This document shows positions 1-64,000 of a stretch of 64,000 nucleotides of DNA, piece by piece. The DNA comes from Candidatus Dormiibacterota bacterium. GTDB lineage: Bacteria > Acidobacteriota > Polarisedimenticolia > Gp22-AA2. A program made the translations under genes and the position numbers. The notes beneath the pieces are model-generated. The model was not told the DNA's origin, did no database searches, and saw only the letters and a program-made list of their open reading frames with translations. The stretch spans positions 1 to 64,000 of the forward strand of contig DASQAT010000041.1 in assembly GCA_035635555.1 (NCBI GenBank), in the 5' to 3' direction. Positions within the stretch are counted from its first letter, which is position 1, and the number at the start of each line of letters is the position of its first letter.

Positions 1-1
1 G

Positions 2-136
2 AAGCGGCTGCTGTCACACCGCCTGTTCTTTCACCGACTGAAGCTCCCCGGCGTCTGGTCCTCCCTCTACCGCCGCCTCTGGACCACACCCCTCCTTCCT
101 TCCAATACCCGCCACAACCTCGCCCGGGCGTTCTAA
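2..136 (+). CDS. C-terminal fragment of an unidentified protein
   Basis: An open frame runs from the window edge to a TAA at 134-136 and encodes 44 residues rich in Arg, Leu and aromatic residues, ending in NLARAF. The start lies outside the window. I do not recognise the family. It is likely the tail of a plus-strand gene: the stop is followed by a promoter-like region for the chemotaxis operon, and the codons are GC-rich at third positions. A chance open frame cannot be excluded at this length. Confidence 0.4.
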   Translation, partial: KRLLSHRLFFHRLKLPGVWSSLYRRLWTTPLLPSNTRHNLARAF

Positions 137-172
137 TCGACGTCACAAAGCCCTGGAAACTGACCCCAGGGT

Positions 173-188
173 GGTTGACCTGTCAACC
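173..188. promoter_or_regulatory. 7-bp inverted repeat upstream of the che promoter
   Basis: GGTTGAC and GTCAACC form a perfect inverted repeat separated by CT. It sits about 50 bp upstream of the -35 box of the che operon, a typical place for a dimeric regulator to bind. No binding protein can be named from sequence alone. Confidence 0.35.
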
Positions 189-239
189 GGGTCGCAGACG
201 CTTCCAGACATCAAGAACCACACTCTCGGCACCACGTTG

Positions 240-268
240 TTGACGCTCCTGTAACCGGAACCTATACT
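240..268 (+). promoter_or_regulatory. sigma-70-type promoter of the chemotaxis operon
   Basis: TTGACG at 240-245 and TATACT at 263-268 are separated by exactly 17 bp, close to the housekeeping consensus. The predicted transcription start near 275 leaves a leader of about 15-20 nt before the cheR start. It faces the whole cheR-cheD run, whose genes overlap or nearly touch. Confidence 0.75.
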
Positions 269-290
269 TTGCTCCGGTGCGCGCGCGATC

Positions 291-1169
291 GTGAGCATGG
301 AGACGCAGATCGGCCAGCCCTGGCAGGCCATCCACCGTCATCTGATCGAGCAGCACGGGCTCGACCTGTCGCGCTACAAGGAGAGCTACCTCAAGAGGCG
401 GCTCCTGGTGCGCATCCGGGCCCTGAGGCTTCCGGGGATCGAGGCGTACGCGCGCTACCTGCGCCGCCATCCCGAAGAGCTGGGACGGCTGCAGAAGGCG
501 CTGTCGATCAAGGTCACCGGCTTTTTCAGGAACCGAGCCTGCTTCGCGTTCCTCGAGGAGAGGGTCGTGCCCGATCTCCTGCGGCGGTCGAGTGCCCGGC
601 GTCACCGGATCGCGGCCTGGAGCGCCGGCTGCGCCACGGGCGAGGAGCCGTACTCCCTCGCCGCCCTGTTCGCCTCCGCACTCGATCGGCACGATGCTCC
701 GGCGGCAGGTGCCGAGACCGCTCCCACGCAGGTGCGGATCACCGCCACCGACATCGACGAGGGTGCGCTGGAACTGGCCCGCGCCGCCGTATTTCCGGCG
801 CGCTCGCTCCTGGGCGCCTCGCCGGGCGACGCGGCGCGGCACTTCGAGGTGCGCGCCGACGGCAACGCCACCCCGTCCGCGCGCCTGAAGCGCATGGTGA
901 AGTTCGAGCGGCAGAGCCTTCTCGATCCGATCGAGTGCCGTGACCTCGACCTGCTCCTCTGCAGGAACGTCCTCATCTACTTCTCGCTCGAGCACCAGGC
1001 CCTCACCCTGTCGCGCTTCGCGCGGGCTCTGTCGGCCGGAGGCTACCTCGTCCTCGGACGGGTGGAGCGTCTGTTCGGCGAGGCGCGCGGACAGTTCGAA
1101 GTCACGAGCGCCCGCGACCGCGTCTACCGGCGCCTGCCCGGTGCCGTGGAGGCCCGCGCATGCGCTTGA
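291..1169 (+). CDS. cheR: chemotaxis protein methyltransferase CheR
   Basis: This SAM-dependent enzyme methylates glutamates in the cytoplasmic domain of chemoreceptors. The 292-residue length is normal. The N-terminal helical domain is followed by the methyltransferase fold, with motif I near residue 110 ([15 protein letters not shown]), an acidic ribose-binding segment ([12 protein letters not shown]) and the family segment [10 protein letters not shown]. The start is GTG at 291; an in-frame ATG at 297 is an equally good choice. It is the first gene of the che operon and its end overlaps the receptor gene by 10 bp. No CheB methylesterase partner is seen in the cluster. Confidence 0.93.
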
Positions 1170-2398
1170 AGCTCGCGCTCGCCTTCCTGATCACGACGTT
1201 CCTGTTCATCATCACCAACTTCGTGTTCACGCCCCCGAGCGACTATTCCCTGTGGGACCTGGTCGGCTACGTCTCGTCGGAAATCCTGATCGGGCTGGTG
1301 GCCGCGGTGGTGCTGTCGAAGTACTTCACGCGGCACCTGCGCGAGCTGGCGTCGGTCAGCGCCGTCATCAGCCACGGCGATTTGACCCGCAAGGTCGCGG
1401 TGCGCACGACGGACGAGGTGGGCGAGGTGGCCCGCTCGTTCAACACGATGCTGCAGAGTCTGTTCAACATCGTCACCGAGGTGCGCGCCGTCAGCGAGCA
1501 GATCTTCGAATCGGCCCAGAGCCTCTCGGCGACGGCCCAGGAGATGAACGCCACCACCGAGGAGATCTCCTCGACGATGCAGAACATCGCCAAGGGTGCC
1601 GAAGGGACGGCCGACATGGTGAACAAGACGTCGTCGATCACACGCGACCTGGCGGTGTCCATCGAGGAGATTTCGGAGAAGGCGCGTTTCGCCGCGCACG
1701 CCTCGAAGGAGGCCGGCGAGCGGGCCCGGACCGCGGGCGAGCAGATGACGGGCGCCTCGAGCAAGGTGGCGGAAATCGTCTCCCGCATCGAGCGCGCCAC
1801 GACGACCGTGGAGGGGTTCAAGGACCGCGCCCTGCGCATCAACGAGTCGGTCGACTTCATCACTCACATCGCGCAGCAGACGCACCTCCTGGCCCTGAAC
1901 GCAACCATCGAGGCCGCGCGCGCCGGCGAGCACGGCCGGGGTTTCTCGGTGGTCGCCGAGGAGATCCGCAAGCTGGCCGACGCATCGCGCAAGTTCGCCG
2001 ACCAGATCTCCCGCCTCGCCAAGGAGATCAACTCGCAATCGACCGAGGTCATCGCCTCCATGACCGACAGCACGCAGTCGGCGCGCGAGGGGAAGGGCGT
2101 GCTGCTGCAGGCACGAACCTCGATCGAGTCGATGGTCCAGACGGTGCTCACGAGCATGGAGCGGATCGAGGCGATCTCGGCCCTCACCGAGACGCAGGCG
2201 AAAGGGGCCGACAGCCTGGTGCGCGCTATCGAGGAGATCGCCAAGATCGCCGAGGACAATGCCGCCGGCACCGAGGAGGCCTCGGCGGCCACCGAGGAGC
2301 AGACGGCCTCCATGCAGGAGATGTCGGCCTCGGCGCAGGAGCTGGCCAAGACGTCGGATACGCTGAAAGACCTGATCGCCGTGTTCAAGGTCGGGTAG
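1160..2398 (+). CDS. methyl-accepting chemotaxis protein without a large sensor domain
   Basis: A chemoreceptor-type signalling protein of 412 residues. Two membrane helices lie at about residues 3-20 and 33-52, separated by only a short loop, so there is no room for a periplasmic ligand domain. A HAMP segment follows (about 52-105), then a long helical MCP signalling domain with the conserved hairpin tip around [19 protein letters not shown]. Input may come through the membrane, through HAMP or from a partner protein. It overlaps cheR and precedes cheW by 19 bp, so it is probably the dedicated receptor of this pathway. Confidence 0.92.
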
Positions 2399-2417
2399 GA
2401 TCCTCCGGGAGGGCGAT

Positions 2418-2918
2418 GTGCTGGAACCGATCATCACCTTCGAGTCGCTCAGCGAGTGGTTCGGCGTGATGGCCAGCGACGTGCGCGAGGTGGCGAGACT
2501 GCGCGGCGTCCGGCCGGTCCCGCGCGCGCCGGACGTGATCGCCGGGCTGGCCGAGGTGCACGGCCGGGTCGTGACCCTCATCGATCTGGAGCGCCTGCTC
2601 GCGGCCGGCGAGACACGGCCGCCCTACGGCGCTCCCGCGCCACCCGAGGGGTCGGGGATGGAGGAGTTCGGCGTGGTGCTGGCCCTTCCCTACGAGCATC
2701 TGGGCATCCTGGTCCGGGGCGAGGTGGACGTGGCGTCCGGTGTTGCGGAATCCGGACCCGGTCCGGGCGGAGCCGCCTCGTGGCTGCGGGCCCGCCTCGC
2801 CGTCGGCGACCGGCTCCTGAACCTTCTTTCCCTGCCGGATCTGGTGTCGCGGGTCGAGGAAACGATTCGCAAGGGCTTCCGGCCGCGTTCGTCCGGGACC
2901 CTGGACGAGGAGAACTGA
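2418..2918 (+). CDS. cheW: CheW-like coupling protein
   Basis: A 166-residue single-domain protein of the CheW fold, expected to bridge the receptor and the CheA kinase. The typical pattern is present: an N-terminal strand region, the segment RLRGVRPVPRAPDVIAGLAE, then VHGRVVTLIDLERLL, matching the conserved region where CheW proteins read 'G.......G.V.PVIDL'. The start is GTG at 2418, and the TGA overlaps the ATG of cheY by one base. Its position between receptor and response regulator supports the role. The sequence is divergent, so the exact partner specificity is inferred. Confidence 0.85.
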   Translation: MLEPIITFESLSEWFGVMASDVREVARLRGVRPVPRAPDVIAGLAEVHGRVVTLIDLERLLAAGETRPPYGAPAPPEGSGMEEFGVVLALPYEHLGILVRGEVDVASGVAESGPGPGGAASWLRARLAVGDRLLNLLSLPDLVSRVEETIRKGFRPRSSGTLDEEN

Positions 2919-3313
2919 TGGCGATCCGAGTGCTGGTCGTGGATGACGCGATGTTCATGCGCTCCATGATCAAGGACATCCTGGTCAACGCCGGCGGGCG
3001 CTACGAGATCGTCGGCGAGGCATCGAACGGCCGAGAGGCGATCGCCCGCTTCCGCGAGCTCAACCCCGAGCTCGTGACCATGGACATCGTCATGCCCCAG
3101 CTGGACGGCATCGAGGCGACACGCGAGATCCTGAAGGTCGATCCGGCGGCGGTCATCGTCATGTGCAGCGCCATGGGGCAGGAGGCCCTGGTCGTCGAGT
3201 CGATCTCGGCCGGCGCCAAGGATTTCATCGTCAAACCGTTCACGTCCGACCGCGTCCTCCAGGTCCTCGCCAAGGTCCTTCCCGGCGCCGGCGGCGGATC
3301 CGCCGCTCCATAG
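2918..3313 (+). CDS. cheY: single-domain response regulator, CheY-like
   Basis: A 131-residue receiver domain with no output domain. The acidic pair is D9/D10, the phospho-acceptor is D56 (VTMDIVMP), the switch Ser is S84 (MCSAMG) and the conserved Lys is K106 (FIVKPF). It should receive phosphate from the downstream CheA and signal to the motility machinery. The ATG at 2918 overlaps the cheW stop. The receiver resembles those of CheB as well as CheY, but the stop at 3313 rules out a fused methylesterase. Confidence 0.92.
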   Translation: MAIRVLVVDDAMFMRSMIKDILVNAGGRYEIVGEASNGREAIARFRELNPELVTMDIVMPQLDGIEATREILKVDPAAVIVMCSAMGQEALVVESISAGAKDFIVKPFTSDRVLQVLAKVLPGAGGGSAAP

Positions 3314-3321
3314 GAGCGGCG

Positions 3322-5316
3322 TTGGAAACCCCCGACTTTCTCGACCTCTTCATCTCCGAAGCGCGCGAGCACATCGAGGGACAGGCCGCGCTTCTGACTC
3401 GCGCCCGGTCCACTCCGCTGCAGCGCGATGAGATCAACGACCTGTTCCGGCACGCGCATTCGATCAAGGGGATGGCGGCCGCCATGGGCTTTTCCGCAAT
3501 GTCCTCCCTGGCGCACGCCATGGAGGATCTCCTGCACCAGTGGCGGGACGGCGCTTCCGCTCCCACACCCGCCTCCATCGATCTCCTGACGCGCGCGAAC
3601 GATCACCTGTCCGCGCAGGTGGACACGCTGGTCTCGCGCCAGGAGATGCCGTCGGGCGACGAGATCGGACGTCAGATCCGCCTCCTGCACTCCCCTCCCG
3701 AAAATCCACCTCGGCCGCCGGCGTCAGCCGCCGCCGATGCGGCGGGCCACGCCCGCGGCCCGGACGCGGCACCCGCGGACGCCTCCGACACGCGCCCGCG
3801 TCTCCTGGTCGACATCGCCATCCGGCAGGGCGCACCCCTGCCGGGCGCCAGGGCCATGGTGATCCTCAAGCGGCTGGAGGAGCACGGCCAGGTGCTGGAG
3901 GTCTCGCCGGCGCCGCAGATCCTGGCGACCGGCAAGTTCAACGGACGTCTGCGCATCGTGCTGGCTTCGCGGATCGCCGCCGATCGGGTGGCGTCCGTGG
4001 CGGGGGGCCTGGCGGACGTCGCCGCCTGCGAGGTGACCCCGGCGGCTCCACCCGAAGACCCGGCAGAGGACTCCGAGAGACGCCTGGCCCCCAGGAGGAC
4101 CCTTCCCGATCGCCGGGACGAGGAGGCGGGCGAGGCGCCTGTTCGCGCCGAGACGATCAGCTCGATCCGCGTTCCTACGGAGAGGATGGATCGCCTGCTC
4201 GACGGGATCGGCGAGCTCATCCTGGATCGCGAGCGTCTGAAGCGGGCGCTGGAGGCCGACCCGGGATCGGTGGCGGCCGAAATCCTTGCCGGACTCGGCC
4301 GGACGGTGGACACGCTCAAGGACGACGTGATGACGATCCGGCTGCTGCCGTTCTCCTCGATCGTCCCGCGTCTCGAGCGTGCGGTGCGCGAGCTGGCCTC
4401 GAGGCTCGGCAAGGAGGTGGATCTCGTCGTGCGCGGCACCGAGGTGTCGCTCGATCGCTCGACCCTCGAGGAGATGATGGACCCCCTGCAGCACATCCTG
4501 CGCAACTGCATCGACCACGGCGTCGAGGGGTCGGAGGAGCGGCGCGGGGCCGGCAAGCCGGTGCGGGGCCGGATCGAGATCGATCTGTCGCGCCGGGACG
4601 AGCGTGTCTGCCTGGCGGTGTCGGACGACGGCCGAGGTATGGATCCCGAGGCGCTGCGGCGGGTCGCGGTGGAGCGCCGCTACCTGTCGCGCGAGGTCGC
4701 AATGCGCCTGTCGGACGATGAAGCGCTCATGCTGGTCACCATCCCGGGCTTCTCGACCGCCACACGCACGACCGACATCTCGGGGCGTGGGGTCGGGATG
4801 GACGTGGTGCGCATGCGCGTGCAGAAGCTGGGCGGGCACCTGATCATCCGCTCGCAGACCGGCAGCGGGACGCGTCTCGAGATGGACCTGCCGTCGACAG
4901 TCACGGTGACGCGCGCCTTCCTGTGCCGCGCAGCGGGAGGCGTCTTCGCCGTCCCGGTCTCCGCCGTGCAGGCGACCTTCGAGGTGCGCCGGGACGTCGT
5001 GCAGGCCAGCCAGGGAGAGCGTGTGCTGCGGCGCGGGGACGACCTGGTGACCGTGCTCCCCCTGGGCGGCGTGCTGGCCGGAGACCGCGCGGCCCCCTTC
5101 CCCGACGCCTTCCCGGCTCTGCAATACCAGGTCGGCAAACGCACCTACGCGCTCGGCGTGGACGAAATCCTCGGTGAAGAGCCGATCGTGGTGAAGCCAT
5201 TGCGGCACCCTTTGGAGCTCCTGCCCCAGTATTCCGGGGCCGCCATCCTCAACGACGGCCAGATCGCCCTCATCGTCGACCCGATCAACCTCACGCGCAC
5301 CTCGTGGCAGCCATGA
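3322..5316 (+). CDS. cheA: chemotaxis histidine kinase CheA
   Basis: A 664-residue CheA with full domain order. The Hpt domain has phospho-acceptor His46 (HAHSIKGM). A P2-like CheY-binding domain spans about 160-245. Dimerisation helices start near 285 (RMDRLLDGIGELILDRERL). The ATPase domain carries its N box near 390 (HILRNCIDHGVEG) and G boxes (DDGRGMD and GRGVGMDVV). A C-terminal CheW-like regulatory domain follows. The start is taken as TTG at 3322 because TAGGAG lies just upstream at 3311-3316 and the Hpt domain begins directly after it; the frame is open further upstream but overlaps cheY. Confidence 0.93.
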   Translation: METPDFLDLFISEAREHIEGQAALLTRARSTPLQRDEINDLFRHAHSIKGMAAAMGFSAMSSLAHAMEDLLHQWRDGASAPTPASIDLLTRANDHLSAQVDTLVSRQEMPSGDEIGRQIRLLHSPPENPPRPPASAAADAAGHARGPDAAPADASDTRPRLLVDIAIRQGAPLPGARAMVILKRLEEHGQVLEVSPAPQILATGKFNGRLRIVLASRIAADRVASVAGGLADVAACEVTPAAPPEDPAEDSERRLAPRRTLPDRRDEEAGEAPVRAETISSIRVPTERMDRLLDGIGELILDRERLKRALEADPGSVAAEILAGLGRTVDTLKDDVMTIRLLPFSSIVPRLERAVRELASRLGKEVDLVVRGTEVSLDRSTLEEMMDPLQHILRNCIDHGVEGSEERRGAGKPVRGRIEIDLSRRDERVCLAVSDDGRGMDPEALRRVAVERRYLSREVAMRLSDDEALMLVTIPGFSTATRTTDISGRGVGMDVVRMRVQKLGGHLIIRSQTGSGTRLEMDLPSTVTVTRAFLCRAAGGVFAVPVSAVQATFEVRRDVVQASQGERVLRRGDDLVTVLPLGGVLAGDRAAPFPDAFPALQYQVGKRTYALGVDEILGEEPIVVKPLRHPLELLPQYSGAAILNDGQIALIVDPINLTRTSWQP

Positions 5317-6026
5317 CGACGGCGAGGCGGAGGCGCGGGAACAGGACCGTCCGGCCGGCGCCGCACCGAGCCCCCCGTCGCAACGCTCCCCTGGGCGACA
5401 TGAGGCGCTTCCATGTCCTGAGCGAGGCCGGGGCCCGCAATGCGGCCACCGCGCTGAGCCAGATTCTCGGGCGTCCGCTGCGCCTGGCTGTCCCCTGGGC
5501 CAGGGTGCTCCCTCTGGAGAAGGTCAAGGAGATGGCGGGTGGAGCGTCGCGCGTCGTGTGCGCCCTCTCCCTCAAGGTCTACGGCGAGGCGCGGGGAAAT
5601 CTCCTGGTCGTGTTCAGGCGCGAGCAGGTGCCGATTCTCCTCGGCCTGGTGGTGCCGCGCGCGCACGCGGCACCGTCGGGCGCCGGCGACGGCCACACCC
5701 TGAACGACATGGAGCGCTCGGCGCTGATGGAGATCGGCAACATCCTCGCCTGCGCCTACCTCAACGCCCTGAGCCATCTGCTGGGCGTCAGCCTGCTTCC
5801 GTCGATCCCGGGCCTGGCGGTGGACATGGTCGGGGCCGTGACCGATCATCTCCTGATCGAGCTCGCCGCCTTCGCCGACAGCGCCGTCGTTCTGGCGAGC
5901 CAGGTGCACGAGCCGGCGAGCGGGCTCAAGGGGTCGATCTTCTTTCTCCCCCACCCCTCCGCTCTTGTTGTCCTCAGCCGCGCCCAGGTCCATCGCGCTC
6001 CCGCCGCGCGGGTGGGCCGGCGGTGA
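5313..6026 (+). CDS. cheC: CheC-like CheY-P phosphatase with one intact active site
   Basis: A 237-residue protein of the CheC/CheX/FliY phosphatase family, expected to dephosphorylate CheY-P. The second active-site helix is intact (SALMEIGNILACAYLNALS, near residues 134-152). The first helix reads SEAGARNAATALS, which has lost the Asn of the usual ExGN site, so one catalytic site may be dead. An Arg/Pro-rich stretch of about 30 residues precedes the domain. The ATG at 5313 overlaps the cheA stop as ATGA; an internal ATG at 5400 could instead begin the folded domain. It is followed by cheD, a known CheC partner. Confidence 0.82.
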   Translation: MTTARRRRGNRTVRPAPHRAPRRNAPLGDMRRFHVLSEAGARNAATALSQILGRPLRLAVPWARVLPLEKVKEMAGGASRVVCALSLKVYGEARGNLLVVFRREQVPILLGLVVPRAHAAPSGAGDGHTLNDMERSALMEIGNILACAYLNALSHLLGVSLLPSIPGLAVDMVGAVTDHLLIELAAFADSAVVLASQVHEPASGLKGSIFFLPHPSALVVLSRAQVHRAPAARVGRR

Positions 6027-6031
6027 CCCGG

Positions 6032-6505
6032 ATGAAAGCGTTGCGCGCGGGGGAGCTGCGCGTCGCGGAGGCGCCGGCCCGTCTGGCCATCCACGGTCTC
6101 GGGTCCTGCGTGGCCGTGTTCGTGTACGACCCGCGGGTCCGCGTGGGCGGGATGGCGCACATCCTGCTGCCCGCGCCGCCGAAAGGGTCGTCCGACCACG
6201 CGGGTCGCTACGCGACCACCGCGGTCGCCGCCGTCGTCGCCGAATCGATCCGTCTCGGCGCGAAGCGGGCGGCGCTCCTCGCCAAGGTGACCGGGGGCTC
6301 GCGCATGTTCACCTACGACGCGCACAAGGACCGCCCTACCGTGGGAGACAAGAACATCGAAGCCGCCCTCGGCGCCCTGCGGGAGGCCGGCGTCGAGATC
6401 ATCGCCACGGACGTCGGGGGCGACCACGGACGCACGGTCGTGGCCGACCTGCAGGACGGCAGTCTGACGATCACGACGGTGCGCGGTGGATCGAAGGTGG
6501 TTTGA
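6032..6505 (+). CDS. cheD: receptor glutamine deamidase CheD
   Basis: CheD deamidates glutamines in chemoreceptors and binds CheC. The catalytic Cys is C26 (GLGSCVAV) and the His is H43 (GGMAHILLP), with the downstream family segments AKVTGGSRMF and TDVGGDHGRTV. The start is ATG at 6032; an in-frame GTG at 6023 overlaps the cheC stop and may be used instead. It is the last gene of the operon and runs convergently into thioredoxin, with 13 bp between stops. Confidence 0.9.
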   Translation: MKALRAGELRVAEAPARLAIHGLGSCVAVFVYDPRVRVGGMAHILLPAPPKGSSDHAGRYATTAVAAVVAESIRLGAKRAALLAKVTGGSRMFTYDAHKDRPTVGDKNIEAALGALREAGVEIIATDVGGDHGRTVVADLQDGSLTITTVRGGSKVV

Positions 6506-6518
6506 GGGGGGTAAGAGG

Positions 6519-6848
6519 CTAGACTCCGTGCTTCTGCAGCATCTTGACGAGGACATCGCGCGTCGTCGCCCCGATGTACTGGTCGACGACCTTGCCGTCC
6601 TTGAACAGAAGAAGCGTGGGAATGCTCTGGATGCCGTAGCGGCCGGCGAGACCGCTCTCGTCGTCGACGTTCACCTTGCCGACCCGCACCTTGCCGTCCA
6701 GCTCGTCCGCGAGCTTCTCCAGGACGGGGGCGACCATGCGACAGGGACCGCACCATTCGGCCCAGAAATCGACCAGGATGGGCGCTCCTGGCTTTTTGAC
6801 CTCCGCTTCGAAGTTGCCGTTCGTCAGCGTCAGAATATTTTTGCTCAT
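6519..6848 (-). CDS. trxA: thioredoxin
   Basis: A classic 109-residue cytosolic thioredoxin that reduces protein disulfides. The redox motif WCGPC is at residues 32-36 (C33 and C36), and the cis-Pro follows in GIQSIPTLLLFKDG. No signal peptide is present. An SD-like GGAGAG precedes the ATG, and a TATAAG -10-like box lies about 45 bp upstream on the same strand. It is transcribed away from rsmA, with a 143-bp intergenic region between them. Confidence 0.96.
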   Translation of the reverse strand: MSKNILTLTNGNFEAEVKKPGAPILVDFWAEWCGPCRMVAPVLEKLADELDGKVRVGKVNVDDESGLAGRYGIQSIPTLLLFKDGKVVDQYIGATTRDVLVKMLQKHGV

Positions 6849-6991
6849 CAGCTCTCCAGGGTCCCGACGCCAGCACGTTGGGCCGCGCTCTTATACCATA
6901 GGCGAGGCGCTCGAACCAATAAACCCGCGCCCGATCGGCATATCTCGCCACCCCATCGACCGCGCGACATCCCGGCTGGCAACGACATAAG

Positions 6992-7849
6992 ATGCGCGAC
7001 ACCCCTCATCGGTTCCGTCCCGTCAGGCGCCTGGGGCAGAATTTCCTGATCAACCAGGGGGCGGCCGATACGATTGTCGCCGCGCTCCGCCCCCGGCCGG
7101 ACGATCTCGTGCTCGAGATCGGCCCGGGTCGCGGCGTCCTGACACACCGCCTCGCGGGCCGCGTCGCGCGGCTCGTGGCAATCGAGATCGATCCCGACCT
7201 GGCCGCGCCTCTCTGCGAGGAGATGCGCGTCTCGCCGTCGGTCGAGATCGTCCAGGCGGACGTCCTGGAGCTCGACCTCGCGGCGCTCCTGAGCCGCATC
7301 GGGGTGACGGCGGCGCGGCGGGCGCGGGTCATCGCCAATCTTCCCTACTCCATCGCTACGACGATCATCCTGAGGCTCATCGACGAAAGCACGCTCCTGG
7401 ACGATCTCCTGGTCCTGGTGCAGCGCGAGGTCGCCGAGCGGATCGCCTCGCCCCCCGGAAGGAAGTCGTACGGAGGGCTCTCGGTCCTCTGCCAGGCGCG
7501 CGCCAGGGTCGAGACCCTCCTGCGTCTCCGGCCGGGATCCTTCCGGCCGATCCCGAAAGTGGAGTCGGAGCTGGTCCGTCTGACCCTGCATCACTCCGAC
7601 GTGGAGAGATTCGTGTCCGGAGTCGCGGTCTCTTTCACTCTCGAAACGCTCCTGCGCGCGGCCTTCGCGCAGAGACGCAAGACGCTCCTCAACAACCTGG
7701 CGCGGCTGCAGCGGCCGGGGGGCGAATCGATCGGGCCTGCCGCCGCGGCGGAGCTCATCCGTGGTGCCGGGCTCGATCCGCGCGCCCGCCCGGAGGAGAT
7801 CCCGGTCGGAGGTTTCCTGACGCTCCTCCGAGCCCTGAGCGCCCTATAA
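6992..7849 (+). CDS. rsmA: 16S rRNA dimethyladenosine transferase RsmA/KsgA
   Basis: Dimethylates two adjacent adenines near the 3' end of 16S rRNA during small-subunit assembly. At 285 residues it is of usual length. It has the N-terminal RLGQNFL signature, the SAM motif EIGPGRGVLT near residue 40, the acidic AIEIDPDL, and the catalytic NLPYSI motif (NPPY family). The C-terminal domain has the expected RKTLLNNLARL segment. The stop TAA lies inside the TATAAT box that precedes the RNase J gene. Confidence 0.95.
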   Translation: MRDTPHRFRPVRRLGQNFLINQGAADTIVAALRPRPDDLVLEIGPGRGVLTHRLAGRVARLVAIEIDPDLAAPLCEEMRVSPSVEIVQADVLELDLAALLSRIGVTAARRARVIANLPYSIATTIILRLIDESTLLDDLLVLVQREVAERIASPPGRKSYGGLSVLCQARARVETLLRLRPGSFRPIPKVESELVRLTLHHSDVERFVSGVAVSFTLETLLRAAFAQRRKTLLNNLARLQRPGGESIGPAAAAELIRGAGLDPRARPEEIPVGGFLTLLRALSAL

Positions 7850-7850
7850 T
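7845..7850 (+). promoter_or_regulatory. -10 box (TATAAT) placed for leaderless RNase J transcript
   Basis: A perfect TATAAT lies 7 nt before the GTG start of the RNase J gene and overlaps the rsmA stop codon. Transcription would begin at or next to the GTG. No SD sequence fits in between. No clear -35 box is seen. Confidence 0.6.
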
Positions 7851-7857
7851 CTCCGCC

Positions 7858-9549
7858 GTGACCAAGACGACACGGACCGACCACGTCAGGCACCCCCGCG
7901 CTCCCCTGCAGATTGTGCCGCTCGGGGGTGTCGGCGAGTTCGGCAGCAACTGCACCGTCCTGCGCCACGGCACCGACCTCGTCGTCATCGACGCCGGCCT
8001 GCTGTTCCCGGAGGAGCAATCGCTCGGGGTGAACTTCGTCATCCCGGACCTGTCGTACATCGAGGAGCGCGCCGCCGAAGTGCGCGGCATCCTCCTGACA
8101 CACGCCCACGAGGACCACGTGGGAGCCCTCCCCTGGCTGTTCGACAAAGTGCGCGTGCCGGTGTACGGCAGCGATTTCACGCTCGGCCTCGCGGCGCGCA
8201 AGCTGCGCGAGCACAACCTGCCGCACGAGAAGCATCTCAAGCGGGTGAAGGCCGGCGAGGAGATCCGCCTCGGCCCGTTCACGGTGGAGTTCATCCAGGT
8301 GACCCACAGCATCCCGGGTTCGTTCGGGCTCGCCGTCAAGACGCCCCAGGGCACCGTCGTCCACACCGGCGATTTCAAGATGGACCAGACGCCCATCGAC
8401 GGACACGGATTCGACTTCCAGAGCTTCTCGTTCCACGGCGACCAGGGGGTGCTCGCACTGCTCTCGGACAGCACCAACGCCGAGGTCCCCGGGTTCACCG
8501 GCTCGGAGCGCCAGGTGGGAGAGGCGCTGGACGGCGTGTTCCATCGCGCCACCGGGCGGATCGTGGTCAGCACGTTCGCCAGCAACGTGCACCGCATCCA
8601 GCAGGTCGTCGATCTCGCGGTGGCCCATCGCCGCAAAGTGGCGCTCGTCGGATCGAGCATGGTCTCGACGGCCGAGGTGGCCGCGAGCCTCGGCTACCTC
8701 AAGGCTGCCCCCGGCACTCTGATCGACGCCCGGGAGGCGGGCCGGCTCTCCGCCGGCCGCGTCGTCCTGGTCGCCGCCGGCAGCCAGGGGGAGCCGATGT
8801 CGGCCCTGTCCCGCATAGCACTCGACGATCACAAGGAGGTTTCGATCGACGCCGGAGACACCGTCGTGCTGTCGGCGCGCGCCATCCCCGGCAACGAGAA
8901 ATCGATCAACCGCGTCATCAACCACCTGTATCGCCGCGGGGCCGACGTGATCGTGGGGGGCCGTCCGCCGCTGCACGTCTCGGGGCACGCCAGCCGGGAG
9001 GAGCTCAAGATCATGCTCACGCTGACGCGCCCGCGCTACTTCATCCCGATCCACGGCGAGCTGCGCCAGATCCACAACCACGCCCGCCTGGCGGAGCAGG
9101 TGGGGGTGCCGCGCGAGCGCATCCTGCTGGGCACGAGCGGGGACGTGTTCGAGCTCGACGAGAAGGAGGCCCGGCTGGCCGGCAGGGTCGCCGCCGGGCG
9201 GGTGTTCATCGACGGCACTCTCGACGAGGTGGACGAGATCGTGGTGCGCGACCGCAGGCACATCTCCGAGGGGGGCATCGTCCTGGCGGTCGTCGCCATC
9301 GACCGGGGGTCGGGCAGGCTGGTCGGCGAGCCGGAGATCGTCAGCCGCGGTTTCGCCGCCGGCCCGGGGGATCAGGAGGTGCTGCGGGAGGCGGCGCGCC
9401 TGGTGCGCCGATCGGTCGAGTCCGCCACCCCCGAGGAGCGCGCCGATCGCGGCGTGATGAAGGCGTTGATCCAACGGGACCTGAAGCGGCATTTCCGCAA
9501 GACTCTCGACCGGCGCCCCATGATCATCCCCGCGATCATCGAGACCTAG
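7858..9549 (+). CDS. rnj: ribonuclease J
   Basis: A 563-residue metallo-beta-lactamase/beta-CASP ribonuclease with endo- and 5'-exonuclease activity in RNA decay and maturation. The zinc motif THAHEDHVG lies near residues 80-88, preceded by the family opening LGGVGEFGSNC. Later motifs include HTGDFKMD, DSTNAEVPG, the beta-CASP segment SGHASREEL and IHGELRQ. The GTG start at 7858 is supported by the family N-terminus and the TATAAT just upstream. Its end overlaps the end of the convergent glycosyltransferase gene by 14 bp. Confidence 0.96.
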   Translation: MTKTTRTDHVRHPRAPLQIVPLGGVGEFGSNCTVLRHGTDLVVIDAGLLFPEEQSLGVNFVIPDLSYIEERAAEVRGILLTHAHEDHVGALPWLFDKVRVPVYGSDFTLGLAARKLREHNLPHEKHLKRVKAGEEIRLGPFTVEFIQVTHSIPGSFGLAVKTPQGTVVHTGDFKMDQTPIDGHGFDFQSFSFHGDQGVLALLSDSTNAEVPGFTGSERQVGEALDGVFHRATGRIVVSTFASNVHRIQQVVDLAVAHRRKVALVGSSMVSTAEVAASLGYLKAAPGTLIDAREAGRLSAGRVVLVAAGSQGEPMSALSRIALDDHKEVSIDAGDTVVLSARAIPGNEKSINRVINHLYRRGADVIVGGRPPLHVSGHASREELKIMLTLTRPRYFIPIHGELRQIHNHARLAEQVGVPRERILLGTSGDVFELDEKEARLAGRVAAGRVFIDGTLDEVDEIVVRDRRHISEGGIVLAVVAIDRGSGRLVGEPEIVSRGFAAGPGDQEVLREAARLVRRSVESATPEERADRGVMKALIQRDLKRHFRKTLDRRPMIIPAIIET

Positions 9550-11071
9550 AGGGTTCCCCCGAGTCCGTCTGTCGCCGCTCGTACAGGTGGAGCGTGTACG
9601 ATTCCGGCGGCGTCCAGTTGAACCGGTGGTTCCGTTCGAGCACGAGGCTGTAGTCCCTGACGAACTCCGGATGGCGCATGATCGCCTCGTCGACCGGGAA
9701 GTCGTTGACGAGGACGAAGAACCGCGGCGCCTCGGCCAGGAGCCGCTCGACCGGGTACCGCTTGTGCAGGAAACCGCCCGGGGCGCGCGCGATCTCCCTG
9801 TCGGTGAGGCCGGAGATGTCGATGATCCTGAGACCCGTGTCGAAGCCGATCCGACCGATGTCCATCAGCGCCACCGCGTCACCCGGTCGGGCGCGCCCCT
9901 TCAGTTCATCGGCGACGGCATCGTGCGCGAAGCGGTACCCCGCCGCATTGACCGCCAGGCCGTCCGGGCCGTCCCGCGCGGCGTGGCCGGCCCACACGTA
10001 GCTCGCGACGAGCACCACCCCCAGAACCGCCGCGTAAGGCCGGAGCCCCCGCACCTCGCCGGCCAAGCCGCGAGCCGCCGCCACCATCAGCAGGACGATC
10101 ACCGGCAGCCCGGGGACCCAGAAGCGGAACAGGACCATCCAATCTCCACCTTCGAGCAGGACCGCCAGGCCGAGTGCCATCACCAGGAGCGTCGCCGAGC
10201 GCAATCGCGGCCGCGGCAGGCCGAACGCCACGATCCCCAGAAGGATCCCCACGCCGATAGCGCCGGTGAACGTGTCGTGGTACCCGAACCCGGGGGCGAG
10301 CGACGACACGAAACCCAGGGTGTACACCCGTCCGTCATGCACGGTGTCCATCCAGCCGGCCCCGGTCCTGGCGTAGAAGGTGTTCGGGAGCCAGTCGCCG
10401 AAGTAGAGACGACGGAATGCGAGAAGGGGAAAGAAGAAGGCCAGGACGACGCCGGACCATGCGAGGAGGTCACGGACCCGTCCACGAGCGCCCGGCCCCG
10501 GCCCATCGAGGACGCGACCGAGAAAGAGCGCCGCCACGAGGAGCAGCGCCTCCGGACGCATGAGCGTGGCGGCGCCGATCCACCCGGCCGAACGCCGTCC
10601 GGATCCGCGCTCCTGCTCCGCGACCTGGTCCCGCAGCGCCAGCACCAGGAGGAGAGCGTACGGGACAGTCTCCAGGGCGCCGACGCTCCAGTAGGCGAAG
10701 CCCGGGTGGGCCGCCAGGAGCACCGCGGCGGCCCCGTCCCAGGGATCGGGGCGGGCGCGCCCCGCGAGGCGCGCCGAGACGAACGGCAGCAGGAGGACGA
10801 CCGCGCACCCCGCCACCGCGGTCAGGACCGGAGTCACGACCGGCAGCTTCAGCCCGGCCGCCGCGAAGGGTGCCAGGAGAAGGGTCCAAAGAAAGCAGGT
10901 CACTCCCTCGACCCTCTCCCCAGGGTTGAATACAAAACCCGCGCCTCGCGCCAGGTTCGTGGCGTAGCGATAGACGATGAATGCGTCGTCGACCTGGTAA
11001 ACAGCCATCCAGGCGAACCAGGCGCACAGTGCGGCAAATCCAAGAGTTATGGCCCAGCGAACGGGTCTCAT
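9536..11071 (-). CDS. GT-C type membrane glycosyltransferase, AftB-like
   Basis: A 511-residue integral membrane protein with about ten hydrophobic segments. The first loop after TM1 carries an acidic Asp pair in VDDAFIVYRYATNLARG and then NPGERVEG. This pattern is shared by lipid-linked-sugar-dependent glycosyltransferases related to mycobacterial AftB. The C-terminal 120 residues form a likely extracytoplasmic domain. The donor and acceptor are unknown. A TAAGAT box 9 nt upstream of the ATG suggests a leaderless message. It diverges from ftsK. Confidence 0.75.
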   Translation of the reverse strand: MRPVRWAITLGFAALCAWFAWMAVYQVDDAFIVYRYATNLARGAGFVFNPGERVEGVTCFLWTLLLAPFAAAGLKLPVVTPVLTAVAGCAVVLLLPFVSARLAGRARPDPWDGAAAVLLAAHPGFAYWSVGALETVPYALLLVLALRDQVAEQERGSGRRSAGWIGAATLMRPEALLLVAALFLGRVLDGPGPGARGRVRDLLAWSGVVLAFFFPLLAFRRLYFGDWLPNTFYARTGAGWMDTVHDGRVYTLGFVSSLAPGFGYHDTFTGAIGVGILLGIVAFGLPRPRLRSATLLVMALGLAVLLEGGDWMVLFRFWVPGLPVIVLLMVAAARGLAGEVRGLRPYAAVLGVVLVASYVWAGHAARDGPDGLAVNAAGYRFAHDAVADELKGRARPGDAVALMDIGRIGFDTGLRIIDISGLTDREIARAPGGFLHKRYPVERLLAEAPRFFVLVNDFPVDEAIMRHPEFVRDYSLVLERNHRFNWTPPESYTLHLYERRQTDSGEPSRSR

Positions 11072-11080
11072 GACGGGCGA

Positions 11081-11086
11081 ATCTTA
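11081..11086 (-). promoter_or_regulatory. -10-like box for the GT-C gene
   Basis: On the minus strand this reads TAAGAT, 9 nt before the ATG at 11071. It is one of several -10 boxes in the window placed so close to a start codon that the mRNA would have almost no leader. Confidence 0.4.
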
Positions 11087-11116
11087 CCCCGCCGTCGCCC
11101 GGTCCCGCCGCGGTGG

Positions 11117-11122
11117 TAGAAT
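11117..11122 (+). promoter_or_regulatory. -10 box for ftsK
   Basis: TAGAAT lies 8 nt before the ATG at 11131. It supports that ATG over the in-frame GTG at 11113, which would lie upstream of the predicted transcription start. No SD sequence is present. Confidence 0.5.
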
Positions 11123-11130
11123 TCGCACTT

Positions 11131-13611
11131 ATGCGCGCCCGCAAGAGGACCGTTCCCTCCCGCCGCGAAACCCCGGTGGCCAGAGGCTTCTGGGCGGAGG
11201 CGATGGCCATAATCCTGATGGCCGTGGCCATCCTGCTGGTGCTGAGCCTCGCCTCCTATCACGCCGACGATCCTGTCCCCTGGCCCCTCGGGCAGTGGAC
11301 GAACGAGCCGGTGCACAACCTCGTCGGCATCGCCGGGGCGCTGTGCGCCGAGCTGCTCCAGCAGCTCCTCGGCTACGCGGCCTGGGCGGTGCCTCCCCTC
11401 CTTCTCCTCCTCGGCTGGGAGGTCTTCTGGCGCCGCAGCGGGAGGGCCTTCAGCCGCATCGCGGGCTGCCTCCTGCTGGTCCCGGCGGCCGCCGCCTGTC
11501 TGAGTCTTGTGTTCGACGAGGGAGTGGGGCCGCTGGCGCGACAGGCCGGCGGCTGGTTCGGATATGCCTTCGCCCACGTCCTGTCGCGTCTCCTGAACCG
11601 CTGGGGGGCCCTGGTCGCGGCGCTGGCGATCGTCATCACCAGCCTCCTGATCGTGACGCGCGCCTCGATCGTCGAGGCCCTGCGCGCCATCTCGGCGCGC
11701 GCCGCAGCGCTCATGCGGAACGCGTGGCTGGCCTGGGTCAGGCACCGCGAGGTCCGCCGGAAGGAGGCGCTGCGCCTCGAGGTGGCGCGTCGCCAGCGCG
11801 AGCGGCGCGCGGCGGTCGCGGCCGCCGCGGTGCCGGACGACGAGCCCCATATCGAGCCGCACGCCGCGGCGCCGATCCCGGTCGCCGCGACCGATCTCCT
11901 GGTGTCCGTACCGGCCGACGGCAAGGCCGTCGCGGCGGCCGCCGCCCGCCGCAGCGCCGCCCGCGCCGCGGCCGCGGCGAAAGGGAAGGCCGAGGCGCCG
12001 GCCGCGGGACAGCCCCAGTTCGACTTCGGCGAGACCCCGCCGCGTTACACGCCCCCTCCCCTGTCGCTCCTCAACCCGCCGACGCACGACGTGCAGGTGG
12101 ACGAGAAGGAGCTGGTCGAGACGGCGCGCATCCTGACCGAGAAGTGCCGCGAATTCGACGTCACCGGGCAGGTGATCGCCATCCAGCCCGGCCCGGTCGT
12201 GACGGTATTCGAGTTCAAGCCGGACCCCGGCGTGAAGTACAGCAAGATCGTCACGCTGTCGGAAGACCTGTGCCTGGCGATCGAGGCGGAGTCGATCCGC
12301 ATCGACCGCATCGCCGGCAAGTCGACCGTCGGCATGGAGGTGCCGAACAAGAAGCGCGAGACGATCTCCCTGCGCGAGCTCCTGGCGGGCGAGCGCTTCC
12401 AGAAATCCGCCGCGCCCCTCACGCTCGCCCTCGGCAAGGAGATCAACGGCGAGCCGTACTACGCCGACCTGGCGCGCATGCCGCACCTCCTGGTGGCCGG
12501 CTCGACGGGGTCGGGCAAGAGCGTCTCGGTGAACACCTTCCTGACGTCGATCCTCTACAAGTCGAGTCCCGAGGAAGTGAAGTTCATCATGATCGATCCG
12601 AAGCGCCTCGAGCTCGGCCTTTACGAGAATATCCCGCACCTCCTGACACCGCTCGTGACCGACACCAAGAAGGCGGCGAACGCGCTGCGCTGGGCGGTGC
12701 TGGAGATGGAGCGGCGCTACAAGCAGCTCGCCGAGGCCGGCGTCCGCGGCATCGACCAGTACAACCTGGTCGTCAGGCGCGACCTCAAGGAGCGCGCGGC
12801 CGCGGCCGGAGTCGCGACCGCTCCGGCCGACGGAACGGCGGCCGCCGCCGCGGCGACGGTGGAGGAGTCGGCCCCCCCGGCGAGCGCCCGCGTGCCGACA
12901 GTCGCCGGCGAGACGCCGAAGCCGTTGCCGTACGTGGTCATCGTCATCGACGAGCTGGCCGACCTGATGATGACCACCGGCATCGAGGTGGAAGAGGCGA
13001 TCACGCGTCTGGCGCAGATGGCCCGGGCGGTCGGAATCCATCTCATCCTGTCGACCCAGAGACCCTCGGTCGACATCATCACCGGCGTCATCAAGGCGAA
13101 CTTCCCCTGTCGCATCGCCATGCGCGTGTCGTCGAAGGTCGATTCACGCACCATCCTCGACAGCAACGGCGCGGAGCAGCTCCTGGGACAGGGGGACATG
13201 CTGTTCATCCCGCCCGGGTCGGCCCGTCTCATCCGCCTGCACGGACCCCTGGTCACCGAGGTCGAGGCGACCCGTATCGTGTCGTTCCTCAAGAAGCAGG
13301 CGAAGCCGCAGTACGACGAATCGGTGACCCGCGACGAGCCGCAGGGCGCCGCTGCGGGTGGAGCGGCGAGCGATGAGGACGTGGACCCGGCCTACGACCA
13401 GGCGGTGCGGCTGGCCGTCCAGATGGGGCAGATCTCAGTCTCCCACATCCAGCGCCGGCTGAAGCTGGGGTACGCGCGGGCCGCGCGACTCGTGGACATG
13501 ATGGAGCAGAACGGTATCGTCGGTCCCGCCGACGGCAGTAAGCCGCGCGAAGTTCTGGTCGAGCCGGAGTTCCTCGAACGGATGAACCAGATGCGCGAGG
13601 AGCGGACCTGA
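11131..13611 (+). CDS. ftsK: DNA translocase FtsK/SpoIIIE
   Basis: A membrane-anchored hexameric DNA pump that clears the chromosome from the division septum. It has 826 residues. The N-terminus has about four membrane helices (to about residue 190), followed by an Ala/Arg-rich linker. The motor domain carries Walker A near 457 (GSTGSGKS), IMIDPKRLEL, Walker B VVIVIDELADLMM and the STQRPSVDIITG segment. The C-terminal winged-helix gamma domain reads QISVSHIQRRLKLGYARAAR. An Ala-rich insert of about 40 residues lies between Walker A and Walker B. Confidence 0.95.
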   Translation: MRARKRTVPSRRETPVARGFWAEAMAIILMAVAILLVLSLASYHADDPVPWPLGQWTNEPVHNLVGIAGALCAELLQQLLGYAAWAVPPLLLLLGWEVFWRRSGRAFSRIAGCLLLVPAAAACLSLVFDEGVGPLARQAGGWFGYAFAHVLSRLLNRWGALVAALAIVITSLLIVTRASIVEALRAISARAAALMRNAWLAWVRHREVRRKEALRLEVARRQRERRAAVAAAAVPDDEPHIEPHAAAPIPVAATDLLVSVPADGKAVAAAAARRSAARAAAAAKGKAEAPAAGQPQFDFGETPPRYTPPPLSLLNPPTHDVQVDEKELVETARILTEKCREFDVTGQVIAIQPGPVVTVFEFKPDPGVKYSKIVTLSEDLCLAIEAESIRIDRIAGKSTVGMEVPNKKRETISLRELLAGERFQKSAAPLTLALGKEINGEPYYADLARMPHLLVAGSTGSGKSVSVNTFLTSILYKSSPEEVKFIMIDPKRLELGLYENIPHLLTPLVTDTKKAANALRWAVLEMERRYKQLAEAGVRGIDQYNLVVRRDLKERAAAAGVATAPADGTAAAAAATVEESAPPASARVPTVAGETPKPLPYVVIVIDELADLMMTTGIEVEEAITRLAQMARAVGIHLILSTQRPSVDIITGVIKANFPCRIAMRVSSKVDSRTILDSNGAEQLLGQGDMLFIPPGSARLIRLHGPLVTEVEATRIVSFLKKQAKPQYDESVTRDEPQGAAAGGAASDEDVDPAYDQAVRLAVQMGQISVSHIQRRLKLGYARAARLVDMMEQNGIVGPADGSKPREVLVEPEFLERMNQMREERT

Positions 13612-13636
13612 GGCTCCCCGCGCCTGCCGGAAGCGC

Positions 13637-14446
13637 TCAGCCGGCCGGGTCGAGGCGCAGGAAATCGGAATAGGTGAACAGGTTGTGCCGGCGGATCGAT
13701 TTGATCAGGATGCGCGCGTGGGTCCTGACCTCGACCCGGAGCGGCAGCCAGACTCCCTCTCCCACCGGTCCCGCCTCCATCCGCACCTCGAGGTCGTAGA
13801 TCTTCGACAGCGACAGAGCGATGCTGATCGGCCGCACCGTCTCGGCGCGGGCCGCCGCCAGATGGAACCCCTCCACGGTGATCCAGAGGCTCCCCTGCAT
13901 CGCCTTGGTGAACTTGGCTGCGAGGCCGCTGGTCCTGGGCTGCACGTCGTCGGGGCTGAAATCGAGCCGGTAGCAGTCGACGCCGTTCCGCACCTCCTCC
14001 CCCATGAAACGGTACGAGGACAGGTGCAGGAGCTGCCCGAGCGAGTAGCCGCTCTCCGTCTTCCCCTCGTCTCCGGCGAGAAGCGTCCTGTAGTGCTTGT
14101 TGAAGCTGGCCGAGCGCCGATGCAGGTCCCGTTCGGAGGGCTCCGCCGCCACACCGTTGTGGAGCACGAGCTCTTCGCGGAAGCCGTCCCCGTCGGGCGT
14201 CACGACGAACTCGAGATCGTCCCGGTCGACGACCCGGCCGGTGTCATCGAAGTCCTCGCGCTCCGATCGCCGGCCGAACCGGTAGTGCGACCAGGCCGTC
14301 ACATCGGCCTTCTGGACCTTTTGCGCTTCGCCCACGATGAACTGCAGGTCGGTCGGCGGCGCGGCCGTCTGGGACGGCCACTCCGGTGGTGCGCGCAACG
14401 CCAGGAGCACGACCGCCTGAGCCAGGATCCGCGACGCCGCGCGCAT
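13637..14446 (-). CDS. secreted protein, possibly LolA-like outer-membrane lipoprotein-sorting fold
   Basis: A 269-residue protein with an N-terminal hydrophobic segment that looks like a signal peptide. The rest alternates amphipathic strands, with segments such as GVDCYRLDFSP and GSLWITVEGFHLAAA. These resemble the half-barrel of LolA/MucB-type proteins that bind lipid or lipoprotein, but no diagnostic motif is seen, so the assignment is tentative. TAGGAT lies 6 nt upstream of the ATG. It converges on ftsK, with a 25-bp gap. Confidence 0.6.
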   Translation of the reverse strand: MRAASRILAQAVVLLALRAPPEWPSQTAAPPTDLQFIVGEAQKVQKADVTAWSHYRFGRRSEREDFDDTGRVVDRDDLEFVVTPDGDGFREELVLHNGVAAEPSERDLHRRSASFNKHYRTLLAGDEGKTESGYSLGQLLHLSSYRFMGEEVRNGVDCYRLDFSPDDVQPRTSGLAAKFTKAMQGSLWITVEGFHLAAARAETVRPISIALSLSKIYDLEVRMEAGPVGEGVWLPLRVEVRTHARILIKSIRRHNLFTYSDFLRLDPAG

Positions 14447-14452
14447 GGGCGG

Positions 14453-14458
14453 ATCCTA
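14453..14458 (-). promoter_or_regulatory. -10-like box for the LolA-like gene
   Basis: On the minus strand this reads TAGGAT, 6 nt before the ATG at 14446, with no room for an SD. It fits the leaderless pattern seen at several other genes in this window. Confidence 0.35.
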
Positions 14459-14503
14459 ACTCAGTTTCTGAAGGGGGTAGATGCCGGTTGCAAGGGGAGT
14501 GCG

Positions 14504-15379
14504 CTACTCATGCACCGGCCGGGGCAGCGCCGAACCTGAAGCGCCGTCGCTCTCCTTCCCCCTGAGACCCTCCCGCTTGACGCGGACGCTCTTGGCCGGG
14601 ATCCCGACGTTGATGTGATGGTCCGGCACGGGGCGCGTGACGACCCCCATGGTGCCGACCATGGCGTTCTTCCCCACCGTTGTCCCGGAGAGGACGACCG
14701 CGTGGTAGGTGATGCGCGCGCCGTCGCCGATCAGCGTCCGGCTGCAGGTGACGCGCTCAATGTCCTCGATGTCGTGGTTGTGCGAATAGATGTTGGCGTA
14801 GTCCGAGATCGACACACGGCTGCCGATGACGATCTCGCCGCGATCATCGAGCAGGACCTTGCGGTGGATCGTCGTGTTGTCCCCCACCGAGAGGTTGTAG
14901 CCGAACGACACCTCCACGTCGCGGAAGATCCGGACGTTCTCGCCGCAACGCTTGAAGATGTGCTTCGCCAGGAGCCGCCGCACCATGACGCCGAGGTGCA
15001 CGTTCTGTCCCAGGGGCGAGTGGTCGAACTGGATCCACAGCCACAGGAGCGGCTTGACCCTGTTGTAGCGCGCCGGGTCACATTCGGCGTAGTACTCGGC
15101 CTCGAGCGTGACGTTGCGCGGATCGAGCTGGGCGATGAGCAGCCGCTCGCCCGCGGGCCGCGAACCGTCCTCGATCAGGTCCGCGTAGCGCGGCCCTTCT
15201 CCGTAGTGGATCTCCGTCAGGACGTCGCGGCACAGGACGTCGCGGTCGACCTTCGGGTTTTCGAGACGGCTGCCGAGGTGCTCGATGAACCGTTCGTACA
15301 GTCGTGCGACGTCCTGGTTGGCGAGCGGGACGGGTCGCGAGGCCACCGTTCCTCCGTGCGCTGCGAGCGGCGCGCGCAT
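14504..15379 (-). CDS. hexapeptide-repeat (LbH) acyltransferase
   Basis: A 291-residue protein whose second half is a left-handed beta-helix with hexapeptide repeats (IVIGSRVSISDYANIYSH, TLIGDGARITYHAVVL). It ends with the typical INVGIPAKSVRVKREG of acetyltransferases acting on sugars or similar acceptors. The likely catalytic His lies in YSHNHD. The N-terminal 130 residues are a helical domain not typical of small acetyltransferases; it could set acceptor specificity. The substrate is unknown. A weak GACAAT box lies 8 nt upstream of the ATG. Confidence 0.8.
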   Translation of the reverse strand: MRAPLAAHGGTVASRPVPLANQDVARLYERFIEHLGSRLENPKVDRDVLCRDVLTEIHYGEGPRYADLIEDGSRPAGERLLIAQLDPRNVTLEAEYYAECDPARYNRVKPLLWLWIQFDHSPLGQNVHLGVMVRRLLAKHIFKRCGENVRIFRDVEVSFGYNLSVGDNTTIHRKVLLDDRGEIVIGSRVSISDYANIYSHNHDIEDIERVTCSRTLIGDGARITYHAVVLSGTTVGKNAMVGTMGVVTRPVPDHHINVGIPAKSVRVKREGLRGKESDGASGSALPRPVHE

Positions 15380-15460
15380 CGGCGAGGATTGTCCTGTAAA
15401 GAAGGCCGTGAGTCAATTCGCCGAAGCAGAAGAGGACGACGGCGTGGGGCTGCATGGGGC

Positions 15461-15489
15461 TTGAGTGCGGTGGCAAATGGTGTTATAGG
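15461..15489 (+). promoter_or_regulatory. sigma-70-type promoter of the propeller protein gene
   Basis: TTGAGT at 15461-15466 and TATAGG at 15484-15489 are separated by 17 bp. The predicted start near 15496 gives a leader of about 47 nt, with a strong SD (AAGGAGG at 15531-15537) before the ATG at 15543. Confidence 0.6.
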
Positions 15490-15542
15490 TCATGCATACG
15501 CAACGTGCCCGCCCGCGGCACCTCGCAACAAGGAGGTACGCC

Positions 15543-18305
15543 ATGCGGTTCCAGATGATACTGGCCCTGGTGTTTCTCGGAGTTGCAGTCGTCGGCGTCG
15601 ATGCCCACGGCTCCTGCACCGCGACAGTCCCCCTGTACCATGGCCTGGATTCCTATTTCGCATGCTCCGACAGCACACCTGTGTCGGCGCTTGCCTGGCA
15701 GGTGTCGAGCGCCACCGGCGTGAACAGCGGAACGGCGGACATCGTCAGCCCCGCTGCCCAGGGGGACGATCGCACGAGGATTTTCGCCGACTGGGGGAGC
15801 TACGGATTCCTTGGCTGTCCCATGACCGGCTATGTCGCGCAGCGGATCGCCCTGGTGGTGAGAGACGAGCAGGGCCGAGGGGTCATCGTGTCCGTCGGCG
15901 ACAGCGATCTGGGACTGGGCTATCTGATTGAGGCCGCCCACCCCTATGACGTCAGTTCCGGCCAAAGCACGCCACTGGCCTGCAGCGACGTCGCCGGCCA
16001 GCCGAAGGTGATCTCCCGGACGACGGAGGCCACGGGTCAGGTCACGCTCGCCCTGCATGTCGATCCTCCCGTCGTCTACAGTGATTGTGACCTGGATTCT
16101 CTCGGCAGGGTCCTGGGATCCTGCCGGGATGGATGGCAGGCCAACCCCGCTCCGGGTGCCCTCTACACCAGTGTCCAGCCGTGCAGCGGGCGCGTCGATC
16201 TTCGCCGCTCTCTATGGACGCCGACCGGTGTCGTTCCCGACGCCAACGGCGACGCGACCCTCACAGTGACTCCGCCGGGTGGCCCGGGGTGCCTGCTGGT
16301 GGGCGCGACCGCCACGATCGGCGGCTTCGAGTCGGGTGCCGTGCTTGGGTTCGTCCAGGTACCCGGCGCCGCCTGCGAGGATCGCGATGCAGACGGGTGG
16401 ACGGACTGCCAGGGAGATTGCGACGACCTGGACGCGTCGAGGCACCCCGGCAAGCCGGAAATCTGCGACGGCATCGACAACGACTGCGACGGCCGCATCG
16501 ACGACAATCTCATCGGTGTTGCCGAGGTTTGCGACGGTCTCGACAACAACTGCGATGGTGTCGTGGACAACGAGGGCGCATGTTCATTGCCCTGCCAGTC
16601 CTTGCAGAAGATCGGCGGCGACGCGCAGGAAACGAGTGGTGCATTGGGCCCCCGCACCCGCTCGACCATCTGGACGGGCACCGGATACGCGGTGGCCTGG
16701 TCGGATTCCCGCGACGGTGACGATGAGGAGATTTACCTGGCCCGCCTTTCAGGGTCGGGAGCCAAGATCGGCAGCGACGTCCGCGTCACCCATGCTCCGT
16801 TCCAGTCGATCCTCCCCAGGCTGGCATGGACCGGAACGGAATACGGTCTCGTCTGGCAGGATGCGAGAGACTCGACCACCGCTCTGGATGGACATTGGGA
16901 GGTGTACTTCGCACGTCTCAGCGCGGATGGGGTCAAGACCAGCGAGGACGTGCGTATCACCAACAGCGTGGACGACCTGCTGCCGGATTCGAGCGAACCT
17001 GCCATCGCCTGGACGGGATCAGAATACGGGATCGCATGGGTCGGCGCGTCGGGCGGCCGGCAGATCTATTTCACGCGGCTGGATCCCTCGGGCGGGAGGC
17101 TTCTCAGTCCCGTGCGCGTCACCCTGCCTCCGGCGAATGCGCTGCACCCTGCAATTGTCTGGACGGGCTCGGAGTACGGCCTGGTCTGGGTCGATTATCG
17201 AAACGGCTCAACCCTGGACATCCACTTCGTCCGGCTGGACGCGAGCGGCGCGAGGATTGGCGCGGAGACCCTCGTCTCCACGGTCCCTGACGATATCGAC
17301 GCTGCACCCTCGCTCACCTGGACGGGCAGCGAGTACGGCATCGTCTGGCGCGATCAACGCATGGGAAACCCGGAGATCTTCCTGGCCCGTCTGACGGCAA
17401 CGGGTGTCAAGATCGGCGACGACACCCGCGTCAGCAACGATCCCGGTCGATCCGATCTTCCCTCCGTCGTCTGGACAGGTTCCCAGTACGGGATCTCCTT
17501 CGTGGACGACCGAGAGGGAAACAATGAGGTATACCTCTCTCTTGTTGACGGGACGGGTGTGAAGGCAGGCCCGGACCTGCGGGTCACTTCGACACCCGGA
17601 TACTCGGGAGATGTGGCGCTGACCTGGACCGGGAATGAGTTCGGAGTGGCTTGGCGGGAGCCTGTACTCGGCAACAATGAGGTCTTCTTCACGCGCCTCG
17701 CCTGCAACTGCGTGGACAGGGATGGGGACGGGTTCCCGGTCTGCAGTGAATCCGACGACACGAGAGCGTCCGTCCATCCCGGAGCGGTGGAGATTTGCGA
17801 CGGCCTCGACAACAACGGCAACGGCCTGGTGGACGAAGACACGATCGGCGTGGATACAGATGGAGATGGCATCCATAACGTTTGCGACAATTGCCCGTCG
17901 GTTGCAAACACGACGCAGATCGATTTCGATCACGATCATGTCGGTGACGCCTGCGACACCTGTCCGACCATTCCGAATCCGGATCAAGATCCCGCGGTCT
18001 GTGAGCAGCGGATCGATCCGATCAGCATCTCCTTCACGAGCCTCCTGGGCCGGGGGGCGGGAACGGTCACCTGGACGACCACTCACGAAGTCGACGTCTC
18101 CTCCTTCAACATCGTGGTGTTCGATTCGCACGGGAACAGGAGCCCGCAGAACCTTGTCCCGATCCCGTGCGAGGAGTGCATTACCGGATCGCCGCATACC
18201 TACGTCTTCACGGTGCCCAAGCACAAGAGCGGGGCCAATACGTTCGTCGAGCTGGTGCGGAGGAACGGTACGATCGAGCTCTGGGGCCCGGCCTCGAGAC
18301 AGTAG
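15543..18305 (+). CDS. secreted MopE-like protein with seven propeller-type repeats
   Basis: A 920-residue exported protein. The signal peptide spans about residues 1-21. An N-terminal Cys-rich module (about 22-290) is shared with two other proteins in this window. A MopE-type metal-binding-like segment follows ([15 protein letters not shown]). Seven repeats of about 50 residues, each opening with WTGxEYGxxW, span about 370-720. A second MopE/thrombospondin-3 acidic stretch covers about 735-825 ([29 protein letters not shown]). A C-terminal module of about 95 residues contains PKHKSG. The ATG at 15543 is fixed by AAGGAGG 6 nt upstream. The function is unknown; Ca2+-binding and adhesion are plausible. 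Confidence 0.85.
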
Positions 18306-18338
18306 AATCGGCAAACGGGTCGCCCGCTTCCCCTCTGC

Positions 18339-18344
18339 TATAAT
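18339..18344 (+). promoter_or_regulatory. -10 box (TATAAT) before the ArnT-like gene
   Basis: A perfect TATAAT lies 27 nt before the GTG start at 18372, giving a short leader of about 20 nt. The -35 region is not clear. Confidence 0.5.
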
Positions 18345-18371
18345 CCGTCGCCGTTTCGTGGCGGGCGGATC

Positions 18372-20762
18372 GTGACGGAATCCTCGAACAGACGCGCGGT
18401 TCCGGAGTGGGTGTGGGTCGCGGCGCTGGGTGTTCTGGCGCTGACGCTCCGGCTCGTCTACGTCTTCCAGGTCAAGGACACGTCGCTGGTCACGCCCGAC
18501 GAGCTCGACCCCGGCTTCTACTACAACTGGGCGAAGGAGATCGCCTCCGGCGACTGGCTCGGCAAGGGGGCGTTCGTGCAGAGCCCGCTGTACGCCTATC
18601 TGCTCGGCTTCCTGATGACCCTGATCGGCAAGTCGGTCGGCCCGATCCTGGTCTTCCAGTCGCTGGTCGGCACGGCCACGGTGCTGCTCACCTACGTCCT
18701 GGGGAGGCGGCTGTTCGGACACTGGCACGGTGTCCTCGCCGGTCTCCTGATCGCCCTGTACGGCCCCTTCCTGTTCTTCGAGGGGATGGTCATGAAGACC
18801 TTCCTCTCCCCCTTCCTGACGGTCCTCCTCCTCCTCGTCCTCGACGTGGCACGACAGGCGGCGCGCTCGGACGGTGAAGCGCCCGGCAGGCGTGTGCTGT
18901 GGCTGTTCGGGGCGGCCGGTGCGGTGTTCGGGCTGACGACGCTCGACCGCGACAATTTCATCCTGCTGGCGCCGATCCTCGCCGTCCTGGCCCTGTGGCT
19001 CGGCGGCGGCTTGAGGCGGCGCGGGCTTCTGGCGGCGGGGGCGTTCACCCTCGGGACGGTCCTGATGATCGTCCCGGTGACGGTGCGCAACTGGGCGGTG
19101 TCGCACGAGTTCGTGCTGCTGACGACGGGAGGCGGCGAGGTCTTCTTCATCGGCAACAACGCGGACGCCAACGGCCTGTACGTGCCGCCGCCTTTCGTGC
19201 GGCCGGACCCGAAGTACGAGCATGCCGACTTCGTGGCGCGGGCCTCGGAGATCAGCGGCAAGCGCGTGACCGCGATGCAGTCCTCGTGGTTCTGGTTCGA
19301 TCAGGGGATGCAGTTCATCAAGGAAGAGCCGCTCTCCTGGCTGCGGCTCATCGGCAGGAAGTTCGTCCAGTTCTGGAACTTCTACGAGCTGCCCGACAAT
19401 CTCGACTACCAGATCCTGCAGCGCTTTTCGTCGCTGCTCGCCGCCGTGAACGTGACGTTCCCGCCTCCGGGCTGGGCCACTCTCAGCGTCCCGTCCGGGT
19501 CGTCCTGGGCGGCGGTGCGGATCCACCTCGTCTCGACGTTCGGCACGATAGCACCGCTCGGTCTCCTGGGGATCTTCCTGACCAGGCGCCAGTGGCGTCG
19601 TCTCGTGCCGCTCTACGTCCTGCTGTTCGGGTACATGGCGACTGTGCTGCTGTTCTTCAACTTCTCGCGCTTCCGCGTGCCGGTGGTCCCGATCCTGGCC
19701 GTGTTCGCAGCCGAGAGCCTGCTGGCCATCGGCCGCGTCACGGGGCGGCTCGGCCGGACCGCCCTGGCGCTGGCGCGGCGCTCGGGCGACATCGCGGCAC
19801 AGGCGCGCGCCCTCGTGCCCGGGTGGCCGCAGGCCGCGGCCTGCGGCCTGCTGGCCCTCCTGGTGGTCGGCATCAACGTCGAGTGGCCCCGCGGCGTCGT
19901 GCCGGCCATCGAGCAGGCGCTGATCACCGGGAACGCCCACTACGCCATGCTGGACATCGAAAAAGCCCAGCAGGCCTACCTGCTCGGACTCCTGCTTCTC
20001 GGCGAGGGGCCGCAGGGGTTGCAGGGGGACACCGATCTGCAGGCGCGGTTCGGGCCTCAGGTGACGCGCGAGGCGCTCATGAAAGAGCTGGAGGCCGAGT
20101 CGATCGCGCGCGGGCCGCAGTTCAAGGGAATCCACATCGGCATCCATCACGGACTCGGCCTGACGCTCCTGGTGCAGGCGAAGGGCCTTCTCGCGAAGGG
20201 GGATCGCACGACGGCGCTGCCGCTGGTCGACCAGGCCGTGGCGCAGTTCAACGAGGCGCTGAGGCTCGCCCCGGCCTACCTCCTGTCGATCCGCAAGATG
20301 GCCGTGGCCTTCGACCTGAAGGGGGATCAGCCGGCGGCGATCGAGTGGCTGCGCAAGGGAGCGGACCTCTGGCCGGACGATCTTCAGACGCGCGTCGAGC
20401 TGGCGGAGGCGCTCTTCCGGACCGGCGAGTACAAGGAGGCGCTGAGACAGCTCGACGAGGCCCGCGCCGCCAACGTCACCATCGAGCCGGACGAGCTGGC
20501 CCGGCTCTACTTCAACCGGGGCCTGATCCTCTTCCAGGGGCTCAACGACCCCGGACGGGCGCTGTACAACCTCAAGAAGTCCCTGGAGATCAACCCGACG
20601 TATTCGCAGGCGGCTGTGATCCGCAAGACGATCATGACCCTGCAGACACGCGGCATCCAGCCGATCAGCGACGAGCCCGCGCGCGCGGCGCCCAGCCCGC
20701 CGTCCTCCGCGCCCCCGGCCGAGGGACAGGCGAAGCCGGATTCGACGACCTCCGGCCGTTAG
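18372..20762 (+). CDS. ArnT/PMT-like membrane glycosyltransferase with C-terminal TPRs
   Basis: A 796-residue GT-C protein. The acidic motif of the first extracytoplasmic loop is VTPDELDPGFYYNWAKEIASGDWLG. About ten membrane helices follow to about residue 515. The C-terminal 270 residues are TPR-like helices (for example RLYFNRGLILFQGLNDPGRALYNLKKSLEINP), probably cytoplasmic or periplasmic scaffolding. The family transfers sugars from polyprenyl phosphate to lipids or proteins; the acceptor is unknown. The start is GTG at 18372, 27 nt after TATAAT. Its stop overlaps the stop of the convergent rnc gene by 4 bp. Confidence 0.8.
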   Translation: MTESSNRRAVPEWVWVAALGVLALTLRLVYVFQVKDTSLVTPDELDPGFYYNWAKEIASGDWLGKGAFVQSPLYAYLLGFLMTLIGKSVGPILVFQSLVGTATVLLTYVLGRRLFGHWHGVLAGLLIALYGPFLFFEGMVMKTFLSPFLTVLLLLVLDVARQAARSDGEAPGRRVLWLFGAAGAVFGLTTLDRDNFILLAPILAVLALWLGGGLRRRGLLAAGAFTLGTVLMIVPVTVRNWAVSHEFVLLTTGGGEVFFIGNNADANGLYVPPPFVRPDPKYEHADFVARASEISGKRVTAMQSSWFWFDQGMQFIKEEPLSWLRLIGRKFVQFWNFYELPDNLDYQILQRFSSLLAAVNVTFPPPGWATLSVPSGSSWAAVRIHLVSTFGTIAPLGLLGIFLTRRQWRRLVPLYVLLFGYMATVLLFFNFSRFRVPVVPILAVFAAESLLAIGRVTGRLGRTALALARRSGDIAAQARALVPGWPQAAACGLLALLVVGINVEWPRGVVPAIEQALITGNAHYAMLDIEKAQQAYLLGLLLLGEGPQGLQGDTDLQARFGPQVTREALMKELEAESIARGPQFKGIHIGIHHGLGLTLLVQAKGLLAKGDRTTALPLVDQAVAQFNEALRLAPAYLLSIRKMAVAFDLKGDQPAAIEWLRKGADLWPDDLQTRVELAEALFRTGEYKEALRQLDEARAANVTIEPDELARLYFNRGLILFQGLNDPGRALYNLKKSLEINPTYSQAAVIRKTIMTLQTRGIQPISDEPARAAPSPPSSAPPAEGQAKPDSTTSGR

Positions 20763-21505
20763 GATCGATTCGGATCACGCTGCAGGAGACGCAGGGCCAT
20801 CCGGGCCGACCGCTGCTCCGCCTCTTTCTTGGTGCGCCCCCGGCCGCGCGCGATCTCCCGGCCTTCCGAAGACAGGCTCACGTGGAAGGTCGGGTCGTGC
20901 GGCGGTCCTTCGGTCGTGACCACCCGATAGTGTGGTGTCGGCCTCCCCCGCGCCTGCATCCATTCCTGCAGCCCGGTCTTGTAGTCCTTCTTCTCGATGT
21001 CCTCGCGGCTCAGACCGTCGATCTGCGCGCCGAACAGGTGGGTGACCAGGCGACGCGCAGCCGCGTCGCCGCCGTCCACGAGGACCGCCGCGATGACCGC
21101 CTCGAGAGCGTCCGCCAGGAGCGACTCCTTGGTCCGCCCCTGCCCCTTCTCGGCGGTCTTCCCGAGCCGCAGGAAGAGGCCGAGATCGATCCCCCGGGCG
21201 GCGGCCGCAAGGTTGGTGCGGCTGACCAGGAACGCCTTGAACTTCGACAGGCCCCCTTCATCCATCTCCGGGAAGCGCTCGAGCAGGGTGTGGGCCACGA
21301 AGTAGCCGAGCGTCGCGTCCCCCAGGAACTCGAGGGCCTCGTTGTCCGGACCGCCGCTCTCTTCGTGGGCGTGCGACGAGTGCGTGAGGGCGCGCACCAG
21401 GTGACTCCGGTCGCGGAAGGTGTAGGCCAGACGCTTCTCGATCCCGGCCAGGTCGGGGGCGCGCGCCGTCCCGTCACGGGCGTGCGTCGTGGAGGGACGG
21501 CGCAC
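20759..21505 (-). CDS. rnc: ribonuclease III
   Basis: A double-stranded-RNA endonuclease for rRNA and mRNA processing, 248 residues. The catalytic signature is NEALEFLGDATLGYFVA, with a second acidic cluster in LLADALEAVIAAVLVDGG. A dsRNA-binding domain occupies the last 70 residues (DYKTGLQEWMQ to the C-terminus). The start is placed at GTG 21505, only 5 bp after the stop of the upstream membrane/TPR gene. The frame is open further upstream, but that part lies antisense-free inside the other gene and has no RNase III homology. Translation is probably coupled. Confidence 0.93.
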   Translation of the reverse strand: MRRPSTTHARDGTARAPDLAGIEKRLAYTFRDRSHLVRALTHSSHAHEESGGPDNEALEFLGDATLGYFVAHTLLERFPEMDEGGLSKFKAFLVSRTNLAAAARGIDLGLFLRLGKTAEKGQGRTKESLLADALEAVIAAVLVDGGDAAARRLVTHLFGAQIDGLSREDIEKKDYKTGLQEWMQARGRPTPHYRVVTTEGPPHDPTFHVSLSSEGREIARGRGRTKKEAEQRSARMALRLLQRDPNRS

Positions 21506-21510
21506 GTCAG

Positions 21511-24500
21511 TTATCGCGGGGGGGACGTCCCGCCGCCCGTGGGAACGGCCGGCGGCGACTGAGACGCCTCCCCCTGCAGGCGGCGCAGCAGATCCTCCCC
21601 CTTCTGGCGCTGCTTGTGCGCGTCGAACCGCTTGCCGATGACGTCGTAGACCTCGGCCAGTTTCAGGTGGGCGTCGACCTCGACGCGTGTCAGCGGCTGG
21701 GTGTAGGCCCACTTGAGATAGGTCTCCAGGGAGGCCGCCGCCTCCTTGTCGTTCTTCAGCCTGTGGGACACGACACCGACGAGGTAGTCCACGAGGGGGT
21801 AGCCGTCTCTCTTTTCTTTTTCGAGGTTGATCCGGCGCGCCTCCTTGAGCTCGGCAATCGCCTCTTTGTTGTTCCCGAGGTAGAACAGGTTCCGCCCGTG
21901 GTTGTAGCGGACGATCGAGACATCGGCGTAGGTCCTGGCCGCCTTGTCCAGGTACGGCTCGGCCTTCCAGTAGTCGCGGCTGTCCATGAAGTACGTGCCC
22001 AGGCTGAACAGCGCGTCGAGGTTGCCCGGTTCGACCTCGAGAACGCCGCGCCATTCTCCCAGGGCACCGTCGACGTCCGCCTGCTGCATCAGCGCCTCTC
22101 CCATGACCCAGCGCGCCTGCACGGTCTGCCCCAGAGACTGCAGCTCGCGGGCGATCTCCTTGGCTCGCACCGGATCGCCGGCGATCCCGAGGTACGACTT
22201 CGCTAGGTTGTACAGGAAGTCGGCCTTCTCCTCCGGGGTCGCACCGTAATTCTTCAGGTGAGGCAGGACGGAGCCCCCGGCCTCTTCAAGCGCAGCGACC
22301 AGGGCGCTGTTGCCGTGCACGGTCATGTCGCGGGCCGAGGCGAACTCGACCGCCGCGTGATCGTCGTCGTTGAGCGGACCTTCGGACAGGGCCTTGCGCA
22401 GACCGTCCCCGGCGAGGCGGAAGGTGTAGAGGATCTCGTTCGCGCCGATGACCGTGACGCGGTGCAGGTCGTGCGACACGTCGCTCGTGGACGAGATGAC
22501 GTTGCGGAACCAGCCGGCGTCGAGACTCAGAGGCTCGGCGGAGCCGAGGAGGAGGAGATCCTCGTCGGAGATCCGGAACACCAGGATCGACGGGAAGACA
22601 CGCGCGAAGGAGCGCATCACCGCCCGCAGCTCGGCCTCCCCCGTCGAGGCCAGCGGCACCCGCAGCGAGACGAGGCCGCCGCTGTTCAGCCTGTCCTTCA
22701 GGAGGGCGAGCCCCTCGGTCGTGACGAGCGACGCGCTCTGAGGCAGCCACGGCTCGAGGCCGGCCACCAGGATCACATCGTAGCGGGCCGGGGCGGCGAG
22801 GAGGCGGGCGCGCGCCGCGTCCACGACCCGCAGCAGGCGCGGGTCGTCGACCGGGGAGTTGTTGTAGGAGGCGAAATTCTTCGAGGCCTCGAACAGCGCC
22901 GGCTCCCGCTCGATGACGGTGAGCGACTTCACCGGGTGCCTCAGTACGGATCCCGCCGTGATGCCGTCCAGGAAATCGATCTGCAGGACCGTCTCGGTCG
23001 GTCCGTGCACCAGGACCGGGATGTGTCCCTGCAGGACCTGCGTCCTGATGTCGTTTCCGGTCGTCGCCTCCACCTTCCCGTCCACCGTGAGAGTGAGCAC
23101 CTCCTCAGGCGGCATCCCCTCGGCCGGCCGCAGCGTGCGCTCGACCATCACCGAGGACTCCTTCCCCTCGTGATAGAACAGGAGGTCGATCCCCTGACGG
23201 GCCGCCAGGTAGTCCGCCACCGACCCGAATCGCTCGATCGATCGGGCGCCGTAGCGGTACAGACCGGCATCGATGATGCGCGGGTCCCAGGAGGCCGGGT
23301 ACCCGCCCAGGACGATCATCAGGCCAAGCAGGAACAGGGCCAGTGTCGGGCGGAGTGTCGGGTTCCTGAACCGCGCGAAGGCCAGGAACAGGATCGCCGC
23401 GAGCAGCCCCACGGCGGAGACGAGGGACAGCGAGCGCCTCAGGCCGAACGCCGGGATCGCCAGGAGCCCTATCACCAGATCCGCGAGCACGATGCCGAGG
23501 GCGAAAAAGATCACCACGCCGGGTGCCGGGCGCCGCAGGACACGCGCCCCCTGCCCCAGAAGGGGCAGCGCCGCCCCCAGGAAGAGCGCCGCGGGGAGCA
23601 TCAGGCTCATCGCCGCCAGCGTCGCCGGCAGCTGCGTCAGGCCGGGGCGTGACAGGAACGGCGTGAGCTTCAGGTAGAACAGGGCGACCTGGGGCACCAG
23701 GTACATCGAGGCGTAGGCCCCGAGCGACGCCGCCCCCGCGAGGGCGGAGAGGGTCGCGAAGGGGCCTCTCAGGCGGTCGGCCAGAGCGGACGAGAGGAAG
23801 ACTCCCAGGGCCAGGGCCAGGAGAAAGACCGCCCCGGTCGTGGCGCGCGCCTCCAGCGTGCGACCGACGATGAACGACAGCGTCCGGTCCCACACCAGCA
23901 GAAAGGCCCAGCCGGTGAACGCGAACAGCGCCATGGCCGCGCCCAGGGCGCCTGCCCGGACGGTCGTCGTGGCCGGCGGGTGCTCCGCGAGGTGCGGACC
24001 CTCCGCCGCGACATCGACCCCGGCCAGGACGGTGCCGATCGCCCCCGGTCCTTCCAGGCCACGCTGCCGCAGCAGGAGGGATCCAGCCGCGGCGATTCCG
24101 GCCAGCGCCAGTCCCATCAGGACGCTTCCCCGGACACCGAGCGAGGGCAGGACCAGGGTTCCCGCCACCGCCAGACCCAGGGCGCTTCCCGCGAGCGACA
24201 GACCGAAGGCGAAGCCGAGGCTCAGCCCCGCCCCTTCGGGACGGGCGGTGATGAGGCGCGACAGGATCGGAATCGTCGCGCAGTAGAGGGCCGCCGGCAG
24301 GGCGAACATCCCGGCCGCCAGGAGGAGCCGCAGCCCGAACTCCCCCACCGTCGAATGCCCCAGGACCGGCCAGAGGACCAGGTACAGCGCGCGCGTGACG
24401 CGGAAGATGCCGACCGAGGCCAGCGCCGCCAGCCCGAATCCCGCCTCGGTCAGCGTCAGGAGGGCCATCGGGGCCGCCGCGTGCCGGCTGCGCACGCCGG

Positions 24501-24738
24501 CGAACGCGGCCCCAAGGGCGCCCGCGATCGCGAGCACCGTTATGGCCGAGCAGGCGGCCCCCGACGTGAAGCCGGCCGTGAGGGAGAACACCCGGAAGGC
24601 GCCGACCGCGAGGATGGCCGCGGACGCTGCGTGCGTCAGGTACAGCGCGAAGAGCACGGTCGGAACGACGAGGGCGCCCCGGACAAGGGCGGCCCCGGTT
24701 GGGCTGTCCGCGGCCCGGGCGCTTGCGCTCTCGCTCAT
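21511..24738 (-). CDS. MFS-like / spermidine-synthase-like / TPR fusion membrane protein
   Basis: A 1075-residue fusion. The N-terminal half (about 1-500) holds some 14 hydrophobic segments of the MFS-type region found in fused spermidine synthases. The middle (about 510-770) resembles an aminopropyltransferase Rossmann domain (VDGKVEATTGND, IPVLVHGPTETVLQIDFLDG, LTVIERE, YDVILVAG). The C-terminus (about 830-1050) is TPR-like. The usual GGGDG nucleotide loop reads DFLDGITAG, and the catalytic Asp after YDVI is replaced by Ala/Gly, so polyamine synthesis is doubtful. TACAAT lies 10 nt before the ATG. It leads into rnc. Confidence 0.8.
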   Translation of the reverse strand: MSESASARAADSPTGAALVRGALVVPTVLFALYLTHAASAAILAVGAFRVFSLTAGFTSGAACSAITVLAIAGALGAAFAGVRSRHAAAPMALLTLTEAGFGLAALASVGIFRVTRALYLVLWPVLGHSTVGEFGLRLLLAAGMFALPAALYCATIPILSRLITARPEGAGLSLGFAFGLSLAGSALGLAVAGTLVLPSLGVRGSVLMGLALAGIAAAGSLLLRQRGLEGPGAIGTVLAGVDVAAEGPHLAEHPPATTTVRAGALGAAMALFAFTGWAFLLVWDRTLSFIVGRTLEARATTGAVFLLALALGVFLSSALADRLRGPFATLSALAGAASLGAYASMYLVPQVALFYLKLTPFLSRPGLTQLPATLAAMSLMLPAALFLGAALPLLGQGARVLRRPAPGVVIFFALGIVLADLVIGLLAIPAFGLRRSLSLVSAVGLLAAILFLAFARFRNPTLRPTLALFLLGLMIVLGGYPASWDPRIIDAGLYRYGARSIERFGSVADYLAARQGIDLLFYHEGKESSVMVERTLRPAEGMPPEEVLTLTVDGKVEATTGNDIRTQVLQGHIPVLVHGPTETVLQIDFLDGITAGSVLRHPVKSLTVIEREPALFEASKNFASYNNSPVDDPRLLRVVDAARARLLAAPARYDVILVAGLEPWLPQSASLVTTEGLALLKDRLNSGGLVSLRVPLASTGEAELRAVMRSFARVFPSILVFRISDEDLLLLGSAEPLSLDAGWFRNVISSTSDVSHDLHRVTVIGANEILYTFRLAGDGLRKALSEGPLNDDDHAAVEFASARDMTVHGNSALVAALEEAGGSVLPHLKNYGATPEEKADFLYNLAKSYLGIAGDPVRAKEIARELQSLGQTVQARWVMGEALMQQADVDGALGEWRGVLEVEPGNLDALFSLGTYFMDSRDYWKAEPYLDKAARTYADVSIVRYNHGRNLFYLGNNKEAIAELKEARRINLEKEKRDGYPLVDYLVGVVSHRLKNDKEAAASLETYLKWAYTQPLTRVEVDAHLKLAEVYDVIGKRFDAHKQRQKGEDLLRRLQGEASQSPPAVPTGGGTSPPR

Positions 24739-24748
24739 AGGAGGACGG

Positions 24749-24754
24749 ATTGTA
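24749..24754 (-). promoter_or_regulatory. -10-like box for the MFS/TPR fusion gene
   Basis: On the minus strand this reads TACAAT, 10 nt before the ATG at 24738, leaving a leader of about 3 nt at most. It is one of several -10 boxes placed this close to a start codon. Confidence 0.4.
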
Positions 24755-25513
24755 TCATCGCAGACGTCTCCCCTCCCGGCTGAAGATACGCGGCCTGAGG
24801 AGGCCCAGACGGCTCAGGCGATACAGAAACGCCGTGCGCAGCACACCCAGGCCATAGCGCAGGCTCGAAACGAAACCGATCGAGGAGGCCTCCTTGAAGT
24901 ACGCGCAGGGACTGCTCACCTCGCCGATCGAGAAGCCGAAATGGATCGTCTGGCACAGCATCTCGTTGTCGAACACGAAGCCGTCCGAATTCTCCAGGAT
25001 CGGCAGGGTCTCGAGCACGCGCCTCGTGAAGGCGCGGAAGCCGGTGTGATACTCGGACAGCTTGCGCCCGAGAATGAAGTTCTGGACGAGCGTCAGGAGG
25101 CGGTTCCCGGCGTACTTGTAGAGCGGCATGCCCCCCTTCAGGGCGCCGCGCACCAGGATGCGCGAGCCGATCACCACGTCGAACATCCCCGATCGGAGCA
25201 GGGCCACCATCGACGGAATGAGCTTCGGAGGGTACTGGTAGTCCGGATGGAGCATGACGACGATGCCGGCGCCGCGGTCGAGCGCCGACTGGTAGCAGGT
25301 CTTCTGGTTCGCGCCGTAACCCCGGTTCTCGGGGTGGATGATGGTCGGTATGCCGAGCAGCCGCGCCACCTCGACCGTCCGATCGTGGCTGGCGTCGTCC
25401 ACCAGGATCACCTCGTCGACGACGTCGCGCGGGATCTCGGCGCAGGTCCTCTGCAGCGTCCGCTCCGCGTTGTAGGCCGGCAGGACGACGACCACCCTGG
25501 GCGGCGCGCTCAC
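24755..25513 (-). CDS. family 2 glycosyltransferase, dolichyl-phosphate-sugar synthase type
   Basis: A 252-residue cytoplasmic GT-A enzyme with no obvious TM domain. The nucleotide-sugar motifs are LPAYNAERTL, EVILVDDASHDRT, HPENRGYGANQKT and the metal-binding HPDYQYPP. A later EYHTGFRAFTRR segment is typical of polyprenyl-phosphate mannose/glucose synthases and similar proteins. It could supply lipid-linked sugar to the nearby GT-C enzymes, which is inference from context. The GTG start at 25513 has GGAGAT just upstream. It diverges from the TMTC-like gene, 37 bp away. Confidence 0.88.
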   Translation of the reverse strand: MSAPPRVVVVLPAYNAERTLQRTCAEIPRDVVDEVILVDDASHDRTVEVARLLGIPTIIHPENRGYGANQKTCYQSALDRGAGIVVMLHPDYQYPPKLIPSMVALLRSGMFDVVIGSRILVRGALKGGMPLYKYAGNRLLTLVQNFILGRKLSEYHTGFRAFTRRVLETLPILENSDGFVFDNEMLCQTIHFGFSIGEVSSPCAYFKEASSIGFVSSLRYGLGVLRTAFLYRLSRLGLLRPRIFSREGRRLR

Positions 25514-25536
25514 CTGATCTCCATGGATGTGCGTGA

Positions 25537-25542
25537 TATTCT
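25537..25542 (+). promoter_or_regulatory. -10-like box for the TMTC-like gene
   Basis: TATTCT lies 8 nt before the ATG at 25551, so the message would be almost leaderless. Confidence 0.4.
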
Positions 25543-25550
25543 AGCGCGTC

Positions 25551-27161
25551 ATGGGACGGACCCGCTGGCTCCCGTTCGCCATCGTGAGCCTCCTGGCGGC
25601 CGCCCCGTACCTGGCGACCCCCGGCTTCGACTTCGTCTTCGACGACCGGCACCTGATCGTCCACAATCTCTTCCTGCGCGAAGCCACGAGCCCGTTCACC
25701 GCCTTCGCGCACCACTTATGGCACGGAACGCCGTACGGGGCCGCGTATTACCGGCCGCTCGTGGTGGTCTCCTTCGCCTTGAACGGTCTTTTGTCCGGCT
25801 GGGGTCCGGCCGGCTTCCACATGGTGAACGTCCTGCTGCACGCGGCCAACGCGGTGCTGCTGCTGGCCCTGACGCGACGCCTCGGCTGCCCCGGTCCGGC
25901 GGCCTTCTCCGCGGCGGCGCTGTTCGCCGTCCACCCGGTCGCGGCCTGGCCGGTCGCTTCGGTCGTGGCGCGCGTCGATCTCCTGCCGGCGTTCTTCATC
26001 CTGCTCGCGTGGCTGGAACTCTCGCGACCGAGCAGGAGGGCCGTCCTGGTCGGCCTGTTCTTCCTCGTGGCGCTCCTGTGCAAGGAGTCTTCGGCCGCCT
26101 TCCTGGCCGTCCCGGTCCTCGGACTGCGGCGGATGAAGGAGGAGACGCCCGAGAGACCCGATCGGCGGACCGGGCTGGCGCTGGGGTTGGCCGCGGCGCT
26201 CTACGTCCTCCTGAGGCGAAGCGCGGGACTCGGGATCCTGATCGGCCGAGACCTGATCGATCCCCTGATCAACCCCCTGAGCGCACTCCCCATCACATCC
26301 CGCATCCCCGCCGCGATGACGCTCAGCGGTCGCTACCTGCTCTACCTCCTTCTCCCGACCCGCTTCCACGATCCTTCGAACTACCTGGCCCCCGCGACCC
26401 TCCCCGGATCCGGCGACGTCCGCTTCGGACTGTCGCTGCTCGCCCTTCTGGTCGTGGGGTCGGCGGTCACCGTGCTGTCGCTCACGCGCGACAGGATCGC
26501 CATTCCGCTGGCCTTCGCGGCCGCCGCCTTTCTCCCCGCCTCCAACCTCATCGTCCCGATCGCCTCTCTGTATGCCCAGAACTTCCTCTACCTGCCGCTC
26601 CTTGGCCTGTCTGTCGCGCTTGGAATCATGCTGGGGAGAGTCTCGCCCGCGTGGATGCGCCCCTCTCCCATCAAGGTCGCGTGCGCCACGCTCGTGCTCA
26701 CGATCCTCGGCATCGCGTCGTGGCGCGAGGCGGGGATCTGGCGCGACGAGGTGTCGCTGTTCAGCGCGCTGTCGGACAGGTTCCCGTATTACCCGCCGGT
26801 TCACAGCGCTCTCGGAGTGGCACTCCTGGATCGGGGACGGGCGCGGGAGGCGGTCGGTCCCCTCAGGGAGGCGCTGGCGCTCGCGGCGTCGAGCGTCGAG
26901 GCCCACTACAACCTGGGGGTGGCGCTGATCCTGCTTGACGAGAACAGAGACGGGCTGGAGGAGGCCCTCTCACACCTGAAGCTCGCCATCATGTTGCGGC
27001 CCCCGTTCGCGCCGGCCCATGCCCAGGCCGCCCGGGCGCTCCTCCTCATGGGACGGGATCGCGAGGCGGAGGTCGAAGCCCGCGAGGCGGTGCGGCTCGA
27101 GCCGGATCTCCTGCCCGACGTCGAGCGCTTCTTCAGGCAAAAAAAAACCACCGGGCCCTGA
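25551..27161 (+). CDS. TMTC-like membrane glycosyltransferase with TPRs
   Basis: A 536-residue protein with about ten membrane helices. The first loop holds FDFVFDDRHLIVHN, with the Asp pair expected for GT-C enzymes. Next come YYRPLVVVSFALNGLLSG and the typical FAVHPVAAWPVASVVARVDLL and LLCKESSAA motifs of TMTC-type O-mannosyltransferases. The last 130 residues are TPR-like (VHSALGVALLDRGRAREAV, EAHYNLGVALILL). The acceptor is unknown. Its stop codon lies inside the terminator hairpin. Confidence 0.8.
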   Translation: MGRTRWLPFAIVSLLAAAPYLATPGFDFVFDDRHLIVHNLFLREATSPFTAFAHHLWHGTPYGAAYYRPLVVVSFALNGLLSGWGPAGFHMVNVLLHAANAVLLLALTRRLGCPGPAAFSAAALFAVHPVAAWPVASVVARVDLLPAFFILLAWLELSRPSRRAVLVGLFFLVALLCKESSAAFLAVPVLGLRRMKEETPERPDRRTGLALGLAAALYVLLRRSAGLGILIGRDLIDPLINPLSALPITSRIPAAMTLSGRYLLYLLLPTRFHDPSNYLAPATLPGSGDVRFGLSLLALLVVGSAVTVLSLTRDRIAIPLAFAAAAFLPASNLIVPIASLYAQNFLYLPLLGLSVALGIMLGRVSPAWMRPSPIKVACATLVLTILGIASWREAGIWRDEVSLFSALSDRFPYYPPVHSALGVALLDRGRAREAVGPLREALALAASSVEAHYNLGVALILLDENRDGLEEALSHLKLAIMLRPPFAPAHAQAARALLLMGRDREAEVEAREAVRLEPDLLPDVERFFRQKKTTGP

Positions 27162-27178
27162 GGCCCGGTGGCGTTTTT
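27139..27178. terminator. bidirectional intrinsic terminator
   Basis: A perfect 10-bp stem (27148-27157 pairs with 27162-27171) with a CTGA loop is flanked by an A-run on the left and a T-run on the right. It can end the plus-strand TMTC-like transcript and the minus-strand transcript that carries the 38-residue peptide. The TGA stop of the TMTC-like gene forms part of the loop. Confidence 0.85.
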
Positions 27179-27195
27179 CTCCGTTTTCAGAACCT

Positions 27196-27312
27196 TCAGC
27201 TGGCGACGGGTCCGATGGATCGGCAGGTATCGTCGGACTTGCCGCAACTCACTGCTCTCGCCTCGATCTTCTCCGTGTGGATGATCGCCGGCTTCTCATA
27301 GGCTTTTTTCAT
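27196..27312 (-). CDS. 38-residue putative precursor peptide with YxxPxI leader motif
   Basis: A short open frame that begins MKKAYEKPAIIHTEKIEARA and ends with an 18-residue tail containing Cys23, a KSDDTC segment (Cys30) and a C-terminal GPVAS. A basic N-terminus, a YEKPAI motif and a small Cys-bearing tail look like a leader/core peptide for PqqD-type (RRE) recognition; a YxxP motif is known from lasso-peptide leaders. GGAG lies about 10 nt upstream. It is the last gene of a minus-strand run (21 bp after the 421-residue secreted protein) and is followed by an intrinsic terminator. The modifying enzymes would be those at 39.7-42.2 kb. The precursor role is inferred. Confidence 0.65.
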   Translation of the reverse strand: MKKAYEKPAIIHTEKIEARAVSCGKSDDTCRSIGPVAS

Positions 27313-27333
27313 TAGTATCACGCTCCGTCGAAT

Positions 27334-28599
27334 TTAGAAACTGGCCGGGTCCGAGAGAAGAGTGCCCGAGGTCAGCACCGATTCAATGTAGAGAACCTTG
27401 GCGCCCTTGAAGTTGCCCTTGGGGATCTGAACCGAGTAGCTGGCTCCCCCGCCCTCGACACCTTTCTTGTCGATCAGAGCGCTGTTCACCTTGATGCGGT
27501 TCTTGCCCCCCTGGGCATCGGCCAGGACGTTGAAGCCGACCAGGCCAAGCTCCCCTTCCGTGCGGAAGGAGATGGACACACTGTTGCCGCCTGCGTTGGC
27601 GCTCACCTGGACGGCGCGCGGGGAAGGAGCGTTCGGATCGCCTGCGGATCCCAGATCGAGATCACCGACCATGGCCGGCGTCTCCACGCCATTGACCATG
27701 CCGGTGGCGCCGAAGTGGGCGCACTGGCCTGCGGCCGGAGGCGGTGTCGGAACACAGAAGTCACCATTGCTGGCGAAATTCGGGTTGGCGACGGGGTCGA
27801 TCGGGATGTTCGTCCACGCGCCCGTGCTCAGGACAGGGTCTGCTCCAGTGCAAGCCTTCGATGCATCCGCGGGAGTGTCTTTCCGGTACAGCTTTCCGCG
27901 GTTCAGAGGGAACAGGGTCGACGCTTGACAGGTCGGGGGGATGAAGCCATTGCCGCCCGTGACGCCCCAGGTCCCGGGGTCGCAATCGGTGTGGGCGCGC
28001 GGCACCGGCATGTTTCCGCACAATGTGCCGCCGGTGAAGCTGCGGAACGTGAGTCCCGCCTCGTTCGTGGTGCAGGAGATCGGACCGGCCGGGAACGTGT
28101 CGGGTTGCGCCAGGTCGAGTGCATACGCCCCCAGATCGAACGAATAGGGGACCGTCACGAAGAGTGACTTTCCTTTGGCGTCGACGACCTGGACGTAGTT
28201 GCGTCCTATATTCGCTGCCTGGGCTGGGTTAGGGCAGCCGGTGAAGCTGCCGCCTCCCCCCCAGTCGAACAGGATGGTCACGTTCCCGTCGTTGGGAGTC
28301 CCTGCATCCGGCTGGCACCCAGCCAGCTGACCGTTCGATGAACCCGCATCCGGACAAGCGATGAGCACCGAACCCGTGTTGCAGCTCGCCGCTCCATTGG
28401 GGCAGGTGGTGTCCGGCGCGACATTGCTCGATACGCCGAAGGCGAAGGCGCGAACCGGTTCCGTGCAGTTCGAGAACCAGCCGCCGAGAAGGTGCTGCAA
28501 CGGCGTGGGGTTGACACAGGCCGCGAACACCGGCGTCACCATCACGGCGATTACCAGAACGCCCGCGAGGGCCGTGCTGCCGATCAGTGCTCTTTTCAT
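27334..28599 (-). CDS. secreted protein of a three-member local family
   Basis: A 421-residue exported protein with a signal peptide (MKRALIGSTALAGVLVIAVM, cleavage near VFA-AC). The N-terminal Cys-rich module contains GNVTILFDWGG, FTGCPN and DLGAYALDLAQP. It matches the modules of the proteins at 15543 and 32772. The C-terminal module (SISF..., LGLVGFNVLADAQGGKNRI) is a divergent version of theirs. No thrombospondin repeats are present. The ATG at 28599 is chosen for GGAGGG upstream; an upstream in-frame ATG at 28632 is less likely. It lies 39 bp after the preceding gene and 21 bp before the peptide gene. Function unknown. Confidence 0.8.
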   Translation of the reverse strand: MKRALIGSTALAGVLVIAVMVTPVFAACVNPTPLQHLLGGWFSNCTEPVRAFAFGVSSNVAPDTTCPNGAASCNTGSVLIACPDAGSSNGQLAGCQPDAGTPNDGNVTILFDWGGGGSFTGCPNPAQAANIGRNYVQVVDAKGKSLFVTVPYSFDLGAYALDLAQPDTFPAGPISCTTNEAGLTFRSFTGGTLCGNMPVPRAHTDCDPGTWGVTGGNGFIPPTCQASTLFPLNRGKLYRKDTPADASKACTGADPVLSTGAWTNIPIDPVANPNFASNGDFCVPTPPPAAGQCAHFGATGMVNGVETPAMVGDLDLGSAGDPNAPSPRAVQVSANAGGNSVSISFRTEGELGLVGFNVLADAQGGKNRIKVNSALIDKKGVEGGGASYSVQIPKGNFKGAKVLYIESVLTSGTLLSDPASF

Positions 28600-28638
28600 A
28601 GTAAGGTTTCCCTCCAGAGGATTCCTGTACAAGGCCGA

Positions 28639-29424
28639 TTAGAAGTGCGCCGGGATGGAAGAAAGAGGCGTGCAGACGCCGGCGCTGGTGCGACGGATCC
28701 TGACAGCCTCCCCCAGAACCAGATTGAGCGTCGAAGCGGCCGACGTGTTGCAGGTCACCGCCGGAGAGGCCGCTGTGCCGTTGATCGGGTCGACCCTCGC
28801 GACGGTCGCGCTCGGGCCGGCCGGCACGCCCGACTGCACGCAGAGATCCTGGGCGGTCACGGCCGTGGTGTGATACGGAACCGAGAACCAAGTCGCGCCG
28901 ATGTTGGAGCTGGCGCCGGCGGTCACGTCGCCGCAGGTCGCGCTCGGAATCCGCCGCAGGAGCAACTGCAGGGACGGACTGTGCGAGCCGACGATGATCG
29001 CCGAAGAAGTGCCGGCGACGAAAGTGTTGTTCCTGATCCGGATGCCGAGATAGGGGGCCGCCACGCCGCCCGGAAGCTCGGCGACCGGCCGATCAGTCAG
29101 GTCGAGCTTGAGCGTGCCGCAGGCTGCGGTTCCACACGAGCAGAGCCGCGTGGCTCCGGTCTCGGGGTTGACCTGAAAAATGGAAGTGGAGACGTTCGGC
29201 AGGGCGAGCTGGGTGCAGACGTCCGCGAACGTGCTGTACGGCCGGTTGAACGGGATGCTGGTCCAGTTGTCGCCCGCGCCCGGCTTCGCCGCGTTGGGCG
29301 GATAGAACGCCTTGTTCATCTTGAAGCCCATGTTCGACGCGACCGCGGCACCCCCCGCCGCGAGGATGAGCACAACCGCGACAACGGCAGCCACCGTCGT
29401 CCGCGAAGGTTTGAATCTAATCAT
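28639..29424 (-). CDS. secreted or anchored protein with two related domains
   Basis: A 261-residue protein with an N-terminal hydrophobic segment (about 11-30) that may be a signal peptide or anchor. Two tandem domains follow, each with a pattern like NW(T/F)S(I/V)P(F/Y)..., a DxC(V/T)Q segment, a V(N/D)P(E/I)(T/N)G turn and a terminal V.....IR(I/R) strand. The first is about residues 48-130, the second about 170-245. Each has several cysteines, which suggests disulfides. The start is ATG 29424 with AAAGGAGG upstream. It is the first gene of the run that ends with the 38-residue peptide. Function unknown. Confidence 0.78.
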   Translation of the reverse strand: MIRFKPSRTTVAAVVAVVLILAAGGAAVASNMGFKMNKAFYPPNAAKPGAGDNWTSIPFNRPYSTFADVCTQLALPNVSTSIFQVNPETGATRLCSCGTAACGTLKLDLTDRPVAELPGGVAAPYLGIRIRNNTFVAGTSSAIIVGSHSPSLQLLLRRIPSATCGDVTAGASSNIGATWFSVPYHTTAVTAQDLCVQSGVPAGPSATVARVDPINGTAASPAVTCNTSAASTLNLVLGEAVRIRRTSAGVCTPLSSIPAHF

Positions 29425-29465
29425 TCTCCGCCTCCTTTGATCATGAAATCCGGGCACAGTGCACT

Positions 29466-29493
29466 TACTTACCGTCATTCCCCTCTTTGTCAA
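29466..29493 (-). promoter_or_regulatory. promoter of the secreted-protein/peptide run
   Basis: On the minus strand TTGACA (29488-29493) is followed after 16 bp by TAAGTA (29466-29471), with CGG just before the -10. The same layout (TTGACA, 16 bp, CGG then TATGTA) lies upstream of the related secreted protein gene at 34565. The predicted start is about 35 nt before the ATG at 29424. Confidence 0.5.
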
Positions 29494-29516
29494 CAGAAAA
29501 CTGCCGGAAACCTGCA

Positions 29517-30110
29517 CTACTCGATACGATAGAACACGATAGGCGCGGCGTCCGAATCCCGGTCGACCCAGTTGTTCCCCTTGATGACGTGCGCTTCCGC
29601 GGAGCCGAAGGACCTCGGATTGTGGCTCTTGTAAACCGTGTAGGACGAACGGGATCCATCGCTCCAGGCGAGACGGACCGCTTGTCCATCCGTGGTCACG
29701 CGGATGCTCGATACCGGCTCGCTCCGGTTCCGCTGCTCGCGCTGGTGAATGACCGCCGGCAGAACCAGGAGGGCCAGGACGAGGGCCGCTCCAGTCGCGA
29801 GCGCGCCGGGTCTGATGGAGAAGGCCCATTCCGGCATGCTGTAGGACCAGCGACGGCCCCGAACCCGCACCGCCGCCTCCGTCGCCATCTTCCTGCGCAG
29901 AGAGTCCGGCAGGGCCATGTCCACCGTGGTTGCATCCCTCAGAACAGAAGCCACTTGGAGGAACCCTTCGAGCTCGGCGCGGCAGCTGTCGCAGGACGCC
30001 AGGTGAGCCTCGAACCCCGACCGATCCTCGGCAGACAGAGCCCCATCCAGGAACATCGACAACCCTCTATGCATGTCTTCGCAGTGAATCATGACTTCTA
30101 TACCCTGCAT
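29517..30110 (-). CDS. zinc-finger anti-sigma factor with extracytoplasmic FN3-like tail
   Basis: A 197-residue single-pass membrane protein. The N-terminus has a zf-HC2 anti-sigma domain (HCEDMHRGLSMFLDG, HLASCDSC). A membrane helix lies around 110-128. The C-terminal 65 residues look like a fibronectin-type strand module (AVRLAWSDGSRSSYTVYKS, NNWVDRD, PIVFYRIE). Such proteins hold an ECF sigma factor inactive at the membrane. The nearest sigma gene is at 34819, not adjacent, so pairing is inferred. The start is uncertain between 30110 and the in-frame ATG at 30092. It follows the FG-GAP gene by 33 bp. Confidence 0.8.
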   Translation of the reverse strand: MQGIEVMIHCEDMHRGLSMFLDGALSAEDRSGFEAHLASCDSCRAELEGFLQVASVLRDATTVDMALPDSLRRKMATEAAVRVRGRRWSYSMPEWAFSIRPGALATGAALVLALLVLPAVIHQREQRNRSEPVSSIRVTTDGQAVRLAWSDGSRSSYTVYKSHNPRSFGSAEAHVIKGNNWVDRDSDAAPIVFYRIE

Positions 30111-30143
30111 CGCGCCTGTCCGTTCAACAGGGAGCGAAAATTT

Positions 30144-32696
30144 CTACGGGCAGCCCCCCGACGCCGGTACTCCCGGCTTCCCGGCAGGGACCGAGAGGGT
30201 GTAGCTCCCCGCCGCCCCGCCTACGGTCGACCGGACCAGGTAGAAATACGCGTCCCCGAGGGGGGGGCGTGACGAGTCCGGCAGGCTGGCCGTGTCGGTG
30301 TCGGTGAGATCGTTGGCCAGACAGGTCACGGGACCGAGGTTGTTGGACGTCGGCCCCTGGACGACGAGCCGGAGCTGACCGCGGATGACGTCGTAGGTCG
30401 CCCCCGCGACGACACCCCAGGTGAAGACAGAGGCGGTCTGGCCGATGAAATTCGTCGAGTTCAAGGGGTCGCCGGCGACGGTCATGTTCACCAGGACGGT
30501 TACGGTGTCGTTGAAGTTGTCGGCGATCGCGAGGTCCGGCTTCCCGTCCCCGTTGCAATCGCCGGCGCCGATCGCCACCGGGAGATCGCGTGTGCCGTAG
30601 TCACCCGCCTTGGTGAAATGCCCCTGGCCATCCCCCAGGAGAAGGGAGACGTTGTTGGCGTTGGAGTTGACCGCCGCGACGTCGAGCTTCCCGTCGAGGT
30701 TGAAATCGGCCAGGGCCAGGGCCGTGGGGGCCTGGCCGGCGGGACTGTCGATCGATGGAAAGGAGAACACACCGCCGCCATCTCCGAGGAGGGCGCTCAC
30801 CGTGTTCGAGTCGCTGTTGGCGACGACCAGGTCGAGGAAGCCGTCCCCGTTCAGGTCGCCCCGCACGATGCCACGCGGTCCCAGGCCCACATAGAAGGTC
30901 CCCGGGATATCGACGATGCCGCCGGCTCCGTCGGACCTCGCGATCGCGATGACGTCGGTCGGATCGCGGGACGGACTCGGGCTGGAGGTCAGCGCATAAT
31001 CGTCGAAAGCATCGAGGTTGAACCCGCCGATCGCCAACCCCTCGGGTATCTGCGTCGCTCCAGGGGTGCAGACGGCGGCGCCGAACGTCGTCCCCGAGAC
31101 CCCGGTGCCGCGGCGGGAGCACAGGTCGCCGGAGGTCTCGCAGGCGATGGCGAAGTCTCGGTTGCCGTCCCCGTTCACGTCCCCGGTCGCGATCGCGATC
31201 GGATCGAGACAGCCGACCTGGTTCCCATTGGTCGTCGTGAAGTTGCCCGCGCAGTTCCCCTGAAGGTACGAGTAGGTTCCGTCGCCGTTGTTGGCCGTCA
31301 CCAGGTCGAAGCAATTGTCGCGATTGAAGTCGGCCGTCACCATGGCGATGGGGGTGATCCCGGTATTATTGGCCGAGTTCACAGTGGTGAAGCCGCAAGC
31401 CCCGTCCCCCGTGACCAGGCTGATATTGTTCAGAAACTCGTTGGCGACGGCGATGTCGCGCTTGCCGTCGATGTTGAAATCGGCCACCCCGATCGCCGCC
31501 GGAAACGACCCGACCGGGAGCGGGATCCGCCCGGGAGCCAGGAAGGTGGCCGTGCCGATGCTCTGCGAGATCGACACCGTGTTCCCGGTGTTGCTCGACG
31601 TGGCCACGTCGGGATTCCCGTCCCGGTTGAAGTCCCCCACCGCCGCCGCGTTCGCGGCCGGTCCCACGAAGAGGGTGTTCAGGAGCGTGAATCCGCCCGT
31701 GCCGTTCCCGGTCATCAGGGCCAGCTGACCCTCCTGCGATACCTTGCCCAGGGTGACGAGCAGGTCGAGCTTGCCATCCTTGTTGATGTCCGCCGCCGCC
31801 AGACCGCGCGGCCCGAACCCGGGGGAGAGTGTCGTGGCAGCGTTGAAGCCCCCGGTGGTGTTGCCGAGAAAGAGCGAGACGGTGTCGGCCACCGAGTTGG
31901 CGGTGGCCAGATCCAGGCGGGTGTCGGCGTTGAAATCGGCCGCGATGAGCGACAGCGGACCCGAGCCGGTCGTGAGCGTGCTGGAAAGAGAGAACAGGCC
32001 GGTCCCGTCGCCGCGGAAGATCTGCACCGTGCTCGGCGTGTTGTTGACCACCGCCAGGTCCAGCTTCCCGTCCTTGTTCCAGTCACCGGCGATGACCTGC
32101 TTCGACGCAGCCCCGACGGCGAAGGTCTGCCGGGTGGTCGGGAAGCGCCCGGACAGGTCGCCGAGGAGGATCACCAGGTTCCCCTGCGCCCCGTTCAGGA
32201 CCGCGACGTCCGGTTTGAGATCGCCGTTCCAGTCGCCGACCGCCACGCCGTTCGGTGTCCCGACGACCAGCGTCGAAAGCCGCGCTCCGAAGCCGCCGGT
32301 ACCGTTGCCGAGATGCACCGACACGTCCTGGCTGGTAAGGCTGGACACCACGATGTCCGGGATGCCGTCGTTGTTGACGTCGCTGTAGACCATGCTCGTC
32401 GGCAGGATCCCCGTGAGGAAAGAGGACACCTTCCGGAACGTTCCGTCTCCGAAGCCCTTGACCAGGGCGATGTCCCCCCTCCCCGCGGTCTGCTGGTTGA
32501 CCGTGATCAGGTCGAGTAAGCCGTCTCCGTCATAGTCCGTCGTGACAACACCCACGGGATGGTCCCCGACGATGTAGTCCCGGCGCGATTTGAGCGACGA
32601 CTGCGCCAGAACGGGGGATGCCATGAGCACCATGAGAAGGGCACCGGACAGGACGAGCGGACTCCGGCGGGTCCGGATGCAACGATTGGCTGACAT
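30144..32696 (-). CDS. secreted FG-GAP/VCBS repeat protein
   Basis: An 850-residue exported protein with a signal peptide (hydrophobic segment about 14-31, ending VLAQ). It is followed by about a dozen FG-GAP/VCBS-type repeats with Ca2+-binding DxNxDGxxD loops (for example DYDGDGLLDL, DVNNDGIPDI, DFNRDGNPDV, DLNGDGFLDL). These usually build an integrin-alpha-like beta-propeller on secreted proteins. The last 100 residues form a separate domain (VFTWGVVAGATYDVIRGQL, GDAYFYLVRSTVGGAAGSYT) seen in many secreted bacterial proteins. Ligand and role are unknown. It leads into the anti-sigma gene. Confidence 0.85.
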   Translation of the reverse strand: MSANRCIRTRRSPLVLSGALLMVLMASPVLAQSSLKSRRDYIVGDHPVGVVTTDYDGDGLLDLITVNQQTAGRGDIALVKGFGDGTFRKVSSFLTGILPTSMVYSDVNNDGIPDIVVSSLTSQDVSVHLGNGTGGFGARLSTLVVGTPNGVAVGDWNGDLKPDVAVLNGAQGNLVILLGDLSGRFPTTRQTFAVGAASKQVIAGDWNKDGKLDLAVVNNTPSTVQIFRGDGTGLFSLSSTLTTGSGPLSLIAADFNADTRLDLATANSVADTVSLFLGNTTGGFNAATTLSPGFGPRGLAAADINKDGKLDLLVTLGKVSQEGQLALMTGNGTGGFTLLNTLFVGPAANAAAVGDFNRDGNPDVATSSNTGNTVSISQSIGTATFLAPGRIPLPVGSFPAAIGVADFNIDGKRDIAVANEFLNNISLVTGDGACGFTTVNSANNTGITPIAMVTADFNRDNCFDLVTANNGDGTYSYLQGNCAGNFTTTNGNQVGCLDPIAIATGDVNGDGNRDFAIACETSGDLCSRRGTGVSGTTFGAAVCTPGATQIPEGLAIGGFNLDAFDDYALTSSPSPSRDPTDVIAIARSDGAGGIVDIPGTFYVGLGPRGIVRGDLNGDGFLDLVVANSDSNTVSALLGDGGGVFSFPSIDSPAGQAPTALALADFNLDGKLDVAAVNSNANNVSLLLGDGQGHFTKAGDYGTRDLPVAIGAGDCNGDGKPDLAIADNFNDTVTVLVNMTVAGDPLNSTNFIGQTASVFTWGVVAGATYDVIRGQLRLVVQGPTSNNLGPVTCLANDLTDTDTASLPDSSRPPLGDAYFYLVRSTVGGAAGSYTLSVPAGKPGVPASGGCP

Positions 32697-32709
32697 GCGC
32701 GGCGCCTCA

Positions 32710-32752
32710 GAAAAGAAACCCCGGTCCCGCTCCTTGCGGGGCGGGACCGGGG
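32710..32752 (-). terminator. intrinsic terminator after the TSP3 protein gene
   Basis: A perfect 12-bp stem (32719-32730 with 32741-32752) and a 10-nt loop, followed on the minus strand by a T-rich run (GGTTTCTTTTC). It sits 20 bp after the stop of the gene at 32772. It also lies only 22 bp upstream of the FG-GAP start, so it may act as an attenuator for that gene. Confidence 0.8.
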
Positions 32753-32771
32753 TGCATGGGACAGTTAAGAC

Positions 32772-34565
<1,794 letters not shown>

Positions 34566-34690
34566 CCCTCTCCCCCTTGGAAGGCTCATGACCGAGTTCG
34601 CCAACAGCAACCCGGGCCAGGTTGCCGATCGGCGTCTCCTTGTACCCTGACGTGTGATTTGATGGCAGATACTCCTACCCGCACTATCCC

Positions 34691-34718
34691 TACATACCGC
34701 GAAATAACGCAATGTCAA
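34691..34718 (-). promoter_or_regulatory. promoter of the TSP3 protein gene
   Basis: On the minus strand TTGACA (34713-34718) and TATGTA (34691-34696) are separated by 16 bp. The leader to the ATG at 34565 is about 120 nt. The 253-bp stretch from 34566 to 34818 holds no gene; it contains this promoter and is AT-richer than its surroundings. Confidence 0.5.
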
Positions 34719-34818
34719 CGGTAAATTTGCCCTCCGCCGGTGCAATCCCCGTCCTGCAGACGTCTCCAGATCCTACCGTTTGGTTCTAATACCCGAAAAA
34801 CAGCGCACGCGTTCAACA

Positions 34819-35442
34819 CTATTTGGGATTGACCGAGTCCCGGAGCTTGCGGCGCGCCAGCATGCAGTGCCGCCTGACGGTGATCCGGGACAGTCCGAGG
34901 ATTCGCCCGATGTCTTCGGTGGGGACCTGCTGCAAGTCTCTCAGGACAAAAACGATTCTCTCCCGCCGGCTGAGGCGGTCGAGAGCCGACAGGGCCTTGC
35001 GGAGGAGGTCGGCCGACTGGACCCGCTGCTCGATCGGCACGCCAGGCTCGCGCACCCCCTCGGTGCGCTCCCGGCCGGCGTCCTCCATCGAGACCGTCCA
35101 TTTCGGGCGCATCAGGCGGAGGTGGTCGTACACCGTGTTGACGGCGATACGGTAGAGCCAGCGGTAGAACGATTCGCCGGAACGGAACCGATGGATGTAT
35201 CGGAACACCTTCACGAAGGTGTCCTGGCAGGCGTCCAGGGCCTCGTCGGCGTGCAAGCCCATCTGAACGCCGATGGAGATGACGCGGCGCTCGTACAGAC
35301 GCATCAGGTCGTCGAAGGCGGCGGCCTCTCCCCCCTTGGCGCGCTCGACGAGGGCCGCGATCTGGGGCGACTCACCTTCGGCCTGCGTCGTCCCGACGCC
35401 TTCCGTGAACGTCCTTGGCTTCGTGCTGTCCACGACCGACAC
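34819..35442 (-). CDS. ECF-type RNA polymerase sigma factor
   Basis: A 207-residue sigma-70 family protein with regions 2 and 4 only. Region 2 includes FDDLMRLYERRVISIGVQMG, DACQDTFVKVFRYIHRF and FYRWLYRIAVNTVYDHL. Region 4 reads LDRLSRRERIVFVLRDLQQV, EDIGRILGLSRITVRRH. The start is GTG at 35442. Its AGGAG overlaps the stop codon of the C25 peptidase gene 7 bp upstream, so it belongs to that operon. It probably drives the neighbouring secretion genes, with the anti-sigma at 29517 a candidate partner. Confidence 0.93.
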   Translation of the reverse strand: MSVVDSTKPRTFTEGVGTTQAEGESPQIAALVERAKGGEAAAFDDLMRLYERRVISIGVQMGLHADEALDACQDTFVKVFRYIHRFRSGESFYRWLYRIAVNTVYDHLRLMRPKWTVSMEDAGRERTEGVREPGVPIEQRVQSADLLRKALSALDRLSRRERIVFVLRDLQQVPTEDIGRILGLSRITVRRHCMLARRKLRDSVNPK

Positions 35443-35449
35443 GTAGCTC

Positions 35450-38400
35450 CTAAAAGGGGCTCAGGTTGCCCCGGTTGTCCACGGCGATGACTGAGTAGTA
35501 CTGCTTACCGCTCGGCAGGGTCAAATTTACCGTCAAGCCCCGTACGTTGTCCACGAGTAATGTGGACGGACCGATCGATCCGCGCGAGAACGGCAGGGAG
35601 GAGGCGTGGATCTGATAGTGATCGATGATGGTCGCGAGCCCCGAAACGTCGGTCGTGACGGCCGGCCAGGCGAGACTTATCATCCCCGCGGACCGGGTTA
35701 CGGCCAGTGTCTCGATGCCGTTCGGCAGCTCCCGACCCGCGCCCGACACGAGGCCGCTGAGATCGGTGGCGGTCACCACGTAGTAGAAGTTAGTCGGTCC
35801 CGGTGCCCCCGCCCCGGCGTCGGTATACGTGATGATCGACCCATCGTTGATGACGGCCAGGGGTGTGGACAGGAACGGCATGAAGCCGGGTGCCGTGCCG
35901 CGGTAGACGGTGTACTTGACCACCGTGGTCGAACGGCCGTAGATGTCGACCAGCGGCCGGCTCCAGGTCAGGATGAGATTGCTGCCCGACCGGCTCAGAA
36001 CGAGGTCGGTGATCTCACGCGGCGGAGCGATCCCCTCGAACAGGAGCGGCACCGCGGAGACCTCTCCCGACGGGGCGCTCTCGTGCCCCGAGGTATTGGT
36101 CGCGCTCAGTGCCAGGTAATACCGGACCCCGTTCGTCAAACCTGAAAGGAGAGCGCTTGAGGCTGCCTCCCCGAAGGCAATCTTGCTGGGATATTGCCCT
36201 GACTGAATACCATAGTAGAGCGTGTATCCTTTTATATCGCTCTCCGGATTGGCCAGCCACGCCACGTTCAGCCTTCCGCCGGACCCGGGGTCGGTCGCGG
36301 TCAGCCCTGTCGGAACCGACGGAGGGTTCGGGTTCAGAGGACGTGCGCTCACACAGTCCGGTCCCGTGTCGCAATCGCTGTTGAAGTTCGAGGCCCTCCC
36401 CTCGAACCCCTGCGTGTCAAATGAGACAAGGTAGTAATAGTAGGTCGTGGCGTTGGCGACCGTTCGATCGACGCACGAGGCGCCGGTGATCGGATCGCAG
36501 GCGACAGCACCGTACGGCCCCGCGGCCGAGGTGGAGCGGTAGACGCGGTAGCCGGCGGCCGGGGGCGCCGGCGCTGTCCAGCCGAGCTGCACGGTGGCGT
36601 TCCCCGCCGACGCGACCAGGCTCGTGGGCGGGGGCGGCGCGGGGGTCGCCAGGAGCGTGGCCGGATCTCCGAGAAGGGTGTAGCTCTGCAGATCCGGAAG
36701 ATCCCCCTTCGCCCAGAGTCCAGCGCGCAGATCGTCCGCGACGACGCCGACGAGCCTCTCCTCCCTGTTCCCGAACAGGGGATCGAAAAAGGAGTCGAGC
36801 AGAGGTGTTGCCACCAGGACGCTCGAGAGACCGGAAGGAGCCAGCGAGGCGATCGTTCCTCCGACCGGATTGTTCGTCATCCCCTCGCCAACCGATCCTT
36901 CCGGGAGGTAGAAATGGAAGCCTCCCGTGAGGCAGTTCACGGTGACCATGAAAGGAAGCGGGCCGCCGTTGGTCAGCCGGCTCGCATCCTGGGTGGTGAA
37001 CAGGGGGAAGCGCGCCCCCCAGGTATTGAAGTCCCCATGACCGACGTAGGTCACGATCGCCGCCCCGCCCGAGAGCGCGGTAGTGAAATCGCGCTTGAAT
37101 CCGGCTGCATCGGTGCCGTTGTAGGGCGGCTCCGCGAAATAGAGCGGCGGGCTGGGTGTGCTGTACGGAGCGGTCGAGAAGAACCTCGAGGCGATCTGAT
37201 TGTCGACCCCCTCGAATTCCGCCGTCTCGGGGTCATCGTTTCCGTCGCTGGCGAGTAGGAGCGCGCGTCCCTTCCAGAGACCGGGCGGGGGGGAGGCCTC
37301 GTACTGCCGGATCTTGTCGAACACGGCCGCCGAGTCGATCGCGGTGCGGGTCGAGATCCGGCCCAGGTGGATATCGGGCAGCGGGTCGCCGCCCCGGAAC
37401 GCCGCCAGCCAGTTGTCGCTGCTGTAGTAGCCGAGAATGGCGTTGCTGAGGAACATCATCGGAGTCGGGACCTGGTCCACCCATCCGGGCATCGCCGTGA
37501 GCGTGTGCTTGTAGTCCGGCGTCGCGTCCCCCACCAGCAGGACGAAGGAGGGGGGCGGCTCGACTCCGCTCGTTCCCTTCCAGTTGTCGAAGGCGTATGC
37601 GAGGAAGGACCGGATGGCGTTCGCGTCCCTCAGGCCGTAGCTGAACTCGTCGTAGATCTGACTCATGTACACGACCCTGGAGGTCAGCTCCTGGTGCTGC
37701 AGCCGGTAGTCGAGGAGCGCCTGCAGCGAACCTGTCGGCGAGGCGTCGATCGTCTCCGGCGTGCCGATGACCAGGATGTCGGCGGAGTTCGTGGGATCCT
37801 TGAGAACGGGGGCGGGGGCGGTTTGTATCGACAGGGGATGCAGGAACCCCTGCGGTCCAACCACGATGAACGCCCGCGTGGCCGGTGCGCCCGGGCTCGC
37901 ATCGCGCGGCAACTCGAAGGTGCACGTGACCGGGGGCGCGCCGCTCACCGAGGCGTTGGTGATGCGGACGGGGCTGGCCTCGGCCGAGCCGGACAGCGAC
38001 CGGGTCACTTCATAGACGGCCGGGGGAGGGCCGCTGAATCCGCGTACGTTGAACCGGACGTCCTGGTTCGGGTAATTGAACGGCAGCGCATCCGCGACGG
38101 AGTCGAAGGAGCGGCGGTACTTGATGGTGATGCTGTCGAGATACTGCTGATCGACGCTCACGCCCGCCTGCACCTGCGCCGCCACGTGGATCGTCGTCGG
38201 ATTGGTCAGGATCGACGGCGAGACCGGGAAGTTCGTGCTGAAGATGGTCTCTCCGTCCCAGAGAAAATCGCGCGCGCCGCCGAGGTCACCGTTGAGCCAG
38301 AAGCGGGTGTCGTGGTCGAAGGGCACGCCCGCCACGCTCGTTCCGCCGCGGACCCTCAGGGTCACCAAAGGTGCCAGGGTCGTCGTCGCCAGCCCCGGCA

Positions 38401-39703
38401 GGGGCAGCGTCAGGTCGCGCTGGGCCTGGGCTCCGCCGGCGATGAGCGAAGGCATCGAGAAGAACGGGTCGGCCGCATCGAGCGGGATGTAGATGTTGTT
38501 CTCGTCCCACACCCCCGCCTGCTCGAAATCGGTCGCCGCCGTGTAACCGGCGAGCGGCGCCCCGCTCGTCTCGGTAATCCTCAGATGCGATCCGGCCGTT
38601 CCTCCCGCGGTGAGCCAGTAGACCTGCGTGTCGGTGAAATCGTTCGCCTCGTAGACCGTGGGGAAGCCGGCCTGCAGAAAGTTCACGGACGTCGGCGGCC
38701 CCCCCTTGGGCCGTCCGTAGAAATCGAGGGTGTCTCCCGGATCGAAGTGCCCGTCGGCCTCCCCCGGCCCGCCCGAGGAGGAACGGATCGAGATCGGAAC
38801 CTCGACCCCTTCGGCGCTGAGGACCCAGGTCCCCGGATCGGGGTAGAGGGCGAGGAGATCGGGCGCGCTCGATTGCAGATCGCTGTAGGAGAGGCGGTAG
38901 ATCCCCTCGCTGGACGCGCTGATCTTGTAGCGCGGCGCTCCCGGAGCGGCGGCGGCCGCGAGGAGGTCCTGCGCCGGGGTCGCCAGGGATTGGACGGCGA
39001 CGTCCCCGCTCCGCGTTGTCGCGCGGAACAGCTTCCCCTGCTCGTAGTTCACCAGGGCCCGCTTGTAGGTTTCCTCGAAATAGGGGTCCGGCCTGAAGCG
39101 GCGGAGCGGTTCGGCGGACAGCGTCCCGGGCCCCTCCTTGAAGACGATTTCGGCGCGCACCTCGGGGTAGTAGCGGACCTGGCGGGTGACCGGGTTGTAC
39201 TGCAGCGGCGCCTGGATGACCTCGACGAAGCGCTGCTCGCGCAGGTAGCCTATCGAGCCGAGCCGCACCGCCTCGCCGGGAAAGTCGGCGTCCCGGCCGA
39301 AGACGCGCGCGTCTTCCGAGTACACCGCGTCGCGCCTCTCGTCCTCGGCCCGGCCCGTGCGCTTCTGGACATGCGCGCGCGGCGCCGGGGCCAGCCGCAG
39401 CCGTCCGACTTCGTGGCGGAGGACCGAGGTGACGCGCAGCTCGGGGACGCTCCCCTCGGGGATCGCCACCCGGACGATTTTCAGCGGCAGCATCGGCTCG
39501 CCCGGCCGCGCGGACGCCCCGAACCCCTCGATCGAGGGGACGAGCATCTCCTGTCCCTCGAGCGGGGTGAATCGCGGTTCCGCGGCCTCGAGCACGAGGG
39601 AGGTCGAGCCGACAACACCCGGAGGGGCGCCTTTGCCCGGGGAGGCCAGGGCGGCGAGCGACAGCAGGAAAGGGGTCAGCCTTCGGAGGATCCGGAACTT
39701 CAT
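35450..39703 (-). CDS. secreted gingipain-like C25 cysteine peptidase with FN3 domains
   Basis: A 1417-residue exported protease. After the signal peptide comes a long pro-region (PMLPLKIVRVAIPEGSVPEL, RYYPEVRAEIVFKEG). The C25 catalytic domain spans about 650-1000, with His near 887 (YVGHGDFNTWG) and Cys near 923 (VNCLTGGF). The spacing of about 35 residues matches the gingipain dyad. About four fibronectin-III-type modules form the C-terminus. No type IX sorting signal was recognised. The ATG at 39703 is chosen because it starts the signal peptide; the frame is open to 39751, overlapping the radical SAM gene. The operon context suggests a link to the peptide system; a leader-protease role is speculation. 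Confidence 0.88.
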   Translation of the reverse strand: MKFRILRRLTPFLLSLAALASPGKGAPPGVVGSTSLVLEAAEPRFTPLEGQEMLVPSIEGFGASARPGEPMLPLKIVRVAIPEGSVPELRVTSVLRHEVGRLRLAPAPRAHVQKRTGRAEDERRDAVYSEDARVFGRDADFPGEAVRLGSIGYLREQRFVEVIQAPLQYNPVTRQVRYYPEVRAEIVFKEGPGTLSAEPLRRFRPDPYFEETYKRALVNYEQGKLFRATTRSGDVAVQSLATPAQDLLAAAAAPGAPRYKISASSEGIYRLSYSDLQSSAPDLLALYPDPGTWVLSAEGVEVPISIRSSSGGPGEADGHFDPGDTLDFYGRPKGGPPTSVNFLQAGFPTVYEANDFTDTQVYWLTAGGTAGSHLRITETSGAPLAGYTAATDFEQAGVWDENNIYIPLDAADPFFSMPSLIAGGAQAQRDLTLPLPGLATTTLAPLVTLRVRGGTSVAGVPFDHDTRFWLNGDLGGARDFLWDGETIFSTNFPVSPSILTNPTTIHVAAQVQAGVSVDQQYLDSITIKYRRSFDSVADALPFNYPNQDVRFNVRGFSGPPPAVYEVTRSLSGSAEASPVRITNASVSGAPPVTCTFELPRDASPGAPATRAFIVVGPQGFLHPLSIQTAPAPVLKDPTNSADILVIGTPETIDASPTGSLQALLDYRLQHQELTSRVVYMSQIYDEFSYGLRDANAIRSFLAYAFDNWKGTSGVEPPPSFVLLVGDATPDYKHTLTAMPGWVDQVPTPMMFLSNAILGYYSSDNWLAAFRGGDPLPDIHLGRISTRTAIDSAAVFDKIRQYEASPPPGLWKGRALLLASDGNDDPETAEFEGVDNQIASRFFSTAPYSTPSPPLYFAEPPYNGTDAAGFKRDFTTALSGGAAIVTYVGHGDFNTWGARFPLFTTQDASRLTNGGPLPFMVTVNCLTGGFHFYLPEGSVGEGMTNNPVGGTIASLAPSGLSSVLVATPLLDSFFDPLFGNREERLVGVVADDLRAGLWAKGDLPDLQSYTLLGDPATLLATPAPPPPTSLVASAGNATVQLGWTAPAPPAAGYRVYRSTSAAGPYGAVACDPITGASCVDRTVANATTYYYYLVSFDTQGFEGRASNFNSDCDTGPDCVSARPLNPNPPSVPTGLTATDPGSGGRLNVAWLANPESDIKGYTLYYGIQSGQYPSKIAFGEAASSALLSGLTNGVRYYLALSATNTSGHESAPSGEVSAVPLLFEGIAPPREITDLVLSRSGSNLILTWSRPLVDIYGRSTTVVKYTVYRGTAPGFMPFLSTPLAVINDGSIITYTDAGAGAPGPTNFYYVVTATDLSGLVSGAGRELPNGIETLAVTRSAGMISLAWPAVTTDVSGLATIIDHYQIHASSLPFSRGSIGPSTLLVDNVRGLTVNLTLPSGKQYYSVIAVDNRGNLSPF

Positions 39704-39738
39704 AGGCGGCCGGTACGGGACCCGGCCATCACCTCTCG

Positions 39739-40845
39739 TCACATGCTGCACTTGCTCAGGATGCCCCCCTCATCCTCGAGCGTTTCCCCCGTTTTCGCCT
39801 TGTGGGCCTCGTAAGCCTTCATCCTGAACTCGGCGTTCTTCGCCGCCTGCGGGTAGTACGTCAACGGGTCGCCGGTCTGCAGATCGGCCACACCGAGACA
39901 GAAGTTGCAGAACCCGCCGGACTGCCCCGACTGCTGCATCGTCCGGAGCTTGTCCGCCATCTCGACGGCGGCGCGCCGCACGTCGATCAGGACCGGCGAG
40001 CTGTGCCAGATCTCCTTCAGCGAGGCGACCTCCTTGATGTTGGCGACCTTGCGCCGCCACTGCACGCAGGGATAGATGTTGCCGTACGGATCGATGGCGA
40101 ACGAGGAGCGACCGGTGCCGCACACCGCCTCGCCCGGCTGCTCCTTGCGCGGGATCGGCACAGGATCGATCCGCGCCGCGGCGTAGGCCGGGTCGGACCA
40201 GAAGCGCCTCAGGAAATCGTCCGTCGCCATCAGGCTGAGAGGGTCCTTGTCGCCGTCGTCGCGCGGCGTGATGACCGGGTCGAAGATGATCATCACTCCC
40301 AGCTCCGTCGCCAGGCGGCGCATGTCGAGCACCTCCTCCTGGTTGTCGCGGGTGATGGGACATTTCAGGTTGACCTTGATCCCCTGGGCGCGCAGGTGCT
40401 TGACCGCGTTGATCACGCGCTGCAGGGAGCCGGGCACGCAGGTCAGCTTCTCGTGCGTCTCCGGACGCGCGCCGTGGATGCTGATCTCGATCTCGATCGG
40501 ATTGGCGATCTCGCGGATCCTCTTCGCCATCGGCTCGTCGATGAGGAAGGCGTTCGTGTAGATCCGCAGGGCGAACCCGAGATCGCGCGCCTTCCTGGCG
40601 ATCTCGAAGAAGTCGCGGCGCACCAGCGGCTCGCCGCCGGTCAGCGTCAGATAGAGGATGTTGAAGTCGGCCAGCTTCTGCAGCGCCTCGAACACTTCCT
40701 GTGTCGTCATCTCCTTCTGGCCGGTCGGGCTGTTGTAGCAGAAGGAACAGGCGTGGTTGCAGACGAAGGTCAGCTCGAGCAGGGCCGACATCGGCACGGC
40801 CCGGCTCCAGTTACGGACGGTCAGATCCTCCAGGGCGTTGGCCAT
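39739..40845 (-). CDS. radical SAM/SPASM peptide-modifying enzyme, PqqE-like
   Basis: A 368-residue enzyme with the [4Fe-4S] motif CNHACSFC near residues 29-36, the GGEP motif (LTLTGGEPLVRRDF), and a SPASM-type C-terminal region with further cysteines (CGTGRSSFAIDPYGNIYPC, FCNFC). Enzymes of this build modify ribosomal peptides with help from PqqD-like carriers, by forming C-C, thioether or similar links. The ATG follows directly on the stop of the pqqD-like gene. It sits third in a five-gene operon. The substrate is not shown directly; the 38-residue peptide at 27196 is the best candidate seen. Confidence 0.93.
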   Translation of the reverse strand: MANALEDLTVRNWSRAVPMSALLELTFVCNHACSFCYNSPTGQKEMTTQEVFEALQKLADFNILYLTLTGGEPLVRRDFFEIARKARDLGFALRIYTNAFLIDEPMAKRIREIANPIEIEISIHGARPETHEKLTCVPGSLQRVINAVKHLRAQGIKVNLKCPITRDNQEEVLDMRRLATELGVMIIFDPVITPRDDGDKDPLSLMATDDFLRRFWSDPAYAAARIDPVPIPRKEQPGEAVCGTGRSSFAIDPYGNIYPCVQWRRKVANIKEVASLKEIWHSSPVLIDVRRAAVEMADKLRTMQQSGQSGGFCNFCLGVADLQTGDPLTYYPQAAKNAEFRMKAYEAHKAKTGETLEDEGGILSKCSM

Positions 40846-41115
40846 TCAGATCACCATCCCGTGAGCGCGCAGCGATTGAAGGAACTCGAGGACGTCGCGG
40901 CGCGCCACTTCGGGCGTGGTGTCGCACTGTTCCACCACCTCGTCGATGAGCTGCGCCACGGTGCGGGTGCCGTCGATGTGGTCCCACACCAGACTGCCGA
41001 TCTCGTTGAGGACGTTCACCTCGGCCTGCTCCGGCAGGACGATCGTCGCCTGTCCGTCGTAGATCCGGTAGGCCGAGTTCGGGTTCTTCCGTGGAACCAT
41101 CGCGAGGTCGGTCAT
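40846..41115 (-). CDS. PqqD-like peptide-binding (RRE) protein
   Basis: An 89-residue PqqD-type winged-helix protein expected to hold a leader peptide and present it to the radical SAM enzyme. The family pattern is clear: a strand pair at the N-terminus (YRIYDGQATIVLPEQ), VNVLNEIGSLVWDHIDGTRTV, the helix AQLIDEVVEQCD and a C-terminal VLEFLQSLRAHGMV. The ATG at 41115 overlaps the TGA of the HPr-kinase-like gene (ATGA). The frame stays open further upstream, but only as antisense-type sequence of that gene. It joins the radical SAM gene with no gap. Confidence 0.92.
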   Translation of the reverse strand: MTDLAMVPRKNPNSAYRIYDGQATIVLPEQAEVNVLNEIGSLVWDHIDGTRTVAQLIDEVVEQCDTTPEVARRDVLEFLQSLRAHGMVI

Positions 41116-42155
41116 CGCGCCGTCCCCTCGATGACCGTCCAAAACGACGGGTCCTTGCGGAACCACAGGCGGTACGCCGGAACGGTCGCGAGCAGCCGAT
41201 CGATCACCTCCAGCGCCCGGCCGGACTGCCGCGTCTCCTGCATCACGAACGGAAGGCTCGCCGACACCTCGGCCAGTGCGCGCGCACCGGTGAGAGGCTC
41301 GCGCTTCACCTCGAGGCTCTGGACCAGACTGTTGAGCGAGGCGATCGGGAACGAGTCGCGGCTGTCGGGCACCCGGTGGTGGGCCATCCCGAACGGAATC
41401 CCGGCCGCTTCGAAGCCGCCGCCGTTCCTGACGATAAGCGACAGGTCGTCGCTCAGGACGACGTCCTCGGGGGACAGATGGGTCACGGTCGTCTTGCCAC
41501 GCCCCGAAGGGCCGAAGAAAAGATGGGCCGCGCCATCCCGCACGACACCCGAAGCATGCAGCAGCAGTCCGCCGCGCTCGAGGATGTAGAAGGCGGTCAC
41601 GACGCGCAGGAAATTCTCCAGGCCTCGATCGAACTGCGCGCCGCGCTCTTCGACGAGCGCCAGAATCGCGCGCCCCTCCGAGGGATCGAGCCGTCCGGCG
41701 AACTCGTACGCCCACAGCGCGAGGCTCTCGCCGGTCCGCCGGGTCTCCAGACGGTAGGTCTCGTCCGACCCGTCGCGCCGCGTATTCAGAAAACGATCCA
41801 CGCCGGCCGGATACAGGACGATGTGGACGTCCGGCCGCGCGGCGGTTTCGACGACGAAGGGCCTGAAGCGCCGGGCGAGATCGTCCGCCTGGCGCTCGGA
41901 CAGCCCGTCGAGAGACATCTCCAACGGACCGAACCCGAGCGCGACCGAGGAGGAGCCGAACGACCGCCTCAGCCGGCTGAAGTACCGGTCATCGGGAGCG
42001 AAATCGGTCTGGACGCCAGTCTGCTCCCCCGCTGTCTCTGTAGATAGCACGATGCCGCCTGCCCCCTGTCTGAGCTCTGTCCGGAGTGTCGCAAAGGCTT
42101 TGAGGACGCGCAAAATATACCGTGATCGGGGCAGCCTGTCCAAACCTATCTTCAT
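41112..42155 (-). CDS. HPr-kinase-like ATPase of a peptide-maturation operon
   Basis: A 347-residue protein with the C-terminal fold of HPr kinase/phosphorylase. Walker A is GPSGRGKTT, and the strand VVLSDDLSLIVR carries the Asp pair. Such proteins recur beside PqqD-like and radical SAM genes, where they may phosphorylate a peptide or protein; the activity here is untested. The start is uncertain: ATG 42155 gives the longest form, but the first 35 codons are unlike the rest, and GTG 42050 fits the size of the second copy at 47122 better. First gene of the operon. Confidence 0.88.
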   Translation of the reverse strand: MKIGLDRLPRSRYILRVLKAFATLRTELRQGAGGIVLSTETAGEQTGVQTDFAPDDRYFSRLRRSFGSSSVALGFGPLEMSLDGLSERQADDLARRFRPFVVETAARPDVHIVLYPAGVDRFLNTRRDGSDETYRLETRRTGESLALWAYEFAGRLDPSEGRAILALVEERGAQFDRGLENFLRVVTAFYILERGGLLLHASGVVRDGAAHLFFGPSGRGKTTVTHLSPEDVVLSDDLSLIVRNGGGFEAAGIPFGMAHHRVPDSRDSFPIASLNSLVQSLEVKREPLTGARALAEVSASLPFVMQETRQSGRALEVIDRLLATVPAYRLWFRKDPSFWTVIEGTAR

Positions 42156-42210
42156 GTCGCAATGGCGAAAAGCCTGCAGGAATACTGGCCTTTCGGAGGA
42201 GTCCTCGGGG

Positions 42211-42238
42211 GATACGGTTATGAAATCGCGCCCGTATC
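42211..42238. promoter_or_regulatory. 7-bp inverted repeat in the leader of the HPr-kinase operon
   Basis: GATACGG (42211-42217) and CCGTATC (42232-42238) are perfect inverted repeats, 14 bp apart. They lie just downstream of the minus-strand TATAAT at 42242-42247, where a repressor or an RNA hairpin could act. No known operator is matched. Confidence 0.35.
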
Positions 42239-42241
42239 ATT

Positions 42242-42247
42242 ATTATA
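42242..42247 (-). promoter_or_regulatory. -10 box (TATAAT) of the HPr-kinase/PqqD/radical SAM operon
   Basis: On the minus strand this reads TATAAT. It gives a leader of about 80 nt to the ATG at 42155 and contains an inverted repeat. No good -35 match is seen at 16-18 bp, which could mean activator-dependent transcription. Confidence 0.45.
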
Positions 42248-42271
42248 CAGGGATGTGGCGGGCAGGACTCC

Positions 42272-43225
42272 TCAACGCTCCAGAACCTGAAGCCCCTTCT
42301 TGGCCGGCGGCTTTGCTCCGCCATTCTTCGGCAGGTTCGTGGTGAAGAACCGGACGATCGCCTGGTCGTAGGTCTTCTTGTCCTCGGCGTACAGCCCTGT
42401 CACCACGGAGGCCTTCAGCTCGAGGAGGCTCTTCCCACCTTGCGGACCCTCCGGCAGGGCCGCATACAGGGCCTTCTCCTCGTTGTAGCGTTCGGGCGAA
42501 TCGATCGCGACGATGAGCAGGACGTTCCTTCCGCTCAGGGCGCCGAGCGATGTCGAAAGCGATGTGTTGCCGGGGGGGCGCAGAGCCAGATACGGCCTGT
42601 AGATCTGGTGCAGCACCGGCATGACGAAGGAGAGGGGCGGAGGGATCCGGGCCCGCACCAGCCGCTCCAGCTGGGACGTCACGTCGGGATACAGGGAGTC
42701 GAGGGCCAGCGCCACGATCTCCGGACTGTCGATCGCCGCGAGCGTCCCGGCGTAAGCCCCCATGCCGATCCCCCACAGACCCACCCTGGACCCATCGACG
42801 TCGGAGCGTGACTTGAGAAACGCGATCGCCCCCAGGATGTCGCTCTTCTCGTCCACACCGAGGTACCCGCCCGAACCCATGCTCAAACCGTGGCCGCGAA
42901 AATCGAACACCAGGAGCGCGTAGCCGGCGCGATTCAACGATACGGCCGAGTTGAGCAGCGCCGAGCGCGACCCCCCGAGGTCGTGGCACAGGACGATGAC
43001 CGGGGCGCGCGGCGTTCCCTTGACCAGCCAGCCCGACAGCAGCACCCCGTCCGCGGCGTGGAAGGTCACGTCCTCGGCGCGCAGGAGGAGGTCCGCCGGA
43101 TCGAGCTGCGTTTTCTCCCGGGGCGGATGCGTGACACCGTAGAGCAGGGCGTACGCGCCGCCGACAAGAAGAGCGATGACGAGGAGGAGTCCGAGGAGGG
43201 TCTTGACGGCACCGTTCTTTGCCAT
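42272..43225 (-). CDS. membrane-anchored alpha/beta-hydrolase-fold protein lacking the nucleophile
   Basis: A 317-residue protein with one N-terminal membrane helix and an extracytoplasmic alpha/beta-hydrolase fold (VIVLCHDLGGSRSALLN, LLVFDFRGHGLSMG). The nucleophile elbow reads WGIGMGAYA, so the Ser of the GxSxG motif is Gly. Unless another residue acts, it should not be a standard serine hydrolase; it may bind ligands or partners. TATAGT 8 nt upstream overlaps the uvrC stop. It follows uvrC by 9 bp. Confidence 0.8.
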   Translation of the reverse strand: MAKNGAVKTLLGLLLVIALLVGGAYALLYGVTHPPREKTQLDPADLLLRAEDVTFHAADGVLLSGWLVKGTPRAPVIVLCHDLGGSRSALLNSAVSLNRAGYALLVFDFRGHGLSMGSGGYLGVDEKSDILGAIAFLKSRSDVDGSRVGLWGIGMGAYAGTLAAIDSPEIVALALDSLYPDVTSQLERLVRARIPPPLSFVMPVLHQIYRPYLALRPPGNTSLSTSLGALSGRNVLLIVAIDSPERYNEEKALYAALPEGPQGGKSLLELKASVVTGLYAEDKKTYDQAIVRFFTTNLPKNGGAKPPAKKGLQVLER

Positions 43226-43233
43226 CGTCGGCG

Positions 43234-43239
43234 ACTATA
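43234..43239 (-). promoter_or_regulatory. -10 box overlapping the uvrC stop
   Basis: TATAGT on the minus strand shares bases with the TAG of uvrC and lies 8 nt before the ATG at 43225. The hydrolase-like gene could therefore be expressed separately from uvrBC, without a leader. Confidence 0.45.
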
Positions 43240-45046
43240 TCACAGGCGACAGGCGCGTCTTGATCCTGTCCGCGAGTTCGCGGCCGACTTCCTCGGCGAG
43301 CGCCTCGAGCGGCGCCTCCCTGATCCCCTGCACCGAACCGAAACGGCGCAGGAGGAGGCGGGAGCGCCGCGGGCCGACCCCCTCGATCTCCTGGAGCTCG
43401 CTGGTCAGGGTGCGCCTGGAGCGCACCTTGCGATGGTAGGTCACGGCGAACCGGTGCGCCTCGTCGCGGATTCTCTGGATCAGGTGCAGGATGGGAGAGT
43501 CGTGCGGGATGCGAACCGACTCCCTCCTGCCGTCCAGAAAGACCTCCTCCTCGCGCTTGGCTATCGCGGCGACCTGCACGTGGCCGACCCCCAGCCGGTC
43601 GAGGACCGCGACGGCCGACGACAGCTGCCCCTTGCCGCCGTCGATCAGCACCAGATCGGGCAGCGGCTTCCCCTCCTTCAGGAGGCGAGTGTAGCGCCGG
43701 CCGACGACCTCGGCCATGGCGGCGAAGTCGTCGCTCCCCTCGAGGGTCTTGATCCTGAAGCGCCGGAAATCGGTCCGTTTCGGACGCCCCGCCTCCCAGA
43801 CGACCAGCGACGCCACCTGGTCGCTCCCCTGGATGTGCGAGATGTCGAAGCACTCGATGCGGTGCGGTGGCTCGTCCAGTCCCAGCGCCTCCTGGAGCCC
43901 TTCGAGGATCTCGACGCCGTGCGTGTGCGGAGCGCGGAACATCGCCTCGAACGAGATACGGGCGTTTTTCGCCGCCGTCTCCAGGAGCCTGCGTCGCGGG
44001 CCGCGCTGCGGGACGAGGACGGCGACCTTCGAGCCTTTCCTCTCGGACAGCCACTCCTCGAGGACATCGCGCGACGCGGGTGCCATCGGCACGCAGATGG
44101 TCTCGGGGATGAAGTCGACGCTCTCGTAGTAGCGCGTCAGGCAGGAGCCCAGGAACTCGGCGTCCTCCTCGCGAATCCCTTCGAACGAGAACTCCCGCCG
44201 CGCCTGCACCTGCCCGTCGCGCATCTGGAACACCTGCACGGAGGCGATTTCCCCTTCGCGGTGAAAGGCGACGTAGTCCTCCTCCTCCAGGCCGACCGAG
44301 GAGATGCGCTGCCTGTCGGACGAGGCCTCCAGCCCCTTCACGAGGTCCCGGTAGTGGGCCGCCGCCTCGAAGCGCTCGTCCTCGGCCGCCTTCTGCATCT
44401 TCTCCTTGAGGCTCTTCACGAGGTCCTTGTTGCGACCCTCGAGGAAGAGCCGCGCATCGTTCACCGCCTGGCCGTATTCCTGGTCGTCGACCAGCGAGGC
44501 GCACGGCCCCAGGCACTGGTTGAGCTGATAAAGGAGACAGGGGCGCGGCCGCGTGCCGTCCATGTCCTCGAGGTAGCAGGTCGCGACCTTGAACTGCCGC
44601 GCCACCATCTGGATGGAGCGGCGGGCGGTCGAGGCCGGCACGTACGGCCCGAAGTAGGCGTTGCCGTCGAGCCGCGCCCGGCGGACCAGGACGACGCGCG
44701 GGAAGCGCTCGGTCGTCGTCATCTTGAGGTACGGGAAGTTCTTGTCGTCCCGCAGGCGGATGTTGAAGCGCGGCCGGTTCTTCTTGATGAGATTGTTCTC
44801 GAGGATCAACGCCTCGACCTCGGTGCGCGTGACGATGTACTCGAGGTCGTGGATCTCGTCCAGGAGGGCGTCGGTCTTGGGGGCCTGGCCGGCGCTCGAT
44901 CCCTGAAAGTACGATCGGACGCGGCTCTTGAGCGAGCGCGCCTTCCCTACGTAGATGACGCGTCCGGCGCGGTCGCGGTACAGGTACACGCCGGGTACGT
45001 CGGGCAGGTCGTCGAGCTTCAGGCGTGCGGGGGCCTCTGGATCCAT
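43235..45046 (-). CDS. uvrC: excinuclease ABC subunit C
   Basis: The nuclease of nucleotide excision repair, 603 residues. The N-terminal GIY-YIG-type domain (PGVYLYRDRAGRVIYVGKA) makes the 3' incision. A UvrB-binding UVR motif lies near residue 200, followed by the RNase H-like 5' nuclease domain (IECFDISHIQG, VLIDGGKGQLSSA). The C-terminal helix-hairpin-helix includes LQEIEGVGPRRSRLLLRRFG. The start is ATG 45046, 4 bp after the uvrB stop, so uvrB and uvrC are co-transcribed. Confidence 0.97.
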   Translation of the reverse strand: MDPEAPARLKLDDLPDVPGVYLYRDRAGRVIYVGKARSLKSRVRSYFQGSSAGQAPKTDALLDEIHDLEYIVTRTEVEALILENNLIKKNRPRFNIRLRDDKNFPYLKMTTTERFPRVVLVRRARLDGNAYFGPYVPASTARRSIQMVARQFKVATCYLEDMDGTRPRPCLLYQLNQCLGPCASLVDDQEYGQAVNDARLFLEGRNKDLVKSLKEKMQKAAEDERFEAAAHYRDLVKGLEASSDRQRISSVGLEEEDYVAFHREGEIASVQVFQMRDGQVQARREFSFEGIREEDAEFLGSCLTRYYESVDFIPETICVPMAPASRDVLEEWLSERKGSKVAVLVPQRGPRRRLLETAAKNARISFEAMFRAPHTHGVEILEGLQEALGLDEPPHRIECFDISHIQGSDQVASLVVWEAGRPKRTDFRRFRIKTLEGSDDFAAMAEVVGRRYTRLLKEGKPLPDLVLIDGGKGQLSSAVAVLDRLGVGHVQVAAIAKREEEVFLDGRRESVRIPHDSPILHLIQRIRDEAHRFAVTYHRKVRSRRTLTSELQEIEGVGPRRSRLLLRRFGSVQGIREAPLEALAEEVGRELADRIKTRLSPVI

Positions 45047-45050
45047 CGGC

Positions 45051-47051
45051 TCAGGCGCCGGCCACGACCAGGATCTTCTTCAGGTATTTGATGCGGTCGC
45101 GGTACGCCGCCGCCTCCTCGAAGCGCATCTTCTCGGCGGCCGCCCTCATTTCGGACTGCAGGCGGCCGATCTCCGCCTCGATCTCCTCCGGACGGCGGCC
45201 GACCTCCTCCCCCTTCTCCTGCTCCAGCGGCACCTTGAGGTAGTCGGCCTCGTAGACGCTCCCGAGGACGTCGTCGATCGCCTTGACGATCGTCTCGGGG
45301 GTGATGCCGTTCTCCTGGTTGTAGGCCCCCTGGATGGCGCGCCGGCGGCTGGTCTCGTCGAGAGCGGCGCGCATCGAGTCGGTCGTCCTGTCGGCGTACA
45401 TCAGGACCCTGCCGTTGACGTTGCGGGCGGCGCGGCCGCAGGTCTGGATGAGCGAGCCGGCCGAGCGCAGGTACCCTTCCTTGTCGGCGTCGAGAATCGC
45501 CACGAGCGACACCTCCGGCAGGTCGAGACCCTCGCGCAGGAGGTTGACGCCGACCAGGACGTCGAACTCCCCCTTCCGGAGATTCCTGAGGATGTGGACC
45601 CGCTGCAGGGTGTCGATTTCGGAGTGCAGGTACTCGACGCGCACGCCCAGATCGCTGTAGTAGCGGGTCAGCTCCTCGGCCATCCTCTTGGTGAGCGTGG
45701 TGACGAGGACGCGCTCCCCCTTCTCGACGCGCTGCCGGATCTCGTGCAGGAGATCGTCCACCTGGTTTCGCACCGGACGGACCTCGATCACCGGATCCAT
45801 CAGGCCGGTCGGCCGGATGACCTGCTCGACGACCTCCCCCTTCGCCTGCTCCAGCTCGTAGGGGCCCGGGGTGGCCGAGACGTAGAGCCGCTGGCCGACA
45901 CGCTCCTCGAACTCCTCGAAGCGCAGCGGCCGGTTGTCGAGCGCCGAGGGTAGGCGGAAGCCGTACCCGACCAGCGTCTCCTTGCGCGAACGGTCCCCCC
46001 AGTACATGCCGCGCAGCTGCGGGACGCTCACGTGGCTCTCGTCGATGATCATCAGATGATCCTTGGGCAGGTAATCGAGGAGCGTCGGCGGGGGCTCGCC
46101 GCGGCGGCGGCCGGTGAGGTGGCGCGAATAGTTCTCGATCCCCGAGCAGTAGCCGACCTCCTTGATCATCTCGAGATCGAACATCGTCCTCTGGTGCAAG
46201 CGCTGCGCCTCAAGGAGCTTTCCCTCCTTCTCCAGCTCCGCCAGCCTCTCCTGCAGCTCGGTCTTGATGTTCTCGATGGCGACGAGCAGCCGCTCGCGCG
46301 GGGTGACGTAATGGGAGTTCGGGTAGATCGGGATGCGATGCATCTTCTTGATGACGGTGCCGCGCAGAGGATCGATCTGGGAGATCGCCTCGATCTGATC
46401 GCCGAACAGCTCGACCCGCACGGCGGTTTCGTCGTAGGACGGGAAGATCTCGACCACGTCGCCGCGCACGCGGAACTTGCCGCGCTCCAGGTCGAAGGTG
46501 GTGCGCTCATACTGGATCTCGACCAGCTTGCGCAGCATGGCGTCCCGGTCGATCTCGGTCCCCGGCTCGAGCATGAGCATCATGCCGTGGTACGCCTCGG
46601 GAGACCCCAGGCCGTAGATGCACGAGACCGAGGCGACGATCACGACGTCGCGCCGTTCGAACAGGGATCGCGTGGCCGAGTGCCGCATCCGATCGATCTC
46701 GTCGTTGATCGTCGATTCTTTCTCGATGTAGGTGTCGCTCTGCGGTACGTAGGCCTCCGGCTGGTAGTAATCGTAGTACGACACGAAGTATTCGACAGCG
46801 TTCTCGGGGAAGAAGCGGCGGAACTCCTGGTAGAGCTGGGCCGCCAGCGTCTTGTTGTGCGATAGGATGAGGGTCGGCCTCTCGATTGCCTCGATGACCT
46901 TCGCCATGGTGAAGGTCTTGCCGCTGCCGGTCACGCCGAGAAGCACCTGGTGCTTCGTGCCGGAGACGAGCCCCTTGGCGAGCTTCCTGATCGCCTCCGG
47001 CTGGTCTCCCTTCGGCTGGAACTCGGTCGTCAGTTTGAACAGACCCGCCAC
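45051..47051 (-). CDS. uvrB: excinuclease ABC subunit B
   Basis: The damage-verifying helicase-like subunit of nucleotide excision repair, 666 residues, the usual size. Walker A is [10 protein letters not shown] near residue 37, followed by the beta-hairpin region ([20 protein letters not shown]) and helicase motifs ([27 protein letters not shown]). A C-terminal UVR motif contacts UvrC. The start is GTG 47051, preceded by AGGAGG; the longer open frame upstream lacks coding character. Confidence 0.97.
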
Positions 47052-47121
47052 TTGCCTCCTCCCGGGCGGCGAGCCTGCCGCCCGATTCCGATGATAGGAT
47101 AGCGCCTTCGCGGGGATCGAT

Positions 47122-48036
47122 GTGAGTGGAGCCGCTTCAGTTTCACCGCCACACGTAGAAGAGTTCCGCGCCTGGACACGTCCCGCCGGCGCGCGCGCCG
47201 CCCGCATCGATATCTCCGGGATTGCTGTCGAGTTCGAAGGGCTGCCCGGGCCGCTGGCCGATCGCATGTCGGTCGTGTATGCCCCTTTCATCGGCCCGCC
47301 GACCGGCGCCGGGAGGCCGCTCCGCCTGCGCATGTACGAGGCCCCCGTGGAGTACTTCGTCCGTCCCGGTTACCGGCAGGGGGCATGGGAGGAGGTCTAC
47401 CGGATGCACACCGCCCTCGAAGACGGAGTATTCCGCACGGTCTCCTACCGGCTGGCCTCCTGGATCGACGTTGGGCGACGCGAGGGGGCACTGGCCCTCG
47501 CGACCGGTGAGCTCGACCCGCCGCCGCGCGCCCTGGAGAATTTTCTCCGGAGCAGCGTCGCCTGGCTCACCTTGGACGCCGAGGGTTTCTTCCTGCACGG
47601 CGCGAGCATCGTCCGGCGGGGAAGGGCCTACATCTTCTACGGTCCGTCCGGTGCTGGTAAGTCGACCCTCGCGGCCATGAACACCGAGGGCGAAGTGATC
47701 AGCGACGACCTGACGCTCGTGTTGCGGAAGCCCGAGGGACTGGTCGCCGCCGGAGGCCCGTTTCGCGGGACCTACAGGCACGGTGCTCCCGTCGTCGGCA
47801 CCTATCCGGTGGCCGCCTTCTATCGCCTCCGCAAGGACAAGGCAGGCGAGGTGCGGCCGGACGATGGAGGGTGCTTCGCGGATCTGCTCGGTAACCTCCC
47901 TTTCGTAGTCGATCAGATGCCGCGGTATCCCCACCTCATCGACCGGGTCCGGTCGCTGGTTTCAGATGCGCGGTTCGGATACCTGCACTTCAGCAAGGAC
48001 GAGGACTTCTGGCCGGCTATCGACGCCCGGGCGTAA
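47122..48036 (+). CDS. second HPr-kinase-like ATPase
   Basis: A 304-residue paralogue in fold of the protein at 41112, with Walker [20 protein letters not shown] as the acidic strand, and the same flanking segments ([27 protein letters not shown]). It stands alone here, with no PqqD or radical SAM gene beside it; the peptidase-like/methyltransferase fusion runs into it with a 20-bp convergent overlap. It may serve the same peptide pathway or a separate one. The start is GTG 47122. Confidence 0.85.
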
Positions 48037-49204
48037 AGCGCCTGGCGATGAAGTAGCCGCCCACCTTCCTGCACTCGCGAAACCCGGCCTCGCGGGCTTC
48101 GGAGACCACGCTCGCTGTCGCGAAAAGGTGCGTGAAGGACTTGCCCAGCGAACCGTCCGCCCGCAGGAACCAGGTGAACCAATCCCCGAACTCCGGACTC
48201 CGGCCCAGTCCTTTGTGCCGGGCCCACGCCAGGAAGGTTTGAAGCCATTTGGTCGGATTCGAAAGGAGATAGGCGCTGAAGATGACCGCGCCGTCTTCGA
48301 CCAGGCACGTTCCGAGACGACGCAGACTCTGCACACGGCGGGCGCGACCGGGAACGAACGAATAGACCAGAGGCGTGATGTAGGCGCAGCCGAACCTTCG
48401 ATCTCTCAAATCCAGGTCAGACATGTCCGCGCACAGGAGCTCGACATCGACGCCAGCGGCTCTCGCGTTCTTCTCCGCCGCGTTCACCATCTCCTTCAGA
48501 TAGTCGACGCCGGTCACTCGGTATCCCTCCCTGGCGAAACGAATCACTTCACCTCCCGCCCCCGCGCCGGCGATCAGGATCGGTCCGCCCGCCTGGACCG
48601 TCTGTCGCACGATGGTGCGCAGTTCGTCGTCCTGCGGAAAGACGAGCATGTCCGTGTAGTTTTGCACCTGGGAGGCGTACTTCCTCTTCACGGAATCGAC
48701 AGCATCTTCCTTGAAATCTGGCGCCTCGATGATTTTTCTGAACCAGTAATGCAGCGCCGCCCAGCGCGACCACGCGGGGAAGGTCATCGCGCTGACCGAC
48801 GAGACCACGCCCGGAGCTCTCCGGCGTTCGGTCACCGTGGCCATCACGCGCCCGGCCGGAAGGAGCTCCCGTCCTGGGGGATAAGGATCGAGCGCGGTCA
48901 GGCATGTTCCGTCGGAAGCACGCCGCAGTATCCTTCTGACGTCACCCCAGCCCTCGATATCGCACAGCGCGAGGTCGCCCGATTCCGGGACGCGACGGGC
49001 GTCGACGACGAGGGACTGGCCGTCCCGGACGCGGGGCTCGAGCGCAAACCCGGTGTAGACCACCTCGAGCCGGCCGCTCTTTCTGAGCAAAGTACGGAGC
49101 GTTCCAGAGGGGACGAGCATTCCTCCCGGCGCCAGCCGCACCGCACGCGGATAGGCCTGTTCCCATGCTGAAGGGATGCGCGCAGACGACTCTCTGGGGA
49201 TCAC
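48017..49204 (-). CDS. S24/S26-like domain fused to a SAM methyltransferase
   Basis: A 395-residue fusion. Residues about 20-125 resemble the S24/S26 peptidase fold (MLVPSGTLRTLLR, GFALEPRVRDGQSLVVDARR, SGDLALCDIEG), but the catalytic Ser of the usual GxSMxP is Ala in GFALEP, so it is probably inactive. Residues about 150-395 are a class I methyltransferase (GGPILIAGAGAGGEVIRFA, VTGVDYLKEMVNAA). Similar peptidase-like proteins occur near PqqD/HPr-kinase genes, which suggests peptide recognition. The GTG at 49204 is chosen for GGAGG upstream; ATG 49249 would overlap the divergent gene. Confidence 0.72.
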   Translation of the reverse strand: MIPRESSARIPSAWEQAYPRAVRLAPGGMLVPSGTLRTLLRKSGRLEVVYTGFALEPRVRDGQSLVVDARRVPESGDLALCDIEGWGDVRRILRRASDGTCLTALDPYPPGRELLPAGRVMATVTERRRAPGVVSSVSAMTFPAWSRWAALHYWFRKIIEAPDFKEDAVDSVKRKYASQVQNYTDMLVFPQDDELRTIVRQTVQAGGPILIAGAGAGGEVIRFAREGYRVTGVDYLKEMVNAAEKNARAAGVDVELLCADMSDLDLRDRRFGCAYITPLVYSFVPGRARRVQSLRRLGTCLVEDGAVIFSAYLLSNPTKWLQTFLAWARHKGLGRSPEFGDWFTWFLRADGSLGKSFTHLFATASVVSEAREAGFRECRKVGGYFIARRFTPGRR

Positions 49205-49233
49205 TGATATCGTACCCTCCGTCGGGGCGGGAG

Positions 49234-49239
49234 TATACG
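49234..49239 (+). promoter_or_regulatory. -10-like box for the second TMTC-like gene
   Basis: TATACG lies 8 nt before the ATG at 49248, in the 43-bp divergent gap. It supports this start and a leaderless message. Confidence 0.4.
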
Positions 49240-49247
49240 ATTCGTCC

Positions 49248-50831
49248 ATGCCGCTGAGGCGCCGTAAAGGCCGCGTCGAGGCTTGGTTCCTGGAGCGCGC
49301 TCCCTGGACCGCCGCATTTCTGGCCGTGCTGGCGTCCATGCCGGGCCTCTGGCTGCCGTTTCTTTCTGACGACTGGGCGCAGATCGAGGCCGTTGGGCGT
49401 TGCCCGGTCGCCCGCACCCCGTTCGGCGATTTTCGTCCGCTCTACATGACGACGCTCTGGCTCGATCGCCGCATCGGCGGCCTTTCACCGTCGCTGTTCC
49501 ACTTGACCAACCTGCTCTGGATCGCGGCAACCGCGGCGCTGGTCGTGATCCTCGCCCGGAGGTACACGGGCGACGTCCCGCTCGCCCTGGCGACCGGCTC
49601 AATCTTCGCGCTGCACCCCTACCATGTCGAGAACGCCGCCTGGATCGCAGCCCGCAGCGACCCGGTCTACGCCGTGGCGTTCCTTCTCGCCGCTCTTTCC
49701 TACGATCGCTGGAGAGTGAAGGCTTCGGGTCTGCCACTCCTGGCGCTCCTGTCGTTCGAGGCTTCCCTTCTGGCCAAGGAGAGTGCGGTCACGCTCCCCC
49801 TGTTCGTTCTGCTGGTCGGGCTCGTGGACCCGGCACGACGACCGGGCAGGGGCGAGTGGTGGCGGGGGTATGCGACGCTCATGCTCGTTGCCTGCGCGCA
49901 CTTCCTCCTGTTCCGCCCGTGGGTCCTGGGGGGGGCCGGCAGGACGCTCAAGGAGGGCTTCGGACCGGGATGGGCGAAGAACTGGCTCGGGCTGGGGGTG
50001 GCTTCCATACTTCCGGTGCACGTGGAAGTCCTGGCGGCCCGCCCCGTGCTTTACGGAGCTCTGGCGCTGTGCGTTCTTGCCCTGCTGCTGCTCCTCGTGC
50101 GGCTGCGGGCGGAGCGCATACCTCCCGCGGCGCTGGCGGCCGCAGCGATCTTCGGGGTCCTCCTCCTGCCCGGCGTCGTGGGGTTCCAGGAGCGGTACCT
50201 GTTCCTGCCGGTCGCGGCAGCGTCGCTCTCCCTGGCCACGCTCGTCCGGGCCGCGCGCGGCCGGTGGAGTGTCCTCCTGTTCTCTCTCCTCGTCGCGGGA
50301 TGGGCTTGGGGGTGCCTCGTGCAGTGGACCGCCTGGCAGGACGCGGCCATCGCCAGTCGCCGCCTCGTCGGCGATCTGCTTCACGCGAGTCTCGACGGCC
50401 GGACCCGGGAGATCGTGATCGCCAACGCGCCGTTCCGCGTTCATGGCGGCTCGGTGGCCGGCGATCTCCAAGCCGCGGTGCGTCTCTCGGGAGGCCGTCC
50501 TGTACCGGTGAGATGTTTGGCGTACGTTTCCTACCCGACGCCCGACTCCGATTTCCTCGATGGTCCTGCACCGGTCTCCATCCGCCGGCCTCCTCCCTAC
50601 GCGGAAGTCGTTCTCCGCGTCCGGGAGGGTCCCTTCTCTCACTTCATCGGGCCTCGTCCCCTCGAGGGCGATTGGCTGGCCCAGAGGGAGGGATCCATCG
50701 CCTTTGGGGCGAATGGGGCGGTACGGATTCGCATCCTTGCTGATACTGCCGGGGGTCGAGCCGGCTATGCCTGGATCGGCGGGCATCTCGCGCCTCTGTT
50801 CGGAGCCGACGAGGAGCCTCCCGGTCGATGA
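49248..50831 (+). CDS. TMTC-like membrane glycosyltransferase
   Basis: A 527-residue protein with about ten membrane helices. The first loop has LPFLSDDWAQIEA, with the Asp pair typical of GT-C enzymes. FRPLYMTTLWLDRRIGG, FALHPYHVENAAWIAARSD and LLAKESAVTLPL match the TMTC-type motifs of the protein at 25551. There is no TPR tail here; the last 130 residues form an extracytoplasmic domain instead. The start is ATG 49248; the frame is open to 49176. It converges with the GT2 gene, 19 bp apart. Confidence 0.75.
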   Translation: MPLRRRKGRVEAWFLERAPWTAAFLAVLASMPGLWLPFLSDDWAQIEAVGRCPVARTPFGDFRPLYMTTLWLDRRIGGLSPSLFHLTNLLWIAATAALVVILARRYTGDVPLALATGSIFALHPYHVENAAWIAARSDPVYAVAFLLAALSYDRWRVKASGLPLLALLSFEASLLAKESAVTLPLFVLLVGLVDPARRPGRGEWWRGYATLMLVACAHFLLFRPWVLGGAGRTLKEGFGPGWAKNWLGLGVASILPVHVEVLAARPVLYGALALCVLALLLLLVRLRAERIPPAALAAAAIFGVLLLPGVVGFQERYLFLPVAAASLSLATLVRAARGRWSVLLFSLLVAGWAWGCLVQWTAWQDAAIASRRLVGDLLHASLDGRTREIVIANAPFRVHGGSVAGDLQAAVRLSGGRPVPVRCLAYVSYPTPDSDFLDGPAPVSIRRPPPYAEVVLRVREGPFSHFIGPRPLEGDWLAQREGSIAFGANGAVRIRILADTAGGRAGYAWIGGHLAPLFGADEEPPGR

Positions 50832-50850
50832 ACACCTCGCGCCAACTCTT

Positions 50851-51594
50851 TCAACGAACATCCGGATACGACGATCGCAGTTTCTTCGCGTCCGCACCCA
50901 ATCCGAGCCGTATCCTCAGCCAGGCGAACTGCAGGCCGGTGCGCAGGACGCCGCCCGCGAGGAGACGCCGCGCCGAAGTCTCGACGGTGAGCGGCAGTGT
51001 GACGATCCGACCCGCCTTCTTGAGCCGGCGCGCAAGAAACAGATCCTCGAACAGCGGGACCTCCGGGAAGCCGCCGATCGCTTCGAATGTGGCGCGGCCG
51101 ACGAACGCCGCCTGATCGCCGAGATGGACACCGGTCAGACGCGAGCGCGCGGTCGCCCAGATCGAAATCAGGCGCAGCAACGCTCCACGTGAATCGAATG
51201 AATGCCGGAATCCTCCCCCGGCGACGGCCGGATCCGCCAGCGTCCGGACGACGGCGCGCGTGGCGCCGCTCGGCAGCCGGGTGTCGGCATGCAGGAACAG
51301 GAGCGCCTTGCCGCCGGCGGCCGCCGCCCCCATATTCATCTGGGCGGCCCGGCCCGGTCGCGGGCAGGTGATCCACCGGGCAACAAGGTCAGGCGCCGGC
51401 CAGGCCCGGGTGAGCTCCTTGAACCGGGGGATGGTGGCGTCGGTGCTACCCCCGTCCACCAGGAGCACTTCGAAGGGCGGGTCCGCGCCCTGATTTTCGA
51501 GGCTTGCGAGGACACCCTCGAGGGCCTGTGCCTCGTTCAACGCGGGGATCACTATCGACAGGGGGAAGGCCGGAACCTTTTCCTGTATAATCAC
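50851..51594 (-). CDS. family 2 glycosyltransferase, TIGR04283 type
   Basis: A 247-residue GT-A enzyme (SIVIPALNEAQAL, VLLVDGGSTDATI, GRAAQMNMGA, LFLHADTRLP, VHLGDQAAFV, FEDLFLARRLKKAG). This pattern fits the TIGR04283 branch, often found with radical SAM/selenodomain proteins. The substrate is unknown. The GTG start at 51594 overlaps the TATAAT box that faces the PBP gene on the other strand. Confidence 0.85.
   Translation of the reverse strand: MIIQEKVPAFPLSIVIPALNEAQALEGVLASLENQGADPPFEVLLVDGGSTDATIPRFKELTRAWPAPDLVARWITCPRPGRAAQMNMGAAAAGGKALLFLHADTRLPSGATRAVVRTLADPAVAGGGFRHSFDSRGALLRLISIWATARSRLTGVHLGDQAAFVGRATFEAIGGFPEVPLFEDLFLARRLKKAGRIVTLPLTVETSARRLLAGGVLRTGLQFAWLRIRLGLGADAKKLRSSYPDVR
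51586..51591 (+). promoter_or_regulatory. -10 box (TATAAT) of the penicillin-binding protein gene
   Basis: TATAAT lies 35 bp before the TTG at 51626. The predicted start near 51598 leaves a leader of about 28 nt with AGAGG as a weak SD. The -35 region is not clear. Confidence 0.5.
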
Positions 51595-51625
51595 TTAGGC
51601 CGCCCCGCCGGCGGCGAGAGGACCC

Positions 51626-54328
51626 TTGACGACAGAGAATCGAGCCCTCCCGACTCCCCCCCCGAGAGCCGCGGGTCCCGGCGGCCCTTCCGCCCTCCCG
51701 CCGGCCAGTCCTCCGCCCGGTCCACCGGCCGGCCCTCCACCCCGGGTCCCCTTCTGGCGGAAGCCCAAGAACATCCTCCTGATTGCCCTCGGCGCGCTGC
51801 TGGTCGCCGCCGGTGGCGGCTCGATCCTTGGGTACTTCCTGACCTTCGACATACCCGAGGTCAAGGGGCTGCAGGACTGGAAGCCGCCCGTCGTGACCAC
51901 CATCTACAGCGCCGACGGGCAGGTTCTGTTCCAGTTCGGGGCCGAGAAACGCATCGTCGTCGGGCTCGACCAGATTCCCAAGGAGTTTCTCGAGGCCCTC
52001 GTCTCGACCGAGGACTCTCATTTCTACGAGCACGTCGGCATCGACCCGTGGGGGATCGCGCGCGCCATCATAACGGACATCATCCACCTCCGGAAGGCGC
52101 AGGGGGGGAGCACCATCACGCAGCAGCTGGCCCGCTCGCTGTTCCTGAAGCCGGAGAAGACAGTCCGCCGGAAGCTCCAGGAGATGGTACTGGCGGTGCA
52201 GATCGAGAAGGCGTTCACCAAGCAGGAAATCCTCGGCTTCTACTGCAACCAGGTCTACATGGGGCACGGCCGCTACGGTATCGAAGCGGCGTCGCAGTAC
52301 TACTTCGGCAAACCGGCGAAGGGGACGTCGCTGCCTGAAGCCGCGCTTCTCGCCGGGCTGGTGCAGCGCCCCGAAACCTTCTCCCCGTTCCGGGCCCCCG
52401 ACAAGGCGCGCGTGCGCCGCGACCATGTGCTCAACCGCATGGTCGAGGAGAACAAGCTGGCGCGCGATGTCGCGGACCAGGCGATCGCGACGCCGGTGGC
52501 GGTAGTCAAGCTTCCGGAAGAGGAGAACATCGCCCCCTACTTCGTCGAGGAGGTGAGGCGCTATCTCGACTCCAAGTACGGCGAGGTGATGCTGTACCAG
52601 GAGGGGCTCGAGGTCCACACGACGCTCGACCCCGTCATGCAGAAGGCGGCCAACAAGGCGGTCTTCGAGGGACTGCGGACGCTCGACAAGCGGCAGGGGT
52701 TCCGTCCGATCAAGGAGAACGTCCTGAAGAACGGCGGCGATCTCGCGACCTACATCCATCCGACCTGGGGGAAAGACCCGATCGTCGGCAAGCTGCGTGG
52801 GGGTGTCGTGACGGAGGTCACGCGCAAGACAGCGACGGTCCGGCTGGGCGAGTACACGGCCCACTTCGGACCGGAAGGGATCGACTGGACCCAGAAGACG
52901 ATTCCGAACCAGGTCCTGAAGGTCGGCGACGTCGCGCCGTTCCTGATCCTTTCGATCGACGGGTCGAAGAAGGAGCTCAAGGTCAAGCTCGACCAGGAGC
53001 CGCTGGTCGAGGGGGCGCTCCTGGCGATCGACCCGTCGAGCGGAGAGATCAAGGCGCTGGTCGGCGGGTACGACTTCAACCGCAGCGAGTTCGATCGATC
53101 GATGCAGTCGTACCGGCAGGCCGGTTCGGCCTTCAAGCCGTTCGTGTACACGACGGCGCTGGACACCGGCCAGACCCTGGCGGACACGATCTTCGACGAG
53201 CCGACGGTGTTCCAGGACCCTGCCACGGGCGATGAATACCAGCCCTCCAACTACTACCGCAAATACTACGGCGTGACGACGCTGCGGGAGGCGATGGAGG
53301 AATCGCGCAACATCGTGGCGGTGAAGCTCCTGAACCAGGTCGGCTACTCGCGCACCATCGAGACGGCGCGCAAGATGGGGATCACGAGTCCCCTGCGCCC
53401 CTACCCGTCCATGGCGCTCGGCACGATGGAGGTGTCGCTGATCGATCTGACCACCGCCTACTCGATCTTCCCGAACCAGGGTGTGCGAGTCGAGCCCCAC
53501 TTCATCCGTTACGTGGCCGACCGCGAGGGGAAGATGCGCGAGGAGGCTAAGCCGAACGTGATCGAGGTGCTGCGCGCCGACATCGCGTACCTGATGACCT
53601 ATCTGCTGGAGGGCGTGACCGAGAGCGGCACCGGCGCGCAGGCGGCGCGCGAGCTGAACCGCCCGGTTGCCGGCAAGACCGGCACCACCGACGACCTGGC
53701 CGACGCCTGGTTCGTCGGCTTCAGCCCCTCGGTCGTCGCCGGAGTCTGGGTCGGGTTCGATCAGAAGAAGTCGCTCGGCGAGGGGGAGACCGGGGCGCGC
53801 GCCGCGCTGCCGATCTGGATCGGATTCATGAAGGAGGCACTGAAGGGAAAGCCCGAGGAATCGTTCCCGCGGCCGGCCAACATCGTCTACGTGCCGATCG
53901 ACCGCCGCACGGGGCTGCGCGCGACCGTCGAGTCGGCCTGCCCGGTGACCTTCCTCGAGGCGTTCCTGGAGGGGACCGAGCCGGCGAAGGCGTGCTCGGC
54001 GGTCGAGCATTTCCGCATCTCACTCCCTTATTATTTGCAGAAGTTCCCGGTCAACGACGATCTCGAGCTGGGGATCGACGGCGACGCGCTCGTGCACGTG
54101 GTGAGCGAGGGGCAGGGCGAGGTCGAGCTCCTGGATGGCGGGAAGGAGCTCGTGGTCCATCTCGAAGGACAGGAGCTTCAGGTGAAGCTCGACATGGACC
54201 GCGCCACCCGCAAAGAAGTCAGAGGCGAGCTCGAGGCCACGCCGACGCCGGCCACCGTGACCCAGGCGCCGACACACTTCGGGGTGGACGGACGCCCCGC
54301 CGTGGTCGTCCCCATCCACTACGATTGA
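51626..54328 (+). CDS. class A penicillin-binding protein 1A
   Basis: A bifunctional peptidoglycan synthase of 900 residues. After a Pro-rich cytoplasmic tail (about 1-45) comes one membrane helix (about 50-72). The GT51 transglycosylase domain has catalytic Glu in STEDSHFYEH (near 131) and GGSTITQQLAR. The transpeptidase domain has SxxK in QAGSAFKPF (near 501), SxN in ESRNIVAVK and KTG in VAGKTGTTDDLADAW (near 683). An OB-like insert lies around 370-450. The start is TTG 51626. The C-terminal 100 residues are an unassigned tail. Confidence 0.95.
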   Translation: MTTENRALPTPPPRAAGPGGPSALPPASPPPGPPAGPPPRVPFWRKPKNILLIALGALLVAAGGGSILGYFLTFDIPEVKGLQDWKPPVVTTIYSADGQVLFQFGAEKRIVVGLDQIPKEFLEALVSTEDSHFYEHVGIDPWGIARAIITDIIHLRKAQGGSTITQQLARSLFLKPEKTVRRKLQEMVLAVQIEKAFTKQEILGFYCNQVYMGHGRYGIEAASQYYFGKPAKGTSLPEAALLAGLVQRPETFSPFRAPDKARVRRDHVLNRMVEENKLARDVADQAIATPVAVVKLPEEENIAPYFVEEVRRYLDSKYGEVMLYQEGLEVHTTLDPVMQKAANKAVFEGLRTLDKRQGFRPIKENVLKNGGDLATYIHPTWGKDPIVGKLRGGVVTEVTRKTATVRLGEYTAHFGPEGIDWTQKTIPNQVLKVGDVAPFLILSIDGSKKELKVKLDQEPLVEGALLAIDPSSGEIKALVGGYDFNRSEFDRSMQSYRQAGSAFKPFVYTTALDTGQTLADTIFDEPTVFQDPATGDEYQPSNYYRKYYGVTTLREAMEESRNIVAVKLLNQVGYSRTIETARKMGITSPLRPYPSMALGTMEVSLIDLTTAYSIFPNQGVRVEPHFIRYVADREGKMREEAKPNVIEVLRADIAYLMTYLLEGVTESGTGAQAARELNRPVAGKTGTTDDLADAWFVGFSPSVVAGVWVGFDQKKSLGEGETGARAALPIWIGFMKEALKGKPEESFPRPANIVYVPIDRRTGLRATVESACPVTFLEAFLEGTEPAKACSAVEHFRISLPYYLQKFPVNDDLELGIDGDALVHVVSEGQGEVELLDGGKELVVHLEGQELQVKLDMDRATRKEVRGELEATPTPATVTQAPTHFGVDGRPAVVVPIHYD

Positions 54329-54337
54329 CACCGATCC

Positions 54338-55450
54338 TCAGAGAAGGCGGTCCAGCGGGATGTAGGCCAGGTCCTGCGAGCGCGCCACGGCTTCGTACGT
54401 GACCTTGCCATCGTGGGTGTTGACGCCGGCCCGCAGCGTGACGTCCTCGCGCGCGGCGTCACGGAAGCCCCTTTCGGCGATCTTCATCACGTAGGGCAGC
54501 GTGGCGTTGGTGAGAGCGAAGGTCGAGGTCCGGGGCACCGCCCCCGGCATGTTGGCGACGCAGTAGTGCGTGACCCCGTCCACGTCGTAGGTCGGCTGCG
54601 AGTGCGTGGTCGGCCGCGTGGTTTCCATGCAGCCGCCCTGGTCCACCGCCACGTCCACGATCACCGACCCCTTCTTCATCGTGCCGACCATGTCGCGGCT
54701 GACCAGGCGGGGGGCCGAGGCGCCCGGGATCAGGACCGCGCCGATCAGAAGGTCGGCCCGGCGCACCGACTCGGCGATGTAGGCCCCCGTCGAGTAGATG
54801 GTGACGACCTGCCCGTGGAAGATCTCGTCCAGGTAGCGCAGGCGCTCGAGCGACCGGTCGACGATCGACACCCGGGCGCCGAGACCCAGCGCCATCATCG
54901 CCGCGTTGATGCCGACGGTGCCGCCACCGAGAATCACGACGTCTCCCGGCGGCACGCCCGGCACGCCGCCCAGGATGATGCCGCGTCCCCCGAGCGTTTT
55001 CTGGAGATAGAAGGCGCCGACCTGGATCGACATGCGCCCGGCCACCTCGCTCATCGGCGTCAGCAGCGGCAGACCGCCGTGGGCGTCCGTGATCGTCTCG
55101 TAGGCGACGGCGGTCACCCCCGCGTCGAGGAGCGCCCGCGTCAGGCGCGGCTGCGGAGCCAGGTGCAGATAGGTGAACAGCACCTGCCCCTTGCGGAGCA
55201 TCGCGATCTCCCCTTCCTGGGGCTCCTTGACCTTGAGGATGAGGTCGGCGCGACGGAAGACGGCGGGAGCATCGGTGACGATGACGGCGCCGGCCGCCTG
55301 GTAGGCGGCGTTGTCGATACCGCTCCCGATGCCCGCGCCGTCCTGGACCAGGACGGTGTGGCCCGCCTGGACGAGGGCCCGGACTCCCGCGGGGACCAGG
55401 CTGACCCGGTATTCGTGGTCCTTGATTTCCTTCGGAACTCCGACCTGCAT
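54338..55450 (-). CDS. ald: alanine dehydrogenase
   Basis: NAD-dependent L-alanine/pyruvate interconversion, 370 residues. The N-terminal signature is [18 protein letters not shown], with catalytic Lys in LILKVKEPQ and His in LFTYLHLAP. The NAD motif is [19 protein letters not shown], and the C-terminal segment is [21 protein letters not shown]. The ATG at 55450 matches the family start. It follows the aldehyde dehydrogenase gene by 43 bp and is probably co-transcribed. Confidence 0.96.
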
Positions 55451-55493
55451 CCCGAAGCCTCGGTCTGCCGCGGCGGCACGGCTGCGCCGCCTC

Positions 55494-56990
55494 TCAGTTG
55501 TTGTCGATCTGGGCCTTCTGCAGCTTGCCGGAGTAGTCCACGTACACGGTCTTCCACTCGGAGAAGATGTCGATCGCCGTGTGCGCCGCCCCCTCGCGGT
55601 GGCCGTTGCCGCTGCGGCGCATCCCCCCGAACGGCAGGTGGGTCTCGGCCCCGATCGTCGACGAGTTGACGTAGGTGATTCCGGTCTCGAGCTCACGCAC
55701 CGCCACGAAGGCCTGGTTCACGTCCTGAGTGTAGATCGAGGACGACAAGCCGTACAGCGAATCGTTGGCGATCTCGAGGGCATCGTCCAGGCCGTCGGCG
55801 GCCAGGACGCAGACGACGGGACCGAAGATCTCCTCCTTGGCGATCCGCATGCCGCGGGTCACGCCGGTGAAGATCGTCGGGGGAAAGAAGAACCCCCGGC
55901 CGTACTCGTTCTTCGTCAGACGCACCCCGCCCAGCACCGGGTCGGCCCCCTCGTCGCGCCCGATCTGGACGTAGTCCATGACCTTCTTGAGCTGCGCCTC
56001 GCTGATGACCGGCCCCACGTCCACCGACTCGTCCAGGCCGTCCCCGACCTTGAGGGCCGAGGCGCGCTCGACCAGTCTGTCGACGAATTCCTTGTGGACC
56101 TTCTTGTGCACGATGATCCGGCTCGTGGCCGTGCAGCGCTGACCGGTGGTGGCGAATGCGCCCCAGAGGGCCCCCTCGACCGCGAGGTCGAGCCGCGCGT
56201 CGTCCATGACGATCATGGCGTTCTTGCCCCCCATTTCGAGCGACACGCGCTTGAAGGTCTCGGCGCACGCCAGGCTCACCTGCCGCCCCGTCTCGGACGA
56301 CCCGGTGAAGGAGATCAGCGACACCCCGGGGTGGCGCGTCAGCGGTGTGCCGGCCGACTCTCCGCCGCCGGTCACGTAGTTCACGACGCCGCGCGGGATG
56401 CCGACCTCCTGGCAGACCTTGACCAGGTGATAGCAGGACAGGGGGGACTCGCTCGCCGGCTTGATCACGACCGTGTTGCCGCACACGAGCGCCGGGATCA
56501 GCTTCCAGGATGGTATGGCGATCGGGAAATTCCACGGCGTGATCAGGCCGCAGGCTCCGATCGGCATGCGCAGGGAGTAGCAGGACTTGTTCGGCAGCTC
56601 GGAGGGGGTGGTGTAGCCGAAGAGACGTCGTCCTTCCCCGGCGACGTGGTAGCAGACATCGATCGCCTCCTGCACGTCGCCGCGCGCCTCCCGGAGCGGC
56701 TTGCCCATCTCCCGCGTCATCTCGCGCGCGTATTCCTCCTTGCGTTTCAGGAGGATCTCTCCCATGCGGAACAGGTACTCCGCCCGCTTCGGCGCCGGTA
56801 CCTGCCGCCAGCGGCGGATGGCGCGGCGGGCCGATTCGACGGCGCTGTCGACGTCGGCCGGGGCGGAACTCTGGAAGGTGCCGACCACTTCGCCGCGGTC
56901 CGCGGGGTTCCTGTCCTCGAACACGTCCCGGCCGGCGGATTCGACCCATTCGCCGTCGATGAAGTTGCGGTAGCTCTTCGCCTCTGCCAT
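55494..56990 (-). CDS. NAD(P)-dependent aldehyde dehydrogenase
   Basis: A 498-residue ALDH superfamily enzyme oxidising an aldehyde to a carboxylate. The cofactor region has [19 protein letters not shown] and [11 protein letters not shown]; catalytic Glu is in [10 protein letters not shown] and catalytic Cys in [10 protein letters not shown]. The C-terminal oligomerisation segment is [18 protein letters not shown]. The substrate is not set by sequence; neighbours suggest amino-acid or aminoaldehyde catabolism feeding alanine dehydrogenase. Confidence 0.93.
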
Positions 56991-57093
56991 TGCGCTCCCG
57001 CTTCTGGGAGATGGGGTGACCGGGAAGGTGTGTCGGGTAGGTGATGCTAGCAGAGGAGTACTGGACTGTCAAGAAACGCGCGGCCGGGCGGCC

Positions 57094-57396
57094 TCAGGCC
57101 GTGGCCTCGCGAACCTCGCGGCAGCGGATCCGTCGGGCGACCTCGAGGCACGCATCGGCCCGTTTCCGATCATGCATCCGATCGAAGACTTCGGACAGAC
57201 CCATCCAGGCCTCGATGCAGTCGATGTCCGTCTCCAGCGAGCGCTGAAAACACCGAAGCGCGCCGAACAGGTCGCCCCGCTCGGTTTCGATCGTCCCCTG
57301 CCGCGCCCACACGACCGCCCCCCCGCCCGCGGCCGCCACCACGCCCGCTGGATCGATCTCGCGGTAAGTCCTCGGTCCCGGCGCGCTCTTCAGCAT
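57094..57396 (-). CDS. small TPR-like protein
   Basis: A 100-residue protein whose second half has one clear TPR pair (GDLFGALRCFQRSLETDI, IEAWMGLSEVFDRMHDRKRA). AGGAG lies 7 nt before the ATG at 57396. It may be a small scaffold protein. It lies between the ALDH gene and a gene-poor stretch, with about 100 bp to the ALDH start. Confidence 0.6.
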   Translation of the reverse strand: MLKSAPGPRTYREIDPAGVVAAAGGGAVVWARQGTIETERGDLFGALRCFQRSLETDIDCIEAWMGLSEVFDRMHDRKRADACLEVARRIRCREVREATA

Positions 57397-57596
57397 CGAA
57401 AACTCCTGTCGGAGCCGCGTGTGTCCATCGGCTCGGTGATGAAATCCAGAACGTCGGCCTCCGCGCCGTTTTGCCCCCGGCAGCCGGTGTCGCCGAGCTC
57501 TCTGCCATCTACGAACGAGGGGGGAAAGGAGAAAAGGATCGAGGGGAACTGAGGTTTAGGGCACCGGCTGCCGGAGCAAATCTCAGCGTTCAGCAT
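57390..57596 (-). CDS. possible short ORF coupled to the TPR gene
   Basis: A 68-codon open frame whose TGA overlaps the ATG of the small TPR gene by 7 bp. It contains five cysteines and ends MDTRGSDRSFRC. The first half is rich in Pro, Phe and Ser and has low coding character. No family is recognised. It could be a real coupled ORF or chance. Confidence 0.25.
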   Translation of the reverse strand: MLNAEICSGSRCPKPQFPSILFSFPPSFVDGRELGDTGCRGQNGAEADVLDFITEPMDTRGSDRSFRC

Positions 57597-57935
57597 TTCG
57601 ATTCCTGTATGAGTTCGGTCGTTGACACGACTGACGGGACTTGAATAAGCAATCCTCGTGCCGACAGTGGAGGGTGCTCTCGATGGAATCGCACCCGACT
57701 GTTCAAATTGTTGAACCTCATTGCTTTAGTGTGATTCCGAAGTTTCGATGACCGGGGTGATCAGGGGTCGGGAATGTCCTCTCCGTACGGCGTTTTGACG
57801 GGGGGCCCGCGTCGATAAGACGTTGCTCTTTGTTTCCAGAGGCTTGAGAGTCGTCAGCCCGAGTGACGTCCCGGCAGAGCCCTGACATCCGGTGCGTCAG
57901 AAGTGGGCACGGGTTGTCCGCATCCGGACGATCGA
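57597..57935. other. gene-poor interval with promoter-like and palindromic elements
   Basis: No recognised gene is seen here. It holds a plus-strand TTGACA (57622-57627) with TAAGCA 18 bp later, a 6-bp inverted repeat GTTCAA-ATTG-TTGAAC (57701-57716) and a 22-codon ORF described separately. GC content is lower than in neighbouring genes. Confidence 0.4.
57683..57751 (+). CDS. possible 22-residue peptide ORF
   Basis: A short ORF beginning MESHPTVQIVEPHCF, with GGAGGG about 9 nt upstream and a promoter-like pair (TTGACA, 18 bp, TAAGCA) before that. The peptide has one Cys. Its coding status is unproven; it is listed because promoter, SD and ORF line up in a region with no other gene. Confidence 0.2.
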   Translation: MESHPTVQIVEPHCFSVIPKFR

Positions 57936-58676
57936 TCAGCCTTTGCGCGGATTTTTCGGGGACAGGAGGCGGAGAAGCCGGTTCACGCCGACTTCCAGCT
58001 TCGGGTCTTCGATCAGGCCGGCGCGGCACATATCGATTATGCGACGGGCCTCGATGGCTATCGTCCCCGCGCCGGCCTCGTTGACCGAACCGTCTCCGGC
58101 AGGATCGAGGGCCTTCTCCGGATCGACCTGGAAAGCCCGTAGGTGGACCTTCTCCGTCGACTGGCCGTGCGAGGGGAAGAATCCCGCTCCGAGGTCGCGG
58201 CCCCGCCGTGCGATCGGCCGCATCCCGGTCTCCTCGATGAGCTCGGCGCGCGCGCGGGCGGTGATGCCGGTCTCACCTCGGTCCCCCGGCTCGAGGCTGC
58301 CGGCCACGGCCTCGATGACGGACGTGTACGTCCGCCGGTCGCGCGCAGGGAGCGGGAGACGCTGGCGGAGGTAGAGACCGGGCCTGAACCCGACCTTGCA
58401 GACGACCATGAGGCGCCGCGTGCGACGATCGAAATAGAACGGCACGATCGCCACCGCGTCCACGCCGCGCCGGTGCAGGACTTCGAATCGATAGGGTCTC
58501 GAGGCGCCGCCGTCGCGATGGAGGTTCTTCGCCCGGAAACGCTCGAGCCTGAGGAAACCCGGCCCCGCCGGGTCGAGACGCTCGAGAATTCTGATCCCGG
58601 CCACCCGTCTCCACGGCCGGATCACGACGATAGTTCCGGGCGCAAGCCCGCGCCCCTTCGCGTTTCGCCGCTTCAT
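57936..58676 (-). CDS. Nudix hydrolase family protein
   Basis: A 246-residue protein with a near-canonical Nudix box (GETGITARARAELIEETGM), where the usual Arg before the Glu is Ala and the upstream Glu is shifted. It probably hydrolyses a nucleoside-diphosphate-linked compound. Its ATG overlaps the stop of the phosphoribosyltransferase-like gene (ATGA, 58673-58676), which suggests NAD-related chemistry, although the substrate is not determined. Confidence 0.8.
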   Translation of the reverse strand: MKRRNAKGRGLAPGTIVVIRPWRRVAGIRILERLDPAGPGFLRLERFRAKNLHRDGGASRPYRFEVLHRRGVDAVAIVPFYFDRRTRRLMVVCKVGFRPGLYLRQRLPLPARDRRTYTSVIEAVAGSLEPGDRGETGITARARAELIEETGMRPIARRGRDLGAGFFPSHGQSTEKVHLRAFQVDPEKALDPAGDGSVNEAGAGTIAIEARRIIDMCRAGLIEDPKLEVGVNRLLRLLSPKNPRKG

Positions 58677-60049
58677 CGATTCCTCCTGCGCCCAGCTCGC
58701 CGCAGGCGCACCGGCCGGAGGTCCGGGTTGGCGCGCGGCGCGCGGCCGGTCTTGGCCGCGAGGCGGAAACGACCACCGATCCGCACGCGCACGACGTCGG
58801 CCGTGAAGTCATTCGACTCGCCCCTCAGAAAATGAGACCCGACACCGTACATGTCGACAGGGGCGCGGCGCGCCTCGAAGAAGCGGATCTTCCGGGGATC
58901 GAAGCCCCCCGTGGCCGTGATTTTCACGCCGCGGAAGTAGCGCTCGGCGACCCGCCTCCAGCGGCCCGCAAGCCCGAGCTGCGCGGGGGCCCGATCCAGC
59001 GCCCGCCGCATCAGCGTGATCAGGACCGGCGTGACGCCGCGCGCCAGGCGCGGGTCGCGCGACGGCGGCACGCTGCGATCGCGCAAGTCAGGCGACGTGT
59101 CGGCGCGCACGCCGTGCAGCACGAAGCGACCCGCCTCCGCCGCACGGCCGGCTCGAAGCAATCGCAGGTGCTCCTCGAACAACCGGCGCGCCGTCCGCAC
59201 CGACTCACCGACGCAGTCGTTGGTCGTGTCGACCAGCGCGACGCGCTTCACGGACGCCGGTGCGTGGCGACAGAAGTCCAGGAGCGCTTCCGCGGTGTCA
59301 CCCAGGTAGCAGAGCACGAAAGCGTGCGGCACCGTGCCGCCGCCGCGCTCCTTCCAGAGGGCGCCCTGGGCGTCCGTGGACACATGGACCGGGACCCGCT
59401 TCCCGGTCCGTCTCTCGAAGGCCCGGACGCCGACCCGGTAGGCATAGCCGTCTACGGGCTGGCACTGGGGAAGATCGAAACGCGCCGGGAAGAACAGGAC
59501 CGGCTTGCCGCGCGACGCCACGAGCGCCTCGTACACATGGGTCGCGATGCGGCTGCAGCGTGTCAGGACTCCCAGGATCGGTGTTTCGAGGTGGGCGAAA
59601 TCGCGATAACGGCCGCGCACCACCAGGACCGGATCGAGGGGGCGTGTCAGCGTCCCCTCGGGGATCGCCAGAACGGCGGGAGGGGGATTCCGGCGTGAGG
59701 GGCGGCGGGCAGCGTGCATCCCGTCGCGCAGCAGGCCGAGGGCGAACGGGACGCCGGCGGCGACGAAGCGCGGACGTCGCCGGGCGAAGATCTGCATCTC
59801 GACCTCGGCGTCGCCGGGCCGGAACGACGCGGAGAGCGGGATCGTCTCTCGCAGCGCCACCGGATGGCCGCTGAAGACACGCTGCGAGCGTGCGCTGCGC
59901 TCGAGGATCCGCGCGGCGTTGAGGAAGTAGGCGTCGCTGTAGAACCCGGCGCGCAGATCGGCCGGTGCGATACCGGGCACACCGACAGGGCCGGCTCCGG
60001 GCCAAGCGAATCGCTGCACGATACTGTCCTCGGGTGCCGCCGCCGGCAA
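58673..60049 (-). CDS. nicotinate phosphoribosyltransferase-like protein
   Basis: A 458-residue protein resembling the nicotinate/quinolinate phosphoribosyltransferase family. It has an N-terminal FYSDAYFLNAARILE, the segment LVDTTNDCVGES and the C-terminal phosphate-binding pattern ITATGGFDPRKIRFF with VDMYGVGSHF. It would make nicotinate mononucleotide for NAD salvage. It is divergent, with Arg-rich tails. It is coupled to the Nudix gene and follows the large TPR gene by 30 bp. Confidence 0.75.
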   Translation of the reverse strand: MPAAAPEDSIVQRFAWPGAGPVGVPGIAPADLRAGFYSDAYFLNAARILERSARSQRVFSGHPVALRETIPLSASFRPGDAEVEMQIFARRRPRFVAAGVPFALGLLRDGMHAARRPSRRNPPPAVLAIPEGTLTRPLDPVLVVRGRYRDFAHLETPILGVLTRCSRIATHVYEALVASRGKPVLFFPARFDLPQCQPVDGYAYRVGVRAFERRTGKRVPVHVSTDAQGALWKERGGGTVPHAFVLCYLGDTAEALLDFCRHAPASVKRVALVDTTNDCVGESVRTARRLFEEHLRLLRAGRAAEAGRFVLHGVRADTSPDLRDRSVPPSRDPRLARGVTPVLITLMRRALDRAPAQLGLAGRWRRVAERYFRGVKITATGGFDPRKIRFFEARRAPVDMYGVGSHFLRGESNDFTADVVRVRIGGRFRLAAKTGRAPRANPDLRPVRLRRAGRRRNR

Positions 60050-60079
60050 CGGTCCACCGGCTCCCGCCGGGGGGCCGTC

Positions 60080-63000
60080 CTATCCAAGGAGCTTCTTCAT
60101 CTCCCTGATCTTGACGGCGACGTCGCGGTAGGTCGAGTCGAGACCGTAGACCTCGGTATAGAGCTGCATGGCCTTCTTGTAATCCCCCTGCTCCCGGAAC
60201 ACCTCGGCGACGTCGTAGCGCAGCCCGGTCCCTTCGTGCTCTCCGAGGTTCGGCATGTCCAGACCCTTCTGGTACCACTTCAACGCCAGCTGCGGCATCC
60301 CCTTCTCGCGGAAGCAGAGACCCAGGATCTCGCAGCACTCGACCGTCCTGCCGGGATCCCGCGCCGCATACTGGAACTCCCCGATCGCCTCGTCCACGAG
60401 CCCCATTTCCTTGTAGGCGATTCCCAGGTTGTAGTGCGTCTCGTAGTCCTGCGAGTCGACCTGCTGCTCGACACCCTTCTTGAACGCCTTGAAGATCTCA
60501 TCGAGGCTGTGTCCCGGCCCTTCGAGCGACTCCTGATCCTGCGTGTCGACGGCGACCTGGGCCTCGGCGAGGCTCCGGTCGAGCTCGCCGGCGAGGTCGA
60601 AGAAGTCGCTCTCGGCGGCGACTGACTCGGCCCTCTTCTCGACCTTGAACACCGGCTTGGCCCTGGAGGCCCGGGGGACGTCGTCGGCCACCGTTCGCTT
60701 CGCCGGCAGGACGACGGTCTGCGCCCCGAAGGCGCGCTCGACGTCCAGGTCGAGACCGCTCGGCTCGGGGTTCGGCACGGCCGGAGCGCCCGGCGGCTGA
60801 TCGGCCGTCACCGGCCGGTTCGCCCGCTCGAAGCGCTGCGCGACCTCCTGACTCCCCGGGTGTTGCTTCTGGAGCTGAAACAGGACGGCGCGCGCCTCTT
60901 CGAGGAGGCCCTGGTCGATGTAGAAATCGACCTCCCCCAGCTTCTCCGGATCCGGATCGCGCCCGCCCACGGCGACCGCCACAGGCTGGGCGGCATCGTC
61001 CCGGCGCGGAATCGTGGCGGAGCTTCCGCCGTCGTCCTCCACCTCGATGGTGATCTCGTCCCCGGCGTCCGCGAACGACAGTCCTCCCGACATGTCCTCG
61101 GGTGTTTCTTCCTCGACCTTCTCCGGTGCCGCACGGGCGGCGGCCTGCGGCGCCGCCACGGGGGCGGGCGCGGGCTTCCTCGGCGCCGGCTCCTCCGGCA
61201 TTTCGATCTCGAGCTCCAGATCGCCGTCGGGGCTCTCCGCTACCCCCTTCGCCAGCTCGGCCCTCAGGCTCGTCGGCTCGATTTCGAGCTCAGTCCCCGG
61301 TGCAATCTCCTCGAGCTCCAGCTCCGGCGTGGACTGCGGAGCCGGCGCCTTCCCTGTCCGGGCGGGGGGAACCGGCCTGGGCGGAGTTGCGGGCCTCGCC
61401 GCCGCCTTCTCCGCGATGGGAGGCGGAGCCGGAGCGGGCCTGGGCGGGGCGGACTTCGGGGCCACGGCGGCCGGAGCGGCGGCCTCCGCCGTGCCCATGA
61501 ACTCCTTGATGCGCGGGTTGTTGGGGTCGATTCGTATCGCCTCGTTCACGAAATCCTGCGCCTCCTCGCCGCGATTCTTCCCCTTCAGGAGCGCGGCCAG
61601 CGACAGGCACTCGGCGACCGACTTCTCCTTGTCCCCCTCTTCGTAGTAGATCTCCTTCAGCTTGCTGTGCGACGGGACATGCTTCGGATGCTTGTCCAGG
61701 ATCTTGAGGAGCTGCTCCTTCGCCTTCTCGAGCAGGCCGTACTTGACGAACACTTCCGCTTCGGTGAAGTGCTCGCTGATGAACTCGTCGTCCTCGGCCT
61801 CGTCCCCCTCCTCGTCCGTCTCGGCGGCCATCTCCTGGATCATGCTCTGCGGACCCGAGCCGATCTCCTCCTCGACCTCGCCGAGCGCGTCGCCGCCTGA
61901 CGCCACCTCCCCGCCGTCCGAATCAGCCTCCTGGGCCGGCTCCTCCTCCAGCTCGAGCGCCCCTTCCTGGATGTCGGCTACCCGGGCCGCCACCGGTGCC
62001 GGTGGCTTCGCGGGCGCGCGGGCCGGTTCCGGGGCCGCCTTCGACGCGCCCGGTCTGCGCTCGGAAAGTCGCCTCTGCAGCTCGGCGGTCTTCGGGTTCT
62101 GGGCATCGATCTCCTGCATCCGCGCGACGATTTCCGCAGCGCCGCCCGACTCACCCGCACCGATCAGGAGCTCCGCCAGCGTCGCGAGCGCCTCCATCTG
62201 CGCGCCCCGATCTCCCGCCTGCCCCGCCACCTCCGCCCGCTTCGTGAGGGCGTCCCGGTGGCTCGGGAAGGCGCGCAGGAACTCATCGAGGAGACCCGCC
62301 GCGTCCGCGGGGCGCGAAGCACCGACGTAGCCGTCGGCCGCGCGCGCAGCCCACTCGAAGGACTGGTCAACCTGGTCCTTCGAAATGTAGTAACGCGTCA
62401 CGGCGGCCGACACCTCCGGGGGGGCGTCGTCCATACCCCGCAGCCTCTGGAACACCTTCTCGGCCTGCGCCCCCTTTCCCGCCGCCAGGTACGCCTCTCC
62501 CAGCAGCGCCAGGGAGCGGGGGTTGTCGCCGTTCGCCTTCGCCATCTGCTCGACGGTCGCGAGCAGATCTCCGGGACTCTTCTCGGCTTCCTTGGTGAGC
62601 GCAAGGACCAGGCTCATCATGTCGGGATCGCCCGGGACGACCTTGATCCCCTTCTGCGCCACCTTGATCGCCTCGTCGAACAACCCCTTCTTCGCGAGCT
62701 CCTGGGCCACCTGGCGCATCTCGCGGCCGGCGTCGGGAAGACTGCCGACGCGCACGAGGAGGTCGGCATACGTCATCCGCACCTTCATGTTGTCCGGCTC
62801 GGCTTCGAGGACACGCGGGAACACTTCGACCGCCTTCTTGAATTGACCCGCCTTCATGAAGCGGTCGGCCACGGCCAGGTACTGCGCCTTGGCCTCGATC
62901 GTCAGTCCCTGCTGCTGGTACAGCCCGGCCAGCTTGGTCTGGCAGTCGACGTTCGCCGGGTCGAGCTTGCTGACCTTCTTGTACATGGCGATCGCCTTGA

Positions 63001-63226
63001 GGAAGAAGCCGTCGCTGGCGTAGAACTCCGCGATGCGCAGGAAATAGCGGATGGCATCGGTGTTCTTCCCCGCACGGACGCACAGGTCCCCCAGCTTGTT
63101 GAGGACACCCATGTCGCGCGAGTTATCGTCCGCGAGCTTCCTGTATTCGGTGATCGCCTCGACGATCTTTCCGGACTTGACGAGCTTCTCTGCGTTGGCG
63201 TTGATCTTCGCGCGGTCGAGGCCCAT
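60080..63226 (-). CDS. large TPR scaffold protein with acidic Pro/Ala-rich linkers
   Basis: A 1048-residue cytosolic protein with no signal peptide. TPR-like helices fill about 1-385, and a further helical block lies at about 480-580 (EHFTEAEVFVKYGLLEKAKE). Long Ala/Pro/Glu-rich linkers follow, with short acidic repeats (LELEEIAPGTELEIEP, DLELEIEMPEEP), and a final TPR block covers about 930-1048. It is probably an assembly scaffold. The ATG at 63226 overlaps the rnhB stop by one base, which fixes the start. Partner proteins are unknown. Confidence 0.85.
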   Translation of the reverse strand: MGLDRAKINANAEKLVKSGKIVEAITEYRKLADDNSRDMGVLNKLGDLCVRAGKNTDAIRYFLRIAEFYASDGFFLKAIAMYKKVSKLDPANVDCQTKLAGLYQQQGLTIEAKAQYLAVADRFMKAGQFKKAVEVFPRVLEAEPDNMKVRMTYADLLVRVGSLPDAGREMRQVAQELAKKGLFDEAIKVAQKGIKVVPGDPDMMSLVLALTKEAEKSPGDLLATVEQMAKANGDNPRSLALLGEAYLAAGKGAQAEKVFQRLRGMDDAPPEVSAAVTRYYISKDQVDQSFEWAARAADGYVGASRPADAAGLLDEFLRAFPSHRDALTKRAEVAGQAGDRGAQMEALATLAELLIGAGESGGAAEIVARMQEIDAQNPKTAELQRRLSERRPGASKAAPEPARAPAKPPAPVAARVADIQEGALELEEEPAQEADSDGGEVASGGDALGEVEEEIGSGPQSMIQEMAAETDEEGDEAEDDEFISEHFTEAEVFVKYGLLEKAKEQLLKILDKHPKHVPSHSKLKEIYYEEGDKEKSVAECLSLAALLKGKNRGEEAQDFVNEAIRIDPNNPRIKEFMGTAEAAAPAAVAPKSAPPRPAPAPPPIAEKAAARPATPPRPVPPARTGKAPAPQSTPELELEEIAPGTELEIEPTSLRAELAKGVAESPDGDLELEIEMPEEPAPRKPAPAPVAAPQAAARAAPEKVEEETPEDMSGGLSFADAGDEITIEVEDDGGSSATIPRRDDAAQPVAVAVGGRDPDPEKLGEVDFYIDQGLLEEARAVLFQLQKQHPGSQEVAQRFERANRPVTADQPPGAPAVPNPEPSGLDLDVERAFGAQTVVLPAKRTVADDVPRASRAKPVFKVEKRAESVAAESDFFDLAGELDRSLAEAQVAVDTQDQESLEGPGHSLDEIFKAFKKGVEQQVDSQDYETHYNLGIAYKEMGLVDEAIGEFQYAARDPGRTVECCEILGLCFREKGMPQLALKWYQKGLDMPNLGEHEGTGLRYDVAEVFREQGDYKKAMQLYTEVYGLDSTYRDVAVKIREMKKLLG

Positions 63227-63882
63227 CAGGACACCGGTCCCGCCGGGCGCTCGAACGGCAGATCTCCCTGCGTCTCGGACCGCACGCCCCGGAACGTCGA
63301 GCGGTGCCACGGCGTCGGCCCGAAGCGACGCAGCGCCTCGAGGTGATCGCGCGTCCCGTACCCCTTGTGACTTCGAAAGCCGTAGGCGGGATAGAGATCG
63401 TGGAAGGACAGCATCATCTCGTCGCGATAGAACTTCGCCACGATCGACGCCGCGGCGATGGATGCCGAGATGCGATCGCCGCCCACCAGGCCCTGCTGGG
63501 GAATGTCGATCGCGGGAATCGTCAGCGCGTCGACCATCACGAAGTCGGGCCGCACCTGGAGCCCCATCACCGCGCGTCTCATCGCCTCGAGCGTCGCCCT
63601 CAGGATGTCGGTGCGATCGATCTCGTCCGGATCGATCACCCCCAGCGCAAACGCCATCGCGCGCCCCGCGATCTGCCGCGCCAGACGCCGGCGTTCCGCC
63701 GGCCCGAGCAGCTTGGAGTCCCTCAGCCCGCGGATCGGACGGCCCCCATCCAGGATGACCGCCCCCGCCACCACCGGGCCGGCCAGACAGCCGCGCCCGA
63801 CCTCGTCCACGCCCGCCACGGCGGCGAACCCCGCGGCGCGAAGCCGCCGCTCATGCAGGTAACCGGCGGCGCGCGCGCCCAT
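63226..63882 (-). CDS. rnhB: ribonuclease HII
   Basis: Cleaves RNA in RNA-DNA hybrids and at single ribonucleotides, 218 residues. The catalytic pair is D26/E27 in AGVDEVGRGCLAGPV, followed by RDSKLLGPAERR, FVMVDAL and SIAAASIVAKFYRD. It follows rplS by 11 bp, a common bacterial gene order. Confidence 0.96.
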   Translation of the reverse strand: MGARAAGYLHERRLRAAGFAAVAGVDEVGRGCLAGPVVAGAVILDGGRPIRGLRDSKLLGPAERRRLARQIAGRAMAFALGVIDPDEIDRTDILRATLEAMRRAVMGLQVRPDFVMVDALTIPAIDIPQQGLVGGDRISASIAAASIVAKFYRDEMMLSFHDLYPAYGFRSHKGYGTRDHLEALRRFGPTPWHRSTFRGVRSETQGDLPFERPAGPVS

Positions 63883-63893
63883 GGCGGTGCTCC

Positions 63894-64000
63894 TCAGCTC
63901 TTCGTCTCCTCCTCGATGCGCGCCGCCTTCCCCTTGCGGTCGCGCAGGTAGTAGAGCTTGGCGCGCCGCACGCGCCCGCGCCGCATCACTTCGACCTTGG
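63894..64000 (-). CDS. rplS: 50S ribosomal protein L19, C-terminal part
   Basis: The gene enters from the window edge; only the last 34 or so codons are present. The translated end ([17 protein letters not shown] then [13 protein letters not shown]) matches the conserved C-terminus of L19. The stop TGA is at 63894-63896. It is followed by rnhB. Confidence 0.9.

Follow-up and report, generated by a model that had tools for sequence, protein, structure and literature searches.

A conserved 38-residue peptide of Acidobacteriota as the putative substrate of a radical SAM/PqqD cassette that carries an HPr-kinase-like gene

Among the closest described systems to the locus considered here are the lasso peptides with a tailoring kinase (paeninodin/PadeK, ThcoK, SyanK, pseudomycoidin and BsfK). 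Leaders recognised by lasso B1 proteins of the TbiB1/TfuB1 type carry the motif [Y/W]xxPx[L/V/I/F/A] (PMC13381572), and the lasso kinases target a C-terminal Ser with the rest of the sequence mattering little (PMC8498205). An H-G-G-G-K-S/T-D-D motif has been found by mutagenesis to be important in the lasso kinase BsfK (PMC10368454). BsfK (PMC10368454) and LppK (PMC13381572) phosphorylate Ser3 of the core and not the C-terminus, so the position of phosphorylation cannot be read from the kinase alone. In the LPP family (LppA/LppK/LppB; Nat Commun 2026, PMC13381572) an HprK-like kinase acts on a linear precursor. The lasso and LPP kinases serve as functional precedent, but the systems they belong to rely on other enzymes (PMC13381572; PMC8498205).

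The locus lies within a 64,000 nucleotide stretch of DNA, which we call the window (Table 1). The lasso-kinase systems share with it a YxxPx[L/I] leader, a discrete RRE of the TbiB1/TfuB1 type, an HPr-kinase homologue with the same catalytic motif and a precursor that ends in Ser, the core being otherwise unrelated. They differ in that here a radical SAM enzyme appears to stand in place of the lasso peptidase B2 and cyclase C, the core has two Cys residues and the phylum is a different one. The cassette genes that were scanned in the window and its relatives, which for the window are not all of its genes, include neither a B2 transglutaminase-like peptidase nor an Asn-synthetase-like cyclase. 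The LPP family is alike in its YxxP leader, RRE and kinase but has an SpI-like peptidase, an NTP-transferase and an exporter, with no radical SAM enzyme mentioned and with core Ser3 as the phosphorylated residue (PMC13381572). SynChlorMet (Scm; NCBIfam TIGR04248-TIGR04251) combines PqqD-like, radical SAM/SPASM and ScmC-like proteins, and the best NCBIfam names for our proteins are ScmD for the PqqD-like protein and ScmC for the kinase. However there is one radical SAM enzyme here as against ScmE plus ScmF, and no NCBIfam model has a meaningful match to the 38-residue peptide or to ten distant candidate precursors. Membership of SynChlorMet was rejected, as the scores fall well short of the curated thresholds (44.8 of 100, 36.2 of 125 and 89.8 of 400) and those of distant cassettes are likewise below. 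Sactipeptide and ranthipeptide maturases (SkfB, CteB, StsB) provide the closest solved folds and are among the closest radical SAM profiles and also work on a Cys-bearing core, whereas the present system has only three conserved Cys in the SPASM region, a stand-alone RRE and a kinase, and its linkage type is undetermined. What is new here is a radical SAM/PqqD cassette that also carries a kinase of HPr-kinase/PEPCK fold with the lasso-kinase motif. In the open-access literature, the coverage of which was incomplete, we found no paper joining HprK, radical SAM and RiPP and none on SynChlorMet.

We propose that the short ORF encodes a RiPP precursor, and give this reading a probability of roughly 0.7. 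The PqqD-like protein would bind the leader of this peptide, which contains YEKPAI and spans residues 1 to about 20, the radical SAM enzyme would modify the core around the two conserved Cys, most likely by a thioether cross-link, and the kinase would phosphorylate Ser38. If so, a substrate would be assigned to orphan radical SAM, PqqD and HPr-kinase-like genes over many uncultured lineages, and phosphorylation of a C-terminal Ser, until now tied to lasso-type systems, would extend to radical SAM peptides. The predicted product is specific and one co-expression experiment can test it.

Table 1 Features of the peptide locus and of the associated cassette within the window
Feature	Position	Strand	Details	Basis
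Intrinsic terminator	27147..27172	-	G+C-rich 11 bp stem, T8 tail; 3' of peptide ORF	
Precursor peptide gene (putative)	27196..27312	-	38 aa, MKKAYEKPAIIHTEKIEARAVSCGKSDDTCRSIGPVAS; YEKPAI, C23, C30, Ser38	Translation, alignment, dN/dS
Shine-Dalgarno-like GGAG	27323..27326	-	10 nt before ATG of peptide ORF	Sequence
sec1, sec2: two apparently secreted proteins	27334..29829	-	Just upstream of peptide	Hydrophobic N-terminal stretch by eye
FG-GAP repeat protein and thrombospondin type-3 repeat protein	30144..34745	-	Between radical SAM gene and peptide	Pfam
ECF-type sigma factor	34819..35442	-	Conserved directly after C25 gene	Pfam; cluster c6 in 16 loci
Secreted C25 (gingipain/PorU-like) cysteine peptidase	35450..39751	-	C25 propeptide and fn3 domain	Pfam
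Radical SAM enzyme, reduced SPASM-type C-terminus	39739..40845	-		Pfam Radical_SAM and SPASM, alignments A2/A4, fold
PqqD-like protein (RRE)	40846..41115	-	Overlaps kinase gene's stop codon	Pfam PqqD E 5.6e-16
HPr-kinase/PEPCK-fold kinase (putative peptide kinase)	41112..42155	-	H200-x14-G215-P-S-G-R-G-K221-T...D236-D237	Motif, AlphaFold model
Second HPr-kinase-like gene	47266..48036	+	Divergent from uvrB	Kinase profile match G000:C41:47170-48027, E 3.1e-52

The earlier note, made from the letters alone, had described a short minus-strand ORF with a GGAG, YEKPAI at residues 5 to 10 and Cys at 23 and 30, and all of these are borne out by the sequence and its translation. It had also placed the ORF at the close of a minus-strand run before an intrinsic terminator, and the stem and T tail of such a terminator are present; this can be read on the plus strand too, where a converging gene ends. 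On the minus strand the neighbouring gene upstream ends at 27334, which leaves 21 nt before the start of the ORF. Of the 412 ORFs in the window that begin with ATG and encode 25-100 aa, the peptide ORF alone has YxxPx[ILV] within its first 14 residues, and scans of the window for Rfam families and tRNAs gave no match. That the ORF is a real gene, far beyond chance, is confirmed.

Homologues of the peptide were found in 35 of 60 relatives (E 0.1 or better, mostly far below) with identity down to 49-60%. In an alignment of 33 members (A1) the residues K3, Y5, P8, A20 and C23 are invariant and E14, E17, A18, R19, C30, G34, P35 and S38 are conserved to at least 90%. Every member has exactly two Cys (33/33), and the last residue is Ser in 30, Thr in two and Gln in one. 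Among the window peptide and those of five relatives dN was 0.07-0.27 and dS ranged from about 0.6 to saturated, and with dN well below dS the constraint acts at the protein level, as under purifying selection. A lack of homologues alongside the PqqD/radical SAM operon, or conservation of the DNA only, would have refuted the idea of a substrate; neither is the case. The slow evolution of the core is more suggestive of a housekeeping or surface/regulatory role than of an arms-race antibiotic, and its near-invariance makes the function worth seeking in Acidobacteriota, a phylum both abundant and poorly understood.

The PqqD-like protein (profile A5) has TbiB1 as its closest solved chain (E 1e-18), and TbiB1 and TfuB1, which are lasso leader-binding proteins, are better matches than the PqqD of PQQ biosynthesis. 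YEKPAI fits the B1 leader motif given above. Since the solved chains closest to the PqqD-like protein are those whose leaders bear YxxPx[L/V/I], the argument from lasso systems that a PqqD-type domain recognises the YxxP leader holds by way of this similarity, with the binding itself inferred.

In other families, some 30 genomes have 40-225 bp between the peptide and their orthologue of the window's radical SAM gene (G013, G015, G016, G018, G020, G021, G024, G028, G030, G032, G033, G034, G036, G039, G040, G042, G057, G070, G094, G132, G140, G164 and others), and gene maps show a recurrent block of PqqD, radical SAM, peptide(s), C25 peptidase and ECF sigma factor. Co-occurrence of the peptide with the radical SAM gene was also seen across 297 genomes of the phylum. 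Counting strong matches, both peptide and radical SAM gene were present in 34, the peptide only in 6, the radical SAM gene only in 4 and neither in 253, which puts the peptide in 34/38 radical SAM-positive and 6/259 radical SAM-negative genomes (Fisher p = 4.6e-34). As the genomes are related this p value overstates their independence. Two of the six peptide-only genomes (G005 and G023) are interrupted by contig ends. The proposal that the peptide is a substrate of the PqqD/radical SAM system is strongly supported by this adjacency and co-occurrence; substrate status remains an inference, there being no biochemical data.

The product of the ORF could instead be a small protein, secreted or regulatory, that shares a transcript with the secreted-protein genes and has nothing to do with the radical SAM enzyme, as its place in the window just past a secreted-protein gene and 12 kb from the radical SAM gene might indicate, together with copies of the peptide that lie far from radical SAM genes in some genomes. 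It has no signal peptide by eye but a YxxP leader of the RRE type, and the adjacency and co-occurrence in other families contradict an unlinked small protein, which leaves this explanation hardly credible.

The window was said to hold a split locus of 12 kb with a PqqD-like gene, a radical SAM/SPASM gene and two HPr-kinase-like genes. All of these genes are present and the distance stands, the peptide being 12.4 kb from the radical SAM gene, but the idea of a separate locus does not, as both lie on one strand of one contig in a co-directional block and are proximal elsewhere. The distal layout, with the peptide 12-15 kb downstream of the radical SAM gene, occurs only in the window's order (the window genome G000, G001, G006, G008 and G009), and the intervening genes, all on the same strand, encode the C25 peptidase, a thrombospondin-repeat protein, an FG-GAP protein and two secreted proteins. 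The FG-GAP/thrombospondin layout is common to the window and the other four genomes. On the radical SAM tree genomes with the proximal layout lie all around those with the distal one, and the simplest view is that the distal layout is derived; the proximal G018 is placed inside (support 91/87), with one or two origins unresolved. Judging from the gene order and this tree, the 12-kb arrangement is not the normal state of the system and would most simply be a secondary layout of the window's order. Orphan peptide copies far from any radical SAM gene were seen at L048, L049, L052, L054, L039, L057, L060 and L070. Some genomes have one radical SAM orthologue and two peptide loci, which suggests one maturase for several precursors.

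The radical SAM enzyme has the conserved CxxxCxxC (C29/C33/C36) and beyond this only C242, C260 and C316. With three conserved Cys in its SPASM region it does not meet the canonical seven-Cys SPASM motif, although Pfam SPASM still matches (E 3e-7). The closest folds to its AlphaFold model (pLDDT 91) are SkfB (Z 25.5), CteB (25.1), ChlB (25.1) and SuiB (24.5), which are tied and are all peptide maturases. A thioether is the probable linkage, as inferred from these relatives and from the conservation of the Cys residues. PqqE is also a close solved relative by sequence (E 6e-37; fold Z 22.4), and the core is conserved across the whole class, unlike most bacteriocin-type peptides. Both would fit a substrate of the PqqD/radical SAM pair from which a small redox cofactor or signalling compound is made, comparable to PQQ from PqqA and mycofactocin from MftA, with the kinase acting on another substrate or a later intermediate. 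PqqA carries a Glu-Tyr pair and MftA a Val-Tyr pair, whereas the conserved features here are Cys, Gly-Pro and a terminal Ser, and precursors beside the kinase mostly end in Ser, so we think a cofactor product unlikely.

In the kinase the catalytic motif H...GxxGxGK[S/T]...DD is present (H200, G215, G218, G220, K221, T222, D236 and D237). Its AlphaFold model (pLDDT 86) has the PEPCK fold, which is common to HPr kinase, with Z 14-16 (best 16.2) and rmsd 3.9-4.5 over about 260 residues, and all 50 fold matches listed are PEPCK; the absence of HPrK structures among these 50 carries no weight for or against. Candidate precursors of distant kinase-containing cassettes, from Acidobacteriota to Omnitrophota, Nitrospira and Planctomycetota, end in Ser in 24 of 32 cases, against a background of 8.4% of gene C-termini (binomial p about 7e-20 if independent). 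Related sequences inflate this significance; the 32 were listed by hand and not blind, several are close relatives and eight do not end in Ser. The near-invariant terminal Ser of the peptide suggests a mature product with phosphate on that residue, the phosphorylation being inferred.

The kinase gene lies directly before PqqD in the window's order, G018, G042 and G057. In several families it is found 7-15 kb off near uvrB/uvrC, or elsewhere, and not beside PqqD. One or two HPr-kinase-like genes were also seen between uvrC and uvrB in other families. This shifting of the kinase genes relative to PqqD would be expected if they belonged to the uvr neighbourhood or to a second cassette and if Ser and Cys were kept for other roles, such as recognition by the radical SAM enzyme or PorU-like attachment to a secreted protein by C25. 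That peptidase is linked to the peptide about as tightly as PqqD, and its best solved relative is PorU, a sortase-type peptidase of the T9SS. Set against this, the kinase is directly next to PqqD/radical SAM in the genomes named above and in most distant cassettes, and the C-terminal Ser is kept in cassettes in which no C25 was seen (e.g. L105, L107, L124 and L127). We therefore consider such other roles quite unlikely and retain phosphorylation of Ser38 as the preferred reading.

In most families the C25 gene comes immediately after the peptide, and the His-Cys dyad is conserved in cluster members. Release of the core would require a peptidase, possibly the co-conserved C25 cutting after Arg19; C25 may instead attach the core or be its target. 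As proof of such a cut we dropped the S1-pocket residue, since Asp163 of RgpB faces mostly Glu but other residues too and the alignment is ambiguous. With Arg19 absent in some members this leaves C25 cleavage a weak step and a mere possibility. Beside the peptide we identified neither an exporter nor a leader peptidase of a type known from RiPPs. The products of sec1 and sec2 have no Pfam match; sec2 accompanies the cluster in other families too. The ECF sigma factor and large C25 peptidase are conserved as neighbours at about 15 loci in the phylum. A conserved gene upstream of PqqD and next to a polyprenyl synthase gene (cluster c4; L044:1497-3470 and relatives) encodes 4-5 hydrophobic N-terminal stretches and then a long soluble part. 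We had suspected an exporter; the gene product has no Pfam match. A protein with a transglutaminase core and TPR lies near the cassette in one family only (L045:11135-12295, L040:12250-).

A scan of 84,980 genomes with the radical SAM alignment found cassettes of HprK-like, PqqD-like and radical SAM genes in Thermoanaerobaculia, Blastocatellia, Omnitrophota, Nitrospira, Planctomycetota, Methanophagales and others, including the gammaproteobacteria Thiolapillus, Sedimenticola and Thiocapsa, and many soil and sediment bacteria have the cassette. The kinase of most distant cassettes immediately adjoins PqqD and radical SAM, and short ORFs next to many of these cassettes have a YxxP-type leader and Cys-bearing cores that are otherwise divergent. 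On balance we lean towards an uncharacterised RiPP superfamily of wide distribution, which would span Acidobacteriota, Omnitrophota, Nitrospira, Planctomycetota and gammaproteobacteria, perhaps with Methanophagales archaea, and in which a Cys core would be modified by radical SAM enzymes and a C-terminal Ser phosphorylated by an HPr/PEPCK-type kinase. In Acidobacteriota the core hardly varies and is linked with a gingipain-like peptidase and an ECF sigma factor, which on this reading would imply a physiological function that is conserved and not an antibiotic.

The window genome has a second, paralogous cassette on contig C46 (L151, G000:C46:376000-390000, 5843-8466) with PqqD, radical SAM, peptide and HprK-like kinase genes. 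Its peptide of 63 residues has YxxP, reads IYETPALRRVRLVPDEAVLASCK...CSHSAS and ends in Ser, and cassettes of this type are also present in G001, G004 and the record Acidobacteria gp22 AA3 (L133). Three HprK-like genes with PqqD and two radical SAM genes occur in L087 (Aminicenantes) and L089 (Thermoanaerobaculum aquaticum MAG), one of the three kinases being without the usual P-loop pattern. Larger PqqD-rSAM-rSAM-peptide-HprK-rSAM cassettes were seen in Nitrospira (L124, L127, L132, L136 and L142), with long, Cys-rich precursors ending ...DSGPRAS or similar.
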